The translations under genes and the position numbers were made by a program. From NCBI RefSeq assembly GCF_018860975.1, contig NZ_JAHKQI010000009.1:186001-250000 (forward strand): a stretch of 64,000 nt of DNA, given 5' to 3'. Under the pieces are notes generated by a model. That model was not told where the DNA came from, did no database searches, and worked only from the letters and a program-made list of their open reading frames with translations. Positions 1 to 64,000 of this stretch are shown in pieces. The DNA is from Lentibacter algarum (GTDB taxonomy: Bacteria; Pseudomonadota; Alphaproteobacteria; Rhodobacterales; Rhodobacteraceae). Position 1 is the first letter of the stretch, and each line of letters starts with the position of its first letter.

Positions 1-1311
1 CGTTCGATCGTTGCGCGCCCTGTCGATGGACGCGAACTCGGCGCCGAGATCAAACGCTTGCGCCCTCCATTGGCCGAGATCACATTCTTAGGGATGATGA
101 TAGGGACAGGTAAAGAGCTCTTGCACTTCTTCAACGTGACACGCTCTCCTATATCAGCGTTTTATGTTGCTGGTCTGTTCATGAAATTTCTACGCGACAT
201 GGCCTTTCATGGCCGGCCGATGCGGCTGATGAACGGCAACGCGTTGGCAGCACGGTTGGCGAAATCCTGTTTTGACAAAGACGTTCCCATCTGGACTAGG
301 GCCGCAGTAAAAGAACTTACCAGAGATGCAAAAGGGCGTGTTATTGGCGCTCTCGTTGAAACTGTCCAAGGAACAGTCGAGGTTCGCGCGAATGATGGGG
401 TTGTCATGGCCGCAGGTGGTTTCCCACATGATGTTGCGCGCCGCATGAAGCTGTTTGGGCACGCGACAACAGGGAACGAACACGCCTCACCTGCCCCTCC
501 CGGAAACACAGGGGACGGATTACGTCTTGGACAATCAGCAGGTGCTGCTCTCAATGATGACTTGCCAAACGCGGCAGCTTGGGTTCCTATCTCACGGCCC
601 GTCAACAAGAATGGCACACTTGGCACCTTCCCACATTTTGTTGACCGTTCAAAACCCGGCGTGATAGCTATCACCCGTTCAGGCCGGCGGTTTTGCAATG
701 AGGCTGACAGTTATCATGACTTTGGGCAGTCGATGACCAAGACGTGCAAAGACGAAGGCGGAGAAATCTGCGCGTTCTTCATTGCCGATCACCGCGCATT
801 GCGCAAATACGGGCTCGGTTTTGTGAAGCCATATCCTGTGCCCTACAAACAGCACATCAAGTCAGGTTACCTCTTTAAAGGCGAAACGATTGCTGACCTT
901 GCAAAACAGATCGGGGCTGACGCTGAGCAGTTCGAGCGCACTGTAAGCGATTTTAATGTTCATGCGCGCAATGGCGAGGATCCTCAGTTTCACAAAGGGT
1001 CAACGTCCTACAACCGGTCGCTGGGCGATCCCGACCACAAGCCTAACCCTTGCGTCGCTCCTGTCGAGAAAGGACCCTTCTATGCAGTCAAACTCGTGAT
1101 GGGTGATTTGGGAACATTCGCAGGCTTGCGCACCAACGAGTATGCGCAAGTGCTTGATGACAACAACCAGCCTATTAGCGGCCTGTACGCAGCCGGCAAC
1201 GATGCAGCGAGTATCATGGGTGGCAATTACCCAGGCGGCGGCATCACACTCGGCCCAGCATTGACCTTTGGCTATATCGCCGCACGGCACATGGCTGGTG
1301 GCAACAAATGA
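1..1311 (+). CDS. FAD-dependent dehydrogenase, 3-ketosteroid-dehydrogenase-like (5' end outside window)
   Basis: The reading frame is open from base 1, so the N-terminus, including the Rossmann GxGxxG that binds FAD, lies before the window. What remains (436 codons) has the second FAD contact (VMAAGGFPHD) and a C-terminal block GGNYPGGGITLGPA followed by YIAARH. This block resembles the active-site and flavin loop of 3-ketosteroid delta-1-dehydrogenases and related fumarate-reductase-type flavoproteins. Such enzymes desaturate ring ketones in the cytoplasm; the real substrate cannot be read from sequence. The stop overlaps the next gene's ATG (ATGA), which implies one operon with the exporter. 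An internal TTG at 58 is only the first possible start codon in the window, not the true start. Confidence 0.8.
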   Translation, partial: RSIVARPVDGRELGAEIKRLRPPLAEITFLGMMIGTGKELLHFFNVTRSPISAFYVAGLFMKFLRDMAFHGRPMRLMNGNALAARLAKSCFDKDVPIWTRAAVKELTRDAKGRVIGALVETVQGTVEVRANDGVVMAAGGFPHDVARRMKLFGHATTGNEHASPAPPGNTGDGLRLGQSAGAALNDDLPNAAAWVPISRPVNKNGTLGTFPHFVDRSKPGVIAITRSGRRFCNEADSYHDFGQSMTKTCKDEGGEICAFFIADHRALRKYGLGFVKPYPVPYKQHIKSGYLFKGETIADLAKQIGADAEQFERTVSDFNVHARNGEDPQFHKGSTSYNRSLGDPDHKPNPCVAPVEKGPFYAVKLVMGDLGTFAGLRTNEYAQVLDDNNQPISGLYAAGNDAASIMGGNYPGGGITLGPALTFGYIAARHMAGGNK

Positions 1312-2231
1312 ACAGAAGCGGTGGCATAGCCTTCGGCATAGCCGCCGTTTTCGCTTGGGCGATCTACAATGTTGGCGTTGAGATCGGCCACCAACAAGGC
1401 CTGAGCAGTGCCGACCTAACCTTGCTACGCTATGCTGGCGGCATGATAGTTATGCTACCGGTTATGGCGTTCATGCGGGTTAGCCCCTTTACAGATACGA
1501 CTGTGTTTCGAACCGCGGTTCTGGTTGCTGTCGCAGGCCCGCCATTCGCTTGGATATTCAACACCGGATACACCTTAGCGCCTCTCAGTCATGCTGTCGT
1601 TATCAGCCCGGGTATGACCATGTTAGTTGCAAGTGGCCTTGGCCGTTGGTTTGGCGGCGCCCCGCTTTCTCTGCACCGCAAACTTGGAATGTCCCTACTA
1701 ATCTTAGGGCTGATCTTCATTGCCTCGGACCAAGAAAGTAAACCGCACTCAGGATTTGGACCTTGGCTTGGTGATCTGTGTTTTGTTGTAACCGGCACGC
1801 TTTGGGGCGTGTTTACATGGCTTATGTCTCACTGGAAACTGGACGCCGTGCGAACAACCGGTCTCATCGCTATTTGTTCAACCACAGTTTACCTTCCCAT
1901 CTACTGGTATCTGTTTGAGCTTCCACCTGTCGCCGTAACGGTATGGCTCGAACAGTTTATATACCAAGGCGCGCTAGGCGGGGCCTTGGCTGTGGTGTTC
2001 TTCGCAATCGCAATTAGCCGTCTAGGAAGCACAACAGCCGCAGTCTTCCCTGCCCTAGTGCCATCAACCGCTGTTTTCTGCGCGATACCTATGACCGGAC
2101 AATCACCGAACGTGCTTCAATTCGCCGGATTGGCCACAGCGAGTCTTGGCCTTTTCGTTTCATTGGGAATTTTTAATCGCCAGAATTCACGGCTTCTTCG
2201 TAGCCTAGGTCACGAGAAAGGTTCCTTGTGA
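1308..2231 (+). CDS. EamA/DMT-family inner-membrane transporter
   Basis: This 307-residue protein has about ten hydrophobic segments arranged as two five-helix EamA repeats, the usual size and shape of drug/metabolite transporters. The N-terminal segment (GIAFGIAAVFAWAIYNVGV) is typical of the family. It overlaps the upstream flavoprotein gene by 4 bp and so is probably translated together with it. Its cargo may be a product or intermediate of that pathway, but this is inference from context. Its last 60 or so bases overlap the convergent iclR-type gene. Family assignment is secure; substrate is unknown. Confidence 0.85.
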   Translation: MNRSGGIAFGIAAVFAWAIYNVGVEIGHQQGLSSADLTLLRYAGGMIVMLPVMAFMRVSPFTDTTVFRTAVLVAVAGPPFAWIFNTGYTLAPLSHAVVISPGMTMLVASGLGRWFGGAPLSLHRKLGMSLLILGLIFIASDQESKPHSGFGPWLGDLCFVVTGTLWGVFTWLMSHWKLDAVRTTGLIAICSTTVYLPIYWYLFELPPVAVTVWLEQFIYQGALGGALAVVFFAIAISRLGSTTAAVFPALVPSTAVFCAIPMTGQSPNVLQFAGLATASLGLFVSLGIFNRQNSRLLRSLGHEKGSL

Positions 2232-2985
2232 ACTCAAGAAGCCGGTACACAGGCGCACCATCTGGCGCGAGATCAATATAGCCCGTTGGACCTATGATAG
2301 TGATCACCAACTGTATCTGACCCGTATGGTCAAAAACAGGTGCCGCGATCGCTGATACACCCGGAATTGGCATATCGCGTGTCACAGCATAGCCATCCGA
2401 TTTGGCTTTTTGCTGTGCACCTAAATAGGTTTCTTCATCGACCTTGAAAAAGGCCCGCCTTTCAAACTCGGTGTTCGTAAGTTCTGCTGCAACCAACGGC
2501 GACGTGATTGTCGAAGGCAAAAACGCCCCGAAAACTGCCCCAGTTGCGGTTACAGTCATGCTGTAGTTCCCGCCAACTTGAACGTTCGCATGAATACGGT
2601 CATCGAACTCCTGAACATAGGTAATCGTAGGGCCATGCGTGCCCCATACAGAAACAGTGACCATCAGCCGTAGTTCAACAGACAATGCGCCGACCCGCAC
2701 GATCGTGTCGCGATGCGCATTCTGGTTGCGTAGTCTCGACAACCCGAGGTGCAAGGCAAAAGGGCCCAATTGATACAGTCCACGCTCAGTTTGCTCGACC
2801 ATCTGCATCTTTCGAAACGAGACAAGATAAGGGTGCAATTGCGCAGCTGAAATTCCAACTTCTTCAGCAATATTACTCAATTTTTGAGGAGACTTCGCCT
2901 GCAATAGAGCTGTAAGTATGCGTCCGCTCGTTTCGACAGTCTGCACACCACGCCGTTTCGACGAGTTGTCATTCTGCTTTACCAT
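2173..2985 (-). CDS. IclR-family transcriptional regulator
   Basis: The 270-residue product has an N-terminal winged helix-turn-helix (NIAEEVGISAAQLHPYL, about residues 40-56) and a C-terminal IclR effector domain (for example GVSAIAAPVFDHTGQIQ). IclR proteins usually bind small aromatic or organic acids and control a neighbouring catabolic operon, so the flavoprotein/EamA genes are the natural candidates. I chose ATG 2985; a TTG two codons upstream (2991) is also possible. The gene is convergent with the EamA gene and their 3' ends overlap by 59 bp, which is unusual but small. Confidence 0.85.
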   Translation of the reverse strand: MVKQNDNSSKRRGVQTVETSGRILTALLQAKSPQKLSNIAEEVGISAAQLHPYLVSFRKMQMVEQTERGLYQLGPFALHLGLSRLRNQNAHRDTIVRVGALSVELRLMVTVSVWGTHGPTITYVQEFDDRIHANVQVGGNYSMTVTATGAVFGAFLPSTITSPLVAAELTNTEFERRAFFKVDEETYLGAQQKAKSDGYAVTRDMPIPGVSAIAAPVFDHTGQIQLVITIIGPTGYIDLAPDGAPVYRLLEFTRNLSRDLGYEEAVNSGD

Positions 2986-3086
2986 ATTCAACTACTTCTT
3001 TTAGAAACTCTTTCAGTAACCCATATCAAGAATAAGGGCGTTGCTCTAGAAATTAATACCGCTAGATTTTCAGACTGAAAAAACAG

Positions 3087-3127
3087 GGGACTGTTGCGAT
3101 CGACGCAAACTGAACGGGACTGTTGCA
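3087..3127. repeat. Two copies of an IS6-type terminal motif
   Basis: The motif GGGACTGTTGC occurs at 3087-3097 and again at 3116-3126, both in the same orientation. IS6-family elements end in motifs close to GG(G/C)ACTGTTGCA, so 3116 is the likely outer end of the decayed transposon that follows. The copy 29 bp outside suggests a partial terminal duplication or the edge of an earlier insertion. No matching inverted end was found beyond the transposase 5' end. Confidence 0.55.
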
Positions 3128-3832
3128 TTAATTGACTTATGTCGGTGGGGAGGTTTGTGGACTCGGTGGATCATGCGGTTGCGAAGAGTTGGCAGACAGA
3201 CTGGATCTCGCCCAGAACACCTGATTGGTTTTGATGGATGTGGCCGCGTTTGATGGTTCGGATTGTTTCGATCCCGCTGAGGGTCGCCTTTGTCGATATC
3301 CAAGTAACCGTTTCATGGCGGCGTGGTCGCTTTCAATCCGATTGTTCCTCCATTTTCGGTCGATATGCCGGATGCTATCGAAATGTGGATCATAGCGATG
3401 ATTGATTTCGCGTATGACGCGCCGATACGCTTGCGCTTTGTCGGTGACAATTGTCACCGGGCGGTGGAGCCTGACACGCTCGATTGCTTTGTTCAGAAAG
3501 GCTTTGGCTGCTTTCGCGTCCCGCTGTGCAGTGAGGCGTAAGTCAACCATTTGACCGTTCGCATCAATTGCGCGCCAGAGGTATCACCACTTGCCGCCGA
3601 CACGGATGTAGGTCTTATCCATATGCAAATCGACGCTGGCGCGACGCAGATGCTTCTCGGTTCGCTTGGTCAGTTCAGGTCCAAATTTCTGGACCCATCG
3701 ATAAACCGTAGACCGATCTACCGATATGCCACGTTCAGACAGCAGATCGATCACATCCTGGTAGGATAACGGAAAACGCAGATAAGCCCAAAACGTAGCA
3801 CCAGCGTAGCACCGCCTGAAACGGCAACGCAA
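3116..3832 (-). mobile_element. Decayed IS6-family insertion sequence, one end missing
   Basis: The segment runs from the recognisable terminal motif (3116) to the start of transposase homology next to the rRNA operon terminator. The opposite terminal repeat is absent: after the transposase start the sequence passes directly into the terminator hairpin and the tRNA-fMet gene. The element is therefore truncated and, with a broken transposase, immobile. Its target was the sequence just downstream of the rRNA operon. Confidence 0.75.
3171..3832 (-). pseudogene. IS6-family DDE transposase, broken by a nonsense mutation and a frameshifting deletion
   Basis: Homology starts at FWAYLRFPLSYQDVIDLL and runs through the DDE core: the first Asp in LHMDKTYIRV, the second in VTDKAQAYRR, and Glu in NNRIESDHAAMKRLLGYRQ. 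Two lesions are visible. After GGKW the frame holds TGA (3584-3586), where the family has Arg (CGA), and the same frame then continues YLWRAIDANGQM. After GYRQ roughly eight codons are missing and the frame shifts, since KATLSGIETIRTIKRGH and the end LGEIQSVCQLFATA are read in another frame to the stop at 3171. The first residues before FWAYL do not look like the usual N-terminus. No functional product is expected. Confidence 0.9.
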
Positions 3833-3851
3833 AAAGCCGCACGAGGGCGGC
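3831..3851 (-). terminator. Rho-independent terminator of the rRNA operon
   Basis: Read on the minus strand, GCCGC and GCGGC pair around a six-base loop (CCTCGT) and are followed by TTTTT. It lies 31 bases after the CCA end of tRNA-fMet, where the operon should stop. Confidence 0.8.
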
Positions 3852-3881
3852 TGTTAACGTGTTGTATTTGTTGGTTTATTT

Positions 3882-3958
<77 letters not shown>

Positions 3959-3960
3959 CC

Positions 3961-3998
3961 AAAAAGTGCCTCAAACTCGAATTTTAGGGTTTGAGGCA
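3961..3998 (-). terminator. Terminator-like hairpin between 5S rRNA and tRNA-fMet
   Basis: On the minus strand TGCCTCAAAC and GTTTGAGGCA form a perfect 10-bp stem with a 12-base loop, followed by CTTTTT. The tRNA starts only about three bases after the T run. It could terminate part of the rRNA transcripts or serve as a processing stem. Confidence 0.6.
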
Positions 3999-4053
3999 TC
4001 GAAAGAGAGACATCAACGCTGCCGATTGACAGCGAATTGATAGACCTTATTAA

Positions 4054-4168
4054 GTTTGGCAGTGACCTACTCTCCCACACCTTAAGATGCAGTACCATTG
4101 GCGCAACAGCGCTTAACGACCGGGTTCGGGATGGAGCCGGGTGTTTCGCTTGTGCTATGACCACCAAA
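4054..4168 (-). rRNA. 5S ribosomal RNA
   Basis: About 115 nt on the minus strand with the conserved 5S core (CCCGAACCCGG, GGGAGAGTAGGTC). It is flanked by a perfect 13-base inverted repeat (4039-4051 and 4172-4184), which would pair in the precursor and mark the processing sites. Ends are estimated by similarity. Confidence 0.93.
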
Positions 4169-4258
4169 CTAAATAAGGTCTATCAAAATCCAAGTCAGGC
4201 AATACTTTTAGTAAGTGTATGCTGATGATGATCAGTTAAAGCCTAGCTTTTACTGGAT

Positions 4259-7087
<2,829 letters not shown>

Positions 7088-7534
7088 TGATCCAGAAAAA
7101 GACAGGCTTGCGCATGTCGCGACACCAAGCTGGTTCAAAGCAGGTGTCCTTATTCTGGTATCAAAAGCATACATTTTCCCGCCAGGCCTATAAGGCCTGA
7201 CAAAAACTACGATCTTGGTATGAACAAGACCGCGTTTCAGTTGAAGTCCGTGCGAACTTCAACTTGGTTAGTGTACTTGACTTGGACAACTCTGTTCTTT
7301 TCAGGCTGGCATACTCTAGAACTGATCGAGGAAACAATCTTGCCTAAAGCTCGCCCCGAAGGGCACCAATCTGAGGTTATCCACTTACTCGCGGAAACCA
7401 ACAGTGTTGATTTTTGATATCTCTCTATACGATGTCAATAACGCTCATTCTAAGAATGAAACGTCTTCGTCTGAAAGATCAGACGTTCAAACAGCGTGTG
7501 CTGCTTGAAGATTTGATCTTAAGGTGTTGTTCCT
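7088..7534 (-). other. 23S-tRNA internal transcribed spacer
   Basis: This 447-base transcribed spacer lies between tRNA-Ala and 23S rRNA. Apart from one arm of the 23S processing stem at its 23S end, I see no gene. An open frame at 7220-7417 has no recognisable family and is taken as chance. Confidence 0.8.
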
Positions 7535-7610
7535 TGGTGGAGCCTAGGAGGATCGAACTCCTGACCTCCTGAATGCAAATCAGGCGCTCTCCCAGCTGAG
7601 CTAAGGCCCC
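7535..7610 (-). tRNA. tRNA-Ala (TGC)
   Basis: A 76-nt cloverleaf on the minus strand with 5' GGGGCCTTAGCTCAGCTGGG, anticodon TGC in TTTGCATT, T-arm GTTCGATCC and encoded CCA. It sits in the 16S-23S spacer with tRNA-Ile, the standard bacterial arrangement. Confidence 0.97.
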
Positions 7611-7619
7611 TTAAGGAAA

Positions 7620-7696
<77 letters not shown>

Positions 7697-7837
7697 ATAC
7701 AGACCGGCAGGTCTGAAATTTGTTTCTGAAGAGATATGAGGACGGTCCGGTCCGGTTTGAGACACCGAAGTGTCTCTATATGCTACCGAAGTAGCTGCTA
7801 AGTGTTCGTCGAAATGAGCAAGCTCATCTGCCAGAAC

Positions 7838-9307
<1,470 letters not shown>

Positions 9308-9729
9308 AAAAGCAATTGCTTGCTTAACCTTGACGTCGAACCTCTGCACATCACCATATGACCTTACTGAAATCATATGGCGTTTTCTCTGTTTATCGTG
9401 CTTGAAGTTATCAAAGATAACTAGAAGCCGTCCAAACAGTGAAGCTGACTATCCATAATCGCTAGGGCCGAAGCCTTCGCTAGGTAGTTGATATGAAGAG
9501 GTTGATCCATCGAATGAACCAAACCGCCCACATATCTCTTCAGTTAATATCAATTTCAAAGAGCGTCGAGACCGAAGCCTCAGAGACAAAAGTGACTGGA
9601 TGCGCCCTAACTTGTTGGCGCGCCCCGCCTCAGATCCCTCAATATTCTTGCCTCCCGTCCCGCTGGAGCGTCGCTCCGTTGGTCTGTTTGGCGGCCCGTT
9701 GGAGCGTCTCTGCTCGTCCGGTAAGGGGG
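9308..9729 (-). other. rRNA operon leader with boxA-like antitermination site
   Basis: This is the transcribed leader between the proposed promoter and 16S. GCTCTTTGAAA (minus strand, 9554-9564) is close to the boxA core TGCTCTTTAACA used by Nus factors for rRNA antitermination. Several GC-rich inverted repeats (for example around GAGCGTCGCTC near 9665) and CCATATGA/TCATATGG near 9354-9380 could form leader structures. Open frames here have no family and are rejected. Confidence 0.6.
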
Positions 9730-9758
9730 GTTCTAAGGTTAGTAGCTGAGACCCGCAA
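9730..9758 (-). promoter_or_regulatory. Probable rRNA operon promoter
   Basis: On the minus strand TTGCGG (9753-9758) and TAGAAC (9730-9735) are separated by exactly 17 bases, as expected for a housekeeping-sigma promoter. It is about 420 bp upstream of 16S, a usual leader length, and is the best promoter-like match I see upstream of the operon. A run of C follows the -10, which may reflect growth-rate-sensitive initiation. Confidence 0.55.
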
Positions 9759-9827
9759 CCCCTTTTTTCACCGAATGTCATTTTTTTTACATGTTTCTGA
9801 TTTTTCCTATGTTTTGAGGGGGTTACT

Positions 9828-10142
9828 TGTTGATAATTCCGCCGATCACCGCTCCTAAGCAAGATTATTGCTGCAATGACTGGCTACAGAACCCAGATAT
9901 TGAGTTATCCACAGGCTGAGCAACAAGACTCACCGCGCAATCTGGTGAATCGCGCTCCGATTCATCAATCCGACTCGCAATTTTCCTCCGATTCACCTGA
10001 ATCGCTCCAAATGAATCACCCCAAATCACCGATTCATTTGAAAATTCATGCTCTGAAGAGAAGATTCTCACCCATTCAGCGAGTCGCTAGCCCGATTCAC
10101 AGCCAAGTCACCACCAAATCACTGCCAAATCACTGCCGATTC
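9828..10142. repeat. Gene-free region dense in GANTC sites with two DnaA-box-like sequences
   Basis: Between the rRNA promoter and msrQ no gene is visible. Twelve GANTC sites start at 9927, 9947, 9959, 9972, 9990, 9999, 10013, 10031, 10063, 10081, 10094 and 10138. GANTC is the target of the alphaproteobacterial cell-cycle methylase CcrM, and chance would give about one site in 216 bp. A perfect TTATCCACA DnaA box lies at 9905-9913 (plus strand) and a one-mismatch box, TTATCAACA, at 9828-9836 (minus strand). CCAAATCAC also recurs three times near 10021-10135. The function is unknown; a DnaA/CcrM-controlled regulatory or origin-like element is possible. Confidence 0.7.
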
Positions 10143-10761
10143 AGGCAGTCTTTGCCAGCCTGGCCCAGAATCGCGTGCCAATCAGCCCCAGAATCACGGC
10201 CATAAACACCAGCGGCTCAATCTGAATGCCTTTCACCAGCATTATGAAGTGCGCCGCACCAAGAATCGCCGCCAGATAGGTAAGCTTGTGTAGTTTTCGC
10301 CAGCGCGTTGCGCCGAGTCGGCGGATCGAAGCGTTGTTAGACGTCGCTGCCAGCGGCAGAAGCAGCGCAAATCCCACCATACCGACAGTTATATAGGGGC
10401 GCTTCACAATATCGGCCCAGATCAGCGCCACATTGCCAAGATCAAGCACCAGCCAGACCAACAAATGCGACAGTATATATATGAACGCACTCAGCCCCAG
10501 CGCGCGGCGGAACTTCAACAGGTTCAGCCCCACGTACTTGCGCAGCGGTGTCACCGCCAAAACCGCAATCAAAACCTTCAGCCCGGCCTCTCCGTAAGCA
10601 TGCTCTAGCGCCTTGATCGGCTCCGGCCCAAGCGCCCCATTTAGGCCTTGATAGAACAGCCAGAAAACATGCCCCATACACAGTATATATAGGGGCCATG
10701 CCGGAACCCGTTTTACAAGGGCATTTAGGTGGTCGGAAATCGGCTTCATTGCGGGCGTCAT
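10141..10761 (-). CDS. msrQ: MsrQ, haem-binding membrane subunit of the periplasmic methionine sulfoxide reductase
   Basis: The 206-residue protein has about six hydrophobic segments and the ferric-reductase-like fold of MsrQ (formerly YedZ). It includes LRKYVGLNLLKFRRALGLSA and a second membrane region with TRWRKLHKLTYLAAILGAAHF, in which the His residues (HKL, AHF) are likely haem ligands, with another in ILSHLLVW. MsrQ passes electrons from the quinone pool or flavin to MsrP, which repairs oxidised methionine in periplasmic proteins. msrP lies on the same strand upstream, but an opposite-strand gene separates the two. Two GANTC sites lie inside the 3' end. Confidence 0.92.
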   Translation of the reverse strand: MTPAMKPISDHLNALVKRVPAWPLYILCMGHVFWLFYQGLNGALGPEPIKALEHAYGEAGLKVLIAVLAVTPLRKYVGLNLLKFRRALGLSAFIYILSHLLVWLVLDLGNVALIWADIVKRPYITVGMVGFALLLPLAATSNNASIRRLGATRWRKLHKLTYLAAILGAAHFIMLVKGIQIEPLVFMAVILGLIGTRFWARLAKTA

Positions 10762-10877
10762 TTAGGTGCCTTTTCGAGAGCCTTCAAAGCCCCACAGTTC
10801 CGCCCGACCCGTTTCACAAATTCGGCGCAATCGTTTCGCAAGCTTCGACAAAAAACAGCAGTTACAGGACCACGCAT

Positions 10878-11348
10878 ATGACTTACTCTCTTGTGCCTCA
10901 CGTCAACGCGGCGCTTCACGACAGCGCAAGCAACAGCAAACAAGTCTTCCGGCCCACATGGGGCGCTAGACTGCTTATCCCTGCGGTCATGCTCTCGATT
11001 TTGTTGATCATTGATCTCAGCAACATGCAGATATCGCTGACTGACGGACAAACTTTCGTCGGCAAGGCGCTGCTTGGCATAACTCTGTTCTTGGCGCTCT
11101 ATCAGTGGATCATGCTCAACTTTGTTTGCCGCATCCGGCTTGAGGGCAATACGATCACAAGCTACGGAAACTCGCTCTTTGCGCAAACCCGTGATTTGGA
11201 TGGATTGTCGCAAGTGCAAACCCTTCACAAAGAGGGCTTGCTGAAACTCACATTCCATAACGCCAAGCCGCTCTACACCATGCGCTACATTTCCCAGCGC
11301 GACACATTCCTTGCACTCTTGAATACACATATCGCGCGGAACACCTAA
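10878..11348 (+). CDS. Small membrane protein of unknown function
   Basis: I prefer ATG 10878 (156 residues, MTYSLVPHVN). The open frame extends to 10698, but that part would overlap msrQ antisense and lacks any family features. Two hydrophobic segments (about residues 32-48 and 62-80) are followed by a soluble part, RIRLEGNTITSYGNSLFAQT, which resembles the beta-rich PH-like tails of small bacterial membrane proteins. I do not recognise a named family. It sits head-on between msrP and msrQ; its stop is 8 bp from the msrP stop. No function is proposed. Confidence 0.7.
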   Translation: MTYSLVPHVNAALHDSASNSKQVFRPTWGARLLIPAVMLSILLIIDLSNMQISLTDGQTFVGKALLGITLFLALYQWIMLNFVCRIRLEGNTITSYGNSLFAQTRDLDGLSQVQTLHKEGLLKLTFHNAKPLYTMRYISQRDTFLALLNTHIARNT

Positions 11349-11356
11349 AGACTGCG

Positions 11357-12250
11357 TCAAAAGTTGGCTTTCAAGTCCATGCCTTCATAGAGGCTGGCCA
11401 CATCCTCTCCATAGCCGTTCATCATGAGCGTCGGTTCGCGCCCGGCAAACAGCCCGCCGCCAAGTTTGCGTTCCGTCGCCTGTGACCAGCGTGGATGATC
11501 AACCTCGGGGTTCACATTGCTATAAAAGCCATATTCGCGGGCATTGGCCTTGTTCCAACTGGTCGCCGGCTCTTTGTCTGTCAGGGTTATCCGCACGATC
11601 GACTTGATGCTTTTGAAGCCATACTTCCAGGGCACAACTAGCCGCAGCGGTGCACCGTTCTGGTTGGGGAGCTCTTTGCCGTAAATCCCGGCGGCCATTA
11701 TCGTGAGCGGGTGCATCGCCTCATCAAGCCGTAAACCTTCAACATAGGGCCAATCAAGGACAGGGTATTTCACCCCTGGCATTTCGTCGGGCCTCAGCGC
11801 AGTTTCAAAAGCAACATACTTCGCCCCGCTCTGCACACCTGCGAGGGCCAACAAGTCGGCAAGCTCAAAGCCGTTCCAGGGCACAACCATGCTCCAGGCT
11901 TCGACACAGCGAAACCGGTAGATGCGCTCTTCAATGCTCACCTTCGCAAGAATGTCTTCCAAAGCATAGTCGCCCGCGTTGTCGACCATCCCGTCAATCT
12001 TCACCGACCAAGGCTTTGTCGTCAGGCGGCCTGCGTATTTCGCCGGATCTTCCTTGCCAGTGCCGAACTCGTAGTAGTTGCAGTAACCGCTGATGTCCTC
12101 AAGGCTGTTAGGCTCAAGCGCCTCGGCCCGCGCCGCAGACCCAACAAGCCCAAGCCCCGCAACACCGGCCATAATCTGTCGCCGGTTCAAAAAAACGCTC
12201 TCTTCGGTTACGTCACTATCCTTAAGAGTGTTGCGCCAGCGAAATGCCAT
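11357..12250 (-). CDS. msrP: MsrP, molybdopterin catalytic subunit of periplasmic methionine sulfoxide reductase
   Basis: The 297-residue protein opens with a twin-arginine signal ([21 protein letters not shown], around residues 22-42 with the RR near 23), as expected for a cofactor-loaded periplasmic enzyme. The sulfite-oxidase-like fold follows: [15 protein letters not shown] holds the Cys that ligates molybdenum, and [18 protein letters not shown] is the conserved cofactor-binding stretch. It reduces methionine sulfoxide in envelope proteins with electrons from MsrQ. Length matches the family. The msrQ gene lies downstream but is not adjacent. Confidence 0.95.
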
Positions 12251-12338
12251 AGTATCAGTCCTTATCCCGGTTTCCGCTCAAGTTAGCTGCGTTTCCCAAA
12301 ACCGCCAACCAACGCTTTCTCACGTTTTCGCCAGATCA

Positions 12339-13856
12339 CTATAACTTGTGACTGTGAGAGTGACTGTGACTGTGACTGTGACTGTGACTTGGATAAAGCT
12401 CGCTCATCGGCCTTGAACGGCCGTCGTCTTGCACCAGCCGCACATGCGCGCGTGTCATCAAGCGTGGCTCCGCCACCCCGACAGAATGCGCAATGGTCTC
12501 AACCTCTTTGATCACCTGCTTGGCATAATTCGCAACTTTGAGGTATTTCTCTTCAACAACCAGCCCCCGCTGCAGCTTGCCATCATGGGTGGTTATCCCT
12601 GTCGGGCAGGTGTTCTTGTTGCACTTTAAAGCCTGAATGCAGCCAAGACTGAACATAAAGCCCCGCGCCGCTGTGACAAAGTCTGCCCCGGCACAGATCG
12701 CCCAAGCAACATCGCTCGGGTTCACCATTTTGCCGCTGGCAATAATCCTGATGCGCGCGTGTAGCCCGTGCTTGTCGCGCATGTCGCACATCAGCGGCAG
12801 CGCTTCTCTGATCGGCATGCCCACGAGGTCAATCAACGGCATCGGCGCCGCACCCGTGCCGCCCTCGCCGCCATCAACAGTTATAAAGTCAGGCGCGCTA
12901 TCGGCCCCGCGCGCTACGATCAACTCAAAGAACTCCGCCCAGGCCTCGTCCCCGCCGAGCACCGTTTTGATGCCGACAGGCTTGCCAGTCACCTCGCGGA
13001 TGTGCGCGATCATGTCGAGAAGCTCACCCCAATCGCCTGCCTCCAAATGCCGGTTGGGCGAAATGCTTGCACGACCGGCCGTGATACCCCGAATTGCGGC
13101 GATCTCGTCAGTGACCTTCTCGGCAGGCAGTATCCCGCCCTTGCCCGGCTTCGCCCCCTGCGCCAGCTTCAGCTCGAACATGCGGATATTGTCCAAAGCC
13201 GCCAGCTCGCGCAGCTTGTCGTCACTCATTGCGCCGGCCTCATCACGCACGCCGTATTTCGCCGTTCCGATCTGCGCGATCACATCGCCGCCGCCCTCAA
13301 GGTGGTAAGGCGCAACACCGCCCTCACCCGTGTTCAACCAAATGCCGGCCTTAGCCGCACCCTTGCTCAGTGCGCGCACGGCAGGCTTTGACAACGCGCC
13401 AAAGGACATGCCCGAAATGTTGAAAAAAGAAGGTGCACTATAAGGTGTGCGTGCTTGCGGCCCGATCACCAAAGGCTCGCTGCTGGCAAACTGATCATCC
13501 AAAGGCGGAAAGGCGGCGTTCATAAACAGCGCTGTGCCCGGAATGCCCAAGTTGCGTGTCGAGCCGAAAGCAACAGTGTTACCCTTGCCCTCGGCCGAGC
13601 GCTCGACCCAATCACGCTGTGCTCGGTTAAACGGCATCTCCTCGCGGTCCATCGCAAAAAAATATTGCCGGAAGAACTCTCCTAAAGTCGAGAATACATG
13701 CCGGAACCGCCCGATCACCGGATAATTGCGCCGGATCGCATCGCCCCTCTGCCGGCGATCAACCACATACATGGCAATCAACACCGCCGCCAAAACGCCT
13801 AGCGCAAACACAAAGGCCAAAGCCAGAAAGCTCACCACACTCATTGCAAACTGCAT
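12339..13856 (-). CDS. FMN-binding glutamate-synthase-family protein with a C-terminal Ser-His tail
   Basis: The 505-residue protein has an N-terminal hydrophobic helix (about residues 5-28), then the FMN barrel of the glutamate synthase central/FMN region. Visible motifs are FFNISGMSFGALSKPAVRAL, GEGGVAPYHL, SPNRHLEAGDWGELLDMI and ITVDGGEGGTGAAPMP, and the Fe-S cysteines lie in LGCIQALKCNKNTCPTGI. Stand-alone members lack the glutaminase domain and their reaction is not established. The C-terminus ends with seven Ser-His pairs encoded by a hexanucleotide repeat (12348-12389), which is not part of the family fold. ATG 13856 follows an AGGGA ribosome site; GTG 13859 is the alternative. Confidence 0.9.
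   Translation of the reverse strand: MQFAMSVVSFLALAFVFALGVLAAVLIAMYVVDRRQRGDAIRRNYPVIGRFRHVFSTLGEFFRQYFFAMDREEMPFNRAQRDWVERSAEGKGNTVAFGSTRNLGIPGTALFMNAAFPPLDDQFASSEPLVIGPQARTPYSAPSFFNISGMSFGALSKPAVRALSKGAAKAGIWLNTGEGGVAPYHLEGGGDVIAQIGTAKYGVRDEAGAMSDDKLRELAALDNIRMFELKLAQGAKPGKGGILPAEKVTDEIAAIRGITAGRASISPNRHLEAGDWGELLDMIAHIREVTGKPVGIKTVLGGDEAWAEFFELIVARGADSAPDFITVDGGEGGTGAAPMPLIDLVGMPIREALPLMCDMRDKHGLHARIRIIASGKMVNPSDVAWAICAGADFVTAARGFMFSLGCIQALKCNKNTCPTGITTHDGKLQRGLVVEEKYLKVANYAKQVIKEVETIAHSVGVAEPRLMTRAHVRLVQDDGRSRPMSELYPSHSHSHSHSHSHSHKL
12348..12389 (-). repeat. Hexanucleotide repeat encoding (Ser-His)7
   Basis: Seven units of AGTCAC, one of them TCTCAC, are read as Ser-His pairs directly before the last two residues of the preceding gene. 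Gain or loss of units keeps the frame. Confidence 0.95.
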
Positions 13857-13950
13857 CACATTCCCTGTTTGATATATGTCATTTCTACTGCATTTCTGTT
13901 ACTATAGGCTGCGTTAACACACCTGCCAGACAAATTCATGAGGAGACATC

Positions 13951-14397
13951 ATGCGCGCCCTTCTTTCAGCCTTCGCCATGCTCGCGGCCACGACCGCAAT
14001 CGCCGACACCTCAACCATGATCACCTACACGACTTCAGACAGCTTTGAAGATGTGATCTTCGGCCTGGAGAACGCAATCATCGACGAAGGTTTGGTTATT
14101 GAGGGTGTCAGCCACGTCGGCGACATGCTCGAGCGCACAAAAGCCGATGTCGGCTCTGACATCACCCTGTTCTCCAAAGCCGACACTTACAGCTTTTGCT
14201 CTGCCAAAATTTCGCGCGACGTGATGGAAGCCGATCCGATGAACATCGTCTTTTGCCCTTACGACATCTTCGTCATCGTCTTGCCTGACAAACCCGACGA
14301 AACCAAGATCGGCTTTCGCAGCTTCCCTGAAGGCGAGATGAAAAAAGTCGAAGCACTGCTTGATCGCATCGCCAAAACCGCAATCGGAATTGAGTAA
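13951..14397 (+). CDS. Exported DUF302 protein
   Basis: This 148-residue protein starts at an ATG with a strong AGGAGA site nine bases upstream. It has a Sec signal peptide (residues 1-18, ending AIA-D). The rest matches the DUF302 pattern: a beta-alpha region with SFEDVIFGLENAIIDEGL, then SFCSAKISRDVMEADP and NIVFCPYDIFVIVLP. DUF302 domains are small alpha/beta folds of unknown role, sometimes found with membrane stress or sulfur genes. Two Cys residues (in FCSAK and FCPYD) could form a disulfide in the periplasm. Confidence 0.8.
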   Translation: MRALLSAFAMLAATTAIADTSTMITYTTSDSFEDVIFGLENAIIDEGLVIEGVSHVGDMLERTKADVGSDITLFSKADTYSFCSAKISRDVMEADPMNIVFCPYDIFVIVLPDKPDETKIGFRSFPEGEMKKVEALLDRIAKTAIGIE

Positions 14398-14627
14398 TAC
14401 CCATCTCGGATCACAGCGCCCTACTCGCTTGTTACCTCAGCCGATCGGCGCAAAACCAAGACTGGCATTACAGTAAATGCCAGTTTGCAGTTTTCGCCAT
14501 CGAGCGCGAGTTTCCGCCCAGTTTCCCAGGTATCGACAAATTTATCGTCCAATTGGCTTGCCTGCGTGGTATCACCAGTGCTTGACGCAGCACTGAACAT
14601 GCAAGCCAACAACATGGATTTTGACGA

Positions 14628-16166
14628 ATGCCACCTCTCTCAAATGTTAACCTCAGTCAGTATTTCTATGGTAACTCACTCGTAAATCACTACAGCGACA
14701 GCCCCCAGACCAACGTGCCTTATTGGCTCAACCAACTGATCAATCACACTGAAGGCAGCTACGCCGCAAATGGCGGCTACGGCTTTCTCCAGCAGTTTGC
14801 CGATCGCCCCGAGCCAAACAATGAATGGGGCTTTGAGGGCGTTGCGGGCCTCTGGGACTCCGACGTTAACAGCTTTGAAGATGTGACTTTTGATCAAGTG
14901 ATCATAACCCCCGCCAACTTCATTCAAGACCAAACCCCCAGCACGCTCTACTATGGCAGTGGCTACAGCCCGCTTACCGCAACAATCGACATCATCGGTG
15001 ACACCCTCGCAGATCAGCCATCCGCTGACGTCTTCATCTATGAAGGTTGGTCCGATCTTGGCTTGTTCAGTGAGGCCTTCCCGCCCTCAAATGCCGTGAT
15101 GCAAAGCTATTTTTCCTTCAACCAGGCCGACTATCACGACTGGTATCTGAGCTATGTCAGCAGTTTGCAGGCAGAATTCCCCGATGCCAGCATCACGCTC
15201 ATTCCAGTCGCGCCGGTGCTTGCGGGCTTGCTCGCCGACGGTGGCCCGCTCGCTGGCCTCGCAACAACCGACGTGTTTGTTGACAGTGCCCCGCATGGCA
15301 CCGACACGCTCTATTTTCTCGCAAGCCTGATCACCTATCAGGCCACAGTCGGTGCGCCCGCACCTCTCGGGTTTCCGATTCCGGACAGCATTCACAGCCT
15401 CGTCGCCGACAACTTCGCCGAGGTCGTCGCATTTGTCGAAGCTGAGTCCGCTGTTTACTTCGGCGGTGACGATCTACCCGACAGTGGCGTCAACATCATC
15501 AACGGCACAGATAGTGACAACCGCATCACAGGCACGGAGGATGATGACAGCATCGAAGGCTACGACGGCAAAGACTCCATCAATAGCAAAGCCGGCGATG
15601 ATGTGATCGACGCTGGTAACGGTAACGATGACATCCGCAGTAGCCTCGGCGATGACAGCATTCTCGGAGGCAATGGCCACGACATAATTCGCGCAGGCGC
15701 GGGCAGCGACACTTTGCGTGGCGGTTCTGGCAACGACACCCTACGCGGCGGCGAGGGCAACGACACTTTGCGCGGTGGTGCTGGCAACGACAGCCTCAAC
15801 GGCAATGCCGGCGACGACCTCCTCATCGGCGGTGCACGCAAAGACAAGCTCAAGGGCAACGCCGGAGACGACACACTGGTCGGCGGTGCGGGCAATGACC
15901 ATCTCACAGGCGGTGCAGGTGAAGATGTGTTTGTCTTTGCCACGGGCAGCGGCAAAGATCAGATCAATGACTTTGAAGATGGCTATGATCTCATCGACCT
16001 GCGCGGATGGGGCCAAAGCTTTTCCGCTCAACTGGCCTCTGGCATGATCGACGTCACCATCGGCGCGGGGCAGAGTTACACACTCGTCAACGGCAGCGAC
16101 AGCATCACCATCAAAAACACCTCCGGCGAAGGCATAACACTTACCGAAGCCGACTTCCTCTATTAA
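14628..16166 (+). CDS. Secreted RTX calcium-binding protein with SGNH-hydrolase-like N-terminal region
   Basis: The protein has 512 residues. Residues 1-275 form a globular region beginning [15 protein letters not shown], with [10 protein letters not shown] in the middle and [18 protein letters not shown] near its end. The GNS and late D/H pattern resembles SGNH esterase blocks I and V, but this is tentative. Residues 285-435 carry about a dozen nonapeptide RTX repeats (GGxGNDxL type), followed by the usual RTX end region ([20 protein letters not shown]). Such proteins are exported without a signal peptide by type I secretion and fold on calcium outside the cell. No secretion genes are nearby. 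An in-frame TGA at 14622 limits the start to ATG 14628 or later. Confidence 0.82.
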
Positions 16167-16262
16167 TGCGCTTCGAAATCAAATTGTGGCTCAGCTTAAC
16201 CTCGAAACGCTTTAGGATAGCTTTGCCGTCGACAAGGCTTCACCAAAACCGGCGCTAACGGT

Positions 16263-16298
16263 AAGGGCCGCTCCTCATCGGGGCGGCCCTTTTCGTTT
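16263..16298. terminator. Terminator between the convergent RTX gene and clpB
   Basis: GGGCCGC and GCGGCCC form a 7-bp GC stem with an 11-base loop, flanked by AA on the left and TTTTCGTTTTA on the right. It can stop the plus-strand RTX transcript; on the minus strand the tail is weak. Confidence 0.75.
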
Positions 16299-16304
16299 TA
16301 TAGC

Positions 16305-18920
16305 TTAATGCACGACTGCATCTTCCGGCGGCTCGCGCCTGCTGTTGCCAACACGATCACCGATGATCAAGCCCTCGGCTCCCGCGCTTACGGCGATGCT
16401 ATCACCGTCATGCACATCGCCCGACAAGATCGCCTCGGCGAGCGGGTTTTGAAGTGCGCGCTGAATCACCCGTTTCAAAGGCCGCGCCCCGAAGACAGGG
16501 TCATAGCCCTCATCGGCAAGCCAGGTCTTTGCAGCGTCGTCCAAATCCAGCGTGATCTTGCGACCCGCCAGCCGCTGCGCCAAGCGCATGAGCTGTATTT
16601 CGACAATCCCGCTCATATCATCGCGCGCGAGGCGGTCAAAGATGATCGTTTCGTCCAACCGGTTGAGGAACTCGGGCCTGAAGTGCGCCCGCACCGCATC
16701 CATCACATCGCGCTTGGCATCGGAGGCATCGGCCCCGTCCGGCAGTTGGCTCAAAGCCTGCGCGCCGAGGTTTGATGTCAGGATGATCAGCGTCTGCTTG
16801 AAGTCAACCTTACGGCCCTGCCCGTCGGTCAAAACACCGTCGTCCAGAACCTGCAACAGCACGTTGAACACATCAGGGTGCGCCTTTTCAACCTCGTCAA
16901 ACAGGATCACCTGATAAGGCCTGCGCCGCACCGCTTCGGTCAGCACACCGCCCTCGTCGTAGCCGACATAGCCGGGAGGTGCGCCGATCAAACGGCTGAC
17001 CGCATGCTTCTCCATGAACTCGCTCATATCAACCCGTGTCATCGCGTTCTCGTCATCAAACAGGAACTCGGCAACCGCTTTGGTCAGCTCGGTTTTACCC
17101 ACGCCAGTTGGCCCGAGGAACAAGAAACTGCCCAAAGGCCGCCCCTCGTCATTCAGCCCGGCCCGCGCACGTCGCACCGCGTTCGACAGCGCTGTAACAG
17201 CCTTGCTCTGGCCGATAACCCGCTGATGCAAGTCAGCTTCCATATGCAGCAGTTTATCGCGCTCGCCTTCCAGCATCTTGCCGGCTGGCACGCCTGTCCA
17301 ACGCTCGATAACTTGCGCCACGTGCTCGGGCCGCACGGCTTCTTCCACCGTCATATCGCCCTCGCTGGCCTCGGCCACGGCGAGCTTCTTCTCAAGCTCG
17401 GGAATAACGCCAAAGCGCAGCTCACCGGCGCGGGCAAGGTTGCCCTCCCGCGTGGCGATTTCGCCCTCGGCACGGGCTTGATCAAGCTGCTCTTTCAGCT
17501 CGCGTGCGCCTTCAAGCTTGTCGCGTGCCGCTTGCCAGTTGGCCGACATTTCGTCCGACTTCTCCTGCAAGTTGCCGACATCTTTCTCAAGCTGTTCGAG
17601 GCGCTCCTTCGACGCCGCATCGTCTTCCGCCTTCAAGGCCTCAACCTCGATCTGCATTTGCAAAATCTGGCGGTCAAGCGCATCAAGCTCCTCTGGCTTG
17701 CTGTCGACTTCCATGCGCAAACGGCTCGCGGCCTCGTCCATCAAATCAATCGCCTTGTCCGGCAAAAACCGGTCAGTGATATAGCGGTTCGACAAAGTCG
17801 CCGCCGCAACCAAAGCACTGTCAGAGATGCGCACACCGTGGTGAAGCTCATACTTTTCCTTGATGCCACGCAGAATAGAGATCGTATCTTCCACAGTCGG
17901 CTCTTCGGTAAACACCGGCTGAAAACGCCGCGCCAAAGCTGCGTCTTTCTCAACGTGCTTGCGGTATTCGTCCAATGTCGTTGCGCCAACACAGTGCAAC
18001 TCACCCCGCGCAAGCGCGGGCTTAATCAGGTTCGCCGCGTCCATCGCGCCGTCTGCCTTACCCGCACCAACAAGCGTGTGCATCTCGTCGATAAACAAGA
18101 TGATCTCGCCCGCTGCATCGGTCACCTCGTTGAGCACAGCCTTTAGCCGCTCCTCAAACTCACCACGATACTTCGCGCCAGCTATCAAAGCGCCCATGTC
18201 GAGCGACATCAGCTTTTTGTTGCGCAGGCTTTCAGGCACATCGCCGTTCACAATGCGTAGGGCCAAGCCTTCAGCGATCGCGGTTTTACCAACGCCCGGC
18301 TCCCCGATCAAAACAGGGTTGTTTTTCGTGCGGCGGGACAAAACCTGCATTGTCCGCCTGATCTCGTCATCACGGCCAATGATCGGGTCAATCTTGCCCT
18401 CTCGAGCGCGCTCGGTGAGATCAGAAGCATACTTGCTCAACGCCTCATAGCTGTCTTCCGCGCTAGCGCTGTCTGCCGTGCGGCCCTTGCGAATGTCATT
18501 CACAGCCGCGTTCAACGCCTGCGCATTCACAGCGCCCGCACTCATAGCTTCCTTAGCGGCCGACTTGACCATGCCAAGCGCCATCAAGACCCGCTCGACC
18601 GGCACAAAACTGTCGCCCGCCTTTTTGGCAAGGCTCTCGGCCTCGTCGAGCACCTTCATAAGTGATTTATCAACGTAAGGCTGCCCCGTATCGCCGCTCA
18701 CTTTGGCAATTTTGCCAACAGCCGCGTCAACCGCTTCCTTCACCCGCTGAGGCGCACCGCCTGCTTTGGTGATCAGGTTGCTCGCAAGCCCCTCGCTGTC
18801 ATCCATGATGGCCTTAAGCAAGTGCTCGGGCATAACCCGCTGGTGGTCTTCCCGCATCGCTATAGTTTGTGCCGACTGCAAAAAACCACGCGCGCGCTCG
18901 GTGAATTTCTCCAAGTTCAT
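16305..18920 (-). CDS. clpB: ClpB disaggregase
   Basis: This 871-residue AAA+ chaperone works with DnaK to pull proteins out of aggregates. In order it has the Clp N-domain repeats ([17 protein letters not shown]), the first ATPase with Walker [14 protein letters not shown] near residue 200, and the long coiled-coil middle domain (about 400-520, rich in E, K and L). The second ATPase has [13 protein letters not shown] near 610, then the C-terminal small domain. Length and order are standard. It starts at ATG 18920 after AAAAGGAGAA. A heat-shock sigma promoter lies 76-105 bp upstream, and the gene appears to be transcribed alone. Confidence 0.98.
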
Positions 18921-18995
18921 ATCGTTCTCCTTTTATAAGCCTTCCCAGCTGGCGCACCCAAAAGAGGCATACGTCGCGTCGGGAACCTTGAGATT

Positions 18996-19025
18996 AAAAT
19001 GGGGAACACCCCTTTGGCCTTCAAG
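18996..19025 (-). promoter_or_regulatory. Sigma-32 (RpoH)-type heat-shock promoter of clpB
   Basis: On the minus strand CTTGAA (19020-19025) and CCCCATTTT (18996-19004) are 15 bases apart, close to the RpoH consensus CTTGAAA-N11-15-CCCCATnT. It is upstream of a classic heat-shock gene. Confidence 0.8.
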
Positions 19026-19160
19026 GGCATCCAAGCGGAAATCCGCACATATCTTCACACATTTTCACGAAAACGTGGGCAGCCCCTTAAACCGTTACAT
19101 TTCGCCCCCATGTTGGTGTCAGGCAAGCGGCATAACCGCGCCTCAAACAGGAGACGTAAC

Positions 19161-19433
19161 ATGACCAATAAACAGACACGCATCGCACGCATCCGCTATA
19201 ATCTTGAGTTTGCCGGCTATGAAGCCGTTGTTTTTATCAGCGAGAACGGCACGGATTACACCTATCCGAGCTTTGTGACCGCCCCGCTTGACGCCGAATA
19301 CGCGCTGGTGATGCGCAGCCTGACAGAGGCCGCCTATCGCAAACACCGCTCTGATAACCCGGGCCTGCGCTCCTACCTGCGCCGCCTGACAAATACGCCT
19401 TTTGCACCAACGCACCCCCCGCTGGCCGCATAA
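19161..19433 (+). CDS. Small conserved protein of unknown function
   Basis: The 90-residue product starts at ATG 19161 with AGGAGA seven bases before. The open frame upstream (from 18999) runs through the clpB promoter and is rejected. The sequence NLEFAGYEAVVFISENGTDY followed by TYPSFVTAPLDAEYALVMR looks like a compact soluble alpha/beta protein with many aromatic residues and no signal or membrane segment. I recall similar small proteins in other Roseobacters but know of no function. A strong hairpin follows the stop. Confidence 0.7.
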   Translation: MTNKQTRIARIRYNLEFAGYEAVVFISENGTDYTYPSFVTAPLDAEYALVMRSLTEAAYRKHRSDNPGLRSYLRRLTNTPFAPTHPPLAA

Positions 19434-19441
19434 GACGTTAC

Positions 19442-19470
19442 TGCCTGCGCAAGCCCCCCTTGCGCAGGCA
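19442..19470. terminator. Perfect 12-bp hairpin after the small gene
   Basis: TGCCTGCGCAAG pairs perfectly with CTTGCGCAGGCA around a loop of five C. There is no T run on either side, so it may be an unusual terminator, an RNA-stabilising structure or a protein site rather than a classic intrinsic terminator. Confidence 0.5.
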
Positions 19471-19565
19471 CAGAGGCCCGTGCTGGTGCCGTCTTGCTGG
19501 CTTTGCTCGTGTTTCGCTATAAATCTATAGTTCAGGTTAATGGCGAAACACTCTAAGCTTCTACC

Positions 19566-20294
19566 ATGAACACATTGGAAGACATCCGCACCCGTTCGGG
19601 CCTCGCCGACCTTTTTGAAGGCCAGTTACAGCACATTGGCATCGCAATCCTGATGACCCTCGGGGCGGTTTCCCTGCTCGAACCAACCGAAGGCGCAAGC
19701 CTCCTCGGCGTATCAAGCGTTGCATGGGCCAAACTCTCGATCAGCCTTGCCATACTGCATCAAGTTATCGTTGCGCTCGGCTTTCGCACACAACTTCATC
19801 TCAACTGGCTGACCAAGCGCTTTGGCGACAATGACATGAAAGTCTGGGCGCTGGTCTTCATACCTCTGCTCATCGCCCGCCCGATCTCGCTGATCATGGT
19901 TGGATGGGCCGACGCCACGCCCATCACCCAGTTCGCAACCCTGCAAATGCTGCTCGGCCTCGCCTTGCTGGCCCCCGCACTCTGGGCGCTGCACTCGACG
20001 TTCAAACACTTCACCATCCCCCGCGCCTTGGGCGGCGATCACTTCCGCGACGCTTACGCTCAAATGCCCCTCGTCAGCAAAGGCATCTTTGCCTACACCA
20101 GTAACGGTATGTATGGTGTGGCCTTCCTTGGCCTCTGGGCCATAGCCCTGCTGTTCGGCTCTTGGAATGCGCTTGTTGTGGCGTTGTTTCAGCATGCCTA
20201 TATCTGGGTGCATATGTATTGCACCGAGCGCCCCGACATGGACTGGATCTATGGCAACCGCGCCGCGCTTGCGCCAACAGATGATCACGCGTAA
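19566..20294 (+). CDS. Membrane methyltransferase-like protein (PEMT/ICMT fold), tentative
   Basis: The protein has 242 residues and about six hydrophobic segments. Its end, FQHAYIWVHMYCTERPDMDWIYG, has the (C)TE-P-M/D-x-x-YG pattern of phosphatidylethanolamine and isoprenylcysteine methyltransferases, which methylate lipids or prenylated substrates at the membrane using S-adenosylmethionine. The N-terminal half is more divergent, so the assignment rests on the C-terminal motif and the topology. It is followed 30 bp later by pyrF on the same strand; there is no obvious functional link. No signal peptide is seen. Confidence 0.55.
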   Translation: MNTLEDIRTRSGLADLFEGQLQHIGIAILMTLGAVSLLEPTEGASLLGVSSVAWAKLSISLAILHQVIVALGFRTQLHLNWLTKRFGDNDMKVWALVFIPLLIARPISLIMVGWADATPITQFATLQMLLGLALLAPALWALHSTFKHFTIPRALGGDHFRDAYAQMPLVSKGIFAYTSNGMYGVAFLGLWAIALLFGSWNALVVALFQHAYIWVHMYCTERPDMDWIYGNRAALAPTDDHA

Positions 20295-20324
20295 ACAGCC
20301 GCGAACCAACAGCCGGAGCACCCC

Positions 20325-21053
20325 ATGACACAGCCGCTACCAGACGACCGCCTGATCGTCGCCCTCGACGTGCCAAACGCGATCGAAGCGCATCAACTCG
20401 CCATGAACCTCGGCGATGCCGTGTCGTTCTACAAAATCGGCCTCGGGATGCTGACAACCGGCGGGCTGGCTCTGGCCAATGAGCTCAAGCAAGAACACGG
20501 CAAACGCATCTTTTTGGATATGAAGCTGTTTGACATCGGCGCAACGGTTGAGGCCGCCGTGCGTGGCCTTGCGCAGTTTGATCTCGATTTTCTCACAGTC
20601 CACGGTGACCCCCATGTTGTGCGCGCTGCCAAAGAAGGCGCGGCTGGCAGCGACATGAAGATCCTCGCCGTGACGATCCTCACGTCGCTTGATCGCGAAG
20701 ATCTGAACGCATCGCTGATCAAAGAAGGTGAGATGCAGGCGCTGGTGCTTGAACGCGCCGGACGGGCTTTCGAAGCTGGAGCCGATGGCGTCATCGCGTC
20801 ACCGCAAGAAGCACGACTGATCCGTGATCTGCCAGACGCAGACGGCAGGCTTATCGTCACCCCCGGCGTGCGCCCTGCTGGTGCCGAACTGGGTGATCAA
20901 AAGCGCGTCGCCACGCCAGCAATGGCTATACGCGACGGTGCCGACCACATCGTCGTTGGCCGCCCTATCTGGCAAGCGCCAGACCCCGCACAAGCCGCAC
21001 GCGACGTTTTGGCCGAGATCGGTTCACCTCAAGCAAGAACGCCAAACCGCTAA
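20325..21053 (+). CDS. pyrF: Orotidine 5'-phosphate decarboxylase
   Basis: PyrF makes UMP from OMP, the last step of de novo pyrimidine synthesis. The 242-residue protein shows the barrel start RLIVALDVPN, the catalytic Lys/Asp array FLDMKLFDIGATVEAAV, and the phosphate-binding end GVRPAG...GADHIVVGRPIW. The length is normal. It lies 30 bp after the membrane methyltransferase-like gene with a weak ribosome site (GGAGCACCCC). The stop comes about 180 bp before an RTX gene, with no clear terminator between. Confidence 0.97.
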   Translation: MTQPLPDDRLIVALDVPNAIEAHQLAMNLGDAVSFYKIGLGMLTTGGLALANELKQEHGKRIFLDMKLFDIGATVEAAVRGLAQFDLDFLTVHGDPHVVRAAKEGAAGSDMKILAVTILTSLDREDLNASLIKEGEMQALVLERAGRAFEAGADGVIASPQEARLIRDLPDADGRLIVTPGVRPAGAELGDQKRVATPAMAIRDGADHIVVGRPIWQAPDPAQAARDVLAEIGSPQARTPNR

Positions 21054-21231
21054 ACGCGCGAATTTGAGCAAAACAGCGCTCACAAGGCCGAAAACTACGC
21101 GATTCTCCGCCATTTTCGCCAGTTTTCCATATTTCAAGCAGTCGTTGACGTCGAGTTGACGGTAGGGTCGCGCAGATTTTACGCAACCCAAGGGCCCGCT
21201 CACGGACAGCCCGCAACTGCAAGGATATCGT

Positions 21232-22533
21232 ATGCCAACTCCAACGACAGGCACCACTGGGACCAATTTTGACAACATTATCGACATGATCTGGGCTGAC
21301 CCCGGTCTGACTGCAAGTGTGTCGCAGGAAGATATTATCGGCGGAACCGAAGCGGCCGACGCCATGAACAACATCATCGTCGAAGCCATTAACGCTGAAA
21401 ACCTGTTTGAAGACGGGTTGATCACGATCGCTGATGTCCACACGCTCAACGACTATATCCGCGCCAACTACTACGACGAATGGGTCGTTCACCACGGCAA
21501 CGATGAGGGCAACGTCGAGACCGGCTTTCACCTCGTGCAAGACGACGGAGCCACCTCCCTGCTCGAAACTGACGATCTCGTCGATTCGGTGTTTGACGGG
21601 CTCTATCACCTCGGTTTCGAAATTCGCAACGGCATTATCTACAACGAAGACGGAAACGCTAACGCCACAGTCGGCCACCTCGCGCATTGGCTCACCTGGG
21701 CAATGTCGGGCGGGCTATCTGCCTACTTTGGCACGGCAGAAAACAACTTCGTTGAAGGCTATAACCTCGACGACTTGCTCCTCCTCGGTGCCGGCGATGA
21801 CATGGGCGTTGGCGGCTTGGGCGACGACACGCTGCGCGGCGAAGGCGGAGACGATCTGCTCACAGGCAAGGGCGGAAACGACCAGATTTTTGGTGGCAAC
21901 GGTCACGACGAACTCCTCGGCGGAGAAGGCAACGACTTGCTGAAAGGGGGCGCCGGCAACGACGAATTCTGGGGCGCAAATGGCAACGACACGCTTAAGG
22001 GCGGCCGCGGAGAAGACACCATGCAAGGCGAAAACGGCAACGATGTGCTCAATGCCGGTGGCGGCGATGACTGGGTCGATGCCGGCAATGGCAACGACTA
22101 CCTCAGAGGTGGCCGTGGCAACGATGCGCTGCATGGCGTTCAGGGCAATGACACGCTTGCGGGCCAAAATGGCAACGACACGCTAGACGGCGGCATCGGG
22201 AACGACAAGCTCAGCGGTGGAAACGGCGACGACCGCCTCCTCGGCGGCGCTGGTGACGACAAACTTATTGGCGGCGCTGGCAATGACTTGCTTTCAGGCG
22301 GCGACGGCGCAGACCGCTTCATTTTCGGAGCCTCCGACAATGGCGACGACACCTTGCTCGACTTCTCTCATGCCGAAGGTGATCTGATCGTGCTGCGCAA
22401 CAACGTCGAAGCGTCTTTGTCCTTTCAGGATGGCACTGACACTTTGATCACCCTCACCCACGCGGTTACAGGAGAGATGCTGGGAACGGTTACCGTGAGT
22501 TCCGCGCTCCTCACAATGGATGACTTCGCCTGA
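21232..22533 (+). CDS. Secreted RTX calcium-binding protein with a unique N-terminal domain
   Basis: The protein has 433 residues. Residues 1-175 form an acidic, Cys-free domain with MIWADPGLTASVSQED, HTLNDYIRANYYDEWVVHHG and LFDGLYHLGFEIRNG-like stretches. I do not know a function for it, although the same head seems to occur on other Roseobacter RTX proteins. Residues 180-365 are a long run of GGxGNDxL calcium-binding nonapeptides, then the RTX terminal region (ADRFIFGASDNGDDTLLDFS). It is probably exported by type I secretion through the C-terminal signal. The RTX region is repetitive at the DNA level. A terminator follows. Confidence 0.85.
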   Translation: MPTPTTGTTGTNFDNIIDMIWADPGLTASVSQEDIIGGTEAADAMNNIIVEAINAENLFEDGLITIADVHTLNDYIRANYYDEWVVHHGNDEGNVETGFHLVQDDGATSLLETDDLVDSVFDGLYHLGFEIRNGIIYNEDGNANATVGHLAHWLTWAMSGGLSAYFGTAENNFVEGYNLDDLLLLGAGDDMGVGGLGDDTLRGEGGDDLLTGKGGNDQIFGGNGHDELLGGEGNDLLKGGAGNDEFWGANGNDTLKGGRGEDTMQGENGNDVLNAGGGDDWVDAGNGNDYLRGGRGNDALHGVQGNDTLAGQNGNDTLDGGIGNDKLSGGNGDDRLLGGAGDDKLIGGAGNDLLSGGDGADRFIFGASDNGDDTLLDFSHAEGDLIVLRNNVEASLSFQDGTDTLITLTHAVTGEMLGTVTVSSALLTMDDFA

Positions 22534-22551
22534 TCAAGGCGCAAAAAAGTA

Positions 22552-22584
22552 AAGCCGCTTGCTTTCGCAGGCGGCTTCTCTTTT
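22552..22584 (+). terminator. Intrinsic terminator after the second RTX gene
   Basis: AAGCCGC and GCGGCTT pair, with an inner TTGC/GCAG extension and a small loop, followed by CTCTTTT. It lies 18 bp past the stop. Confidence 0.7.
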
Positions 22585-22600
22585 GGCAAAATGCTGCGAT

Positions 22601-22909
22601 CTAGTCGTCGTTAATGTCGGTTTCCCAAACCTTCACCTGCCCGTGGCGCACGCCGGCCACGCGGCGCATGACAAGCCAGCCAACCAGCGAGAACAGGGCA
22701 AACAGCAAAAACGTCGTGGCGAACGAGCCCGCAAGGAACGTCGACACCGGCCCACCGATCCCGAGCAATATGCCCACGACACCAGCACCGATGGCAAAAC
22801 CAAGCAGAATAAAACCGGGCGCAAACAGCTCAAGTATGCCCAAGGCTACGGCGGCCGCAAACCACGCCCAACCGTTGGTCCAAAGTTCTGTGCTTGCAAC
22901 CTCTTCCAT
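22601..22909 (-). CDS. NfeD-family membrane protein
   Basis: This 102-residue protein is the short (soluble-protease-free) NfeD type. An N-terminal region (WAWFAAAVALGILELFAPG) and two more hydrophobic segments are followed by a short soluble tail (residues 80-102). NfeD proteins are encoded next to SPFH/stomatin proteins and act with them in membrane microdomains. Here ATG 22909 shares a base with the stop of the SPFH gene (TGATG), so the two are translationally coupled. GTG 22912 is a possible alternative start. Confidence 0.9.
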   Translation of the reverse strand: MEEVASTELWTNGWAWFAAAVALGILELFAPGFILLGFAIGAGVVGILLGIGGPVSTFLAGSFATTFLLFALFSLVGWLVMRRVAGVRHGQVKVWETDINDD

Positions 22910-23796
22910 CACTTGCCTCCCTTAAGCATCTTGAACGCATCACCAAAGGCTTCCATCGCGTTGGCCGGCAGCAAGATCGTCTGCTTGCCCTCGCCCGCGC
23001 CAACGGTGGCCAGTGCTTCAACCTGCTTGAGCGCAACCTGATACTGCGCCGCCTCGATGCCGTGGGTGGCAATCGCTTTGGCAACAACTTCTGTCGCATA
23101 GGCTTCCGCATCCGCAGCAATCCGCCGCGCTTTGGCGATCTGCTCGGCCGAGTAAAGCTCGGCATCTGCGTTCAACTCAACCGACCGCTTAGAGCCTTCC
23201 GCGCGTGTCACCTGAGCGCGGCGTTCGCGCTCGGCGTTGAGTTGCTGCAACATCGCATCGCGTGTCGCTTGATCAAGGTTCACATCCAATATCTCGGCCC
23301 GGGTCACTTCAATGCCCCAGTCATCTACAGCGCTTTCAACGCTCGACTGGATCTGGCTGATCAAAACCGAGCGGTTTGACTGCACCTCATCAAGCTCCAT
23401 CAGGCCGATCTGCGCGCGCACAATGCCTGTAACCGTCGTCGCAATCGCGGCGTCAACATCGCGGATCCGGTAAACTGTCTTTTCCGGTTCGAGAATACGG
23501 TAAAACACGCTGGTTTCGACCTGCACCAAAACGTTGTCTTTGGTGATGGCGTCTTGTTGGGCTGTCGGCAACTGCCGCTCAAGAATGCTCACTTTGTGAC
23601 GCACACGGTCAAGGAACGGCACAATAAAGTTGATCCCTGGCCCAAGCACCGAGCGCAGACGGCCAAACCGCTCTACAACGTGCTTTTCTGACTGAGGAAC
23701 AATTCGAACCCCAAGCAGAATACAGAAAATGATAAAGACGGCGATCATGATCGTGACCAGATTGCCGCCCAAAAATTCAGCTATTAGTTGTTCCAA
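22909..23796 (-). CDS. SPFH/Band 7 (stomatin/QmcA-like) membrane protein
   Basis: The 295-residue protein has one N-terminal transmembrane helix (residues 10-30) and then the SPFH domain (VPQSEKHVVERFGRLRSVL and NFIVPFLDRVRHKVSIL). A coiled-coil, Ala/Glu-rich flotillin-like tail follows (ARRIAADAEAYATEVVAKAI). Such proteins form large rings at the inner membrane and regulate FtsH or organise lipids. I place the start at TTG 23796 (LEQLIAEFLGG) after an AGAGGG site. The open frame continues to 24009 without an ATG near the domain start, but that part overlaps dinB antisense. Confidence 0.9.
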   Translation of the reverse strand: MEQLIAEFLGGNLVTIMIAVFIIFCILLGVRIVPQSEKHVVERFGRLRSVLGPGINFIVPFLDRVRHKVSILERQLPTAQQDAITKDNVLVQVETSVFYRILEPEKTVYRIRDVDAAIATTVTGIVRAQIGLMELDEVQSNRSVLISQIQSSVESAVDDWGIEVTRAEILDVNLDQATRDAMLQQLNAERERRAQVTRAEGSKRSVELNADAELYSAEQIAKARRIAADAEAYATEVVAKAIATHGIEAAQYQVALKQVEALATVGAGEGKQTILLPANAMEAFGDAFKMLKGGK

Positions 23797-23892
23797 TGTT
23801 TTGATCCCTCTTAAAGTCGTTGTGTTAAATATGGGGTGTTTTGCAGCATTTTCCAAGTGGTATTGCTCCCAAGCGCGCTTTAAGCTGCACCT

Positions 23893-25146
23893 ATGCCAAG
23901 CCTCTGCCGCGACTGCCTTGCCACATTTGAAAGCCATGCGCGCTGCCCCGAGTGCCGCAGCCCACGCGTGCGTTCGCACCCTGAATTGTTCAGCCTCAAC
24001 ATTGCCCATATGGACTGTGACGCTTTCTATGCCTCAGTCGAAAAACGCGACAATCCCGAGCTGGCGAGCAAACCGGTGATCATCGGCGGCGGCAAGCGCG
24101 GTGTTGTCTCGACAGCCTGCTACGTTGCGCGCATCCGCGGTGTGCGCTCGGCGATGCCAATGTTTCAGGCGCTCAAGCTCTGCCCCGACGGCGTGGTCGT
24201 GCCGCCCCGAATGAACGCATATGTTGAAGCCTCGCGCGCCATCCGCGAGATGATGCTTGAACTCACCCCCGAGATTGAACCGCTCTCGCTTGATGAAGCC
24301 TTCATGAACCTCGCAGGCACCGAACGCCTGCATGGCCGCCCGCCCGCCGTCATGCTCGCGCGGTTGATCAAGCGAATGAAAGACGAGCTCGGCCTCACAG
24401 GCTCTATCGGACTGAGCCACAACAAATTTCTCGCCAAAGTTGCGTCAGACTTGGAAAAACCCAAAGGCTTCTCGGTGATCGGCGTCGCCGAAACGCAGGA
24501 GTTTTTGCAAGATAAACCGGTCAAGCTTATCTGGGGCGTGGGGGCCGTATCGCAGGCCTCGCTGGCCAAGGCAGGAATACACACCTTCACCGACTTGCTC
24601 CGCTGGGAGCTGGAAGATCTGACAGCACGCTTCGGTTCTCTCGGCACGCGGCTCTATCACCTCGCCCGCGGCGAAGACAGGCGCCGCGTTTCGGCACACG
24701 AACCGGTGAAATCAATCTCCAAGGAAACCACCTTCTTTGAAGACACCGGCAATCTTGAGCTGCTGGACGGGCACCTCTGGCGTCTCGCCGAGCAAGTCGC
24801 AGACAACGCCAAAGCGCGGGGTCTGGCGGGGCAAGTGGTAACGCTGAAACTGAAGAAATCCAACTTCCAGTCGCTCACCCGCAGGCTCTCGCTGCGCGAC
24901 AGCACCCAGCTGGCTGATGTGATCTATCGCACCGCCCGTGGTCTGTTTGATCAGGTTGCAAGCGAAGCGCCGTTCCGGCTGATCGGCACTGGTATCTCCG
25001 GCCTCGTCTCCGCCGATGACGCCGACCGTGCCGGCGACCTGCTCGACCCCGACGCAGGCAAACGCTCCGACATCGAACGCGCAACCGACAGCATCCGCGA
25101 AAAGTTCGGCAAAAGCGCCATCCGCAAAGGCCGCGCCCTACGATGA
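23893..25146 (+). CDS. dinB: DNA polymerase IV (DinB) with N-terminal zinc-ribbon-like extension
   Basis: This 417-residue Y-family polymerase copies past DNA lesions. An extra head, residues 1-35, holds two CxxC pairs (CRDC at 5-8 and CPEC at 18-21), probably a zinc ribbon, which is common in Rhodobacteraceae DinB but absent from E. coli. The core starts at HMDCDAFYASVEKRD (metal-binding Asp) and includes YVARIRGVRSAMPMFQA and SLDEAFMNL (catalytic DE). Little-finger sequences follow. It is divergent from the SPFH gene. No LexA-type GTTC-N7-GTTC site was found in the 96-bp gap. Confidence 0.95.
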   Translation: MPSLCRDCLATFESHARCPECRSPRVRSHPELFSLNIAHMDCDAFYASVEKRDNPELASKPVIIGGGKRGVVSTACYVARIRGVRSAMPMFQALKLCPDGVVVPPRMNAYVEASRAIREMMLELTPEIEPLSLDEAFMNLAGTERLHGRPPAVMLARLIKRMKDELGLTGSIGLSHNKFLAKVASDLEKPKGFSVIGVAETQEFLQDKPVKLIWGVGAVSQASLAKAGIHTFTDLLRWELEDLTARFGSLGTRLYHLARGEDRRRVSAHEPVKSISKETTFFEDTGNLELLDGHLWRLAEQVADNAKARGLAGQVVTLKLKKSNFQSLTRRLSLRDSTQLADVIYRTARGLFDQVASEAPFRLIGTGISGLVSADDADRAGDLLDPDAGKRSDIERATDSIREKFGKSAIRKGRALR

Positions 25147-25260
25147 GCTTCAATCAAGCTCGACCCGAACCGGACATTCCCTGAAACCCAAGCAAAAGTC
25201 CACAGCGCGGGACGAAGCTGCCGTTCAAGAATTGAGTACCAAGGGCTGCTTTCATAAACT

Positions 25261-25578
25261 TTATTGACGGGGCTTTCGCCATATCCGACGAATTAGGAAC
25301 CAACCTAGGCATGCAAAAAGCAACGGTACGCCCCAAGCTAGAAGCATGAAACCAAAGTTACCAAGGTCGAACGACCAACCAACTAAGGTGCAACGATTAA
25401 TGAGATTTCCACCTTCAACTAAGACCATCATTGCAGCCTCTGAGCTTATGTCCAAAAGTCTTTGTTCAATATTGTCAGGAGCAACAACAATAGGGTCACA
25501 TAAAACGCTACCACTTACGGCCAAGCCAATGACGGCACCCACTATGAAGCCTAATAATTGACCAATAAACCTGCCCAT
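25261..25578 (-). CDS. Small inner-membrane protein, unknown function
   Basis: The start is ATG 25578 after a strong AAGGAG site (105 residues). An earlier in-frame ATG would give an 11-residue extension without a ribosome site. The protein has an N-terminal helix (FIGQLLGFIVGAVIGLAVSG), a polar loop with two Cys (VLCDP and INRCTL), then a second helix and a basic C-terminus (RRIWRKPRQ). No family is recognised. Base composition looks more AT-rich than the neighbours, and it is flanked by long gene-poor DNA, so it may be a newcomer or a decaying gene. Confidence 0.55.
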   Translation of the reverse strand: MGRFIGQLLGFIVGAVIGLAVSGSVLCDPIVVAPDNIEQRLLDISSEAAMMVLVEGGNLINRCTLVGWSFDLGNFGFMLLAWGVPLLFACLGWFLIRRIWRKPRQ

Positions 25579-26042
25579 TCTGCTCTCCTTAACCCAATGC
25601 TGTAAGGACAATCGCTAGGTGCAGCTTTGGTCCCTCATAGGTTCAATTTTGCAAGAAGCTCGTGAAGCGAACCGCTTTCAATCTCCTACATAGCCGACAT
25701 TCGACGATCAAGCAGCATTCGTCACTCTGGGCTCAAACCCGCCATTCGCTGCAGCATCGACCAAGAACTGGTTTCTTTTTCAGGTCAGTTGATGACGCTA
25801 AGGTTAAAAGCTTCCTAGGGTCTACCTTGCCTCGCAAGGATATCCGGCGCCACCGCACGTTGCGTTAAGTTAATGTCGCTAAACCCGCTCGGCAAATTTG
25901 TGCATACGCATTATGCACTGTGGTATGCACTGCTATATGCACCCGAGTCACCTGCGAGCAGCTCGCATCTGCAAAGGTTAACGCTTTGGAACGTAGCCTG
26001 AGGCAAATCTATAGAAATGGCTGATAAGCTCGCAAAATAAGG
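25579..26042. other. 464-bp intergenic region with 12-bp tandem repeats
   Basis: No convincing gene is seen between the small membrane protein and mscS. The open frame at 25662-25868 has no family and unlike amino-acid composition. The right part holds three abutting 12-bp units (25909-25944) preceded by an inverted GTGCATA. The same unit set occurs near 44.2 kb. Confidence 0.7.
25909..25944 (+). repeat. Three abutting 12-bp direct repeats (copy A)
   Basis: The units are CATTATGCACTG, TGGTATGCACTG and CTATATGCACCC, consensus NNNTATGCACTG. An upstream GTGCATA (25900-25906) makes a 7-bp inverted repeat with the first unit. Copy B is at 44173-44208. Confidence 0.85.
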
Positions 26043-27428
26043 CTAATTCGCTTCGTCTTCCAACATCCGGACTTCGCGTTGTGGGAACGGAATAGAAATG
26101 CCGCCCTCTTGAAACGCGTCCCACAGCGCCAGATAGACATTCCCGCGAATGTTCGTCAGCCCCCCCGTCGGATCAGAAATCCAGAACCTCAGGATATAGT
26201 CGACCGAGCTGTCACCAAAGCCGACGATATGACAAACCGGTGACCGGTGCACCAACACCCGCTCAACGCTCTTCGCCGCCTCGATCGCAAGCGCGCGCAC
26301 TTTGTGAGGGTCATCTCCGTAGGCCGTGCCAAAGAAGATATCTAGCCGCACAAAGTCGTCAGAATGCGACCAGTTCACAACCTGTCCGGTGATCAGATCT
26401 TCGTTAGGAATAAGGTATTCGCGGCCATCACGCGTGACAACTGAAGTATAGCGTGCACCCAGTGTATTGATCCAGCCGAACGTCTCGCCAAGGCTGATCA
26501 CATCTCCCGGCTTGATCGACTTATCAAGCAGAATGATCACGCCGGACACGAGGTTGGAGACCACTTTTTGCAGGCCAAAACCAAGGCCGACACCGATCGC
26601 ACCGGAGAGAACGGCAAGGCCAGTGAGGTCAAACCCGATGGTCTTTAGGCCGATGTATGTCGCCAATCCGTAAAACCCGACCTGCGCGAACTTGACCACC
26701 AGAACTTGCATTGAAGGGCTTATGTCTTCGTTCTTGCGCACCCCGCTGGCCGTTGACTTCGAGACAAAACGGGCAATGAAAAACAGCACTCCGAGCGTAA
26801 ACGCCGCCTGTAGCAGAAACCACAGTGATATCCTTGTGGTGCCCAGATCAATCGCCGCTGAGTCAAGCAGTCTGCGCGCCTCTTCGGTTACGCCAAAGGC
26901 TGCAAGCGTGATCCACGCCCAGCCTACATAGCGCACCAAAGTTCGCAATAAGTTGTTGTTTATCAGTCGCGTAACGACCGCAATCACCAGCCAGGCCAGG
27001 GCAAGATTGGCCACCCAACCAAGCAGATACGAACGCGACGGCCATGTGATTTCGCGCATGATCCAGACGAGCGGAAAGATCATCGACACAAACAGGATCA
27101 GCCGCAAACGTCGCTCGATCAGCAACAAAAACCGCAACCGCCACTTGGGCCAGTTGTCACGCGTGCGCATCCATTCGCGATAGCGAGGTGTCAGCAACTT
27201 GGCGACAAGATGCGCGAAAATAAAAAGCCCGAGCGCAATACCTATCTGGTAGACGTTCCAGGGCCTGAACAAGCCGTCAACAAACACTTGCACCTTGTCA
27301 GCCAGCGACAAAACCACTTCCTGCGCAACCGATGCTGCGGCCTCGGCAGATTCAGCAACCGTGTCTGCTGCGTCCCCCGGCTCGGTGCCGGCCGCTCGCT
27401 CTGCCTTTAAGTCTGTCTCGCCAGCCAT
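26043..27428 (-). CDS. MscS-family mechanosensitive channel
   Basis: The 461-residue protein has an acidic N-terminal segment, about six membrane helices and a conserved MscS pore helix and beta domain. Visible parts are GFGLQKVVSNLVSGVIILL (pore-lining TM3), then IKPGDVISLGETFGWINTLG, ARYTSVVTRDGREYLIPNEDL, and the C-terminal cage ending WDAFQEGGISIPFPQREV. It releases solutes on hypo-osmotic shock. The larger N-terminal membrane part resembles YbdG/YnaI-type channels. It starts at ATG 27428 and is not in an obvious operon. Confidence 0.9.
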   Translation of the reverse strand: MAGETDLKAERAAGTEPGDAADTVAESAEAAASVAQEVVLSLADKVQVFVDGLFRPWNVYQIGIALGLFIFAHLVAKLLTPRYREWMRTRDNWPKWRLRFLLLIERRLRLILFVSMIFPLVWIMREITWPSRSYLLGWVANLALAWLVIAVVTRLINNNLLRTLVRYVGWAWITLAAFGVTEEARRLLDSAAIDLGTTRISLWFLLQAAFTLGVLFFIARFVSKSTASGVRKNEDISPSMQVLVVKFAQVGFYGLATYIGLKTIGFDLTGLAVLSGAIGVGLGFGLQKVVSNLVSGVIILLDKSIKPGDVISLGETFGWINTLGARYTSVVTRDGREYLIPNEDLITGQVVNWSHSDDFVRLDIFFGTAYGDDPHKVRALAIEAAKSVERVLVHRSPVCHIVGFGDSSVDYILRFWISDPTGGLTNIRGNVYLALWDAFQEGGISIPFPQREVRMLEDEAN

Positions 27429-27530
27429 AGATACCTCTTAGCACAAACCTTACATGCCGCACAGAAGTGGGCAAGCGCTTTGCTGATCGCACTCTTGCGA
27501 GTCATTGCAGCAAGATGTATCTGCTATGTC

Positions 27531-27617
27531 ATGATCATGATATTCGACATTGATGACCGCGCCCGCCTACGTGAGCGCTTTTACGGCGAAACCCGCGCTG
27601 TAGCTGCTTGCTTGTAA
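27531..27617 (+). CDS. Possible 28-codon ORF upstream of leuC
   Basis: A short frame, [20 protein letters not shown] and so on, ends at TAA 52 bp before leuC. It has no leucine run, so it does not look like a classic leader peptide. The Arg/Asp-rich head is protein-like but unsupported by homology or a clear ribosome site. Confidence 0.2.
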
Positions 27618-27669
27618 GCTCCGCAACACCTGTCGCAACACCTTCATTCAACAACACGGGAGAGGACCT

Positions 27670-29076
27670 ATGTCCCCCAAAACGCTTTACGACAAAATCT
27701 GGGATGCTCACGTCGCCCACGAAGCCGACGACGGCACTTGCCTGCTTTATATCGACCGTCACTTGGTGCACGAAGTGACCAGCCCGCAAGCCTTTGAAGG
27801 CCTGCGCATGACGGGCCGCAAAGTGCGCGCACCGGAAAAGACCATCGCGGTGCCGGATCACAACGTGCCAACCACGCTTGACCGCGCCAACGCCGCAACG
27901 ATGACCGAAGAGAGCCGCATTCAGGTTGAGGCACTCGACAAAAACGCCAAGGAATTTGGCGTGCATTACTATCCTGTTTCTGACGTGCGCCAAGGCATCG
28001 TGCACATCGTCGGCCCCGAGCAGGGCTGGACATTGCCCGGCATGACAGTGGTCTGCGGCGACAGCCACACCGCCACGCACGGCGCTTTCGGCGCGCTGGC
28101 ACACGGCATCGGCACCTCCGAAGTCGAGCACGTTCTGGCCACGCAAACGCTGATCCAGAAGAAATCCAAAAACATGAAGGTTGAGATTACCGGTAAGCTT
28201 AACCCCGGTGTGACAGCCAAGGACATCACCCTCGCGGTGATCGGCGAAACTGGCACCGCTGGCGGCACTGGTTATGTGATTGAATACTGCGGCGAAGCCA
28301 TCCGCGATCTTTCCATGGAAGGCCGCATGACCGTCTGCAACATGGCTATTGAGGGCGGCGCGCGCGCTGGCTTGATCGCGCCTGACCAGACAACATACGA
28401 CTACGTCAAAGGCCGCCCCCACGCGCCAAAAGCCGGCCAATGGGAAAACGCCCTTGAGTGGTGGAAAACGCTCTACACCGACGAAGACGCCGTGTTTGAC
28501 AAGACCATCACGCTCAAAGGCGAAGACATCCAACCAGTCGTCACATGGGGCACTTCGCCCGAAGACGTTCTGCCGATCACAGGCTATGTGCCAAACCCCG
28601 ATGACTTCACCGGTGGCAAGGTTGAGGCTGTCAAACGCTCACTTGAGTATATGGGCCTCACACCAGGCCAGAAGCTGACTGACATCGAGATCGACACAGT
28701 GTTCATCGGTTCCTGCACCAACGGCCGCATTGAAGACTTCCGCGCTGTGGCCGAGGTTGTCAAAGGCAAGAAGATCAAGGAAGGCATGCGCGCCATGATC
28801 GTTCCGGGCTCGGGCCTTGTCCGTGCGCAAGCCGAAGAAGAAGGCCTCGCAGATATCTTCAAAGAGGCTGGCTTTGAGTGGCGCCTCGCGGGCTGCTCGA
28901 TGTGCCTCGCGATGAACCCTGATCAGCTCTCGGAAGGCGAGCGCTGCGCCGCAACCTCAAACCGCAACTTTGAAGGCCGCCAAGGCTACAAGGGCCGCAC
29001 ACACCTCGTGTCCCCCGCCATGGCCGCCGCCGCTGCGATCACTGGCCACCTCACTGACATTCGGGAGATGATGTAA
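27670..29076 (+). CDS. leuC: 3-isopropylmalate dehydratase large subunit
   Basis: LeuC with LeuD isomerises 2-isopropylmalate to 3-isopropylmalate in leucine synthesis. The 468-residue protein shows aconitase features: substrate loop [38 protein letters not shown], and three Fe-S cysteines in [18 protein letters not shown] and [11 protein letters not shown]. It starts at ATG 27670 after GAGAGGA. The stop overlaps the leuD start by one base, so the subunits are co-translated. Confidence 0.98.
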
Positions 29077-29681
29077 TGGAAAAGTTCGAAAAACTCTCAG
29101 GCATTGCCGCGCCGATGCCGCTGGTCAATATCGACACCGATATGATCATCCCCAAGGTGTTCCTCAAATCAATCGAGCGCACCGGCTTTGGCAAGAACCT
29201 GTTCGACGAGATGCGCTACAACCGTGACGGCACCGAGATCGAAGACTTTGTTCTCAACCAGCCGGCCTACCGCGAAGCACAGATCCTTGTGGCCGGTGAC
29301 AACTTCGGTTGCGGCTCCTCGCGTGAACACGCCCCGTGGGCAATCGCCGACTTTGGCATCAAGGCGGTTATCTCAACCAGCTTCGCCGACATCTTCTTTA
29401 ACAACTGCTTCAAGAACGGCATCTTGCCGATCGTCTTGCCGCAAGAAGTTGTCGATGTGCTGATGCAAGACGCCGAGAAAGGCGCCAACGCGCGCATGGA
29501 AGTTGACCTTGAAGCGCAGACCGTGACAACATCAGATGGCGAGATCTTTAGCTTTGAAGTCGACGCGTTCAAAAAGCACTGCCTGCTTGAGGGACTTGAT
29601 GACATCGCCTTGTCGTTGGAAAAAGTTTCCGCAATCGACGCCTTTGAAGCAAGCGCCAGCACAGCGCGCCCTTGGGTGTAA
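29076..29681 (+). CDS. leuD: 3-isopropylmalate dehydratase small subunit
   Basis: The 201-residue swivel subunit completes the LeuCD enzyme. Conserved parts are [18 protein letters not shown] at the start, the strongly conserved [16 protein letters not shown], and [13 protein letters not shown]. Its ATG overlaps the leuC TAA (TAATG). leuB is not in this operon but about 4.1 kb downstream on the same strand. A terminator hairpin follows the stop. Confidence 0.98.
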
Positions 29682-30026
29682 GACTTTTTTAAGAGCGGTC
29701 ATGGAAACTCTTCCCATGGCCGCTTTTGAGCAATTTGACTAAAACTTCGTTACTCAGCCCCTATGGGCACAATTACGATTTTCCACAAAATCTGGTAAAT
29801 TTCGTTTCTTTCGCCACATTTACGCTCCGCAATTGATGCAATCTCGCACCACTTGCTCCCTTAAAACGCCCCATTTCCAAGCTCTTATCAAACCAACACT
29901 TGAGCTGAGAATCGAAAGAAGGCAAAAATTGGGCAAGATTGAGGCATACCGTCACAAACGACGGGATCAAGTTGGAACAAGGCCGCGGCAACGCATCGCA
30001 GCCAGCCAAGTTGAGAGGATTGGGCA
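29682..30026. other. Intergenic region after leuD
   Basis: This 345-bp gap holds the leuD terminator and then about 300 bp without recognisable genes; small frames here have no family. The promoter of the following membrane-protein gene is likely within it but no convincing elements were picked out. Confidence 0.7.
29694..29727 (+). terminator. Terminator after leuD
   Basis: AGCGGTCATGG pairs with CCATGGCCGCT (one G-U pair) around a nine-base loop, followed by TTTT. Confidence 0.75.
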
Positions 30027-30866
30027 GTGGTAACCCGGATGGCAGGCGCAGTTTTGCGCGCAATACTTATGGCTTTGCTCGTAGCAATGCCTGCTCTGAT
30101 ACTTCCGGGTATCAGCGCTGACTCGACGCAAATTGTTGTGCTCGCAGCGCTGCTGGCGTTTTTGCTCACCTTCATCGAGTATTACAGCCAATACCCATCA
30201 ATCATCGAGTTCCGCTACGCTTCGCCGTTCAACCGGCTCCGCTTTTTTGCGCTCTTCGTGTCCGTCACTTTGCTGTCAGTCATTTGCGCCAACAAATCCG
30301 ATCCAACCCCGATTTCCGCAACACTCTCGCAGATCGGAGTGGCTTGGGGCAACGTGCTCGACTTCCCGTTCTCACCGGTGCGCCTCGTTGTGCTGATGAT
30401 GCCCGAGAATGCATCGGAAACTCTGATCGCGTCAGTCCGCACCGCGGCTGGCCTGTCATATTTCATCTCGATCATAGCACTGTTTGTCTTCATCACACTT
30501 GTGCGCCTGCTCGGATGGCCAACACGCAACCGCGCCTTCAACGTCTGGATCAACCTCCCCTTGTTTGATCCAACCGCAGGCGGCGACGTTGTTCACCGCT
30601 TGAAGCGCGATGCTGGTCTTAACATTGTGTTAGGGGTTTTGCTGCCATTCTTGATCCCGGCGGTGGTGAAAGCGACATCGAGTTTTATCAACCCATTGTC
30701 ACTTGAGAACCCGCAAACGCTGATTTGGACAATGACTGCATGGGCCTTTTTGCCAACATCAATGATCATGCGCGGTGTCGCTATGGGGCGCATCGCCGAG
30801 TTGATCGAAGAGAAGCGCAACCGCGCCTATTCGAGCTCCGAGCAGGCGGGCATGCAAACCGCCTGA
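30027..30866 (+). CDS. Conserved multi-pass membrane protein, unknown function
   Basis: The 279-residue protein has about six hydrophobic segments (for example ILMALLVAMPALILPG, VLAALLAFLLTFIEYY and FISIIALFVFITLVRLLGW). A short soluble stretch follows, NVWINLPLFDPTAGGDVVHR, and a basic C-terminal tail. GTG 30027 has AGAGGA nine bases before; ATG 30039 is the alternative. I recognise it only as a conserved Roseobacter membrane protein. Its end overlaps the start region of the exonuclease-phosphatase-like gene, so the two form an operon. Confidence 0.75.
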   Translation: MVTRMAGAVLRAILMALLVAMPALILPGISADSTQIVVLAALLAFLLTFIEYYSQYPSIIEFRYASPFNRLRFFALFVSVTLLSVICANKSDPTPISATLSQIGVAWGNVLDFPFSPVRLVVLMMPENASETLIASVRTAAGLSYFISIIALFVFITLVRLLGWPTRNRAFNVWINLPLFDPTAGGDVVHRLKRDAGLNIVLGVLLPFLIPAVVKATSSFINPLSLENPQTLIWTMTAWAFLPTSMIMRGVAMGRIAELIEEKRNRAYSSSEQAGMQTA

Positions 30867-31921
30867 TAGCTGGGCTATTAGCGCTATGCCTCTCGACCCC
30901 GCTTACAGCCGACGAACTGCGCATTGCCTTCTTCAGCGCCGACCTTAGCCGCAAGGGCCCGGGCTTACTTCTCCGCGATATTGCTTCTGGCAAAGACCAA
31001 CAAATCGCCGCCGTGCAAGAGATCATCAAGCAAATCTCTCCCGATATTCTGCTGCTGTCTGACTTTGATTATGACGCCGACTTACGCGCGCTCAATGTCT
31101 TTAACCAGCGGCTCGGGGCCGCTCGCTATCCGCATCTCTTTGCTCTGCGCCCAAACTCCGGCATGCACACAGGCCTTGATCTCAACGGCGACAAACGCCT
31201 CGGTTCACCCCAAGATGCACAGGGCTTTGGCTACTTTGCGGGGCAAGGCGGGCTGGCCTTGCTCTCGCGCTACCCCATCAACAAATCTGCCGTGCAAGAC
31301 TTTTCGACACTGCTTTGGAAGGACATGCCAAACGCCCTATTGCCAACATGGCCCGACGGTTCGCCCTTCCCCTCGCCCAAGGCGCAAGCCGTGCAGCGCC
31401 TTTCATATGTCGCGCATTGGCTGGTGCCAGTGCAGCTTCCTAGCGGGCCCCTAAACCTGCTCGCCTACCAGGCTACCCCGCCAGTGTTTGACGGCCCCGA
31501 AGACCAGAACGGCAAGCGCAACCACGATGAAACTGCTTTTTGGCTGCACCTGCTCGACACACCGCAAGCCACTCCGTTTGTGCTCCTTGGCGGCTCAAAC
31601 CTTGACCCGGCCGATGGCGATGGCCGCGTCGAAGTTATGCAAGCTCTGCTCGCGCACCCCGCTCTGCAAGACCCGAAGCCAGCAAGCGAAGGCGGCAGGC
31701 AAGTCGCAAACCCGAGTCACAAAGGTGACCCCGCGCTAGATACCGCCGATTGGAAAGATCCTTTTCCGGGCAACATGCGCGTCGACTATGTGCTGCCATC
31801 GGCGGCCTTTAAGGTGCTCGACGCAGGCGTTTTCTGGCCCGCGCCGACCGCATCAAACAGCGCTCTCGCGAGCCGCGCCAGCCGTCACAAGCTGGTTTGG
31901 GTTGACGTCGAGCTGCCTTAA
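30863..31921 (+). CDS. Exported endonuclease/exonuclease/phosphatase-family protein
   Basis: The product carries a signal peptide-like start (LIAGLLALCLSTPLTADEL) and then an EEP-fold domain. Recognisable pieces are SPDILLLSDFDYD, GQGGLALLSRYPI, FVLLGGSNLDPADGDGR and the final RHKLVWVDVELP, with DYVLPS near the end. EEP enzymes hydrolyse phosphodiesters of DNA, lipids or sugars; substrate unknown. The start is unclear: the frame is open from TTG 30725 and has ATG 30740, but both lie inside the upstream gene, and CTG 30863 (352 residues) best matches the signal peptide. The 3' end overlaps the convergent SDR gene by 69 bp. Confidence 0.75.
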   Translation: MIAGLLALCLSTPLTADELRIAFFSADLSRKGPGLLLRDIASGKDQQIAAVQEIIKQISPDILLLSDFDYDADLRALNVFNQRLGAARYPHLFALRPNSGMHTGLDLNGDKRLGSPQDAQGFGYFAGQGGLALLSRYPINKSAVQDFSTLLWKDMPNALLPTWPDGSPFPSPKAQAVQRLSYVAHWLVPVQLPSGPLNLLAYQATPPVFDGPEDQNGKRNHDETAFWLHLLDTPQATPFVLLGGSNLDPADGDGRVEVMQALLAHPALQDPKPASEGGRQVANPSHKGDPALDTADWKDPFPGNMRVDYVLPSAAFKVLDAGVFWPAPTASNSALASRASRHKLVWVDVELP

Positions 31922-32779
31922 CACCGTCTCAAGTGGTGTCGCCTCAAACTCTGGTAAGAGCGCGTCAAACCTATCCGACGAAAGCCAATGCGAGGTGTCA
32001 AAGAGATAGCGCATCTCCAGGAGTTCCCGCGCCAACTCCCAAAACGGCGCGGTCAGACGGAAAAGCCACCAGGGAAACGCACGAACAATGAGTTTGCTCT
32101 GAGTCATTCGCTCGATCTCGGCCTTCAATTCATCAAGTGAAAACGCATGCCCCGGAAACGGGATGTCCTCATAGACACCCAGCGCCTCACGCTGCTCCGC
32201 CAGCAACGCCACCGCGCGCGCCCAATCGGGGAGATAGGCATAGGCGTGCTTCACTCGACGATCGCCCGTGGCGCCGATCCGCCCCTTCTTGATTTTGTTG
32301 AGGATCATAAGTGAAACAATATCGGCGTTCTTGTCTGGGTCGATAAAACTACCGGCCCGTAGGTTGATCACTTGCACCCCGCTATGTGCATAGCGAGCTT
32401 CCATGTCGGCTCTGATTTTACCTTTGCGTGACACGGGACGGTGCGGCGTCTGCTCCGACCATTCACCCGCCTCATCGCCAAAAACATAGACATTGCCGGG
32501 CAAAACAACGGTCGCGCCGCTCGCCTTAGCTGCGGCAATAACCTGTTCGGTGATCTCGGGAATGATCTCTGCCCAGTTGTGATAGTTCGGCGGGTTCAGC
32601 CCGTTGATGATCACATCACAGCCCATGGCCGCCTCGGTCATATTGCCCTCTGCACGGTCATACTTTCGGCAGATCCAGCCGCGCGCCGTGAACGCACGTA
32701 TTGCATGGGTGCCGATTTTGCCGGAAGCTCCAAGAATGAGCGCTGTCTTTTTCAGGCCCTGAGTTGGGTTTTGTGTCAT
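31853..32779 (-). CDS. NAD(P)-binding epimerase/dehydratase-like protein (extended SDR)
   Basis: The 308-residue protein begins (from ATG 32779, after AAAGGA) with KTALILGASGKIGTHAIRAF, the GxxGxxG dinucleotide site of atypical or extended short-chain dehydrogenases. It has NVYVFGDEAGEWSEQTPHRP and a YAHSGVQVINLRAGSFI region in which the catalytic Tyr/Lys spacing is not the strict YxxxK, so it may be an NmrA-like or atypical enzyme. The substrate is unknown. It is divergent from a LysR regulator 94 bp away, its likely controller. Confidence 0.8.
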   Translation of the reverse strand: MTQNPTQGLKKTALILGASGKIGTHAIRAFTARGWICRKYDRAEGNMTEAAMGCDVIINGLNPPNYHNWAEIIPEITEQVIAAAKASGATVVLPGNVYVFGDEAGEWSEQTPHRPVSRKGKIRADMEARYAHSGVQVINLRAGSFIDPDKNADIVSLMILNKIKKGRIGATGDRRVKHAYAYLPDWARAVALLAEQREALGVYEDIPFPGHAFSLDELKAEIERMTQSKLIVRAFPWWLFRLTAPFWELARELLEMRYLFDTSHWLSSDRFDALLPEFEATPLETVLRQLDVNPNQLVTAGAARESAV

Positions 32780-32872
32780 GTCTCTTTCCTTTGGTTGGTG
32801 ATGACAGCAACCTGATGCATCCATCCGCGAATAGAAATTGCGCAAGAATCTCTATGTGCTATTCAAATGTGA

Positions 32873-33769
32873 ATGGACAACATGCTCTCTTCCCTCAACT
32901 GGTCGCTCGTGCAAGCCTTCCTTGCGGTCGCTGAAACCGGATCGCTTTCCGAGGCCGCGCGCAGGCTAAAGCGCAGCCAGCCAACTCTTGGCCGTCAGAT
33001 CCAGCGGATCGAAAAAAGCCTTGGCGTCGAGCTCTTCCAGCGTCATGCCCGCGGGCTTGAGCTCACACAAACGGGTGCATTGCTGCTTGAGCCTGCACAG
33101 AACATGCGCGCTGCTGCGAAGGCACTCGAACTCGCGGCAGAAGGCCAGGACACCAGCCTTGAAGGCGCTGTCAGGATCACCGCCAGCGAGTTTGTCGCCC
33201 ATCACATCCTGCCACCGGCTCTCGCCCGACTGAGACAAGATGCCCCCGGCATCAACCTCACGCTTCTGCCCTCTAACACTACAGAAAACCTGCTGTTTCG
33301 CGAGGCCGACATCGCCGTGCGTATGTATCGCCCCGATCAGCTTGACGTCGTCACCAAAAAGATCGGCGAAATCGGCGTCGGGATATTTGCCTCCCAAAGC
33401 TATCTCGCCCGAACAAAAAAGCCGCAAGCACCCGAAGACCTACCCGAGCATGACCTTGTCGGTTACCACCAAAACCCGCTGATCATCGAGGGCATGCGCG
33501 CCGCTGGCATCCCTGCTGACGAGAGCTGGTTCACCGTCAAATGCGACGACCAAACTGTCTACTGGGAGCTGGTGCGCGCAGGTTGCGGCATAGGCTTTTC
33601 GCAAACCAGTATTGGCATCAACACGCCCGACATGGTGCAACTTTTTCCCGAGTTACCGATCCCGAGACTGCCAGTCTGGCTCGCGGTGCCCAAAGCGCTG
33701 CAACATACGCCCCGCGTTCGTCACGTTTGGAATGCACTGGAAGAGGGCCTCAAGCCGCATGTTTCTTGA
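32873..33769 (+). CDS. LysR-family regulator next to the SDR gene
   Basis: The protein has 298 residues: an N-terminal helix-turn-helix (AFLAVAETGSLSEAARRLKRSQPTLGRQI, split here as AETGSLSEAARRLKR), a linker helix, and a periplasmic-binding-like effector domain (TLLPSNTTENLLFREADIAV and GCGIGFSQTSIGIN). It is divergent from the epimerase-like gene, which it probably controls. A palindrome TTGCGCAA lies at 32838-32845 in the shared promoter region and could be part of its site. ATG 32873 or ATG 32882 could be the start. Confidence 0.9.
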   Translation: MDNMLSSLNWSLVQAFLAVAETGSLSEAARRLKRSQPTLGRQIQRIEKSLGVELFQRHARGLELTQTGALLLEPAQNMRAAAKALELAAEGQDTSLEGAVRITASEFVAHHILPPALARLRQDAPGINLTLLPSNTTENLLFREADIAVRMYRPDQLDVVTKKIGEIGVGIFASQSYLARTKKPQAPEDLPEHDLVGYHQNPLIIEGMRAAGIPADESWFTVKCDDQTVYWELVRAGCGIGFSQTSIGINTPDMVQLFPELPIPRLPVWLAVPKALQHTPRVRHVWNALEEGLKPHVS

Positions 33770-33826
33770 CGCTCCGCGCCCAAGCCGATAGCTGATAGAC
33801 AACTTATCAACTCAAGGAACACCGAC

Positions 33827-34933
33827 ATGAGCAACCCTTCGCTACTTATCCTCCCTGGTGACGGTATCGGCCCCGAAGTCATGGCCGAAGTCCGCAAGAT
33901 CGTCGATTGGTTCGGGGCCAAGCGTGACCTCGTTTTTGACGTCAGCGAAGACCTCGTCGGCGGTTCGGCCTACGACAAACACGGCACGCCCCTGCACGAC
34001 GACACGATGGAAAAAGCCCAACAAGTTGACGCTGTTTTGCTTGGCGCTGTTGGCGGTCCAAAGTATGACAACCTCGACTTTTCCGTAAAGCCCGAGCGCG
34101 GCCTTTTGCGCCTGCGCAAAGAGATGGACCTGTTCTCAAACCTGCGCCCCGCTCAATGCTTTGACGCTTTGGCCGATTTCTCATCCCTCAAGAAAGATGT
34201 CGTTGCTGGCCTTGATATCATGATCGTGCGCGAACTGACCTCCGGCATCTACTTTGGTGAGCCGCGCGGCATCATCGAGGAAGGCAACGAGCGTGTCGGC
34301 ATTAACACGCAGCGCTACACCGAAAGCGAGATCGCCCGCGTTGCCCGCTCGGCGTTTGAGCTGGCCCGCAAGCGCGGCAACAAAGTTTGCTCGATGGAAA
34401 AAGCCAACGTCATGGAGTCAGGTATCCTCTGGCGCGACGTGGTCACAGAAGTGCACCAAGCCGAGTATGCCGATGTCGAGCTCAGCCACATGTATGCCGA
34501 CGCAGGCGCGATGCAACTCTGCCGTTGGCCCAAGCAATTTGACGTGATCGTCACCGACAACCTTTTCGGCGATATCCTCTCAGACATGGCCGCGATGCTC
34601 ACGGGCAGTTTGGGCATGTTGCCCTCGGCTTCGCTCGGTGTTCCCATGGCCAATGGCCGCCCGAAGGCGCTCTATGAGCCGGTGCACGGCTCAGCGCCCG
34701 ACATCGCCGGCCAGGGCAAAGCCAACCCGATCGCATGTGTGCTCAGCTTTGCTATGGCCCTGCGCTACAGCTTTGATCAGGGCACGGAAGCCGACCGTCT
34801 TGAGCAGGCAGTTGAGAAGGTGCTGGCCGACGGCCTTCGCACCGCTGACTTGCTCGGAGAAGAAGGCGTTACACCTGTCAGCACCTCGGAAATGGGCGAC
34901 GCTATTGTCGCCGCGTTGACAGCCAGCCTCTAA
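33827..34933 (+). CDS. leuB: 3-isopropylmalate dehydrogenase
   Basis: LeuB oxidises and decarboxylates 3-isopropylmalate, the third step of leucine synthesis. The 368-residue protein shows [34 protein letters not shown], the catalytic Lys/Tyr and substrate Arg residues, and [20 protein letters not shown] with [19 protein letters not shown] near the NAD site. It starts at ATG 33827 after CAAGGAAC. It is separated from leuCD by four genes, so it must be transcribed on its own or with a different unit. Confidence 0.97.
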
Positions 34934-34950
34934 GCCGCCAACTCACCGGA

Positions 34951-34986
34951 AGAGGCCTTGCAGGATTTGCGAGGCCTCTTATCTTT
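34951..34986 (+). terminator. Terminator after leuB
   Basis: AGAGGCCT and AGGCCTCT form an 8-bp stem around a short loop, followed by TTATCTTTT. The short distance to the next ATG suggests it ends the leuB transcript. Confidence 0.75.
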
Positions 34987-34991
34987 TAAGA

Positions 34992-35567
34992 ATGGTTGAT
35001 ATCATTCACGGGCTGCCCGAAGGCATGGAAGACGCCGCCGCAGCGCTATACTGGCAGGCATTTGGCGAAAAATTCGGCAAGCTGCTAGGGCCTGATGCCC
35101 GAGCGCTTCGTTTCTTTTCAGGCAGCATCAACCGCAAAGCGATCCTTGCCGCTGTCGAGGGCGACACTTTGCTCGGCATTGCGGCTTTTCAGGTTGATAA
35201 CAAAGGGTTTTCAACTGCTGGAGCGGGCGAAGTATTCAAGCATTACGGCCTCGGTGCGCTTTGGCGACTGCCGTTGTTGGCCTTGCTTGAACGCGAGCCG
35301 CCAGAGGGCACTTTGCAAATGGACGGCATCTGCGTGGGCGACGCCGCGCGCGGTAAGGGTGTCGGCACTGCGTTGCTTGAGGCCTTGTTTGCACGGGCAA
35401 AATCTGATGGTTTTAGCCACATCACCCTTGATGTCATCGACACGAATCCGCGTGCAAAAGCCCTTTACGAGAGGCTCGGTTTTGAGGCGGTAAGTCAGGA
35501 GAGCACGTCATTCATGCGCTTGTTCCTCGGTTTTTCAAAGGCAACTCGCATGTCGAAACGGGCATAA
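34992..35567 (+). CDS. GNAT-family N-acetyltransferase
   Basis: The 191-residue protein has the acetyl-CoA binding signature VGDAARGKGVGTALLEALF (Arg/Gln-x-x-Gly-x-Gly type) and the motif NPRAKALYERLGFEAVS near residues 155-170. The N-terminal substrate domain is not informative, so the acceptor is unknown. The ATG is only 6 bp past the leuB terminator and its ribosome site is weak. No partner gene is nearby. Beyond the stop begins a region of decayed oxidoreductase genes on the minus strand. Confidence 0.88.
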   Translation: MVDIIHGLPEGMEDAAAALYWQAFGEKFGKLLGPDARALRFFSGSINRKAILAAVEGDTLLGIAAFQVDNKGFSTAGAGEVFKHYGLGALWRLPLLALLEREPPEGTLQMDGICVGDAARGKGVGTALLEALFARAKSDGFSHITLDVIDTNPRAKALYERLGFEAVSQESTSFMRLFLGFSKATRMSKRA

Positions 35568-35624
35568 TTATGCCACGTGGTCGGTCTCGACTTGGTGTTT
35601 GGTGACGGGTATTGGCCCTGCAGT

Positions 35625-35881
35625 TCACATGCAGGACCTGTGTAGTAGCAAAAGGTCCACATAGTCTGTTCCCAGTCGTTCCAAAGACGCATCGGCGGCA
35701 GCGGTGAAGGCTTCTGGCGCGAAGTGTTCCGGCAGAATTTTGGTGGTGAGGAACATCTCATCGCGGCGGACATCGGCGCGGCGCAAACCTTCGCCGACCT
35801 GCGTTTCATTGTCATAGGCTTGTGCGGAGTCAATATGGCGGAACCCTTCAGACAGAGCCGCGGCCACCATTGTGTTTTCTT
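35625..35881 (-). pseudogene. Aldo/keto reductase fragment
   Basis: The translation MVAAALSEGFRHIDSAQAYDNE, here kept as its pieces MVAAALSEG and FRHIDSAQAYDNE, together with GTDYVDLLLLH matches the middle of aldo/keto reductases. These include the catalytic Asp and Tyr (D and Y of SAQAYDNE). The N-terminal barrel start and everything after LLLLH are missing. It has no own start region and lies in the debris of a neighbouring gene, so it is a remnant and not a functional enzyme. Confidence 0.75.
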
Positions 35882-36223
35882 ATGCAAATTCAGGCATGAC
35901 GTGCGCAGCCAACTCGGCCAGATCATCTTCGATTTCGCGCTGCGATTGACGCAAGTTAAGGGCGATGAGGGCAACGGGTCGAACACCTGCCCTGCATCCC
36001 CGAAGCTGGGATCGTGGACTGGCACGTCCCGCAGCCAGACGGCGTCGAGGCCGAGGTTTTCGACGAGCTTCACGCCCTTGGCAGGGTTTGAGATGTCAGG
36101 CGCGTCAAAGGGGCGACCTTCGGTACGGGCACGGCGTTGTCCGGCCTCAGACCAGTCGCGGTCCAGTGGCAATTCAATGCCAAAACTCATGCGGTCTTTG
36201 TAAATCAGATTGAAGGCCGACAT
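35882..36223 (-). pseudogene. Luciferase-like (LLM) oxidoreductase, internally deleted
   Basis: The start is intact: AGGAGG, ATG 36223, then MSAFNLIYKDRMSFGIELPL and GLDAVWLRDVPVHDPSFGD, which match the N-terminus of LLM-class flavin enzymes. After GQVFDP the frame changes and the text continues as VALIALNLRQSQREIEDDLA to HVMPEFA and a stop, which looks like the family's C-terminus. The bulk of the protein is therefore deleted with a frameshift at the scar near 35977. No active enzyme is possible. Confidence 0.75.
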
Positions 36224-36285
36224 GATACCAACCTCCTGTTCAGTGTTTCGCCCCGCCGCATCAAAGACGCTGCGGGGCGCTGAGG

Positions 36286-37467
36286 TTATTCGGCAGCGAC
36301 GGCTTGGGGGGCGGCGCCGTTCAGGCGGCCGGACAAGCGCACCAGAACGATCCCGACAACCACCACACCAGCAGCAATGTAGGGGGCAGCCGCAAGGCCG
36401 ATGCCTTCGACCACAAGCCCACCGGCCCATGCGCCGCCGGCAATGCCGAGGTTGAACGCACCGATGTTCAGGCCAGAGGCCACATCAACCGCACCGGGCG
36501 AGACTTCGCGTGCGATTTGCACGACGTAAGACTGCAACGGCGGCACGTTGGCGAAGGCAAAACCACCCCAGAAGGCCGCAACCGCGATGGCCGCAATCGG
36601 GCTGGTCAGGCACGCGCCCAGTGCGACCAGTGATATCGCAAGACCCGCAAAGATCACCGTCAGGGAGGCCACTGCGCCGATACGGTCAGCCAGTTTGCCG
36701 CCGGCTATGTTGCCCACTGCGACAGATGCACCGTAAAGCAAAAGCACCAAGCTAACCGCGCCCGCAGACAGGCCCGTGACTTCGTTCAGCATCGGCGCAA
36801 GGAAGGTGAAGGCGATGAAGTTGCCGCCATAGCCGACAGCCGTGATCAGGTAGACCAGCAGAAGACGCGGCGAAGTCAGCACCTGTAATTGGGCTTTGAT
36901 CCCCGCCGAGGCGACTTTGGTCAGGTTCGCGGGCACCAAGATGGCAGAAGCAATGAAACCGATGACGCCCAGAGCGACAACGCCAAGGAAGGTCGACTGC
37001 CAGCCAAAGTTTTGGCCGATGAACGTTCCCAAAGGCACACCCGTCACCAGCGCGACAGTCAGACCGAGGAACACCAGCGCAATAGCCGAGCTTTCCTTTT
37101 CCGGTTCGACAAGATCGGTCGCGATGGTCGAGGCGATGGCAAAGAACACGCCGTGCGCGAGACCGGTGATAAAGCGTGCGGCGACGAGGCTGCCATAATC
37201 CGGCGCAAAGGCGGCATAGCCATTGCCGAGGATGAACAGCCCCAGCAAGAGCAGCAACAGCGTTTTGCGCGGCACGCGATCCGCCATTGCCGTCAGCACC
37301 GGCGCACCGATGGTCACGCCAAGCGCATAGAGGCTGACCAGCATGCCAGCAGACGGAATAGAAACGCCAAGATCGGCGGCGATGGTGGGAAGCAAGCCGA
37401 CGATAACGAACTCGGTCGTTCCGACGGCGAAAGCGCTGATGGTCAGCGCCCAAAGGGCAAGGGGCAT
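36286..37467 (-). CDS. MFS-family efflux transporter
   Basis: This 393-residue, twelve-helix transporter begins MPLALWALTISAFAVGTTEF. TEFVIVGLLPTIAADLGVS and GLAHGVFFAIASTIATDLV place it in the AraJ/Cmr (DHA1) drug-export group. It starts at ATG 37467 with GGAGAA eight bases before; an upstream extension in the same frame has no family homology. It is divergent from a LysR regulator with a clear operator between, so it is probably induced by that regulator's ligand. Confidence 0.9.
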   Translation of the reverse strand: MPLALWALTISAFAVGTTEFVIVGLLPTIAADLGVSIPSAGMLVSLYALGVTIGAPVLTAMADRVPRKTLLLLLLGLFILGNGYAAFAPDYGSLVAARFITGLAHGVFFAIASTIATDLVEPEKESSAIALVFLGLTVALVTGVPLGTFIGQNFGWQSTFLGVVALGVIGFIASAILVPANLTKVASAGIKAQLQVLTSPRLLLVYLITAVGYGGNFIAFTFLAPMLNEVTGLSAGAVSLVLLLYGASVAVGNIAGGKLADRIGAVASLTVIFAGLAISLVALGACLTSPIAAIAVAAFWGGFAFANVPPLQSYVVQIAREVSPGAVDVASGLNIGAFNLGIAGGAWAGGLVVEGIGLAAAPYIAAGVVVVGIVLVRLSGRLNGAAPQAVAAE

Positions 37468-37516
37468 CGGTGTTCTCCAATAAATTTGATGTCGACGCCG
37501 TATATGCCAGCCGCTA

Positions 37517-37533
37517 TCTATTGCGAGAATAGA
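37517..37533. promoter_or_regulatory. LysR-type operator between the MFS gene and its divergent regulator
   Basis: TCTATT-GCGAG-AATAGA is a perfect inverted repeat with a T-N11-A core, the usual LysR binding site form, and sits midway in the 111-bp divergent promoter. Confidence 0.65.
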
Positions 37534-37578
37534 CAATTTTGGAATGGATCATTGCAAAAATTGCACGAATTGTTGCGC

Positions 37579-38448
37579 ATGGGGGATTTGGCCGCTTTTG
37601 TCGGGATCGTCGACGATGGCGGCTTTGCTGAATCTGCTCGGCGCAGGGGGGTGTCTGCCTCTACGCTCAGCCGGTCGGTCACGCGGCTGGAAGAGCAGTT
37701 GAAGGTCACGTTGCTAAGGCGCACGACGCGGTCTATCGAAATCACCCCTGAAGGTGCTGCTGTTCTGGCCGAGGCGCGCGAGATTTTGGACCGCAGCGAG
37801 GCCCTGCAAGAGATCGCAACAAGCGGACAAGCCCCCGCGGGGCCACTGCGTGTAAACGCACCGGTTCCTTACGTTCTGCATGTTCTCGCCCCGCGTTTGG
37901 CTGAGTTTCACGCAAAGTACCCTGACATCAAGTTGTCGATCGATATGACCGACACGCTGGTCGACTTGATTGGTAGCCATGCGGACGTTGCCATTCGGCT
38001 GGGCCAGCTGCCTGATAGCGACATGTTGCACCGTCCCTTGGGGCGTACAGCTTGGAAATTGGTGGCTGCGCCGGAGTATCTTGACCGCAACGGCTGGCCA
38101 GAAATACCCGCCGACCTCGCACAGCTGGAGCAAGTACGGTTCGCGGCACCCGATCATATCAACACATTGCGCTTTGCTGGTCTGTCCTCTCCCGTGACAG
38201 TGCCCACCGCCATCACCGCAGGCAACGGAGAGGCCGTGCGCCAGATGGTCTTGGGCGGTCTGGGCATCGCGCGGTTTTCCGATTTCATGATCGCTGACGA
38301 TATCCAAGCCGGGCGTTTGATTGAGCTGTTTCCCGGCCAACTCGACGCCGCCCCTTTGAATATCTCAGCGCTCTACCTTACCCGCGTCTCGGGCCTGCGG
38401 CGACTGGGGGTTTTTCTTGACTGGGTGGGGAAAATTGGTGGAGGCTAA
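37579..38448 (+). CDS. LysR-family regulator of the adjacent MFS exporter
   Basis: I take ATG 37579 (MGDLAAFVGIVDDG; 289 residues); the frame is open far upstream through the antisense MFS gene, and that extension is not protein-like. The helix-turn-helix is ESARRRGVSASTLSRSVTRL, and the effector domain includes LRVNAPVPYVLHVLAPRLAEF and GLGIARFSDFMIADDI. It resembles the CrgA/AaeR-like branch. The inverted repeat 37517-37533 is its likely operator, with autoregulation and control of the MFS gene expected. Confidence 0.9.
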   Translation: MGDLAAFVGIVDDGGFAESARRRGVSASTLSRSVTRLEEQLKVTLLRRTTRSIEITPEGAAVLAEAREILDRSEALQEIATSGQAPAGPLRVNAPVPYVLHVLAPRLAEFHAKYPDIKLSIDMTDTLVDLIGSHADVAIRLGQLPDSDMLHRPLGRTAWKLVAAPEYLDRNGWPEIPADLAQLEQVRFAAPDHINTLRFAGLSSPVTVPTAITAGNGEAVRQMVLGGLGIARFSDFMIADDIQAGRLIELFPGQLDAAPLNISALYLTRVSGLRRLGVFLDWVGKIGGG

Positions 38449-38666
38449 GTCATGCGAGCGCCTTTGATCATGTATAGCGCTTCCGTGCAAAGCGTGGCCT
38501 CAAAAGGTAACTCCGCGTTAGCCCTATACAGACATTTATTTGTATGTCCGCTGCCTGGAAGTTGCACCGCAGCACCACGACCTAATGCGGTTTTTGTGCA
38601 TTCACCTTGATTGCCCAATCACACGGCCCTGTTCCTTGACGCTATATCCATCAATAGCATCACGAC

Positions 38667-39065
38667 CTAAGCGCAGCCGGGAATTCGGGCGATCACCTTA
38701 ATTTCAAAGTCAAACCCGGCGAGCCAGTTCACACCTACGGCTGTCCAGTTAGGGTAAGGCTTTTCAGGAAAAGCGCGATCCTTCGCCTGCATGATGTCAC
38801 CGAACTGGGCTTCGGGATCTGTATGAAAACTTGTGACATCGATGATGTCGCCGAGGGAGCAGTCTGCGGCGTGCAACACCTCGGTCAAGTTATCGAAGGC
38901 GCGCTGAACTTGCGTCGCGAAATCGGGCTCCGGTGTTCCGTCTTCGCGGCTCCCCACCTGGCCCGAAACGAACAACAAGTCGCCTGAGCGGATGGCCGCA
39001 GAATATCGGTTGGTGTCATACAGGTCTTGGCGGCCTGACGGGAATACGGGGTCTGGTTTGGTCAT
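38667..39065 (-). CDS. RidA-family protein (YjgF/YER057c)
   Basis: The 132-residue protein starts at ATG 39065 (MTKPDPVFPSGRQDLYDT). It has the RidA core SGDLLFVSGQVGS, QVQRAFDNLTEVLHAADCS and DIIDVTSFHTD, and ends with IKVIARIPG. RidA proteins deaminate reactive enamine or imine intermediates, although many paralogues have other uses. The Arg-(N)-(C)-V catalytic signature is not exact here, so enzymatic activity is uncertain. It follows the DUF6220-like gene on the same strand with a short gap, probably in one operon. Confidence 0.85.
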   Translation of the reverse strand: MTKPDPVFPSGRQDLYDTNRYSAAIRSGDLLFVSGQVGSREDGTPEPDFATQVQRAFDNLTEVLHAADCSLGDIIDVTSFHTDPEAQFGDIMQAKDRAFPEKPYPNWTAVGVNWLAGFDFEIKVIARIPGCA

Positions 39066-39128
39066 AGGGTGTCCTTTGGGCTGAGAAATTTGCGATGTGC
39101 AGGGCGGTAATCGCACAGGTATTGCGGG

Positions 39129-39527
39129 TTAGGAGTGTAAGGCACGGCGGCGTTCGGTCTTGGCCAGCAACACGAGGGCAGCGATCAGCAGCAGGCTTGC
39201 ATTGAAAGGGTGCAGCGCAAGCATGGTCGCCCCGCCTGTGGCCAGCGCAATCTGAACCCCGTAAAGCGCCAGAGCGGCCAAAGCCCACCATGCGAACCCG
39301 CGCAGATAACCATTGGCGCAGGCCATAATGGCCATGACAACGACCGGCACACCGGCCAAGCCGCCGACCATGCCGTGGATGGACCACGGCAGGCCCGCGA
39401 AGAGAGACTGTCCGGCGAGAAAGAACTGACCCGCGAGGGCGACGGGGAGCAATCGGGCTGACCACACAAACAGGGCGGGCGTGCCGCGCTCGAGAGCGAC
39501 GAGGGTATCGTGCGTGCTTGCGGTCAT
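39129..39527 (-). CDS. Small four-helix membrane protein, DUF6220-like
   Basis: The 132-residue protein has four hydrophobic segments (for example LLPVALAGQFFLAGQSLF and GLAGVPVVVMAIMACANGYL, plus two at the C-terminus ending with LIAALVLLAK). The pattern QFFLAG..F is what I associate with DUF6220. Its function is not known. Its start is just 3 bp after the stop of the oxidoreductase gene upstream, so the three minus-strand genes 40139-38667 form an operon. Confidence 0.6.
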   Translation of the reverse strand: MTASTHDTLVALERGTPALFVWSARLLPVALAGQFFLAGQSLFAGLPWSIHGMVGGLAGVPVVVMAIMACANGYLRGFAWWALAALALYGVQIALATGGATMLALHPFNASLLLIAALVLLAKTERRRALHS

Positions 39528-39530
39528 GGC

Positions 39531-40139
39531 TCAGACCTCTGCCGCTTTGGCAACCCGTGGGGTCGCGATGAACGCTTGAAGCGCACGGGTGTAGCTCTGG
39601 GCTGCGGCTGCCAATGCGGCCTCATCGAGCTTGTCCGCTGAAAACGTCAGATGTGGCGCATGCCACGGCAGGCCGCACCGATGCGCCATCGCTTTCAACG
39701 GGGTGAAAATTTCGTCGACCGAATAGTGATTTTGACCTGACCGCGTATAGGCTTCGGCTACGTTGCCAAGCGTCGCGGCCACCATCAACGGCGTCCCAGC
39801 AAGGCGCGCGCCCTCTTCTTGTGGAAAGACATAGTACATCCGCGTCAGCACGGCGTCTTGCCAAGCCTTCAAAATCGACGGCGTCGCATACCATTGCACA
39901 GGAAATTGTAGCACAATGCGGTCGGCTCCAAGCAACAATTGGGCATCGGCCTCGGCATCCGTGAACATGTCGATGTGCCCATCGGGATAGCGTGCCTGCA
40001 CATCGATCGCGGTCACGCCTTCAATGCCTTGCGCCGCACGAAACAAAGCCGCATTGGCGACAGATTTTTCAATATCGCGGTGGAACATAAGTAAGAGTGT
40101 CTTGGTCTTGGTCTTGGTCTTGGTCTTGGTCTTGGTCAT
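39531..40139 (-). CDS. NAD(P)H-dependent flavin oxidoreductase (MdaB/KefF-like) with Thr-Lys repeat head
   Basis: The 202-residue flavodoxin-fold protein has LLLMFHRDIEKSVANAALF at the start of the core, and VLQFPVQWYATPSILKAWQDAV, the signature of NAD(P)H quinone reductases and the Kef ancillary proteins. It ends with GLPWHAPHLTFSADKLDEA. The first 14 residues are Met followed by six Thr-Lys pairs and Thr, from a hexanucleotide repeat, and are not part of the family. Reduction of quinones or nitro compounds is likely. It is divergent from a LysR regulator and heads a three-gene operon with the DUF6220-like and RidA genes. Confidence 0.85.
   Translation of the reverse strand: MTKTKTKTKTKTKTLLLMFHRDIEKSVANAALFRAAQGIEGVTAIDVQARYPDGHIDMFTDAEADAQLLLGADRIVLQFPVQWYATPSILKAWQDAVLTRMYYVFPQEEGARLAGTPLMVAATLGNVAEAYTRSGQNHYSVDEIFTPLKAMAHRCGLPWHAPHLTFSADKLDEAALAAAAQSYTRALQAFIATPRVAKAAEV
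40101..40136 (-). repeat. Hexanucleotide repeat encoding (Thr-Lys)6
   Basis: Six units of ACCAAG on the minus strand follow the start codon of the NAD(P)H oxidoreductase gene. Unit number changes keep the frame. Confidence 0.95.
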
Positions 40140-40205
40140 AGTCTCAGTCCTTATGGGTTCGTTTGACCAAAACGTAGATCCGCCAAAGAAATAATTCCAA
40201 CTGAT

Positions 40206-40224
40206 ATAATATATAGTGTATTAT
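40206..40224. promoter_or_regulatory. Possible LysR operator in the oxidoreductase/LysR promoter
   Basis: ATAAT-N9-ATTAT is an inverted repeat in the divergent promoter, close to the regulator start. AT-rich palindromes arise by chance, so confidence is limited. Confidence 0.35.
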
Positions 40225-40231
40225 TGATTTC

Positions 40232-41128
40232 ATGAATTTAAGATCGATCGACTTGAACCTGCTCGTGGTGCTGGATGCGCTGTTGGACGAGGCCCATGTG
40301 AGCCGTGCGGCGCATCGGCTGAACCTCTCCCAACCCGCGGTTTCGAACGCGCTGCAAAGGTGTCGCGATCTGTTTGATGACCCGTTGCTCGAGCGCGGAC
40401 GTGGCGCAATGCGGCGGACCGCGCGGGCGGAAGCGCTGCGGGGGTCTCTTAAATCCATTCTAAGCGAGCTGAATGACCTTGTTGACCCGCCGGAAACCCC
40501 GTTGCACACCTTGCGCCAAACCGTGCGGCTGACGATGGCAGACGACCCGACATTTCTGATCGCGGGGCCGCTTCTAACGGCATTACAGTCCACCGCCCCG
40601 GGGGTGACCCCAATTTTCCAACCTTGGAACGGCAGCACGGCAGCGGCGCGTGATTTGCTGAGTGGCGAAACAGACATTGCCGTTTCGGTCTTTGGGCACC
40701 AGATCGAGGGCATCGAACAGATCACACTTTTTGAAGAGACATATGTTGTTGCGATGCGGCGCGATCATCCTGCTGCACAGGCGTTTGATCTGGATGCGTG
40801 GCTGGCATTCCCGCATGTCCTGATGTCCGGAACAGGAGAGGCGCAATCACCTTTGGATGCTCAACTGGCGGCGATAGGGCGATCGCGTCGTGTTGGTGCG
40901 GTTGTGCCCTCCTTCCAACTTGTCCCGTCGCTGTTGGCGCACACAGATCATATCGCGATGTTGCCCAAACACGGGTTCGATCAAAACGCGCATCCGCTTT
41001 TGACCAGCTTTGATCCGCCGATTGAGGTCAGCGGCTTCCCCTTGCATCTGGCCAGCCACACGCGCCAATCGAACAATCGCGGGGTCCAGCATGTGATTGC
41101 CGCGATCAGAGAGATTTTTCTCGTTTGA
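40232..41128 (+). CDS. LysR-family regulator (NodD-like) divergent from the oxidoreductase operon
   Basis: The protein has 298 residues. The N-terminus MNLRSIDLNLLVVLDALLDE, helix-turn-helix HVSRAAHRLNLSQPAVSNAL and recognition helix RDLFDDPLLERGRGAM are typical of the NodD/NahR/LinR branch, which usually senses aromatic compounds. The effector domain begins TVRLTMADDPTFLIAGPLL. It probably activates the divergent oxidoreductase/DUF6220/RidA operon, which would fit an aromatic- or quinone-stress response, but the inducer is unknown. Confidence 0.9.
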   Translation: MNLRSIDLNLLVVLDALLDEAHVSRAAHRLNLSQPAVSNALQRCRDLFDDPLLERGRGAMRRTARAEALRGSLKSILSELNDLVDPPETPLHTLRQTVRLTMADDPTFLIAGPLLTALQSTAPGVTPIFQPWNGSTAAARDLLSGETDIAVSVFGHQIEGIEQITLFEETYVVAMRRDHPAAQAFDLDAWLAFPHVLMSGTGEAQSPLDAQLAAIGRSRRVGAVVPSFQLVPSLLAHTDHIAMLPKHGFDQNAHPLLTSFDPPIEVSGFPLHLASHTRQSNNRGVQHVIAAIREIFLV

Positions 41129-41290
41129 AACCAAGGTCGGTCTGAATGTCCATAACGGTCGTTCTCTTGCCCTGCTACGCCCCGAGGGCGTTCGAGCTCC
41201 AAAATTGCAAGTTAGCTGTCGATAAGTGGCAAATCGACGTCAACAAGTGTCACCTTAGGTGTCATTTCACACTCGCATGCGTCGTGAACT

Positions 41291-43552
41291 TTAGCCGCAC
41301 TTGCTGTGCCCACAACTGGCACAGGTCATACAGCCCTCAACCATCCGCATGTCAAACTGTCCGCAAGAGGGGCACGATTTGCCCCGTGGTGCATCAAGGT
41401 TAACGACATCCGCTGTTGGATCAACTTTGAGCCCCATGCCTTCACCTTCGATGAAACCGGTGGCAATCATGTGTTGCTCGATCACGCCGCCTATCGCCGC
41501 GAGAATCGAAGGAATGTATTTTCCGCCCATCCAGGCACCGCCGCGCGGATCAAACACCGCCTTGAGCTCCTCGACCACAAAACTCACGTCCCCGCCGCGC
41601 CTAAACACCGCCGAGATCATCCGCGTGAGCGCAACTGTCCAGGCAAAATGCTCCATGTTTTTGGAGTTTATGAACACCTCAAAGGGGCGTCTGTGCCCGC
41701 CGACGATCACGTCATTCACTGTCAGATAAATCGCATGCTCGCTGTCGGGCCATTTGAGCTTATAGGTGTTGCCCTCAAGCGCGTTGGGGCGGTCAAGTGG
41801 TTCTGACATATAGATAACTTCGGCGCCTGTGTCGGCTTCGGCGGCGACTTCGCTGCTTTCTGACACACTCAACACCGAGCCGGTGATGTCGTTCGGGCGG
41901 TAGGTTGTGCAGCCTTTGCAGCCGGTATCCCATGCCTCCATATAGACTTCCTTGAAAGCCTCAAAGCTGATGTCTTCCGGGCAATTGATGGTCTTGGAGA
42001 TCGAGCTATCAACCCATTTTTGCGCCGCCGATTGCATCTTGACGTGTTCGAGTGGGGCAAGTGTTTGCGCGTCGACAAAGTGATCTGGCAAGGGGGCATC
42101 GCCGAATTTTTCACGCCAGAGAGCGACTGCATAATCAACGACTTCCTCCTCGGTGCGCGAGCCGTCTTTCTGCAGGACTTTGCGGTTGTAGGCGTAGGCA
42201 AACACCGGTTCGATCCCGGAGCTGACGTTGCCAGCGTAAAGGCTGATCGTTCCGGTCGGGGCGATCGAGGTCAACAACGCGTTGCGAATACCGTGTTCTG
42301 CAATTTCGCTGCGCACATCCTCGTCCATCGCTTGCAGTGAACCGCTGGCGAGAAATGCGTCAGCCTCAAACAGCGGAAACGCGCCCTTCTCGCGCGCCAA
42401 ATGCGCCGAGGCCCGATACGCGGCGCGGGCGATCGCGTGCAGCCAATGCTCGGTTTGACGCGCCGCCTCGTCGGAGCCATAGCGCAAGCCAACCATGAGC
42501 AAAGCATCTGCAAGCCCCGTCACACCAAGGCCGATACGCCGTTTTGCCGCCGCTTCTTGCGCTTGTGCCTCAAGCGGGAATTGCGAGGCATCGACGGTGT
42601 TATCCATCATCCGCACGGCTGTCGCGACAAGCGCTTCAAGTTCGGCCACATCCAAAGTTGCCGCATCTTCGAACGGGTCCTTGATAAGCCGGGCAAGGTT
42701 AACAGAACCTAAAAGGCACGCACCGTAGGGCGGCAAAGGCTGCTCGCCGCAGGGGTTTGTTGCCGCAATTTGTTCGCAATAGTTGAGGTTGTTCATCTGG
42801 TTGATCCGGTCGATGAAAATCACCCCCGGCTCGGCAAAATCATAGGTAGACTGCATGATCTTATCCCAAAGGTCACGCGCCTGAATTGTGCTGTAGGTCT
42901 TGTCATTGAATTTCAGATCCCAGCTCTTGCCAGCTTTCACCGCTTCCATAAACGGGTCGGTGACCAGAACCGACATGTTGAACATCCGCAAGCGAGCGGG
43001 GTCTGACTTGGCGGTAATAAAGTCAATAATATCAGGGTGATCGCAACGCATTGTTGCCATCATTGCACCGCGACGCGAGCCCGCTGACATGATCGTGCGG
43101 CACATTGCGTCCCACACATCCATAAAACTTAGTGGCCCTGAGGCATCGGCGGCGACGCCGGAAACGCCTGCGCCCTTGGGGCGGATTGTCGAGAAATCAT
43201 AGCCGATGCCTCCGCCTTGCTGCATGGTTAATGCGGCCTCGCGGAGCATGTCAAAAATGCCACCCATACTGTCGGGGATCGTGCCCATGACGAAGCAATT
43301 GAACAGTGTTACCGCACGGCCTGTTCCGGCGCCTGCTGTTATCCGTCCAGCGGGCAGAAACTTGAAGTCTTCCAAGGCGTTGTAGAAGGTTTTCTCCCAT
43401 TTAGGAGCATCCGTTTCAACGCTTGCCAAGGCCTTGGCAATACGTTTCCAGCTGTCTTCGACGGTGGCGTCGATCGCGGTGCCATCGGCCTCCTTGAAAC
43501 GGTATTTCATATCCCAAATCTGCTCGGCGATTGGTGCAGAAAAACGGCTCAT
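41291..43552 (-). CDS. nrdJ: Class II (adenosylcobalamin-dependent) ribonucleotide reductase
   Basis: NrdJ makes deoxyribonucleotides using adenosylcobalamin and needs no oxygen. The 753-residue chain starts at ATG 43552 after AGGAGC; an upstream extension is rejected. It shows FLPAGRITAGAGT, the catalytic-loop sequence NPCGEQPLPPYGACLLG with its Cys near residue 268, the substrate-binding region TAPTGTISLYAGNVSSG-like (SIAPTGTISLYAGN), and CxxC pairs at the C-terminus (CPSCGQ and CASCGHSKCG) that reload the active site. Length agrees with the bacterial single-chain form. No cobalamin riboswitch was recognised upstream. Confidence 0.97.
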   Translation of the reverse strand: MSRFSAPIAEQIWDMKYRFKEADGTAIDATVEDSWKRIAKALASVETDAPKWEKTFYNALEDFKFLPAGRITAGAGTGRAVTLFNCFVMGTIPDSMGGIFDMLREAALTMQQGGGIGYDFSTIRPKGAGVSGVAADASGPLSFMDVWDAMCRTIMSAGSRRGAMMATMRCDHPDIIDFITAKSDPARLRMFNMSVLVTDPFMEAVKAGKSWDLKFNDKTYSTIQARDLWDKIMQSTYDFAEPGVIFIDRINQMNNLNYCEQIAATNPCGEQPLPPYGACLLGSVNLARLIKDPFEDAATLDVAELEALVATAVRMMDNTVDASQFPLEAQAQEAAAKRRIGLGVTGLADALLMVGLRYGSDEAARQTEHWLHAIARAAYRASAHLAREKGAFPLFEADAFLASGSLQAMDEDVRSEIAEHGIRNALLTSIAPTGTISLYAGNVSSGIEPVFAYAYNRKVLQKDGSRTEEEVVDYAVALWREKFGDAPLPDHFVDAQTLAPLEHVKMQSAAQKWVDSSISKTINCPEDISFEAFKEVYMEAWDTGCKGCTTYRPNDITGSVLSVSESSEVAAEADTGAEVIYMSEPLDRPNALEGNTYKLKWPDSEHAIYLTVNDVIVGGHRRPFEVFINSKNMEHFAWTVALTRMISAVFRRGGDVSFVVEELKAVFDPRGGAWMGGKYIPSILAAIGGVIEQHMIATGFIEGEGMGLKVDPTADVVNLDAPRGKSCPSCGQFDMRMVEGCMTCASCGHSKCG

Positions 43553-43607
43553 AGACTGGCTCCTAGACGGGCGGGTTGGCAAGGCTTTAAGTGATACATG
43601 AGAAGCG

Positions 43608-43635
43608 GGTCAATCTTCAATGGTCAATCTTCAAT
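43608..43635. repeat. Direct repeat of 14 bp in the nrdJ upstream region
   Basis: GGTCAATCTTCAAT occurs twice end to end, then GGT again, 56-83 bp upstream of the nrdJ start. It is probably a local duplication; regulatory meaning is unknown. Confidence 0.9.
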
Positions 43636-43683
43636 GGTAGAATCATGCTGCGAGTCATATTGTACCACATATAGAGGACATTG

Positions 43684-44115
43684 ATGACAAGCATGATACA
43701 TCTTGTGAAATTAAGCGTCGGAACGGACACTCCTGAAACGCTTGAAGCGTGGCAGAAGAGCCGTGCTGCACTGCACCCAGAGCGCTTGCCGCAGCATGTG
43801 ACTCGCATGTGGCCCAAGCGCGAGGACGAGCTCCTCGCAGGAGGCAGCATTTACTGGGTGATCAAGGGCTCGATCCAGTGTCGACAAAGGATCGTTCGGC
43901 TTGATGAGGTGATCGGGGAAGACGGGATCAGACGCTGTGCTATCGTGCTTGATCGCGAGGTTATACGGACCACAAACGCTGTCAAACGCCCCTTCCAAGG
44001 CTGGCGCTACCTGACCGCAGAAGACGCGCCCAAAGACCTTGCCAAGGGGCGTGAAAACGATGATGCGATCCCGGCGGATCTGGCTGGCAAGCTGGCGGAA
44101 ATCGGAGTGTTGTAA
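43684..44115 (+). CDS. DUF1489 family protein
   Basis: The 143-residue protein matches the alphaproteobacterial DUF1489 family: MIHLVKLSVGTDTPETLEAW, PQHVTRMWPKREDELL, GGSIYWVIKGSIQCRQRI and VKRPFQGWRYLTAEDAPKDL. No enzymatic function has been established for it. It is divergent from nrdJ; ATG 43684 is preceded by AGAGGAC, and a TTG one codon before is possible. The gene often sits next to conserved housekeeping genes, as it does here. Confidence 0.88.
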   Translation: MTSMIHLVKLSVGTDTPETLEAWQKSRAALHPERLPQHVTRMWPKREDELLAGGSIYWVIKGSIQCRQRIVRLDEVIGEDGIRRCAIVLDREVIRTTNAVKRPFQGWRYLTAEDAPKDLAKGRENDDAIPADLAGKLAEIGVL

Positions 44116-44172
44116 CCGAGCTGCGAACGCTATGGTTAACGCGCATTTCCGGCTAGAAAACCGCTGCACAAC

Positions 44173-44208
44173 CCGTACATACCACAGTGCATATACCAGT
44201 GCATAATG
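44173..44208 (-). repeat. Three abutting 12-bp direct repeats (copy B)
   Basis: On the minus strand the units are CATTATGCACTG (44197-44208), GTATATGCACTG (44185-44196) and TGGTATGTACGG (44173-44184). The first is identical to the first unit of copy A. A looser relative, GTTTGCACTG, lies at 44237-44246. Confidence 0.85.
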
Positions 44209-44320
44209 CGTGCTGACAGTTTTGACGCGCGCCCTGCAGTGCAAACTGGTTAACAGAGCTCGAAAAGTGTTAATGTTGCGAATGACTCGCAATTCTGCCG
44301 CGCCACCCCATATAGAGCGT

Positions 44321-44839
44321 ATGGACAGACGAAACTTCTTACGATCCGCCGCCGCAGCCGGGCTTGTGCCTTTGCTGCCCGCCCTCCCCTCGGCCAGTGC
44401 CGCCGCGACGGTCGCAGCACCTGTGGTCAATGATTTCATGTATGGCATGGCCGCGTTCAATGCGCGGCTCCGCGGAGTTAGCTCTCCGGCAAAAATCGCG
44501 CGCGATCTCGGGATCACCAAGGACGCCGCGAGTGTTATGCAGAACCGTTTGGTCCAAGACGGGCTGGTTGGCCTACCTAATGCGACAGGGCTTGCCCGCA
44601 CCACCGAGCCATTTGCGCAATCTATCGAAGCACGACGGCGCACGGCGGAGCGACTGAAGGATATCGCGAAAGACAAGTTCGAGCGAATTCTGGAAACGCA
44701 GCCCGAGGCTGAAGTTAGAGCTGAAGGTGATGCAGAAGACTCGTCATCGCCTCACGCTCGGCCTCATCCAGATCAGGATTGCGCGCCCGAAACAGCGTTG
44801 CTTCCGAACGCAGAACCGGACCATCTGACAGAATCTTGA
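44321..44839 (+). CDS. Exported protein with Tat-like signal and helix-turn-helix-like segment
   Basis: The protein has 172 residues from ATG 44321. It starts MDRRNFLRSAAAAGLVPLLP, a twin-arginine-type signal ending near ASA-A at about residue 29. Residues 35-90 (SPAKIARDLGITKDAASVMQ, then NRLVQDGLVGL) read like a winged helix-turn-helix of MarR/ArsR style. I recall similar short Tat proteins in Roseobacters but know no function. The last 41 codons (after QPEAEV) run antisense into hisG, and the composition there looks like shadow coding, so an ancestral stop may have been lost. The 12-bp repeats (copy B) lie 113 bp upstream. Confidence 0.6.
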   Translation: MDRRNFLRSAAAAGLVPLLPALPSASAAATVAAPVVNDFMYGMAAFNARLRGVSSPAKIARDLGITKDAASVMQNRLVQDGLVGLPNATGLARTTEPFAQSIEARRRTAERLKDIAKDKFERILETQPEAEVRAEGDAEDSSSPHARPHPDQDCAPETALLPNAEPDHLTES

Positions 44840-45407
44840 GATGATTGGCGCGCAGGGTGTCGCCCGTTGAGGTGATGTCTGCAACGGCTTCGGCTGTCTC
44901 GTTTTTGACGGTGCCTTCTGTCGCGCCCTGGCTGTCGACAAGCTGATAATCAGCCACACCGTGGTCGCGCAGATAGTCACGCACAAGGCGGTGATACTTG
45001 GTGGCAATGCGCATCCGGAAGCCGTGTTGGGTGCGAAAGGCGGCGGCGGCGGCGTCAAGGTCATCAAGTGTGTCAACATCAACCCAAGCCTGCGGCACAG
45101 CAACGATCAGATCGGCAAAGCCAAAACCGAGCGGGGCGAGTTCTTCAACCCGTTGTTCCCACTGGCCGAGTTTTTCGCGGATCAAGTCGGTTCCGGTGAC
45201 TCCAAGGTGAATGCGCCCTGCCGCCAGTTCGCGCGGGATTTCACCAGCAGAGAGCAACACCAGCTCGATGCCATCGACACCCTCAACCAAACCAGCATAC
45301 TCGCGGTCAGACCCCGAGCGCGATAGAACAATACCCCGCGCTGCGAACCACTCGAACGTCTTTTCCATCAGGCGGCCCTTTGAGGGCACTCCGAGCTTGA
45401 GCGTCAT
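44715..45407 (-). CDS. hisG: ATP phosphoribosyltransferase, short form
   Basis: HisG joins ATP and PRPP, the first step of histidine synthesis. At 230 residues this is the short form, which lacks the C-terminal regulatory domain and needs HisZ. It shows LGVPSKGRLMEKTFEWF, LGVTGTDLIREKLGQW, and the PRPP loop ATKYHRLVRDYLR...DITSTGDTLRANHLKIL. Its start overlaps the hisZ stop by 4 bp. A plus-strand gene overlaps its 3' 125 bp. Confidence 0.97.
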   Translation of the reverse strand: MTLKLGVPSKGRLMEKTFEWFAARGIVLSRSGSDREYAGLVEGVDGIELVLLSAGEIPRELAAGRIHLGVTGTDLIREKLGQWEQRVEELAPLGFGFADLIVAVPQAWVDVDTLDDLDAAAAAFRTQHGFRMRIATKYHRLVRDYLRDHGVADYQLVDSQGATEGTVKNETAEAVADITSTGDTLRANHLKILSDGPVLRSEATLFRARNPDLDEAEREAMTSLLHHLQL

Positions 45408-46492
45408 GCTGTTCCCCCCTTGAGCATCATCATCAGACCGGGGCGAACGACGCCACCTACAGCGGGAATTTCTTCGCCATTGCCCAGTTGCCGCGTCAGC
45501 GCGTCATAGCGCCCGCCGCTGGCGACAGGGGGGAGGTCGGCGCGCTCCTGGGCGTAAAAGCCAAAGACGAAACCATCGTAATATTCCATCGAGGCGCGGC
45601 CATAACTGGCTTCAAACTGCAGGTTTGCCACATCAACGCCACGGGCTTGCAGGGCTGCGGCGCGGCGGCCCAAGCGCTCGACTGCGGCGGCGATGCTTGG
45701 CATGTCGACAGCGATGTCGCGCAGGTGCTCAAGCGCATGTGGCAGGGCTTCGCTGACCGAGAGGATCGCGTCCATCAGCTGCACTTCATTGTCAGAGAGC
45801 GGCGCTGCTTTGGCGTCTTCACGCAGGGTGTTGATGCGGGTTTCAACCTCGGCTTTGCTGCGCAGGCCAATGTTCGGGCCAGCCTCTGCGAACGGGTCAT
45901 CGGCGGCAAGCAATGCTGCACGAGAGGCCGGAACGTCAGCGCGGCCAGAGTAACGCTCTATCAACGCGCGAAAACGGCGTGGGCGCCAGATGTGACGCAA
46001 AAGCGCAGCCTTGCGGGCTTCGGTTGTTTGCAGACCTTCAACTGCGGCCATGAGAATACCGATATCACCCGTTGCAGCACGCAGCGGCAGGCCGCGCAGC
46101 ACCGATGAGATCAGCGCAAACACTTCGGCTTCGGCCTCTTCGGGTGCGCCGCGCTCGAACACTTCGTAGCCGACTTGCAGGTATTCACTGGCGCGGTTGC
46201 TATCGTCTTCCTGCCGGCGGAACACTTCGCCTGCGTAGGTATAACGAGCCGGTTCTGCACCATGAGCCATGTGCATTTGCACCACCGGAAGCGTAAAATC
46301 GGGCCGCAGCATTTGCTCGCCTTTGAGGGCGTCTGAGGTGACATAGGCCCGCGCGCGGATGTCTTCTCCGTAGAGATCAAGCAAGGTTTCGGCGTCTTGC
46401 AGAACCGGCGTGTCGATGACCTGCGCACCCGCCACTTCAAAGAGGGCACGCACGCGCGCGGCTTCGGCACGTTTGGCGAGACGGTTGGGCAT
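45404..46492 (-). CDS. hisZ: ATP phosphoribosyltransferase regulatory subunit
   Basis: HisZ is a class II tRNA-synthetase-like protein without catalytic activity that activates and gives histidine feedback control to short HisG. The 362-residue sequence has the synthetase fold landmarks ARAYVTSDALKGEQMLRPDF, the motif-2-like RYTYAGEVFRRQEDD, and GGRYDALTRQLGNGEEIPAVG near the end. The full HisS anticodon domain is missing, as expected. Gene ends overlap hisG and hisS by a few bases, giving the order hisS-hisZ-hisG. Confidence 0.96.
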   Translation of the reverse strand: MPNRLAKRAEAARVRALFEVAGAQVIDTPVLQDAETLLDLYGEDIRARAYVTSDALKGEQMLRPDFTLPVVQMHMAHGAEPARYTYAGEVFRRQEDDSNRASEYLQVGYEVFERGAPEEAEAEVFALISSVLRGLPLRAATGDIGILMAAVEGLQTTEARKAALLRHIWRPRRFRALIERYSGRADVPASRAALLAADDPFAEAGPNIGLRSKAEVETRINTLREDAKAAPLSDNEVQLMDAILSVSEALPHALEHLRDIAVDMPSIAAAVERLGRRAAALQARGVDVANLQFEASYGRASMEYYDGFVFGFYAQERADLPPVASGGRYDALTRQLGNGEEIPAVGGVVRPGLMMMLKGGTA

Positions 46493-47976
46493 TAGTCCTG
46501 CTCTTCCAGTATGCTTTTCACCTTGGCGACAAGTTCGCTGCGCGGCACTTCAAACTGGCTCGGGCGGGCTTTCCACTCTTCAAGGGTGGCGTTTTCAGCG
46601 ATCTTGGCTCCGAGGACGAGGTCTTTGATTTGCACAAGGCCTTTATCAAATTCGTCACTTCCGGCGATCACCGCAACAGGGCTTGCGCGCTTGTCGGCAT
46701 ACTTGAGCTGGTTGCCGAAGTTCTTGGGATTGCCAAGGTAAACTTCAGCGCGGATGCCAGCTTGGCGCAGTTCGGCGACCATTGTCTGGTAGTCGGCCAT
46801 GCGTGCCTTATCCATCACGGTGACAACAACAGGGCCTTGAGCTTCGCTGCTCAGGCGGCCTTTTTCGCGCAGGGCTGCGAGCAGGCGATCAACACCGATG
46901 CTGACGCCGGTTGCAGGCACTTCCTGCCCAGTAAAGCGCTTGACCAAGTCGTCGTAGCGCCCGCCGCCCGCGACCGAGCCGAACTGACGTTTGCGGCCCT
47001 TTTCATCGAGGATTTCAAAGGTGAGCTCGGCTTCATAGACGGGGCCGGTGTAGTAGCCAAGGCCGCGCACAACGGACGGGTCGATGACGATGCGGTCAGC
47101 GCCGTAGCTTTGGGCGGCTAGGAGATTGGCAATTTCAGCGAGTTCGTCGATGCCCTCTGTGCCGACTGTGCTCTCGCCGACAGCCGCGCGCAGGTTGGTG
47201 AGTGTCTCATCGTTGCTCGCGCCTTTGGAGGTCAGAAAAGCGACCACGGGCTCGGATTGCTCGTCGGTCAGGCCGACACCGTCGATGTAGGCGCCGGATG
47301 CGTCCAGCCGCCCCTTGCCGAGCAGCTCGCGCACGCCTGCTTCACCGACTTTGTCGAACTTGTCGATGGTGCGAAGCACATTGGCTTGCTGGGCCTCGTC
47401 AGTCACCCCCATCGCTTCAAGCACACCGTTGAGAACCTTACGGTTGTTGATGCGCACGATGTAGTCGCCGCGCGGGATGCCGACCTTTTCCAGCGTGTCT
47501 GACAGCATGGCGCAGATCTCGGCGTCGGCGGCGACAGAGGCCGTGCCGACTGTGTCAGCGTCACACTGGTAAAACTGGCGGAAGCGGCCCGGGCCGGGCT
47601 TTTCGTTGCGCCAGACGGGGCCCATTGTGTAGCGGCGGTAGGGTGTCGGCAGATCGTTGCGGTGCTGGGCGTAAACGCGGGCCAAAGGCGCTGTCAGGTC
47701 ATAGCGTAAAGCGAGCCAGTCGCCGTTTCCGTCTTCCTCAAACTCCTGCCAAGCGAAGACGCCTTCATTGGGGCGGTCAACGTCAGGAAGGAACTTGCCG
47801 AGCGATTCCACAGTTTCAACAGCCGAGCTTTCAAGCGCGTCAAAGCCGTATTGGTGATAAACACCGGTGATCAGCCGCAGCATCTCTGCGCGCTCGCTGA
47901 CTTCAACACCGAAATAGTCACGGAACCCCTTGGGCGTTTGGGCCTTGGGGCGCGGGGCTTTTTTCTGCTTGGCCAT
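46492..47976 (-). CDS. hisS: Histidyl-tRNA synthetase
   Basis: The 494-residue class II enzyme charges tRNA-His. It has [20 protein letters not shown] at the N-terminus, motif 2 [20 protein letters not shown] with [10 protein letters not shown], the histidine motifs [16 protein letters not shown] and [15 protein letters not shown], and an anticodon-binding domain at the C-terminus ending with [13 protein letters not shown] lysine- and proline-rich tip precedes residue 15. Size is slightly above the bacterial norm. It leads the his cluster. Confidence 0.98.
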
Positions 47977-48097
47977 GGGCTTGTCCTTGCCTTTGATCTT
48001 GCCTTGAACACTTGCGCTTGGCTCTAACTGACTACGGCCAAAGGAGCAAGGCGGCAGCGCCTTGATAAGCGGGCAAGAAAGCGGCTATGAGAGGGCC

Positions 48098-48292
48098 ATG
48101 ACAGAACATGAAGAAAAATTGGCGCATCTTGAGCGCGTTACCGATGAGATGTCAGCCGTGATTGCGCGGCAGGACAAGGAGATCGCTCTTCTCACGCGAC
48201 GGGTGCAAATGCTGATGGAAGCTGAGGCACACCGGCAGTCGCAGGGCGGCGAGCACATATTTAACGGTAACGAACGTCCGCCGCATTACTAG
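48098..48292 (+). CDS. slyX: SlyX-family small coiled-coil protein
   Basis: The start at ATG 48098 gives 64 residues: MTEHEEKLAHLERVTDEMSAVIARQ, kept here as EEKLAHLERVTDEMSAVIAR, then LLTRRVQMLMEAEAHR. This is the SlyX heptad pattern and size. Its function in the cell is not known. It is divergent from hisS. A 12-residue upstream extension in the frame is rejected as outside the family. Confidence 0.85.
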   Translation: MTEHEEKLAHLERVTDEMSAVIARQDKEIALLTRRVQMLMEAEAHRQSQGGEHIFNGNERPPHY

Positions 48293-48303
48293 TGGCCTTG
48301 GCC

Positions 48304-49350
48304 CTAGTTCATCGCCACAACAGAACCATCGTGCAACAGGATATTGCGCCACGACTGCGCGCCTACGAAGGTGTTGTAAACCGTCACAAAGCTGGTGCTT
48401 TTCTCAAGAGACTTAAGTTTGGCACCGCAGGGTTTTCCCTTGCCAGTCTTGCATACCTGACGTTTCACCTTCTCATAGGCCTTGTCGGTTTCGCTCCACG
48501 GCTGTCCTTTTGACGCGTCGCCATAGCGCAAGGATTCGTGTTGCTCGACGTCACCGAACAATGCCAATGCCGCGTTGACTTGCCTTGGGCATCCGTCGTC
48601 AAACCCAGTGATGTAATACGCTCGCGAGGTGATGCTGCCGGGGGCGCTGTCATAGAGGCGGAACTTGCCTTTGCCGTCTGACGAGCGCTCGACTTCGGCG
48701 CCCATGTCGCTCTTTTTCAGCCCACAAACGCGGGCGATAGTGCCAAATCCAAGCGAGGTTCCCGGCTCAATGATTTGTGCGTCAGGCCCTGTTAGCACAG
48801 CGGCTTTACGACCGCTGAACATCCCCTTGAAGCCGCCACGTTGCTGCTTGGTGGCCGCAACGGCAGGGTTTTCAGCAGGCTCGACGGCGAGCGAGGCTTG
48901 CACGATTTCGGGCTGGTTTTCAGTCTGGCCTTCAGTTTGGCCTTCAGTCGCTGGCGCGACAACTGGTGCGGTTTCACTCGCAGTGTCCGGCTTCGCTTTC
49001 AGAAAGCCGAAAAGCTTTGGTTTTTCATCCGCTTGCTCCACTTTAAGAGCGCTTTCTGGTGCGGTTTCGAGTTCAGGAACCACTCCCTCTGCAACCGCCT
49101 CTTCAACCGCCTCGTTGACGGCATCCTGTTCAACACCGGATTCGAGCGCCGCTTCGGGTTCCGCCTTCTTGCCCATCAAACGCTGAAACAACGGGCGGGT
49201 GTCGTTGGGATCAACCGGAGCCGCGAGCGCATCGGCTTGCGCAGGTTCCTCTTGCAACTCGACTTCCGAAATTTTTGCCACGTCGGCCAACGGATCGGCA
49301 CAAGCACCGAGCATGGCAACCAAACCAAAACTGATAAGAATCTTACGCAT
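48304..49350 (-). CDS. Lipoprotein with acidic linker and conserved C-terminal domain
   Basis: The 348-residue protein begins MRKILISFGLVAMLGACADP, a clear lipobox (LGAC) with the modified Cys at residue 17. Residues 20-170 are an Ala/Glu/Pro-rich linker, low in complexity. The C-terminal part (about 180-348) is a conserved unknown domain with GTIARVCGLKKSDMGAEVER, SRAYYITGFDDGCPRQVNAA and HESLRYGDASKGQPWSETDK, and four Cys that may pair in the periplasm. I know it only as a conserved Rhodobacterales protein. The start is ATG 49350. Confidence 0.8.
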   Translation of the reverse strand: MRKILISFGLVAMLGACADPLADVAKISEVELQEEPAQADALAAPVDPNDTRPLFQRLMGKKAEPEAALESGVEQDAVNEAVEEAVAEGVVPELETAPESALKVEQADEKPKLFGFLKAKPDTASETAPVVAPATEGQTEGQTENQPEIVQASLAVEPAENPAVAATKQQRGGFKGMFSGRKAAVLTGPDAQIIEPGTSLGFGTIARVCGLKKSDMGAEVERSSDGKGKFRLYDSAPGSITSRAYYITGFDDGCPRQVNAALALFGDVEQHESLRYGDASKGQPWSETDKAYEKVKRQVCKTGKGKPCGAKLKSLEKSTSFVTVYNTFVGAQSWRNILLHDGSVVAMN

Positions 49351-49436
49351 ACATGCCCCGTCCGATAACATTAGATGTGTTTACAGTTGCTGTGCGCGAT
49401 GGTCTAGCATTTCTGCAAACACCCGCGGGATTCTGC

Positions 49437-52400
49437 TCAAATGTCATGGACTTCCAGCACGCCAGCCAAACTTTTGATCGCGCCTTTGATTTGCGGGTTG
49501 ATTGAATAATCACCGCCAGCGTCGATTTCAACTTCCCCAGGCAGGCCCGCATCCATCAGGCAAAAGTGCAACGGCCCTGTGCCGGAACCACGCGCAGCCT
49601 TGGCAGCATTGGCGATCACTTCAGCAACGGCGGCAATCGCCGTTTCGTCTTCAACAAACACCTTGAGGCCGCTGTCGCCTGCGTCAGCAACAACACCGTC
49701 GATCGGCACGATAGATTTCGCCAACAGCTTGAGCTGGTCGCTTTCAAGTGTGGCCTCGCAAGTGATCACAACCTTGGCCCCAGTTTCGAGGTTATCTCGA
49801 GCTTTTTCAAGCACATCGCTGAAAATTGTGATCTCGTATGCACCGGATGTGTCGGAGAGTTGTGCGAAGGCAAACCGGTTGCCACGCGCTGATTTGCGCT
49901 CTTGGCGGCCAGCGACCACACCCGCCATTTTGGCGATAAATGCCCCGCCTTCGGCCTTGGCTTGCACTTCTTCAAGCGTCAAAACCTGCTTGCGTTTGAG
50001 CGGCGCCATATAGTCATCAAGCGGATGCCCCGAAAGGTAGAACCCCACGGCTTTGAACTCTTCACCGAGGCGTTCGGCTGGCAGCCAGTCTTGCACCGGA
50101 GAGAGGCGCGGCTCGGGGAGGTCGTCGCCAGCCTCACCAAACAGGCTGACCTGGTTCGAGTTTTTCTGATCATGGATCGCGGAGGAGTAGCCCATCAGCC
50201 CTTCAAGGCTGTCAAACACGCGGTGGCGGTTGCGATCAAGCACATCAAAGGCACCGGAACGGGCCAGCATTTCAAGCGGGCGTTTGCCCACACGTTTGAG
50301 ATCAACGCGGCGAGCGAAGTCAAACAGGGTGACAAACTCGCCTTCCTTGCGGGCTTCTGTGATGAGTTTCATCGCTTCAACGCCGACGTTTTTCAAAGCG
50401 CCAAGTGCGTAGTGCAGCACTTGCTTGCGCACAGTGAATGTTGCGTCAGAGCGGTTCACGCAGGGCGGCTCCCACGCGAGATCAAGGCCTTTGCGCACTT
50501 CCTCGAAGTATGTGGCGAGCTTGTCGGTGAGGTGGATGTCGCAGTTCATCACACCGGCCATAAACTCGACCGGATGATTGGCCTTGAGCCATGCAGTTTG
50601 GTAGCTGACGACAGCATAAGCAGCGGCATGCGATTTGTTGAAACCGTAGTTGGCAAACTTCTCGAGAAGGTCAAAAACCTCAGAGGCTTTCTTCTTGTCG
50701 ACGCCGTTTTCCATCGCGCCTTTTTCAAATTTCGGGCGTTCCTTGGCCATCTCTTCGGCGATCTTTTTACCCATCGCACGGCGCAGCAAGTCGGCCCCGC
50801 CAAGGCTATAGCCTGCCATCACCTGAGCGATCTGCATAACCTGTTCTTGATAGACGATAATGCCTTGAGTTTCCTCAAGAATATGGTCAATCGAGGGGTG
50901 AACAGACTCGCGTTCCTTAAGGCCGTTTTTCACTTCGCAATAGGTCGGAATATTCTCCATCGGGCCGGGGCGGTAGAGGGCCACGAGCGCGACGATGTCT
51001 TCAATGCAGGTCGGCTTCATGCGCTTGAGAGCGTCCATCATCCCCGAGCTTTCAACCTGAAACACAGCGACAGTTTTGGCAGCGGCGTAGAGCTTGTAGG
51101 AGCGCTCGTCATCCAGCGGGATGGCATTGATTTCGTTAACCGCCCCTTCGGCGGGGGTATAGAGCTCGGTTCCATCCGCTGCCGTATGGATATCGCGGCC
51201 CTCGGCGCGAATTTGGTCAACAGCGTTCTGGATCACGGTGAGGGTTTTGAGGCCCAAGAAGTCAAACTTCACCAGCCCCGCCTGCTCGACCCATTTCATG
51301 TTGAACTGGGTTGCGGGCATGTCAGAGCGCGGGTCTTGGTAGAGCGGCACGAGGGCGTCAAGCGGCCTATCGCCGATCACCACACCCGCGGCGTGGGTAG
51401 AGGCGTTGCGCAGCAGCCCCTCGACTTGCATGCCGTAAGTGAGCAAACGGTCGACGACTTCCTCGTTCTTGGCCTCTTCACGCAGACGGTCTTCTGTGGC
51501 GAGGGCTTTTTCGATGCTGACGGGTTTCACGCCCTCAACGGGGATCATCTTGGAAAGGCGGTCAACTTGGCCATAGGGCATCTGCAAAACGCGGCCGATG
51601 TCGCGCACGGCGGCTTTAGAAAGCAGAGCGCCGAAAGTGATGATCTGGCCAACTTTGTCGCGGCCATATTTCTCTTGCACATAGCGGATCACCTCTTCGC
51701 GGCGATCCATGCAAAAGTCGATGTCAAAGTCGGGCATAGACACGCGTTCAGGGTTCAAAAACCGCTCGAACAGCAGCGAGTATCGAAGTGGGTCAAGGTC
51801 GGTGATCGTCAGTGCATAGGCCACAAGGCTGCCCGCACCCGAGCCACGACCAGGCCCAACCGGAATGTTCTGCTCTTTGCTCCAATGGATAAAGTCGGCA
51901 ACGATGAGAAAGTAGCCGGGAAAGCCCATATCTTCGATGATCTTGAGCTCGAAATCCAGCCGCGCCTGATATTCCTCGATGCTCACCGCGTGCGGGATGA
52001 CAGCCAGCCTATGCTGCAAGCCTTCGTTCGCTTGCCGGCGCAATTCGGCGATCTCGTCATCGGCAAACTTCGGCAGGATCGGATCACGTTTGTAGGCCTT
52101 GAAGGCACAGCGCTTGGCGATTTCGACAGTGTTCTCAAGTGCTTCGGGGAGGTCAGCAAAGAGCACGGCCATTTCGCGCGGCGATTTGAGGTAATGCTGC
52201 GGCGTCAGGCGGCGGCGAGGCTCTTGTTGGTCAACATAGGCGCCATCGGAGATGCAGATGAGGGCGTCGTGGGCCTCATACATCTTGGCTTTGGGGAAGT
52301 AGACATCATTGGTGGCGACCAACGGAATTTGCATGGCATAGGCCATTTCGACAAAGCCGCGCTCGGTGAGGCGCTCGGCCTCCGGCGCGGTTCCACTGTC

Positions 52401-52940
52401 ATCAGAGTGGCGCTGAAGCTCGACATAGAGACGATCACCAAACATTTCTTTCAGGCGCTGCATCAGGGCTTCGGCGGCGGGGCGTTGGGCGGTTTGCAAC
52501 AGCTGCCCAACAGGGCCTTCGGGGCCGCCCGTAAGGCAGATGATATCAGCTGAATGAGCAGCCAACTGCTCAAGTGAAACCTGAGGCAACTGCCCGTCAC
52601 TGTCGATGTAGAGACAGGAGTTGAGCTTCATCAGGTGCTCATAGCCCGCCTCGGATTGCGCGAGCAAAACAACTGGCGCGGGGGCGCGCGGGCGCTCTCC
52701 CGGCTCGGCCTTGTGATAGGTGAGATCAACCTGACAGCCGATGATCGGCTGGATTCCGGCGCTTTTCGCCCCTTCGGAGAACTCAAGCGCGCAGAACATG
52801 TTGTTGGTATCTGTCACGGCAATGGCGGGCATGCCCATGTCAACGCATTGTTGAGGCAGCTTTTTGAGCCGCATCGCGCCTTCCAATAGGGAATACTCGG
52901 TGTGCACGCGCAGGTGAATGAACTTGGGGTCTTGATTCAT
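49437..52940 (-). CDS. dnaE: DNA polymerase III alpha subunit
   Basis: The 1167-residue replicative polymerase shows the N-terminal PHP domain (FIHLRVHTEYSLLEGAMRL), the polymerase core with VGPGRGSGAGSLVAYALTI and PDFDIDFCMDRREEVIRYV (catalytic Asp residues), the tandem helix-hairpin-helix region, and an OB-fold region (KMAGVVAGRQERKSARGNRF) toward the C-terminus. Length and order match the DnaE1 group. It is transcribed alone; the upstream gap of 250 bp has no clear regulatory signal. Confidence 0.98.
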   Translation of the reverse strand: MNQDPKFIHLRVHTEYSLLEGAMRLKKLPQQCVDMGMPAIAVTDTNNMFCALEFSEGAKSAGIQPIIGCQVDLTYHKAEPGERPRAPAPVVLLAQSEAGYEHLMKLNSCLYIDSDGQLPQVSLEQLAAHSADIICLTGGPEGPVGQLLQTAQRPAAEALMQRLKEMFGDRLYVELQRHSDDSGTAPEAERLTERGFVEMAYAMQIPLVATNDVYFPKAKMYEAHDALICISDGAYVDQQEPRRRLTPQHYLKSPREMAVLFADLPEALENTVEIAKRCAFKAYKRDPILPKFADDEIAELRRQANEGLQHRLAVIPHAVSIEEYQARLDFELKIIEDMGFPGYFLIVADFIHWSKEQNIPVGPGRGSGAGSLVAYALTITDLDPLRYSLLFERFLNPERVSMPDFDIDFCMDRREEVIRYVQEKYGRDKVGQIITFGALLSKAAVRDIGRVLQMPYGQVDRLSKMIPVEGVKPVSIEKALATEDRLREEAKNEEVVDRLLTYGMQVEGLLRNASTHAAGVVIGDRPLDALVPLYQDPRSDMPATQFNMKWVEQAGLVKFDFLGLKTLTVIQNAVDQIRAEGRDIHTAADGTELYTPAEGAVNEINAIPLDDERSYKLYAAAKTVAVFQVESSGMMDALKRMKPTCIEDIVALVALYRPGPMENIPTYCEVKNGLKERESVHPSIDHILEETQGIIVYQEQVMQIAQVMAGYSLGGADLLRRAMGKKIAEEMAKERPKFEKGAMENGVDKKKASEVFDLLEKFANYGFNKSHAAAYAVVSYQTAWLKANHPVEFMAGVMNCDIHLTDKLATYFEEVRKGLDLAWEPPCVNRSDATFTVRKQVLHYALGALKNVGVEAMKLITEARKEGEFVTLFDFARRVDLKRVGKRPLEMLARSGAFDVLDRNRHRVFDSLEGLMGYSSAIHDQKNSNQVSLFGEAGDDLPEPRLSPVQDWLPAERLGEEFKAVGFYLSGHPLDDYMAPLKRKQVLTLEEVQAKAEGGAFIAKMAGVVAGRQERKSARGNRFAFAQLSDTSGAYEITIFSDVLEKARDNLETGAKVVITCEATLESDQLKLLAKSIVPIDGVVADAGDSGLKVFVEDETAIAAVAEVIANAAKAARGSGTGPLHFCLMDAGLPGEVEIDAGGDYSINPQIKGAIKSLAGVLEVHDI

Positions 52941-53190
52941 GTCGCCACCCTAGCGCCGCGCTGTGCGAGCAGCAATGCCGTCAAAAGCAGCAAAGCGCAA
53001 ATATCTTATGCTCAGCCCGACGCCGTTTCACAATAAATACGGGATATACATTGCCCATTCTCTACGAATCGTTGAAAGTGTTTACGCTAAGATTTGCCAT
53101 TCATTTCTTGCGTCATGACGCCTTTCAACGCTTGAATGCTTGGCAAGTTATAAGGCCCGCGAGAGGCCACAAACCAAAGGGAAACACTGA

Positions 53191-54714
53191 GTGACAGAAA
53201 CTTTGTTGACCATCGACAAACTCACAAAGGCCTACCCTGGTGTGGTTGCAAACGACTCCGTATCATTTGAGATCAAACAAGGCGAAGTGCATGCTTTACT
53301 TGGGGAAAACGGGGCGGGCAAGTCAACTTTGGTGAAGATGATCTACGGCCTTGTGAAACCTGACAGCGGCGTGATGACAATGAATGGCGCTCCGTTCACT
53401 CCGGCGGAACCGCGGGCTGCGCGAGCTTCGGGCGTAGCGATGGTGTTTCAGCATTTCTCACTGTTTGACGCGCTGGATGTTGCCGAGAACATTGCGCTCG
53501 GAATGGAAAACCCGCCACCAATGCGCGACTTGGCTGAGCGTATTCGCTCGGTTTCGGAGGAATACGGGTTGCCGCTAGACCCTTACCGCACGGTTGGCGA
53601 TTTGTCGGCAGGTGAGCGTCAGCGCGTTGAGATCATCCGTTGTTTGCTGCAAGACCCCAAGCTTTTGATCATGGATGAGCCGACCTCGGTTTTGACTCCG
53701 CAGGAAGTTGATATTCTGTTTGAGACACTGCGCAAGCTGACGGCTGAGGGCGTGGCTATTCTTTACATTTCTCACAAGCTTGAAGAGATCCGCACACTTT
53801 GCGATGCGGCGACAGTTTTACGGCTTGGCAAAAACGTCGGCACTTGCATTCCCGCCGAGACAAGTGCGCGGGACATGGCCGAGTTGATGGTGGGCACCGA
53901 ACTGCAAACACCCAAGAGCGCGGGAGCCGACCTTGGGGAAGTGGTGCTTGATATATCCGGGCTTTCGATGCCTTCGCCCAGCGAATTCGGGACTGCATTG
54001 AAGAACCTTCATATGCGGCTGCGCGCCGGTGAAGTGCTTGGAATTGGCGGCGTAGCGGGCAACGGCCAAGACGAGATGCTGCTCGCCCTGTCTGGCGAGG
54101 TGCGTGTTGACACGAACGCCCTGAAGATGAACGGCAAAGCTATCGGCAACCTTGCGCCGAACGCCCGGCGTGCTTTGGGATTGCTCACCGCGCCGGAAGA
54201 GCGCCTCGGACATGCCGCAGCACCTGACATGAGCCTAACGGAAAATGCTCTTTTGTCGGGCAATGTGCGGCGGGGGCTTTCAGAGAGAGGCTTTCTGAAG
54301 TGGGGCAAGACGCGCGCGTTTGCTGAAGAGATCATCGAGAAGTTTGACGTGCGCACACCGGGGCCGGACAATGCTGCACGCTCGCTTTCGGGCGGCAACC
54401 TGCAAAAGTTTGTGATTGGCCGAGAGGTGCTACAAGCGCCAGAAGTGTTGGTTGTTAACCAGCCGACATGGGGCGTAGACGCGCTGGCAGCAGCCTCGAT
54501 CAGGCAAGCCATACTAGACCTCGCAGCAGGTGGAACAGCCGTGATCGTGATCAGTCAGGACCTTGACGAGCTAATGGAAGTTGCTGACAACTTCGCTGCT
54601 CTCAACGAAGGACGGCTTACAGAAAAGCGGCCCACGAAGGGGCTGAGCATTGACGAGATCGGCCTGATGATGGGCGGAGCACATGGAATGGAGGCGGCAC
54701 ATGCTGACGCTTGA
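53191..54714 (+). CDS. BMP-type ABC importer, two-domain ATPase (nucleoside/sugar-like)
   Basis: The 507-residue protein holds two ABC domains. The first has Walker A LLGENGAGKSTLVKMIYG, the signature LSAGERQRVEIIRCLLQDPK and Walker B LLIMDEPTSVL. The second has a weak Walker A (GIGGVAGNGQDEMLLAL) but a clear signature RSLSGGNLQKFVIGREVL, as in RbsA/MglA-like and NupA-type ATPases. It powers import with the two permeases. It starts at GTG 53191 and overlaps the next gene by 14 bp, so the four genes form an operon. Confidence 0.95.
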   Translation: MTETLLTIDKLTKAYPGVVANDSVSFEIKQGEVHALLGENGAGKSTLVKMIYGLVKPDSGVMTMNGAPFTPAEPRAARASGVAMVFQHFSLFDALDVAENIALGMENPPPMRDLAERIRSVSEEYGLPLDPYRTVGDLSAGERQRVEIIRCLLQDPKLLIMDEPTSVLTPQEVDILFETLRKLTAEGVAILYISHKLEEIRTLCDAATVLRLGKNVGTCIPAETSARDMAELMVGTELQTPKSAGADLGEVVLDISGLSMPSPSEFGTALKNLHMRLRAGEVLGIGGVAGNGQDEMLLALSGEVRVDTNALKMNGKAIGNLAPNARRALGLLTAPEERLGHAAAPDMSLTENALLSGNVRRGLSERGFLKWGKTRAFAEEIIEKFDVRTPGPDNAARSLSGGNLQKFVIGREVLQAPEVLVVNQPTWGVDALAAASIRQAILDLAAGGTAVIVISQDLDELMEVADNFAALNEGRLTEKRPTKGLSIDEIGLMMGGAHGMEAAHADA

Positions 54715-55783
54715 AAAACGCCCGCAGCCGTCAAAGGCTTTTGCTTACCTCACGCCACTGATCGCTATTCTTGCGACCATGTTTTTTGGCGGCCTGCTGT
54801 TTATGGCTCTCGGCAAGAACCCGTTTGAATCTATCCGAACGATCTTTTGGGACCCTCTGTTCGGCGAGTTCGCGTTTTATTACCGGCCCCAGCTTTTCGT
54901 TAAAGGCGGGCCGCTGATCCTGATCGCGATCGGGCTTAGCCTCGGGTTTAAGGCCGGCATCTGGAACATTGGTGCTGAAGGGCAGTATATTGTCGGGGCG
55001 ATATGCGGCGCGGGTGCCGGGCTGGCGTTTTACCCGATGGAAGCTTGGTATATCTTCCCGATCATGATCATTGCTGGCGCATTGGGTGGCTGGGCTTGGG
55101 CGATGATCCCTGCCCTGCTCAAAGTGAAGTTCCAGACAAACGAAATTCTGGTTTCGCTTATGCTGGTCTATGTCGCCGATCAGTTGTTGGCATCAATGTC
55201 ACTTGGGCTGCTCAAGAACCCTGAAGGCCAGGGCTTCCCAGGTTCTCGTAACCTCAAGGATTACCCCAGCGCTTTTAACGACGAGATCATCACCGGCACG
55301 GGCATGCATTGGGGCGTTGCGGCGGCCTTTATCGCGGTGATTTTTGCCTATGTGCTGCTCAACCGGCACATGCTCGGCTTTTCTATCCGGCTCACAGGCG
55401 AGGCCCCGCGCGCGGCCAAGTTCAGCTCGGTAAACCCCAACCGCATCATCCTGTTTTGCCTTGGCATGTCAGGTGCTTTGGCGGGCTTGGCGGGGATGTT
55501 TGAAGTGTCCGGCCCATCGGGGCAAGTGAGCATTGATTTCGCTTCCGGATACGGCTTCACCGCGATCATCGTGGCCTTCCTCGGGCGGTTGCATCCGGTC
55601 GGCATCTTCTTTGCAGGTCTGCTTCTGGCGCTGACATATATCGGCGGCGAGATGGCGCAGGGCAACCTCGGCTTGCCCAGTGCGGCGATCCAGTTGTTTC
55701 AAGGCATGCTGTTATTCTTCCTGCTCGCGGTTGATCTGCTCACCAACTATCGCATCAAACTTAGCCGCAAGGAGGCCGTGTGA
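54701..55783 (+). CDS. BMP-type ABC importer, first permease
   Basis: The 360-residue permease (from ATG 54701, MLTLEKRPQ) has about nine to ten helices, with GFKAGIWNIGAEGQYIVGAI (the conserved coupling-helix region of branched/BMP-type permeases) and LKVKFQTNEILVSLMLVYVA. It pairs with the second permease to form the channel. It overlaps both the ATPase and the next permease gene by a few bases, which supports coordinated translation. Confidence 0.93.
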   Translation: MLTLEKRPQPSKAFAYLTPLIAILATMFFGGLLFMALGKNPFESIRTIFWDPLFGEFAFYYRPQLFVKGGPLILIAIGLSLGFKAGIWNIGAEGQYIVGAICGAGAGLAFYPMEAWYIFPIMIIAGALGGWAWAMIPALLKVKFQTNEILVSLMLVYVADQLLASMSLGLLKNPEGQGFPGSRNLKDYPSAFNDEIITGTGMHWGVAAAFIAVIFAYVLLNRHMLGFSIRLTGEAPRAAKFSSVNPNRIILFCLGMSGALAGLAGMFEVSGPSGQVSIDFASGYGFTAIIVAFLGRLHPVGIFFAGLLLALTYIGGEMAQGNLGLPSAAIQLFQGMLLFFLLAVDLLTNYRIKLSRKEAV

Positions 55784-56703
55784 TGGACCTTTCAGCAATC
55801 AACCCTGCCCTCCTTCTCGCTTCGCTTCTTGTGGCCGCAACCCCCATCCTCATTGCCGGTATCGGCGAGCTGGTTGTCGAGCGCGCGGGGGTTTTGAACC
55901 TTGGTGTCGAGGGCATGATGATCACCGGCGCGATTTGCGGCTTCATGGCGACGATTCTAACCGGATCACCAGCGCTCGGCTTTTTGTTTGCGGCCCTTGG
56001 TGGCGCGGTTTTGTCGCTGCTGTTTGCATTGCTCACTCAGGTTGCACTCGCAAACCAAGTGGCAAGCGGCTTGGCGCTAACGCTGTTTGGCCTCGGGCTT
56101 TCTGCGCTGCTCGGGCAGGGTTATGTCGGCCTCAAGCCGCCCGCAACACCCAAGCTTGATATCCCGCTGCTCTCTGACATCCCTTTCTTTGGCACCGTGC
56201 TGTTTAACCATGATATCATTGTATATCTCGGTATCGCTCTCGTTGCTGGCGTTTGGGCGGCACTCAAATACACCCGTGTTGGGCTTATCTTGCGCGCGGT
56301 CGGAGAGAACCATGATGCCGCCCATGCGCTTGGCTATAAGGTTGTGCGTATTCGTGTGATGGCGATCATGTTTGGCGGTGCTTGCGCTGGGCTTGGCGGC
56401 GCTTACATCAGCCTCATCCGCGTGCCGCAATGGACCGAAGGCATGACAGCAGGTGCTGGCTGGATCGCTCTTGCGTTGGTGGTGTTTGCCAGCTGGAAGC
56501 CCTGGCGTGTTTTGTTGGGTGCTTGGCTTTTCGGCGGTGTCACCGTTTTGCAGCTTAATTTGCAGGCAGCGGGTGTTTCTGTGCCTGTCGAAATCTTGTC
56601 GATGTCGCCATATATCATCACCATCATCGTGCTGGTAATTATGTCGGCGGATAAATCGCGCGCTCCGGCCTCGCTCGGGCGCATCTTTCACGCCTCTAGC
56701 TAA
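55783..56703 (+). CDS. BMP-type ABC importer, second permease
   Basis: The 306-residue permease starts at ATG 55783, overlapping the previous stop (TGATG). Its conserved piece is GELVVERAGVLNLGVEGMMI, and others are LALTLFGLGLSALLGQGYVG and AVGENHDAAHALGYKVVRIR (the EAA-like coupling region). Together with the first permease it belongs to the NupBC/YufPQ-type family that moves nucleosides or related small molecules. Confidence 0.93.
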   Translation: MDLSAINPALLLASLLVAATPILIAGIGELVVERAGVLNLGVEGMMITGAICGFMATILTGSPALGFLFAALGGAVLSLLFALLTQVALANQVASGLALTLFGLGLSALLGQGYVGLKPPATPKLDIPLLSDIPFFGTVLFNHDIIVYLGIALVAGVWAALKYTRVGLILRAVGENHDAAHALGYKVVRIRVMAIMFGGACAGLGGAYISLIRVPQWTEGMTAGAGWIALALVVFASWKPWRVLLGAWLFGGVTVLQLNLQAAGVSVPVEILSMSPYIITIIVLVIMSADKSRAPASLGRIFHASS

Positions 56704-56749
56704 TACCTTATACTCACAAACAGAATCTGCATCAGGGAGACTACAGATC

Positions 56750-57832
56750 ATGAAATTCACCAAAATTCTCGCCACAGCTGCCGTGGCGCTCGGGCTGGCT
56801 ACTTCAGCCTTCGCTCAAGACAAAACCAAAGTCGGTTTTATCTTTGTTGGCCCGATCGGCGATGGCGGCTGGACACATGAACACAACGTTGGCCGCCTCG
56901 CGGTTGAAGCCGAGTTTGGCGATAAGGTTGAGACAACCTACGTTGAAAACGTGCCAGAAGGTGCCGACGCCGAGCGCGTGATGACACAGATGGCGCTGCA
57001 AGGCGCTGACCTGATCTTCACCACATCGTTTGGCTATATGGACCCGACTATCAACGTCGCCAAGAAGTTCCCTGACGTGAAGTTCGAACACGCGACAGGC
57101 TACAAGCAGGCTGACAACGTGTCAGTTTACTCGGCACGCTTTTATGAAGGCCGCGCCATTCAGGGCCACATCGCCGGCAAGATGACGAAGTCAAACATCG
57201 TTGGCTATATCGGCTCTTTCCCGATCCCCGAAGTTATTCGCGGCATCAACTCGGCCTATATCCACGCCAAGAAAGTTAACCCTGACGTAGAGTTCAAAAT
57301 CGTTTGGGCCTTCACATGGTTTGACCCTGCGAAAGAAGCGGACGCGGCCAAGGTTCTTATCGAACAAGGCGCAGACGTGATCTTGCAGCACACTGACTCA
57401 ACCGCGCCTTTGGCGGCGGCTGAAGCGGCTGGAAACGTCATCGGCTTTGGCCAGGCGTCAGACATGGCCGAGTTCAAAGACGGCCCACGGGTTAGCTCGA
57501 TCATTGACGCATGGGGCCCTTACTACATCGACCGTGTAAAGGCGGTTATGGACGGCACATGGGAAAGCAAAAGCACATGGGACGGCATCGGCGCTGGCAT
57601 GGTTGGCATTGGTGACATCACCGACAAAGTACCAGCTGACGTAAAAGCCGAAGCATTGGCGATGAAAGAGGCTTTGGCCGACGGCAGCTACCACGCGTTC
57701 ACAGGCCCTATCAACAAGCAAGACGGTTCGGCATGGTTGGCTGAGGGCGAAACTGCTGAAGACTATGGCGACAACGGCCTTGCTGGCATGAACTTCTTCG
57801 TTGAAGGCATCACCGGCGACATTCCCGAGTAA
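56750..57832 (+). CDS. BMP-family substrate-binding protein of the ABC importer
   Basis: The 360-residue periplasmic protein has a Sec signal peptide (MKFTKILATAAVALGLATSA, cleaved near AFA-Q at 22). The BMP fold follows with VGFIFVGPIGDGGWTHEHNV, PGADAER-type (EGADAERVMTQMA) and ADVILQHTDSTAPLAAAEA. BMP proteins bind purine nucleosides or related metabolites; the ligand here is not known. Highest expression of the operon is expected for it, as it has its own ribosome site and 46-bp gap. Confidence 0.93.
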   Translation: MKFTKILATAAVALGLATSAFAQDKTKVGFIFVGPIGDGGWTHEHNVGRLAVEAEFGDKVETTYVENVPEGADAERVMTQMALQGADLIFTTSFGYMDPTINVAKKFPDVKFEHATGYKQADNVSVYSARFYEGRAIQGHIAGKMTKSNIVGYIGSFPIPEVIRGINSAYIHAKKVNPDVEFKIVWAFTWFDPAKEADAAKVLIEQGADVILQHTDSTAPLAAAEAAGNVIGFGQASDMAEFKDGPRVSSIIDAWGPYYIDRVKAVMDGTWESKSTWDGIGAGMVGIGDITDKVPADVKAEALAMKEALADGSYHAFTGPINKQDGSAWLAEGETAEDYGDNGLAGMNFFVEGITGDIPE

Positions 57833-57856
57833 ACTTACTCAGCTAAAATTCAGGAA

Positions 57857-57886
57857 GGGCCTCGCAGGTTTGCGGGGCCTTTTTTT
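57857..57886 (+). terminator. Terminator of the ABC importer operon
   Basis: GGCCTCGCA and TGCGGGGCC pair (one G-U) around GGTT, followed by seven or more T. Confidence 0.85.
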
Positions 57887-57942
57887 GTTGGTGCTCGGGT
57901 TTGCTCTGCCGTAACCTCGCCCAAACTGAGTGAGGGCAGAAC

Positions 57943-59013
57943 ATGACAGACATCATCGTCATTGGCGGCGGCATTGCGGGCACATCTGTTGCCGCGCGTC
58001 TGGCGCCGCACGCAAGTGTCACATTGCTTGAGGCAGAAAACGTCTTGGCCTATCACGCCTCCGGCCGATCGGCGGCGCTGTATGAGAGCAATTATGGTTT
58101 GGACACCACAGTTGCTTTGAGCAAAGCAAGTGCTGACTACTTTCACCAATCGGGGCTGCTTAGTGACCGCGGACTGCTGATCGCGGCACGGGCCAACGAG
58201 CGTGAGCAGTTTGAGGCTGACACTGCGATGCTGAAGCTCGAGTTGATCAGCCCAGCCGATGCGCTGGCAATGATCCCTATCTTGGATGGCGCGCAGGTTG
58301 CCCATGCCTCTCATCACGCCGGAGCATGGGACATCGACACAGACCGCATGGTGCAGGATTTTGCCCGCGAGCTGCGCACACATGGCGGCCGTCTACAGAC
58401 CAAATCGCGGGTGGTTTCGATCACCGGCGGCGCGGGGGCTTGGGCGGTGCACACCGAGGCTGCCACCTATGAGGCTGCGATCATTGTCAACGCCGCTGGC
58501 GCGTGGGTTGACGAGCTTGCAAAGCTCGCGGGCGTCACACCGCTTGGCTTCACCCCGCTGCGCCGTTCGATGGTGCGCATCCCTGCGCCCGGAGGGCATG
58601 ATGTCAGCAAATGGCCGATGTTCTTTGGAGTTGGCGAAAGCTGGTATGCCAAGCCCGATGCAGGCTCGCTTATCGTCTCTCCGGCCGAAGAACACCCGAT
58701 GCCGCCGATGGATGCCTGGGCTGATGACATGGTCCTTGCCGAGGGCCTCGCTCGCTATGAGGCCTTGGTCACCGAGCCTGTCACGCGGATTGAAGCGAAC
58801 TGGGCAGGCCTGCGCACGTTCTCTCCCGACAGGCATCTGACGGTCGGGTTTGACGTGCACACCGACGGCTTTTTTTGGCATGCAGGGCAAGGCGGCTACG
58901 GCTTTCAAACTGCGCCTGCTGCCAGCCAGCTTGCCGCTGATCTAATCCTTGGTCGTGCGCCTGAAATGGATGCTGGCACTGTCAGCGCCCTTAGCCCTGA
59001 AAGGTTTGCATAG
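57943..59013 (+). CDS. FAD-dependent glycine/D-amino-acid oxidase-family protein
   Basis: The 356-residue DAO-family enzyme has the FAD-binding start IIVIGGGIAGTSVAARLAP, the ribose-binding Glu (LLEAEN), and ASGRSAALYESNYG. The C-terminal part FFWHAGQGGYGFQTAPAASQ includes the flavin loop common to glycine/sarcosine and D-amino-acid dehydrogenases. It probably oxidises a small amine or amino acid in the cytoplasm; the substrate is not known. It starts at ATG 57943 after GAGGGCAG. It runs into the DUF938 gene by a one-base overlap. Confidence 0.9.
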   Translation: MTDIIVIGGGIAGTSVAARLAPHASVTLLEAENVLAYHASGRSAALYESNYGLDTTVALSKASADYFHQSGLLSDRGLLIAARANEREQFEADTAMLKLELISPADALAMIPILDGAQVAHASHHAGAWDIDTDRMVQDFARELRTHGGRLQTKSRVVSITGGAGAWAVHTEAATYEAAIIVNAAGAWVDELAKLAGVTPLGFTPLRRSMVRIPAPGGHDVSKWPMFFGVGESWYAKPDAGSLIVSPAEEHPMPPMDAWADDMVLAEGLARYEALVTEPVTRIEANWAGLRTFSPDRHLTVGFDVHTDGFFWHAGQGGYGFQTAPAASQLAADLILGRAPEMDAGTVSALSPERFA

Positions 59014-59666
59014 TGTCAAAGCCGCGTGATCTTTCTGCTGTTGCCAGCTTCGCTCAGCCTGCCGAGGGCGCGCAGTTGTATGCCCCTTCAGCAGCCAAAA
59101 ATGTCGAGGCGATAAGCGAGGTTCTTTGCGCCCATGCGCCCGATAGCGGCGCAGCACTTGAGATTGCCTCAGGCACTGGCCAGCATGTCGCAACCCTCGC
59201 CATGCGCATTCCGCAATTGCACTGGCAACCCACCGAGCTTGATCCTGTGCGCCGTGCGAGCATCGACGCCTATGCGACTGATATCAACAACATCGCCCCA
59301 GCGGTTGAGCTGAACGCAACGGCTGTTGGTTGGCACACAAAGCACCAAGGCCAAGCGCTGATCACCCTTGCCAACCTGCTGCATCTGATCTCGGAGCCAG
59401 AAGCGCGCACATTGATTGCCGAGGCTGGACAAGCCCTCGCGCCGCAGGGTGTTTTGCACCTTTACGGCCCGTTTCTGCGTGATGGCGAAACAACCTCGGA
59501 GGGCGACACGAGCTTTCACGCCAAGCTTCAGGCCGAAGACCCTGAAGTAGGCTACAAAGACGACTGGGACATCATCGAATGGATCCAAGCCAGCGGTATG
59601 GACCTTGTCGAAGTGATCGAAATGCCAGCTAACAACATGTCATTTGTTGCGCGCCGCGTTTTCTAG
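59013..59666 (+). CDS. DUF938 SAM-dependent methyltransferase
   Basis: The 217-residue protein begins with GTG (59013) sharing its G with the previous TAG. It has the SAM motif ALEIASGTGQHVATLAMRI and the DUF938 signatures SAAKNVEAISEVLCAHAPDS, NLLHLISEPEARTLIAEAG and LYGPFLRDGETTSEGDTSFH. Such proteins are small class I methyltransferases of unknown substrate. Coupling to the amine oxidase suggests a shared pathway, which is inference only. Confidence 0.92.
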   Translation: MSKPRDLSAVASFAQPAEGAQLYAPSAAKNVEAISEVLCAHAPDSGAALEIASGTGQHVATLAMRIPQLHWQPTELDPVRRASIDAYATDINNIAPAVELNATAVGWHTKHQGQALITLANLLHLISEPEARTLIAEAGQALAPQGVLHLYGPFLRDGETTSEGDTSFHAKLQAEDPEVGYKDDWDIIEWIQASGMDLVEVIEMPANNMSFVARRVF

Positions 59667-59767
59667 GGCCGATAGGCGGAAACCCCCTAGCGCTGCGACA
59701 AGCCTGTTGACGTGGCCGCCCCAACCCGTGACTTTAGACCTCATACATTTCACGTCAGGTTGGTCAT

Positions 59768-60505
59768 ATGTTGCGCGTTTTTGCTCTCTTTCTTGTTCTT
59801 GCTACTCCGGCGCTCGCCGGGCCACGCTTTAAGGACAGTGATCCTGTCGCTTTTGCCGGACGACACCCGCATAAATACGCAGTTCACGGCATCGACGCCG
59901 CGCGCTTTCAGGAAAGTATCGACTGGCGGCGTGCTCGCAAGGCAGGTGTCAGCTTTGCTTTTGTGAAGGCCACTGAAGGCGGCGACTTGCTTGATCCGAT
60001 GTTCAAGTCCCATTGGCGTGGGGCGCGCAAAGCCGGCGTGCCTGTTGGGGCGTATCACTTCTACTATTTCTGCACGCCCGCCCGGGTTCAGGCGCGCTGG
60101 TTCATCCGCAATGTACCCAAAGCCAAAGGCGCACTGCCACCGGTGCTTGATATGGAGTGGAACCCCTTCTCACCCACCTGCAAACTGCGCCCGCCCGCTG
60201 CCACTGTGCGCAAAGATATGCAAATTTTTCTGCGTTTGATCGAGAAGCACTATGGTCAGCGCCCGGTGATTTACACCACCCCGAAGTTCTTCAAAGAGAA
60301 CGACCTTGGCCGCATGAAAGGCGAGGAGTTCTGGCTGCGATCAACGGCCAAAACCCTCAAACAGGCCTACCCCGGCCAAGACTGGCATTTCTGGCAATAC
60401 ACCAGCACCGGGCTGATAGAGGGCATCGAAGGCGAGGTTGATATCAACCTCTTTCACGGCAATCGCAAGGCTTGGAACCGCTGGCTCAAGGCCCGTGCGC
60501 GCTAG
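59768..60505 (+). CDS. Glycoside hydrolase family 25 (lysozyme-like) exported protein
   Basis: The 245-residue protein has a signal peptide (MLRVFALFLVLATPALAGPR, cleaved near 18) and the GH25 barrel. HGIDAARFQESIDW holds the catalytic Asp at residue 43, then GVSFAFVKATEGGDLLDPMF, YHFYYFCTPARVQARWF and VLDMEWNP (Asp128/Glu130). GH25 enzymes cut peptidoglycan between N-acetylmuramic acid and N-acetylglucosamine. A role in cell-wall remodelling or competition is likely. The stop overlaps the convergent DUF6636 gene by 4 bp. Confidence 0.93.
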   Translation: MLRVFALFLVLATPALAGPRFKDSDPVAFAGRHPHKYAVHGIDAARFQESIDWRRARKAGVSFAFVKATEGGDLLDPMFKSHWRGARKAGVPVGAYHFYYFCTPARVQARWFIRNVPKAKGALPPVLDMEWNPFSPTCKLRPPAATVRKDMQIFLRLIEKHYGQRPVIYTTPKFFKENDLGRMKGEEFWLRSTAKTLKQAYPGQDWHFWQYTSTGLIEGIEGEVDINLFHGNRKAWNRWLKARAR

Positions 60506-60963
60506 TTGAACTTGAGCTTTGCGCGGCGGATATGAAAGCCGTTGCCTGTGCTGTTTGAACAGCGCACGCCGTCTTTTGCCATGCTACAGTTGAAACCCGA
60601 AACGTTCCAACTAGAGCCATAGCCGAGCTTTGGCAAAGGCAGCGGCCAGAACACATCACCATGGCAGACCCAACGCGCATTGCCGCGGCCTGCATAGGGC
60701 AAAAGCACGATGCGGGTTTGGTCTAGATCGCAGGTCAGGTCATCATCGCCGAAGTCGAGAGGCGGCGACCATTGCACCTCCCAAACAAGGCAAGCCAGCC
60801 GGCGCTGTGACTCGGGCAGAAGCGCGTCAGTGTCCCAGTCGCGATCAATCGTGTAGCAAAGTATGTTGCCACTTGGCGCTTTGAAACCTGTGCTTTCGGC
60901 CGAAGCCCATGTGCCAATGACCGCGAGGGCCAAGCCGAGTATTAGTCTGAGTGACCTACCCAT
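60502..60963 (-). CDS. Exported DUF6636-like protein
   Basis: The 153-residue protein has a Sec signal (LRLILGLALAVIGTWASA, cleaved near ASA-E) and TGFKAPSGNILCYTIDRDWD, ARWVCHGDVFWPLPLPKLGYG and GFNCSMAKDGVRCSNSTGNGF. This matches the beta-rich, Cys-containing family I know as DUF6636, whose function is unknown. Six Cys suggest disulfides in the periplasm. It starts within the last bases of the dimethylglycine-dehydrogenase-like gene (8-bp overlap), which suggests co-transcription. Confidence 0.75.
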   Translation of the reverse strand: MGRSLRLILGLALAVIGTWASAESTGFKAPSGNILCYTIDRDWDTDALLPESQRRLACLVWEVQWSPPLDFGDDDLTCDLDQTRIVLLPYAGRGNARWVCHGDVFWPLPLPKLGYGSSWNVSGFNCSMAKDGVRCSNSTGNGFHIRRAKLKFN

Positions 60964-63460
60964 CTTGGCGGATCGTCGCGTTCTTCGGGTCGTAGGGGCT
61001 GTCGCATGTCACCACAGCATCCCACAGTTTGTCCTGCATTTTGACTTGCAGCTTGGTGCCTTCGACGGCCAACTCGGGCGTCACGTAACCCATGCCGATC
61101 GACTGTCCGAAAGCGACTGAATAGCCGCCGGATGTGAGGCGCCCTACGCGGGTTCCCTCGGGTGTATAGAGCACTTCGCGGCCCCACGGGTCGGCGTCGC
61201 TTGGCCCGTCGATGAGCAGCGTGCAGGCCTTGGAGCGGATGCCCTTGGCGAGCATCGCCTCTTTGCCGTGAAAGTCTTTTTCCAAGTCGATGAACCTTGG
61301 CAAGTCGGCCTCGGCAGGCGTTGCGTCGCGGCCAAGCTCGTTGCCAAAGGCGCGGTAGCTTTTTTCTTGGCGCAACCAGTTTTGCGCCCTTGCACCGACA
61401 AGCTTCATGCCGTGTTTCTCTCCGGCCTTCTCAAGCAGATCAAACAGGTAGTTCTGCATCTCCATCGGATGGTGCAACTCCCAACCAAGCTCGCCGGTGT
61501 AGGCCACGCGGATGGCGTTGACGGGGCACATGCCGAGCTCGATCTTGCGAGCGGTGAGCCAAGGGAAGCGCTTGTTTGACAGGGCTGTCTCGGGGTCAGC
61601 GTCAACGATCACCTCTTTCAAGACATCACGCGACTTTGGGCCAGCGATGGCGAAAACGCCCCATTGGGTGGTGACATCCTGGATCTCGATATAGCCGAAC
61701 TCGTCCATCTTGTCTTCCGCAGCCTTGCGCAGGAAGTCGGCATCGTATTCTGTCCAAGCGCCTGCGGAGACGAGGTAGTAGTTGTTCTCGCCGTTGCGCA
61801 CGATGGTGTATTCCGTGCGCGTCGTGCCATGCGACGTGAGCGCGTAAGTCAGGTTGATGCGGCCCACGCGCGGGAGTTTGTTGCAGGTGAACCAGTCCAA
61901 GAACTGCGTGGCTCCGGGGCCTTTGACGACGTGTTTGCTAAAGGCAGTCGCGTCGATCAGGCCAACACCTTCGCGGATGGCTTTTGCCTCATCAACCGCG
62001 TGCTGCCACCAGCCGCCACGGCGGAAAGAGCGCGCGTCGTGGTCAAAGCTTTCGGGCGCATCCAGCGGGCCGAAGTAGTTAGGGCGTTCCCAGCCGTTGA
62101 CCCAGCCAAACTGTGCGCCGCGGGCTTTTTGACGGTCAAACGCGGGGGCTGTGCGCAAGGGGCGCGCGGCGGGGCGCTCTTCGTCGGGGTGGTGCAAAAC
62201 ATAGACGTGATCATAGCACTCTTCGTTCTTGCGTGCGGCGAACTCGGTTGTCAGCCAATTTGAGGAATAGCGTTTGGGGTCAAGGCTCGCCATGTCGATC
62301 TCGGCCTCGCCATCGACCATCATCTGCGCGAGGTAATAGCCCGTGCCGCCTGCTGCGGTAATGCCAAAGCTGAAGCCCTCGGCGAGCCACATATTGCGCA
62401 AGCCGGGTGCCGGGCCAACGAGCGGGTTGCCGTCGGGTGTGTAGCAGATCGGGCCGTTGAAGTCGTCTTTGAGGCCGCTCTCGGCGCAGGATGGCACCCG
62501 CTCTGTCATTGCCATATATTGCTCGGCGATGCGGTCAAGATCGAGCGGGAAGAGATCGGCGCGGAAGCTGTCGGGGACGCCATGCTCGAAACGGGCTGGC
62601 GCGTCTTTCTCATAAATGCCGAGAATCCAGCCGCCGCGCTCTTCACGAGCGTAAGACTGGCTGTCAGCGTCACGCACAACGGGGTGCTCGGGGTTAGTCT
62701 TACGCCATTCTACAAGCTCTGGGTCTTGGTCCATGACAATAAATGTGTGCTCGACAGGGATTGCGGGCATCTTGATACCCAGCATCTTGGCGGTGCGCTG
62801 CGCGTGGTTGCCTGATGCTGTCACAACATGTTCGGCGGTGATCACGACTTGCTCGTCAGAGGGCACAAGGTTGCCGCCCTTTTCGACCATCTTGGTGCAA
62901 GTCACTTCCCAGTGCGTGCCTGTCCAATTGAAGGCATCGGCCTGCCATTTGCGCTCGATCATCACTCCGCGTTGACGCGCGCCTTTGGCCATCGCCATCG
63001 TCACATCGGCGGGGTTAATGTAGCCGTCGGTGTTGTGGTAGATCGCGCCTTTAAGGTCATCGGTTCTGATCAGCGGCCAGCGGGTTTTGATCTCGTCAGG
63101 CGTAAGCCATTCATAAGGCACGCCGCAGGTTTCGGCTGTCGAGGCGTAGAGCTTATACTCGTCCATACGCTCGTCAGTTTGAGCCATGCGCAGGTTGCCA
63201 ACCACAGCAAAACCGGCGTTCAGGCCTGTCTCTTCTTCCAAAGACTTGTAGAAATCGACCGAGTATTTGTGAATATGCGTCGTCGCGTAGGACATGTTGA
63301 ACAGCGGCAAGAGGCCAGCCGCGTGCCATGTGCTGCCAGAGGTCAGCTCGTCGCGCTCGATGAGCATAACATCATCCCAGCCCGCCTTTGCGAGGTGATA
63401 GGCGATCGAGGTGCCAACCGCGCCGCCGCCAACAACGAGTGCTTTAACTTGAGTTTTCAT
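60956..63460 (-). CDS. Dimethylglycine/sarcosine-dehydrogenase-like FAD protein with aminomethyltransferase domain
   Basis: The 834-residue protein has an N-terminal FAD domain (VGGGAVGTSIAYHLAKAGW) with GSTWHAAGL, where His46 aligns with the residue that binds FAD covalently in dimethylglycine and sarcosine dehydrogenases. The substrate half follows (GYINPADVTMAMAKG and TAAGGTGYYLAQMMVDGEAE). The C-terminal half (about 430-834) is a GcvT-type tetrahydrofolate domain (LINLTYALTSHGTTRTEYTI-like: RINLTYALTSHGTTRTEY, then MGYVTPELAVEG). Such enzymes demethylate methylated amines to give methylene-THF, common in betaine- or choline-using Roseobacters. Which substrate is used is not known. Confidence 0.92.
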   Translation of the reverse strand: MKTQVKALVVGGGAVGTSIAYHLAKAGWDDVMLIERDELTSGSTWHAAGLLPLFNMSYATTHIHKYSVDFYKSLEEETGLNAGFAVVGNLRMAQTDERMDEYKLYASTAETCGVPYEWLTPDEIKTRWPLIRTDDLKGAIYHNTDGYINPADVTMAMAKGARQRGVMIERKWQADAFNWTGTHWEVTCTKMVEKGGNLVPSDEQVVITAEHVVTASGNHAQRTAKMLGIKMPAIPVEHTFIVMDQDPELVEWRKTNPEHPVVRDADSQSYAREERGGWILGIYEKDAPARFEHGVPDSFRADLFPLDLDRIAEQYMAMTERVPSCAESGLKDDFNGPICYTPDGNPLVGPAPGLRNMWLAEGFSFGITAAGGTGYYLAQMMVDGEAEIDMASLDPKRYSSNWLTTEFAARKNEECYDHVYVLHHPDEERPAARPLRTAPAFDRQKARGAQFGWVNGWERPNYFGPLDAPESFDHDARSFRRGGWWQHAVDEAKAIREGVGLIDATAFSKHVVKGPGATQFLDWFTCNKLPRVGRINLTYALTSHGTTRTEYTIVRNGENNYYLVSAGAWTEYDADFLRKAAEDKMDEFGYIEIQDVTTQWGVFAIAGPKSRDVLKEVIVDADPETALSNKRFPWLTARKIELGMCPVNAIRVAYTGELGWELHHPMEMQNYLFDLLEKAGEKHGMKLVGARAQNWLRQEKSYRAFGNELGRDATPAEADLPRFIDLEKDFHGKEAMLAKGIRSKACTLLIDGPSDADPWGREVLYTPEGTRVGRLTSGGYSVAFGQSIGMGYVTPELAVEGTKLQVKMQDKLWDAVVTCDSPYDPKNATIRQDG

Positions 63461-63584
63461 GCGCCGACTCCCTAGGCATATCTTTGCATATGATATGACC
63501 TATCGCGCCGCCAACACACTGTAAGCGCACGACCAGTTTGGGAGAAAAGCGACTTCAAGCGTTTCGACACAAGCCTATTGCGGG

Positions 63585-63980
63585 TTAATCACCGACACGG
63601 ATGCGCCTGAACGATGAACTCATTTTCTTGCGGCTGCTGCCGTTCTGGGGAAGTTTCCGAGCTGATTTGTTGCTGCTTGAAAGATGCGACCAGACTTCGG
63701 GGATCACTTCATCAACTTCGCGCTTACGCTCGGCTTGTATCTGCGCTTGGGTTTTGATGCGGCCAGTCCTGTTGTATTGCTTTTCACGCGCAGCGAACTG
63801 CTCTTCTTCGGCATTCGGGCTTTTCAGTTCTTTGAGGCGAAATTTGACATTTTTCTGATATTTTTCAATGCCATAGCTGAGAACAGTGTGCTCGGCCGCT
63901 GTGGCTTGCACATAGTAGTCGGCGCCCGCAAGGGTGAAGCTCGCGATTGCCAGAAATGATAGCTGTACTGTTCTCGACAT
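63585..63980 (-). CDS. Exported or membrane-anchored basic coiled-coil-like protein, unknown function
   Basis: The 131-residue protein begins with a hydrophobic segment (QLSFLAIASFTLAGA, about 6-20) that is either a signal peptide or an anchor. It continues with a Lys/Glu-rich helix (KYQKNVKFRLKELKSPNAEE) and a basic, Ser-rich tail (SHLSSSNKSARKLPQNGSSR). I do not recognise a family. The gene is at the end of the window and the neighbours upstream are not visible. Confidence 0.6.
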   Translation of the reverse strand: MSRTVQLSFLAIASFTLAGADYYVQATAAEHTVLSYGIEKYQKNVKFRLKELKSPNAEEEQFAAREKQYNRTGRIKTQAQIQAERKREVDEVIPEVWSHLSSSNKSARKLPQNGSSRKKMSSSFRRIRVGD

Positions 63981-64000
63981 AGGACCAACCTCTTCGTAAC

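Follow-up and report, generated by a model that had tools for sequence, protein, structure and literature searches.

Upstream of the rRNA (rrn) promoter of Lentibacter algarum there is an ordered array of GANTC sites, and an element of this kind is, on good support, common to many of its relatives among the Rhodobacteraceae. The array is restricted to GANTC, its sites are spaced by about one helical turn and locked in phase to the rrn promoter, and a DnaA box is conserved at its promoter-proximal edge. It is very probably a functional part of rrn promoter control, and the layout hints at an undescribed switch between DNA replication and ribosome production. How cells keep ribosome production in step with chromosome replication has long been asked, and few cis-acting links are available; the element joins, at an rRNA promoter, sites for GANTC methylation, a mark sensitive to replication, with a DnaA box, the latter in about half of the named loci listed (the second locus set described below).

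The GANTC array and its surroundings

The analysed stretch of DNA, 64 kb long and referred to below as the window, contains the following features, with coordinates counted from its first base; distances in bp are counted from the end of the -10 hexamer.

7846..9307, minus strand: 16S rRNA gene, the first gene of the operon and the sole 16S match in the draft assembly
9730..9735, minus strand: rrn -10 hexamer TAGAAC, separated by a 17-bp spacer from the -35 hexamer, identified by comparison with relatives
9753..9758, minus strand: rrn -35 hexamer TTGCGG, identified by comparison with relatives
9759..9849, minus strand: AT-rich stretch with many A-tracts, lying between the promoter and the DnaA box and AT-rich in the named loci as well
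9828..9836, plus strand: one-mismatch DnaA-like box, opposite in orientation to the conserved box
9905..9913, minus strand: DnaA box TGTGGATAA (read in the rrn direction), 184 bp before the -10 end and inside the zone conserved in relatives
9927..10142, no strand assigned: the array, made up of 12 exact GANTC sites at a distance of 202-413 bp from the -10 end, in a zone also enriched in relatives
10105..10131, no strand assigned: three decayed units, AAGTC at 10105 and AAATC at 10116 and 10127, found by direct reading
10168..10319, no strand assigned: four further GANTC sites (10168, 10191, 10263 and 10315) in the 3' end of msrQ, found by motif count
10141..10761, minus strand: msrQ-like gene for a membrane haem subunit, the upstream neighbour, with a Ferric_reduct domain match
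11357-12250: msrP-like gene with an Oxidored_molyb domain match

The cluster thus sits between the 3' end of the msrQ-like gene and the rrn promoter; the names msrQ and msrP are those we presume from the domains and the gene order. An earlier note on this DNA had reported 12 GANTC sites within 216 bp beside an rRNA operon transcribed away from them, and both statements agree with direct reading: the sites start at 9927 to 10138 and end with base 10142, and the 16S gene (7846-9307) is on the minus strand. The cluster is indeed beyond chance, and the estimate of about one site made there from equal base frequencies understates the excess, because the whole window is GANTC-poor (71 sites in 64 kb versus 238, standard deviation 13, expected from dinucleotide shuffles), which renders the cluster more exceptional. 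Avoidance of GANTC has already been described for alphaproteobacteria (PMC3973325, in its available text). A density no higher than in other intergenic regions of the genome was named in the same note among the results that would refute its reading. The sample taken from the genome shows the opposite for the cluster: 20 stretches that cover 362 kb of the 3.65 Mb contain 363 GANTC sites, or 1.0 per kb, and the densest 216 bp among them hold at most 4, against 12 here. With 0.22 sites per 216 bp, the Poisson probability of 12 is about 2e-17 by hand arithmetic. In the 800 kb sampled from two relatives, the highest count is 5.

The three decayed units, which do not appear in the earlier note, lead from the GATTC site at 10094 to the one at 10138 in steps of exactly 11 bp. 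A search around the array for a longer repeat unit yielded only short, scattered direct and inverted repeats. An encoded peptide was considered and rejected, the open reading frames at 9876-10205 (plus), 9449-9862 (minus) and 9493-9858 (plus) being without a Pfam match at E 0.001.

Elsewhere in the same genome, 4-5 GANTC sites occur shortly before a dnaA domain match on contig C8 (L119, 7727-7926; L001, 817-1037) and are among the densest spots of the 362-kb sample, with 4 per 216 bp. CcrM and dnaA are linked, and dense GANTC near dnaA fits this link. The window also carries a fragment with an IS240-type DDE transposase domain (3137-3550, minus strand), close to the 3' end of its rRNA operon.

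Conservation, spacing and phase among the Rhodobacteraceae

Two sets of rrn loci, assigned to the Rhodobacteraceae on the strength of their record titles, were compared. For the family set, 149 genomes were drawn, of which 75 gave a match to the query, and the rrn leader served as the anchor; 74 oriented loci, after removal of four duplicates (L068, L071, L074 and L080) and two loci with no upstream sequence (L018 and L035), left 68 loci from 44 genomes, including the genome of the window and two others of its genus, the loci fetched being the analyst's choice among the places listed. The named set was collected with a leader pattern blind to GANTC and comprised at least 118 loci, of which 16 with less than 500 bp upstream were removed to leave 102. 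The two sets overlap in three loci of identical sequence.

Conserved GANTC density upstream of rrn in relatives, proposed in the earlier note as a check, is found in both sets. Over the 68 family loci, counted from an anchor that corresponds to position 9800 of the window, density increases from about 1 per kb outside to 20 per kb at -250 to -201 and 31 per kb at -200 to -151, and is down to 1.5 per kb by -50. The 102 named loci among the matches listed show a peak of 31 per kb that is confined to a short interval ahead of the rrn promoter, with about 1 per kb alongside. A copy with at least three zone sites is present in 38 of the 44 family genomes, and one with at least five in 25; none has zero in every copy seen. 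Among the named loci listed, 99 of 102 have a zone site, 80 have at least three and 45 at least five; the three without one are the loci of Sagittula marina and Nioella ostreopsis and one place in a record that bears the name Ruegeria pomeroyi. With one listed locus per genus, 32 of 42 named genera have at least three sites. The loci share descent, so these counts are not independent. The 29 rrn loci of other alphaproteobacterial families, taken from the best 16S matches, show neither a peak nor a cluster of more than 4 sites.

The number of sites varies between rrn copies of one genome: three copies have 8, 6 and 3 (G076) and two have 5 and 6 (G149), and in other genomes the copies have 9 and 2 (G052), 0 and 4 (G046) or 3 and 0 (G051). 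Genomes in which a single copy was seen average 6.3 sites (26 genomes), compared with 2.9 per copy where several were seen (18 genomes), a difference that contig breaks and the choice of copies may bias. The array is independent of its msrQ neighbour. Of the 68 family loci, 32 have an msrQ match no more than about 1.5 kb upstream, and 52 of the 102 named loci among the matches listed have one anywhere in the sequence retrieved; at least three GANTC sites are present in 25 of the 32 family loci with the match and in 20 of the 36 without it.

GANTC is the only strongly enriched member of the 256 patterns of the form XYNZW. The enrichment of the zone over the flank is 23-fold in the family set (next pattern, 2.3) and 13.8-fold in the named loci among the matches listed (next pattern, 2.4). 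The middle base is free (59 A, 54 C, 85 G and 87 T), and one-mismatch forms of GANTC are near background, at 0.6-1.4-fold. This combination would be expected of a methylase motif with, in addition, a weak flank preference of its reader. Exact outer letters around a free middle base imply that GANTC itself matters, and thus probably CcrM methylation. The flanks are symmetric, with a pyrimidine before and a purine after: YGANTCR accounts for 46% of the sites in the named loci listed and 56% in the family set, versus 23% of the background; otherwise they carry little information. The published GcrA motif YGAKTCK (PMC7987155, in its accessible part) is found in 35-39% of array sites versus 23% of background sites, whereas its tightest published form, TGATTCG, hardly occurs (1 of 474 and 0 of 285 array sites versus 25 of 1168 background sites), so that the match of the array to the GcrA motif is incomplete. 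The flank preference has the symmetric form Y..R and does not coincide exactly with the GcrA motif.

Distances between pairs of sites peak at 11-12, 22-23, 31-33, 41-44 and 51-54 bp, and the period of the spacing is 10.5-10.75 bp (z of 11 against random placement). The comb is, furthermore, phase-locked to the promoter. At 10.7 bp, 381 sites of the named loci among the matches listed give R of 0.449, and the maximum in 400 shifts that preserve the spacing within each locus is 0.186. R is 0.441 (n=364) without the three loci shared between the sets and 0.452 with one listed locus per genus (42 genera), a value that none of 1000 shifts reaches; these statistics ignore kinship, and shared descent can preserve positions. 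The peaks of the comb are near -161, -171, -182, -192, -203, -214, -225, -246 and -257 from the -10 end. In relatives, the sites, up to 14 of them phased, lie mostly 160-340 bp before the -10 hexamer, compared with 202-413 bp in the window. The phase lock indicates that a reader of the array would sit on one face of the DNA and act together with the rRNA promoter. Of the permuted pentamers used as controls, AGNCT gives R of 0.474 (n=73), but 40 of its occurrences overlap GANTC and the remaining 33 give 0.178. Another, TGNAC, shows a promoter-locked R of 0.458, similar to that of GANTC, with only 27 sites and zero overlap with GANTC.

The promoter hexamers themselves are assigned by the comparison, TAGAAC occupying the -10 place in 48 of the 102 named loci among the matches listed; a generic promoter scan of the window does not have TTGCGG at 9753-9758 among its predictions. 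The AT fraction in the listed named loci is 0.54-0.66 over -120 to -31, and the corresponding stretch of the window (9759..9849) is possibly an UP element or a bend.

The perfect DnaA box noted earlier at 9905-9913 is present (TTATCCACA) and is the only one in the window. One perfect box per window is ordinary, with 0.30 expected, but the conserved position is not. Perfect TGTGGATAA in the rrn direction is found in 21 of the 102 named loci among the matches listed, always at -208 to -175, with one box on the opposite strand; equal base frequencies predict 0.33 for the two strands together. If one mismatch is allowed, 48 of these listed loci contain 61 boxes, all in the sense orientation and all at -225 to -170; 19 of the 61 are the variant TGTGGGTAA, and the other 54 loci have no such box. 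Permuted 9-mers occur in a mean of 0.8 loci and at most 11. The family set has a perfect box in 16 of 68 loci and one within one mismatch in 28, on either strand. The boxes form a comb with R of 0.71-0.74 at 10.7-11.5 bp (n=61, no null computed), whose period is poorly resolved because the comb spans only 55 bp. The one-mismatch box reported at 9828-9836 does exist in the sequence, but none of the relatives has an antisense box at that place, and an antisense box with at most one mismatch is present in 3 of the 68 family loci, that of the window included, and in 1 of the 102 named loci listed. This box is probably due to chance.

A proposed methylation-dependent control of rrn and its alternatives

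The fallback reading of the earlier note, a promoter region that senses CcrM and DnaA, fits best, given that in relatives the sites keep their density, their spacing and their phase relative to the rrn promoter. From the sequence comparison we infer methylation of the sites, GcrA as their reader, binding of DnaA and an effect on transcription; whether the array is read in a methylation-dependent manner, mainly by GcrA, is in our estimate an even call. The mechanism could work as follows. CcrM would mark adenines in GANTC sites lined up about one helical turn apart, a spacing that puts the methyl marks on the same side of the DNA and in a fixed rotation to the rrn promoter. A methylation-dependent binder, most likely GcrA, which also acts through RNA polymerase, may occupy the row, while DnaA may bind the box at its promoter-proximal edge and the AT-rich stretch may bend and bring the assembly to RNA polymerase. 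Passage of the replication fork would leave all sites hemimethylated together until CcrM is made again, so that the output of the rRNA promoter would be reset by replication of the locus. For the direction of control, our guess is that full methylation would activate. The layout suggests that methylation sites may act as an ordered array with a rotational register rather than as single switches.

Several published observations are compatible with such a scheme: according to the available portions of the respective papers, GcrA binding is strengthened by m6A-GANTC (PMC3667746), GcrA works with sigma 70 in RNA polymerase (PMC7987155), and 98.35% and 99.51% of GANTC sites are methylated in two Rhodobacter strains (PMC6256690). 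A GcrA domain was detected in all 30 genomes searched, that of the window included; the profile also matched Sulfolobus among the controls. A search for the RAMA domain found it in open frames of 371-398 amino acids in 10 of 10 genomes, again including that of the window; this domain we take to be part of CcrM. Both domains also occur in genomes whose arrays are weak or almost missing (G107, G086 and G123), and since they are found in every genome tested, their presence does not predict the array and the correlation is uninformative. Further points against the scheme are the published ctrAP1 footprint, which is at the promoter itself, the scarcity of TGATTCG, the three listed named loci with an empty zone, the unequal copies within single genomes, the 54 listed named loci that lack a DnaA box and the comb of TGNAC.

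The most serious competitor, although itself rather unlikely, is an rRNA upstream activating sequence read by an uncharacterised Fis-like factor whose core happens to be GANTC, with methylation incidental or blocking. In Escherichia coli, the rrn promoters have Fis sites upstream, in register with RNA polymerase. The promoter phase lock is what such an activator region would be expected to show, and sites phased in the promoter register are present here for GANTC. The Y..R flanks, moreover, extend the palindrome past the methylase motif, and MucR can occlude GANTC from CcrM (PMC5172544, in the part available). The free middle base and the one-mismatch forms near background, however, are unusual for an ordinary factor and typical of a methylase motif.

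Another alternative, which we consider improbable, is a physical element in which phased GANTC marks alter the bending or stiffness of the DNA and thereby the geometry of the promoter, with no dedicated reader. It is compatible with the period of 10.5-10.75 bp and with the AT-rich, A-tract-rich stretch that adjoins the array, but a bend would tolerate other base steps, in contrast to the strict motif with its free middle base and unenriched one-mismatch forms. 

The methylation-dependent reading extends to a broader proposal: a family-wide epigenetic control of rrn, in which a one-face m6A array and DnaA, phase-locked to the promoter, couple rRNA synthesis to replication of its own locus. We advance this tentatively, as somewhat short of an even chance. 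If true, it would be, as far as we know, the first case of rRNA transcription under an ordered DNA-methylation array; many members of the family are cultured and carry prospects for a direct test of the coupling.

Origin and reservoir readings, and related systems

The suggestion that the region is a reservoir or titration site for DnaA, like datA, has become weak, and we regard it as very unlikely. It would account for a DnaA box at a conserved place, but the boxes in the listed named loci, all in one orientation and within 55 bp, amount mostly to one per locus, instead of the several of a datA-type site, and the GANTC comb is left unexplained.

Still less credible is the reading that the array is the chromosomal replication origin or part of one, an idea the earlier note had raised and which is rejected on the positions of rsmG, hemE and dnaA together with sampled GC skew. 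The joint occurrence of GANTC sites, a DnaA box and rRNA genes favours it, as do hemE at about 21 kb from the array in one complete relative (G141) and the rise of GANTC numbers around ori in four orders including Rhodobacterales (PMC9836097, in its available text). GC skew, a check named in that note, was sampled in two complete relatives, and in both the switch is away from the arrays, the switch and rsmG being 0.2-0.45 Mb off. In G149, the skew turns positive at about 2.99-3.28 Mb and rsmG is at 3.03 Mb, whereas the two arrays map to 2.59 and 2.73 Mb; elsewhere the profile changes sign again. In G141, where the skew is weak, it is lastingly positive from about 0.05-0.08 Mb; the array, at 0.29 Mb of 4.32 Mb and thus about 0.2 Mb away, is flanked by positive skew to its left and right; rsmG, at 4.21 Mb, is 0.40 Mb from the array round the circle. 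Furthermore, arrays are not confined to a single rrn copy in several genomes; in the genome of the window, rsmG, hemE and dnaA are on contigs other than that of the array; and there is a single perfect DnaA box in the window and no cluster of boxes. The array thus has neither the placement of oriC, one per chromosome at the GC-skew switch, nor its several clustered DnaA boxes. The arrays may nevertheless lie close to the origin, and the hemimethylated period would then be longer.

Equally remote is an array with no function, maintained by shared descent or relaxed intergenic composition: the loci are related and, in alphaproteobacteria, intergenic DNA is somewhat richer in GANTC (PMC3973325, same available text), but BLAST matches of relatives span the promoter side and msrQ and skip the array, except for one 47-bp match that touches its edge, yet density, period and phase are kept there, other regions of these loci are near background, and none of the 256 patterns besides GANTC is comparably enriched.

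Among known systems, the GcrA/CcrM promoters of Caulobacter (ctrAP1, mipZ and tipF) are similar in the presence of GANTC, here conserved beyond chance upstream of the promoter, in the CcrM-type and GcrA domains of the genome, as judged by the GcrA family and the RAMA domain, and in an expected link of output to methylation state. The published GcrA footprint on ctrAP1, however, is at -35 to -10 (PMC3667746, in its available text), whereas the array consists of up to 14 phased sites far upstream, at rRNA promoters and often with a DnaA box. The sites of the window, at 202-413 bp, do not touch the -35 and -10 elements, so that the array is not classified with these promoters, even though it resembles an upstream activating region of an rRNA promoter in its mode of action and appears to draw on components of the GcrA/CcrM system.

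The Fis-bound activating sequences of E. coli rrn likewise consist of several upstream sites in helical register with RNA polymerase; here, the sites are a methylation motif, are more numerous and further upstream, and their conserved letters are not a known Fis consensus. The origin of Vibrio chromosome 2, bound by RctB and marked by Dam, contains iterons about one helical turn apart, each with GATC, and thus shares with the array units at this spacing that carry a methylation motif; the array differs in that it is not an origin and in that mainly the GANTC pentamer, rather than a longer iteron, is conserved. Within the same family, upstream regulatory regions of the Rhodobacter sphaeroides rrn operons were reportedly described by Dryden and Kaplan in 1993; we know of no mention of GANTC phasing in that work. 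Judged by titles and the beginnings of abstracts, none of the open-licence PMC papers that the searches listed describes the array. Two papers treat the distribution of GANTC in Rhodobacterales (PMC9836097 and PMC8116508), and the word rRNA does not occur in their available text.

Some additional features of these genomes are outside the array. In G141, two 20-kb stretches at 4.10-4.15 Mb (L155 and L300) contain 40 and 48 GANTC sites, about twice the usual number, with no tight cluster. In the window, GC skew shifts from about -0.1 to about 0 within 32001-48000, away from the array, and two proteins encoded on the plus strand (14628-16166 and 21232-22533) contain many glycine-rich repeats that, judged by eye, are of the calcium-binding type.
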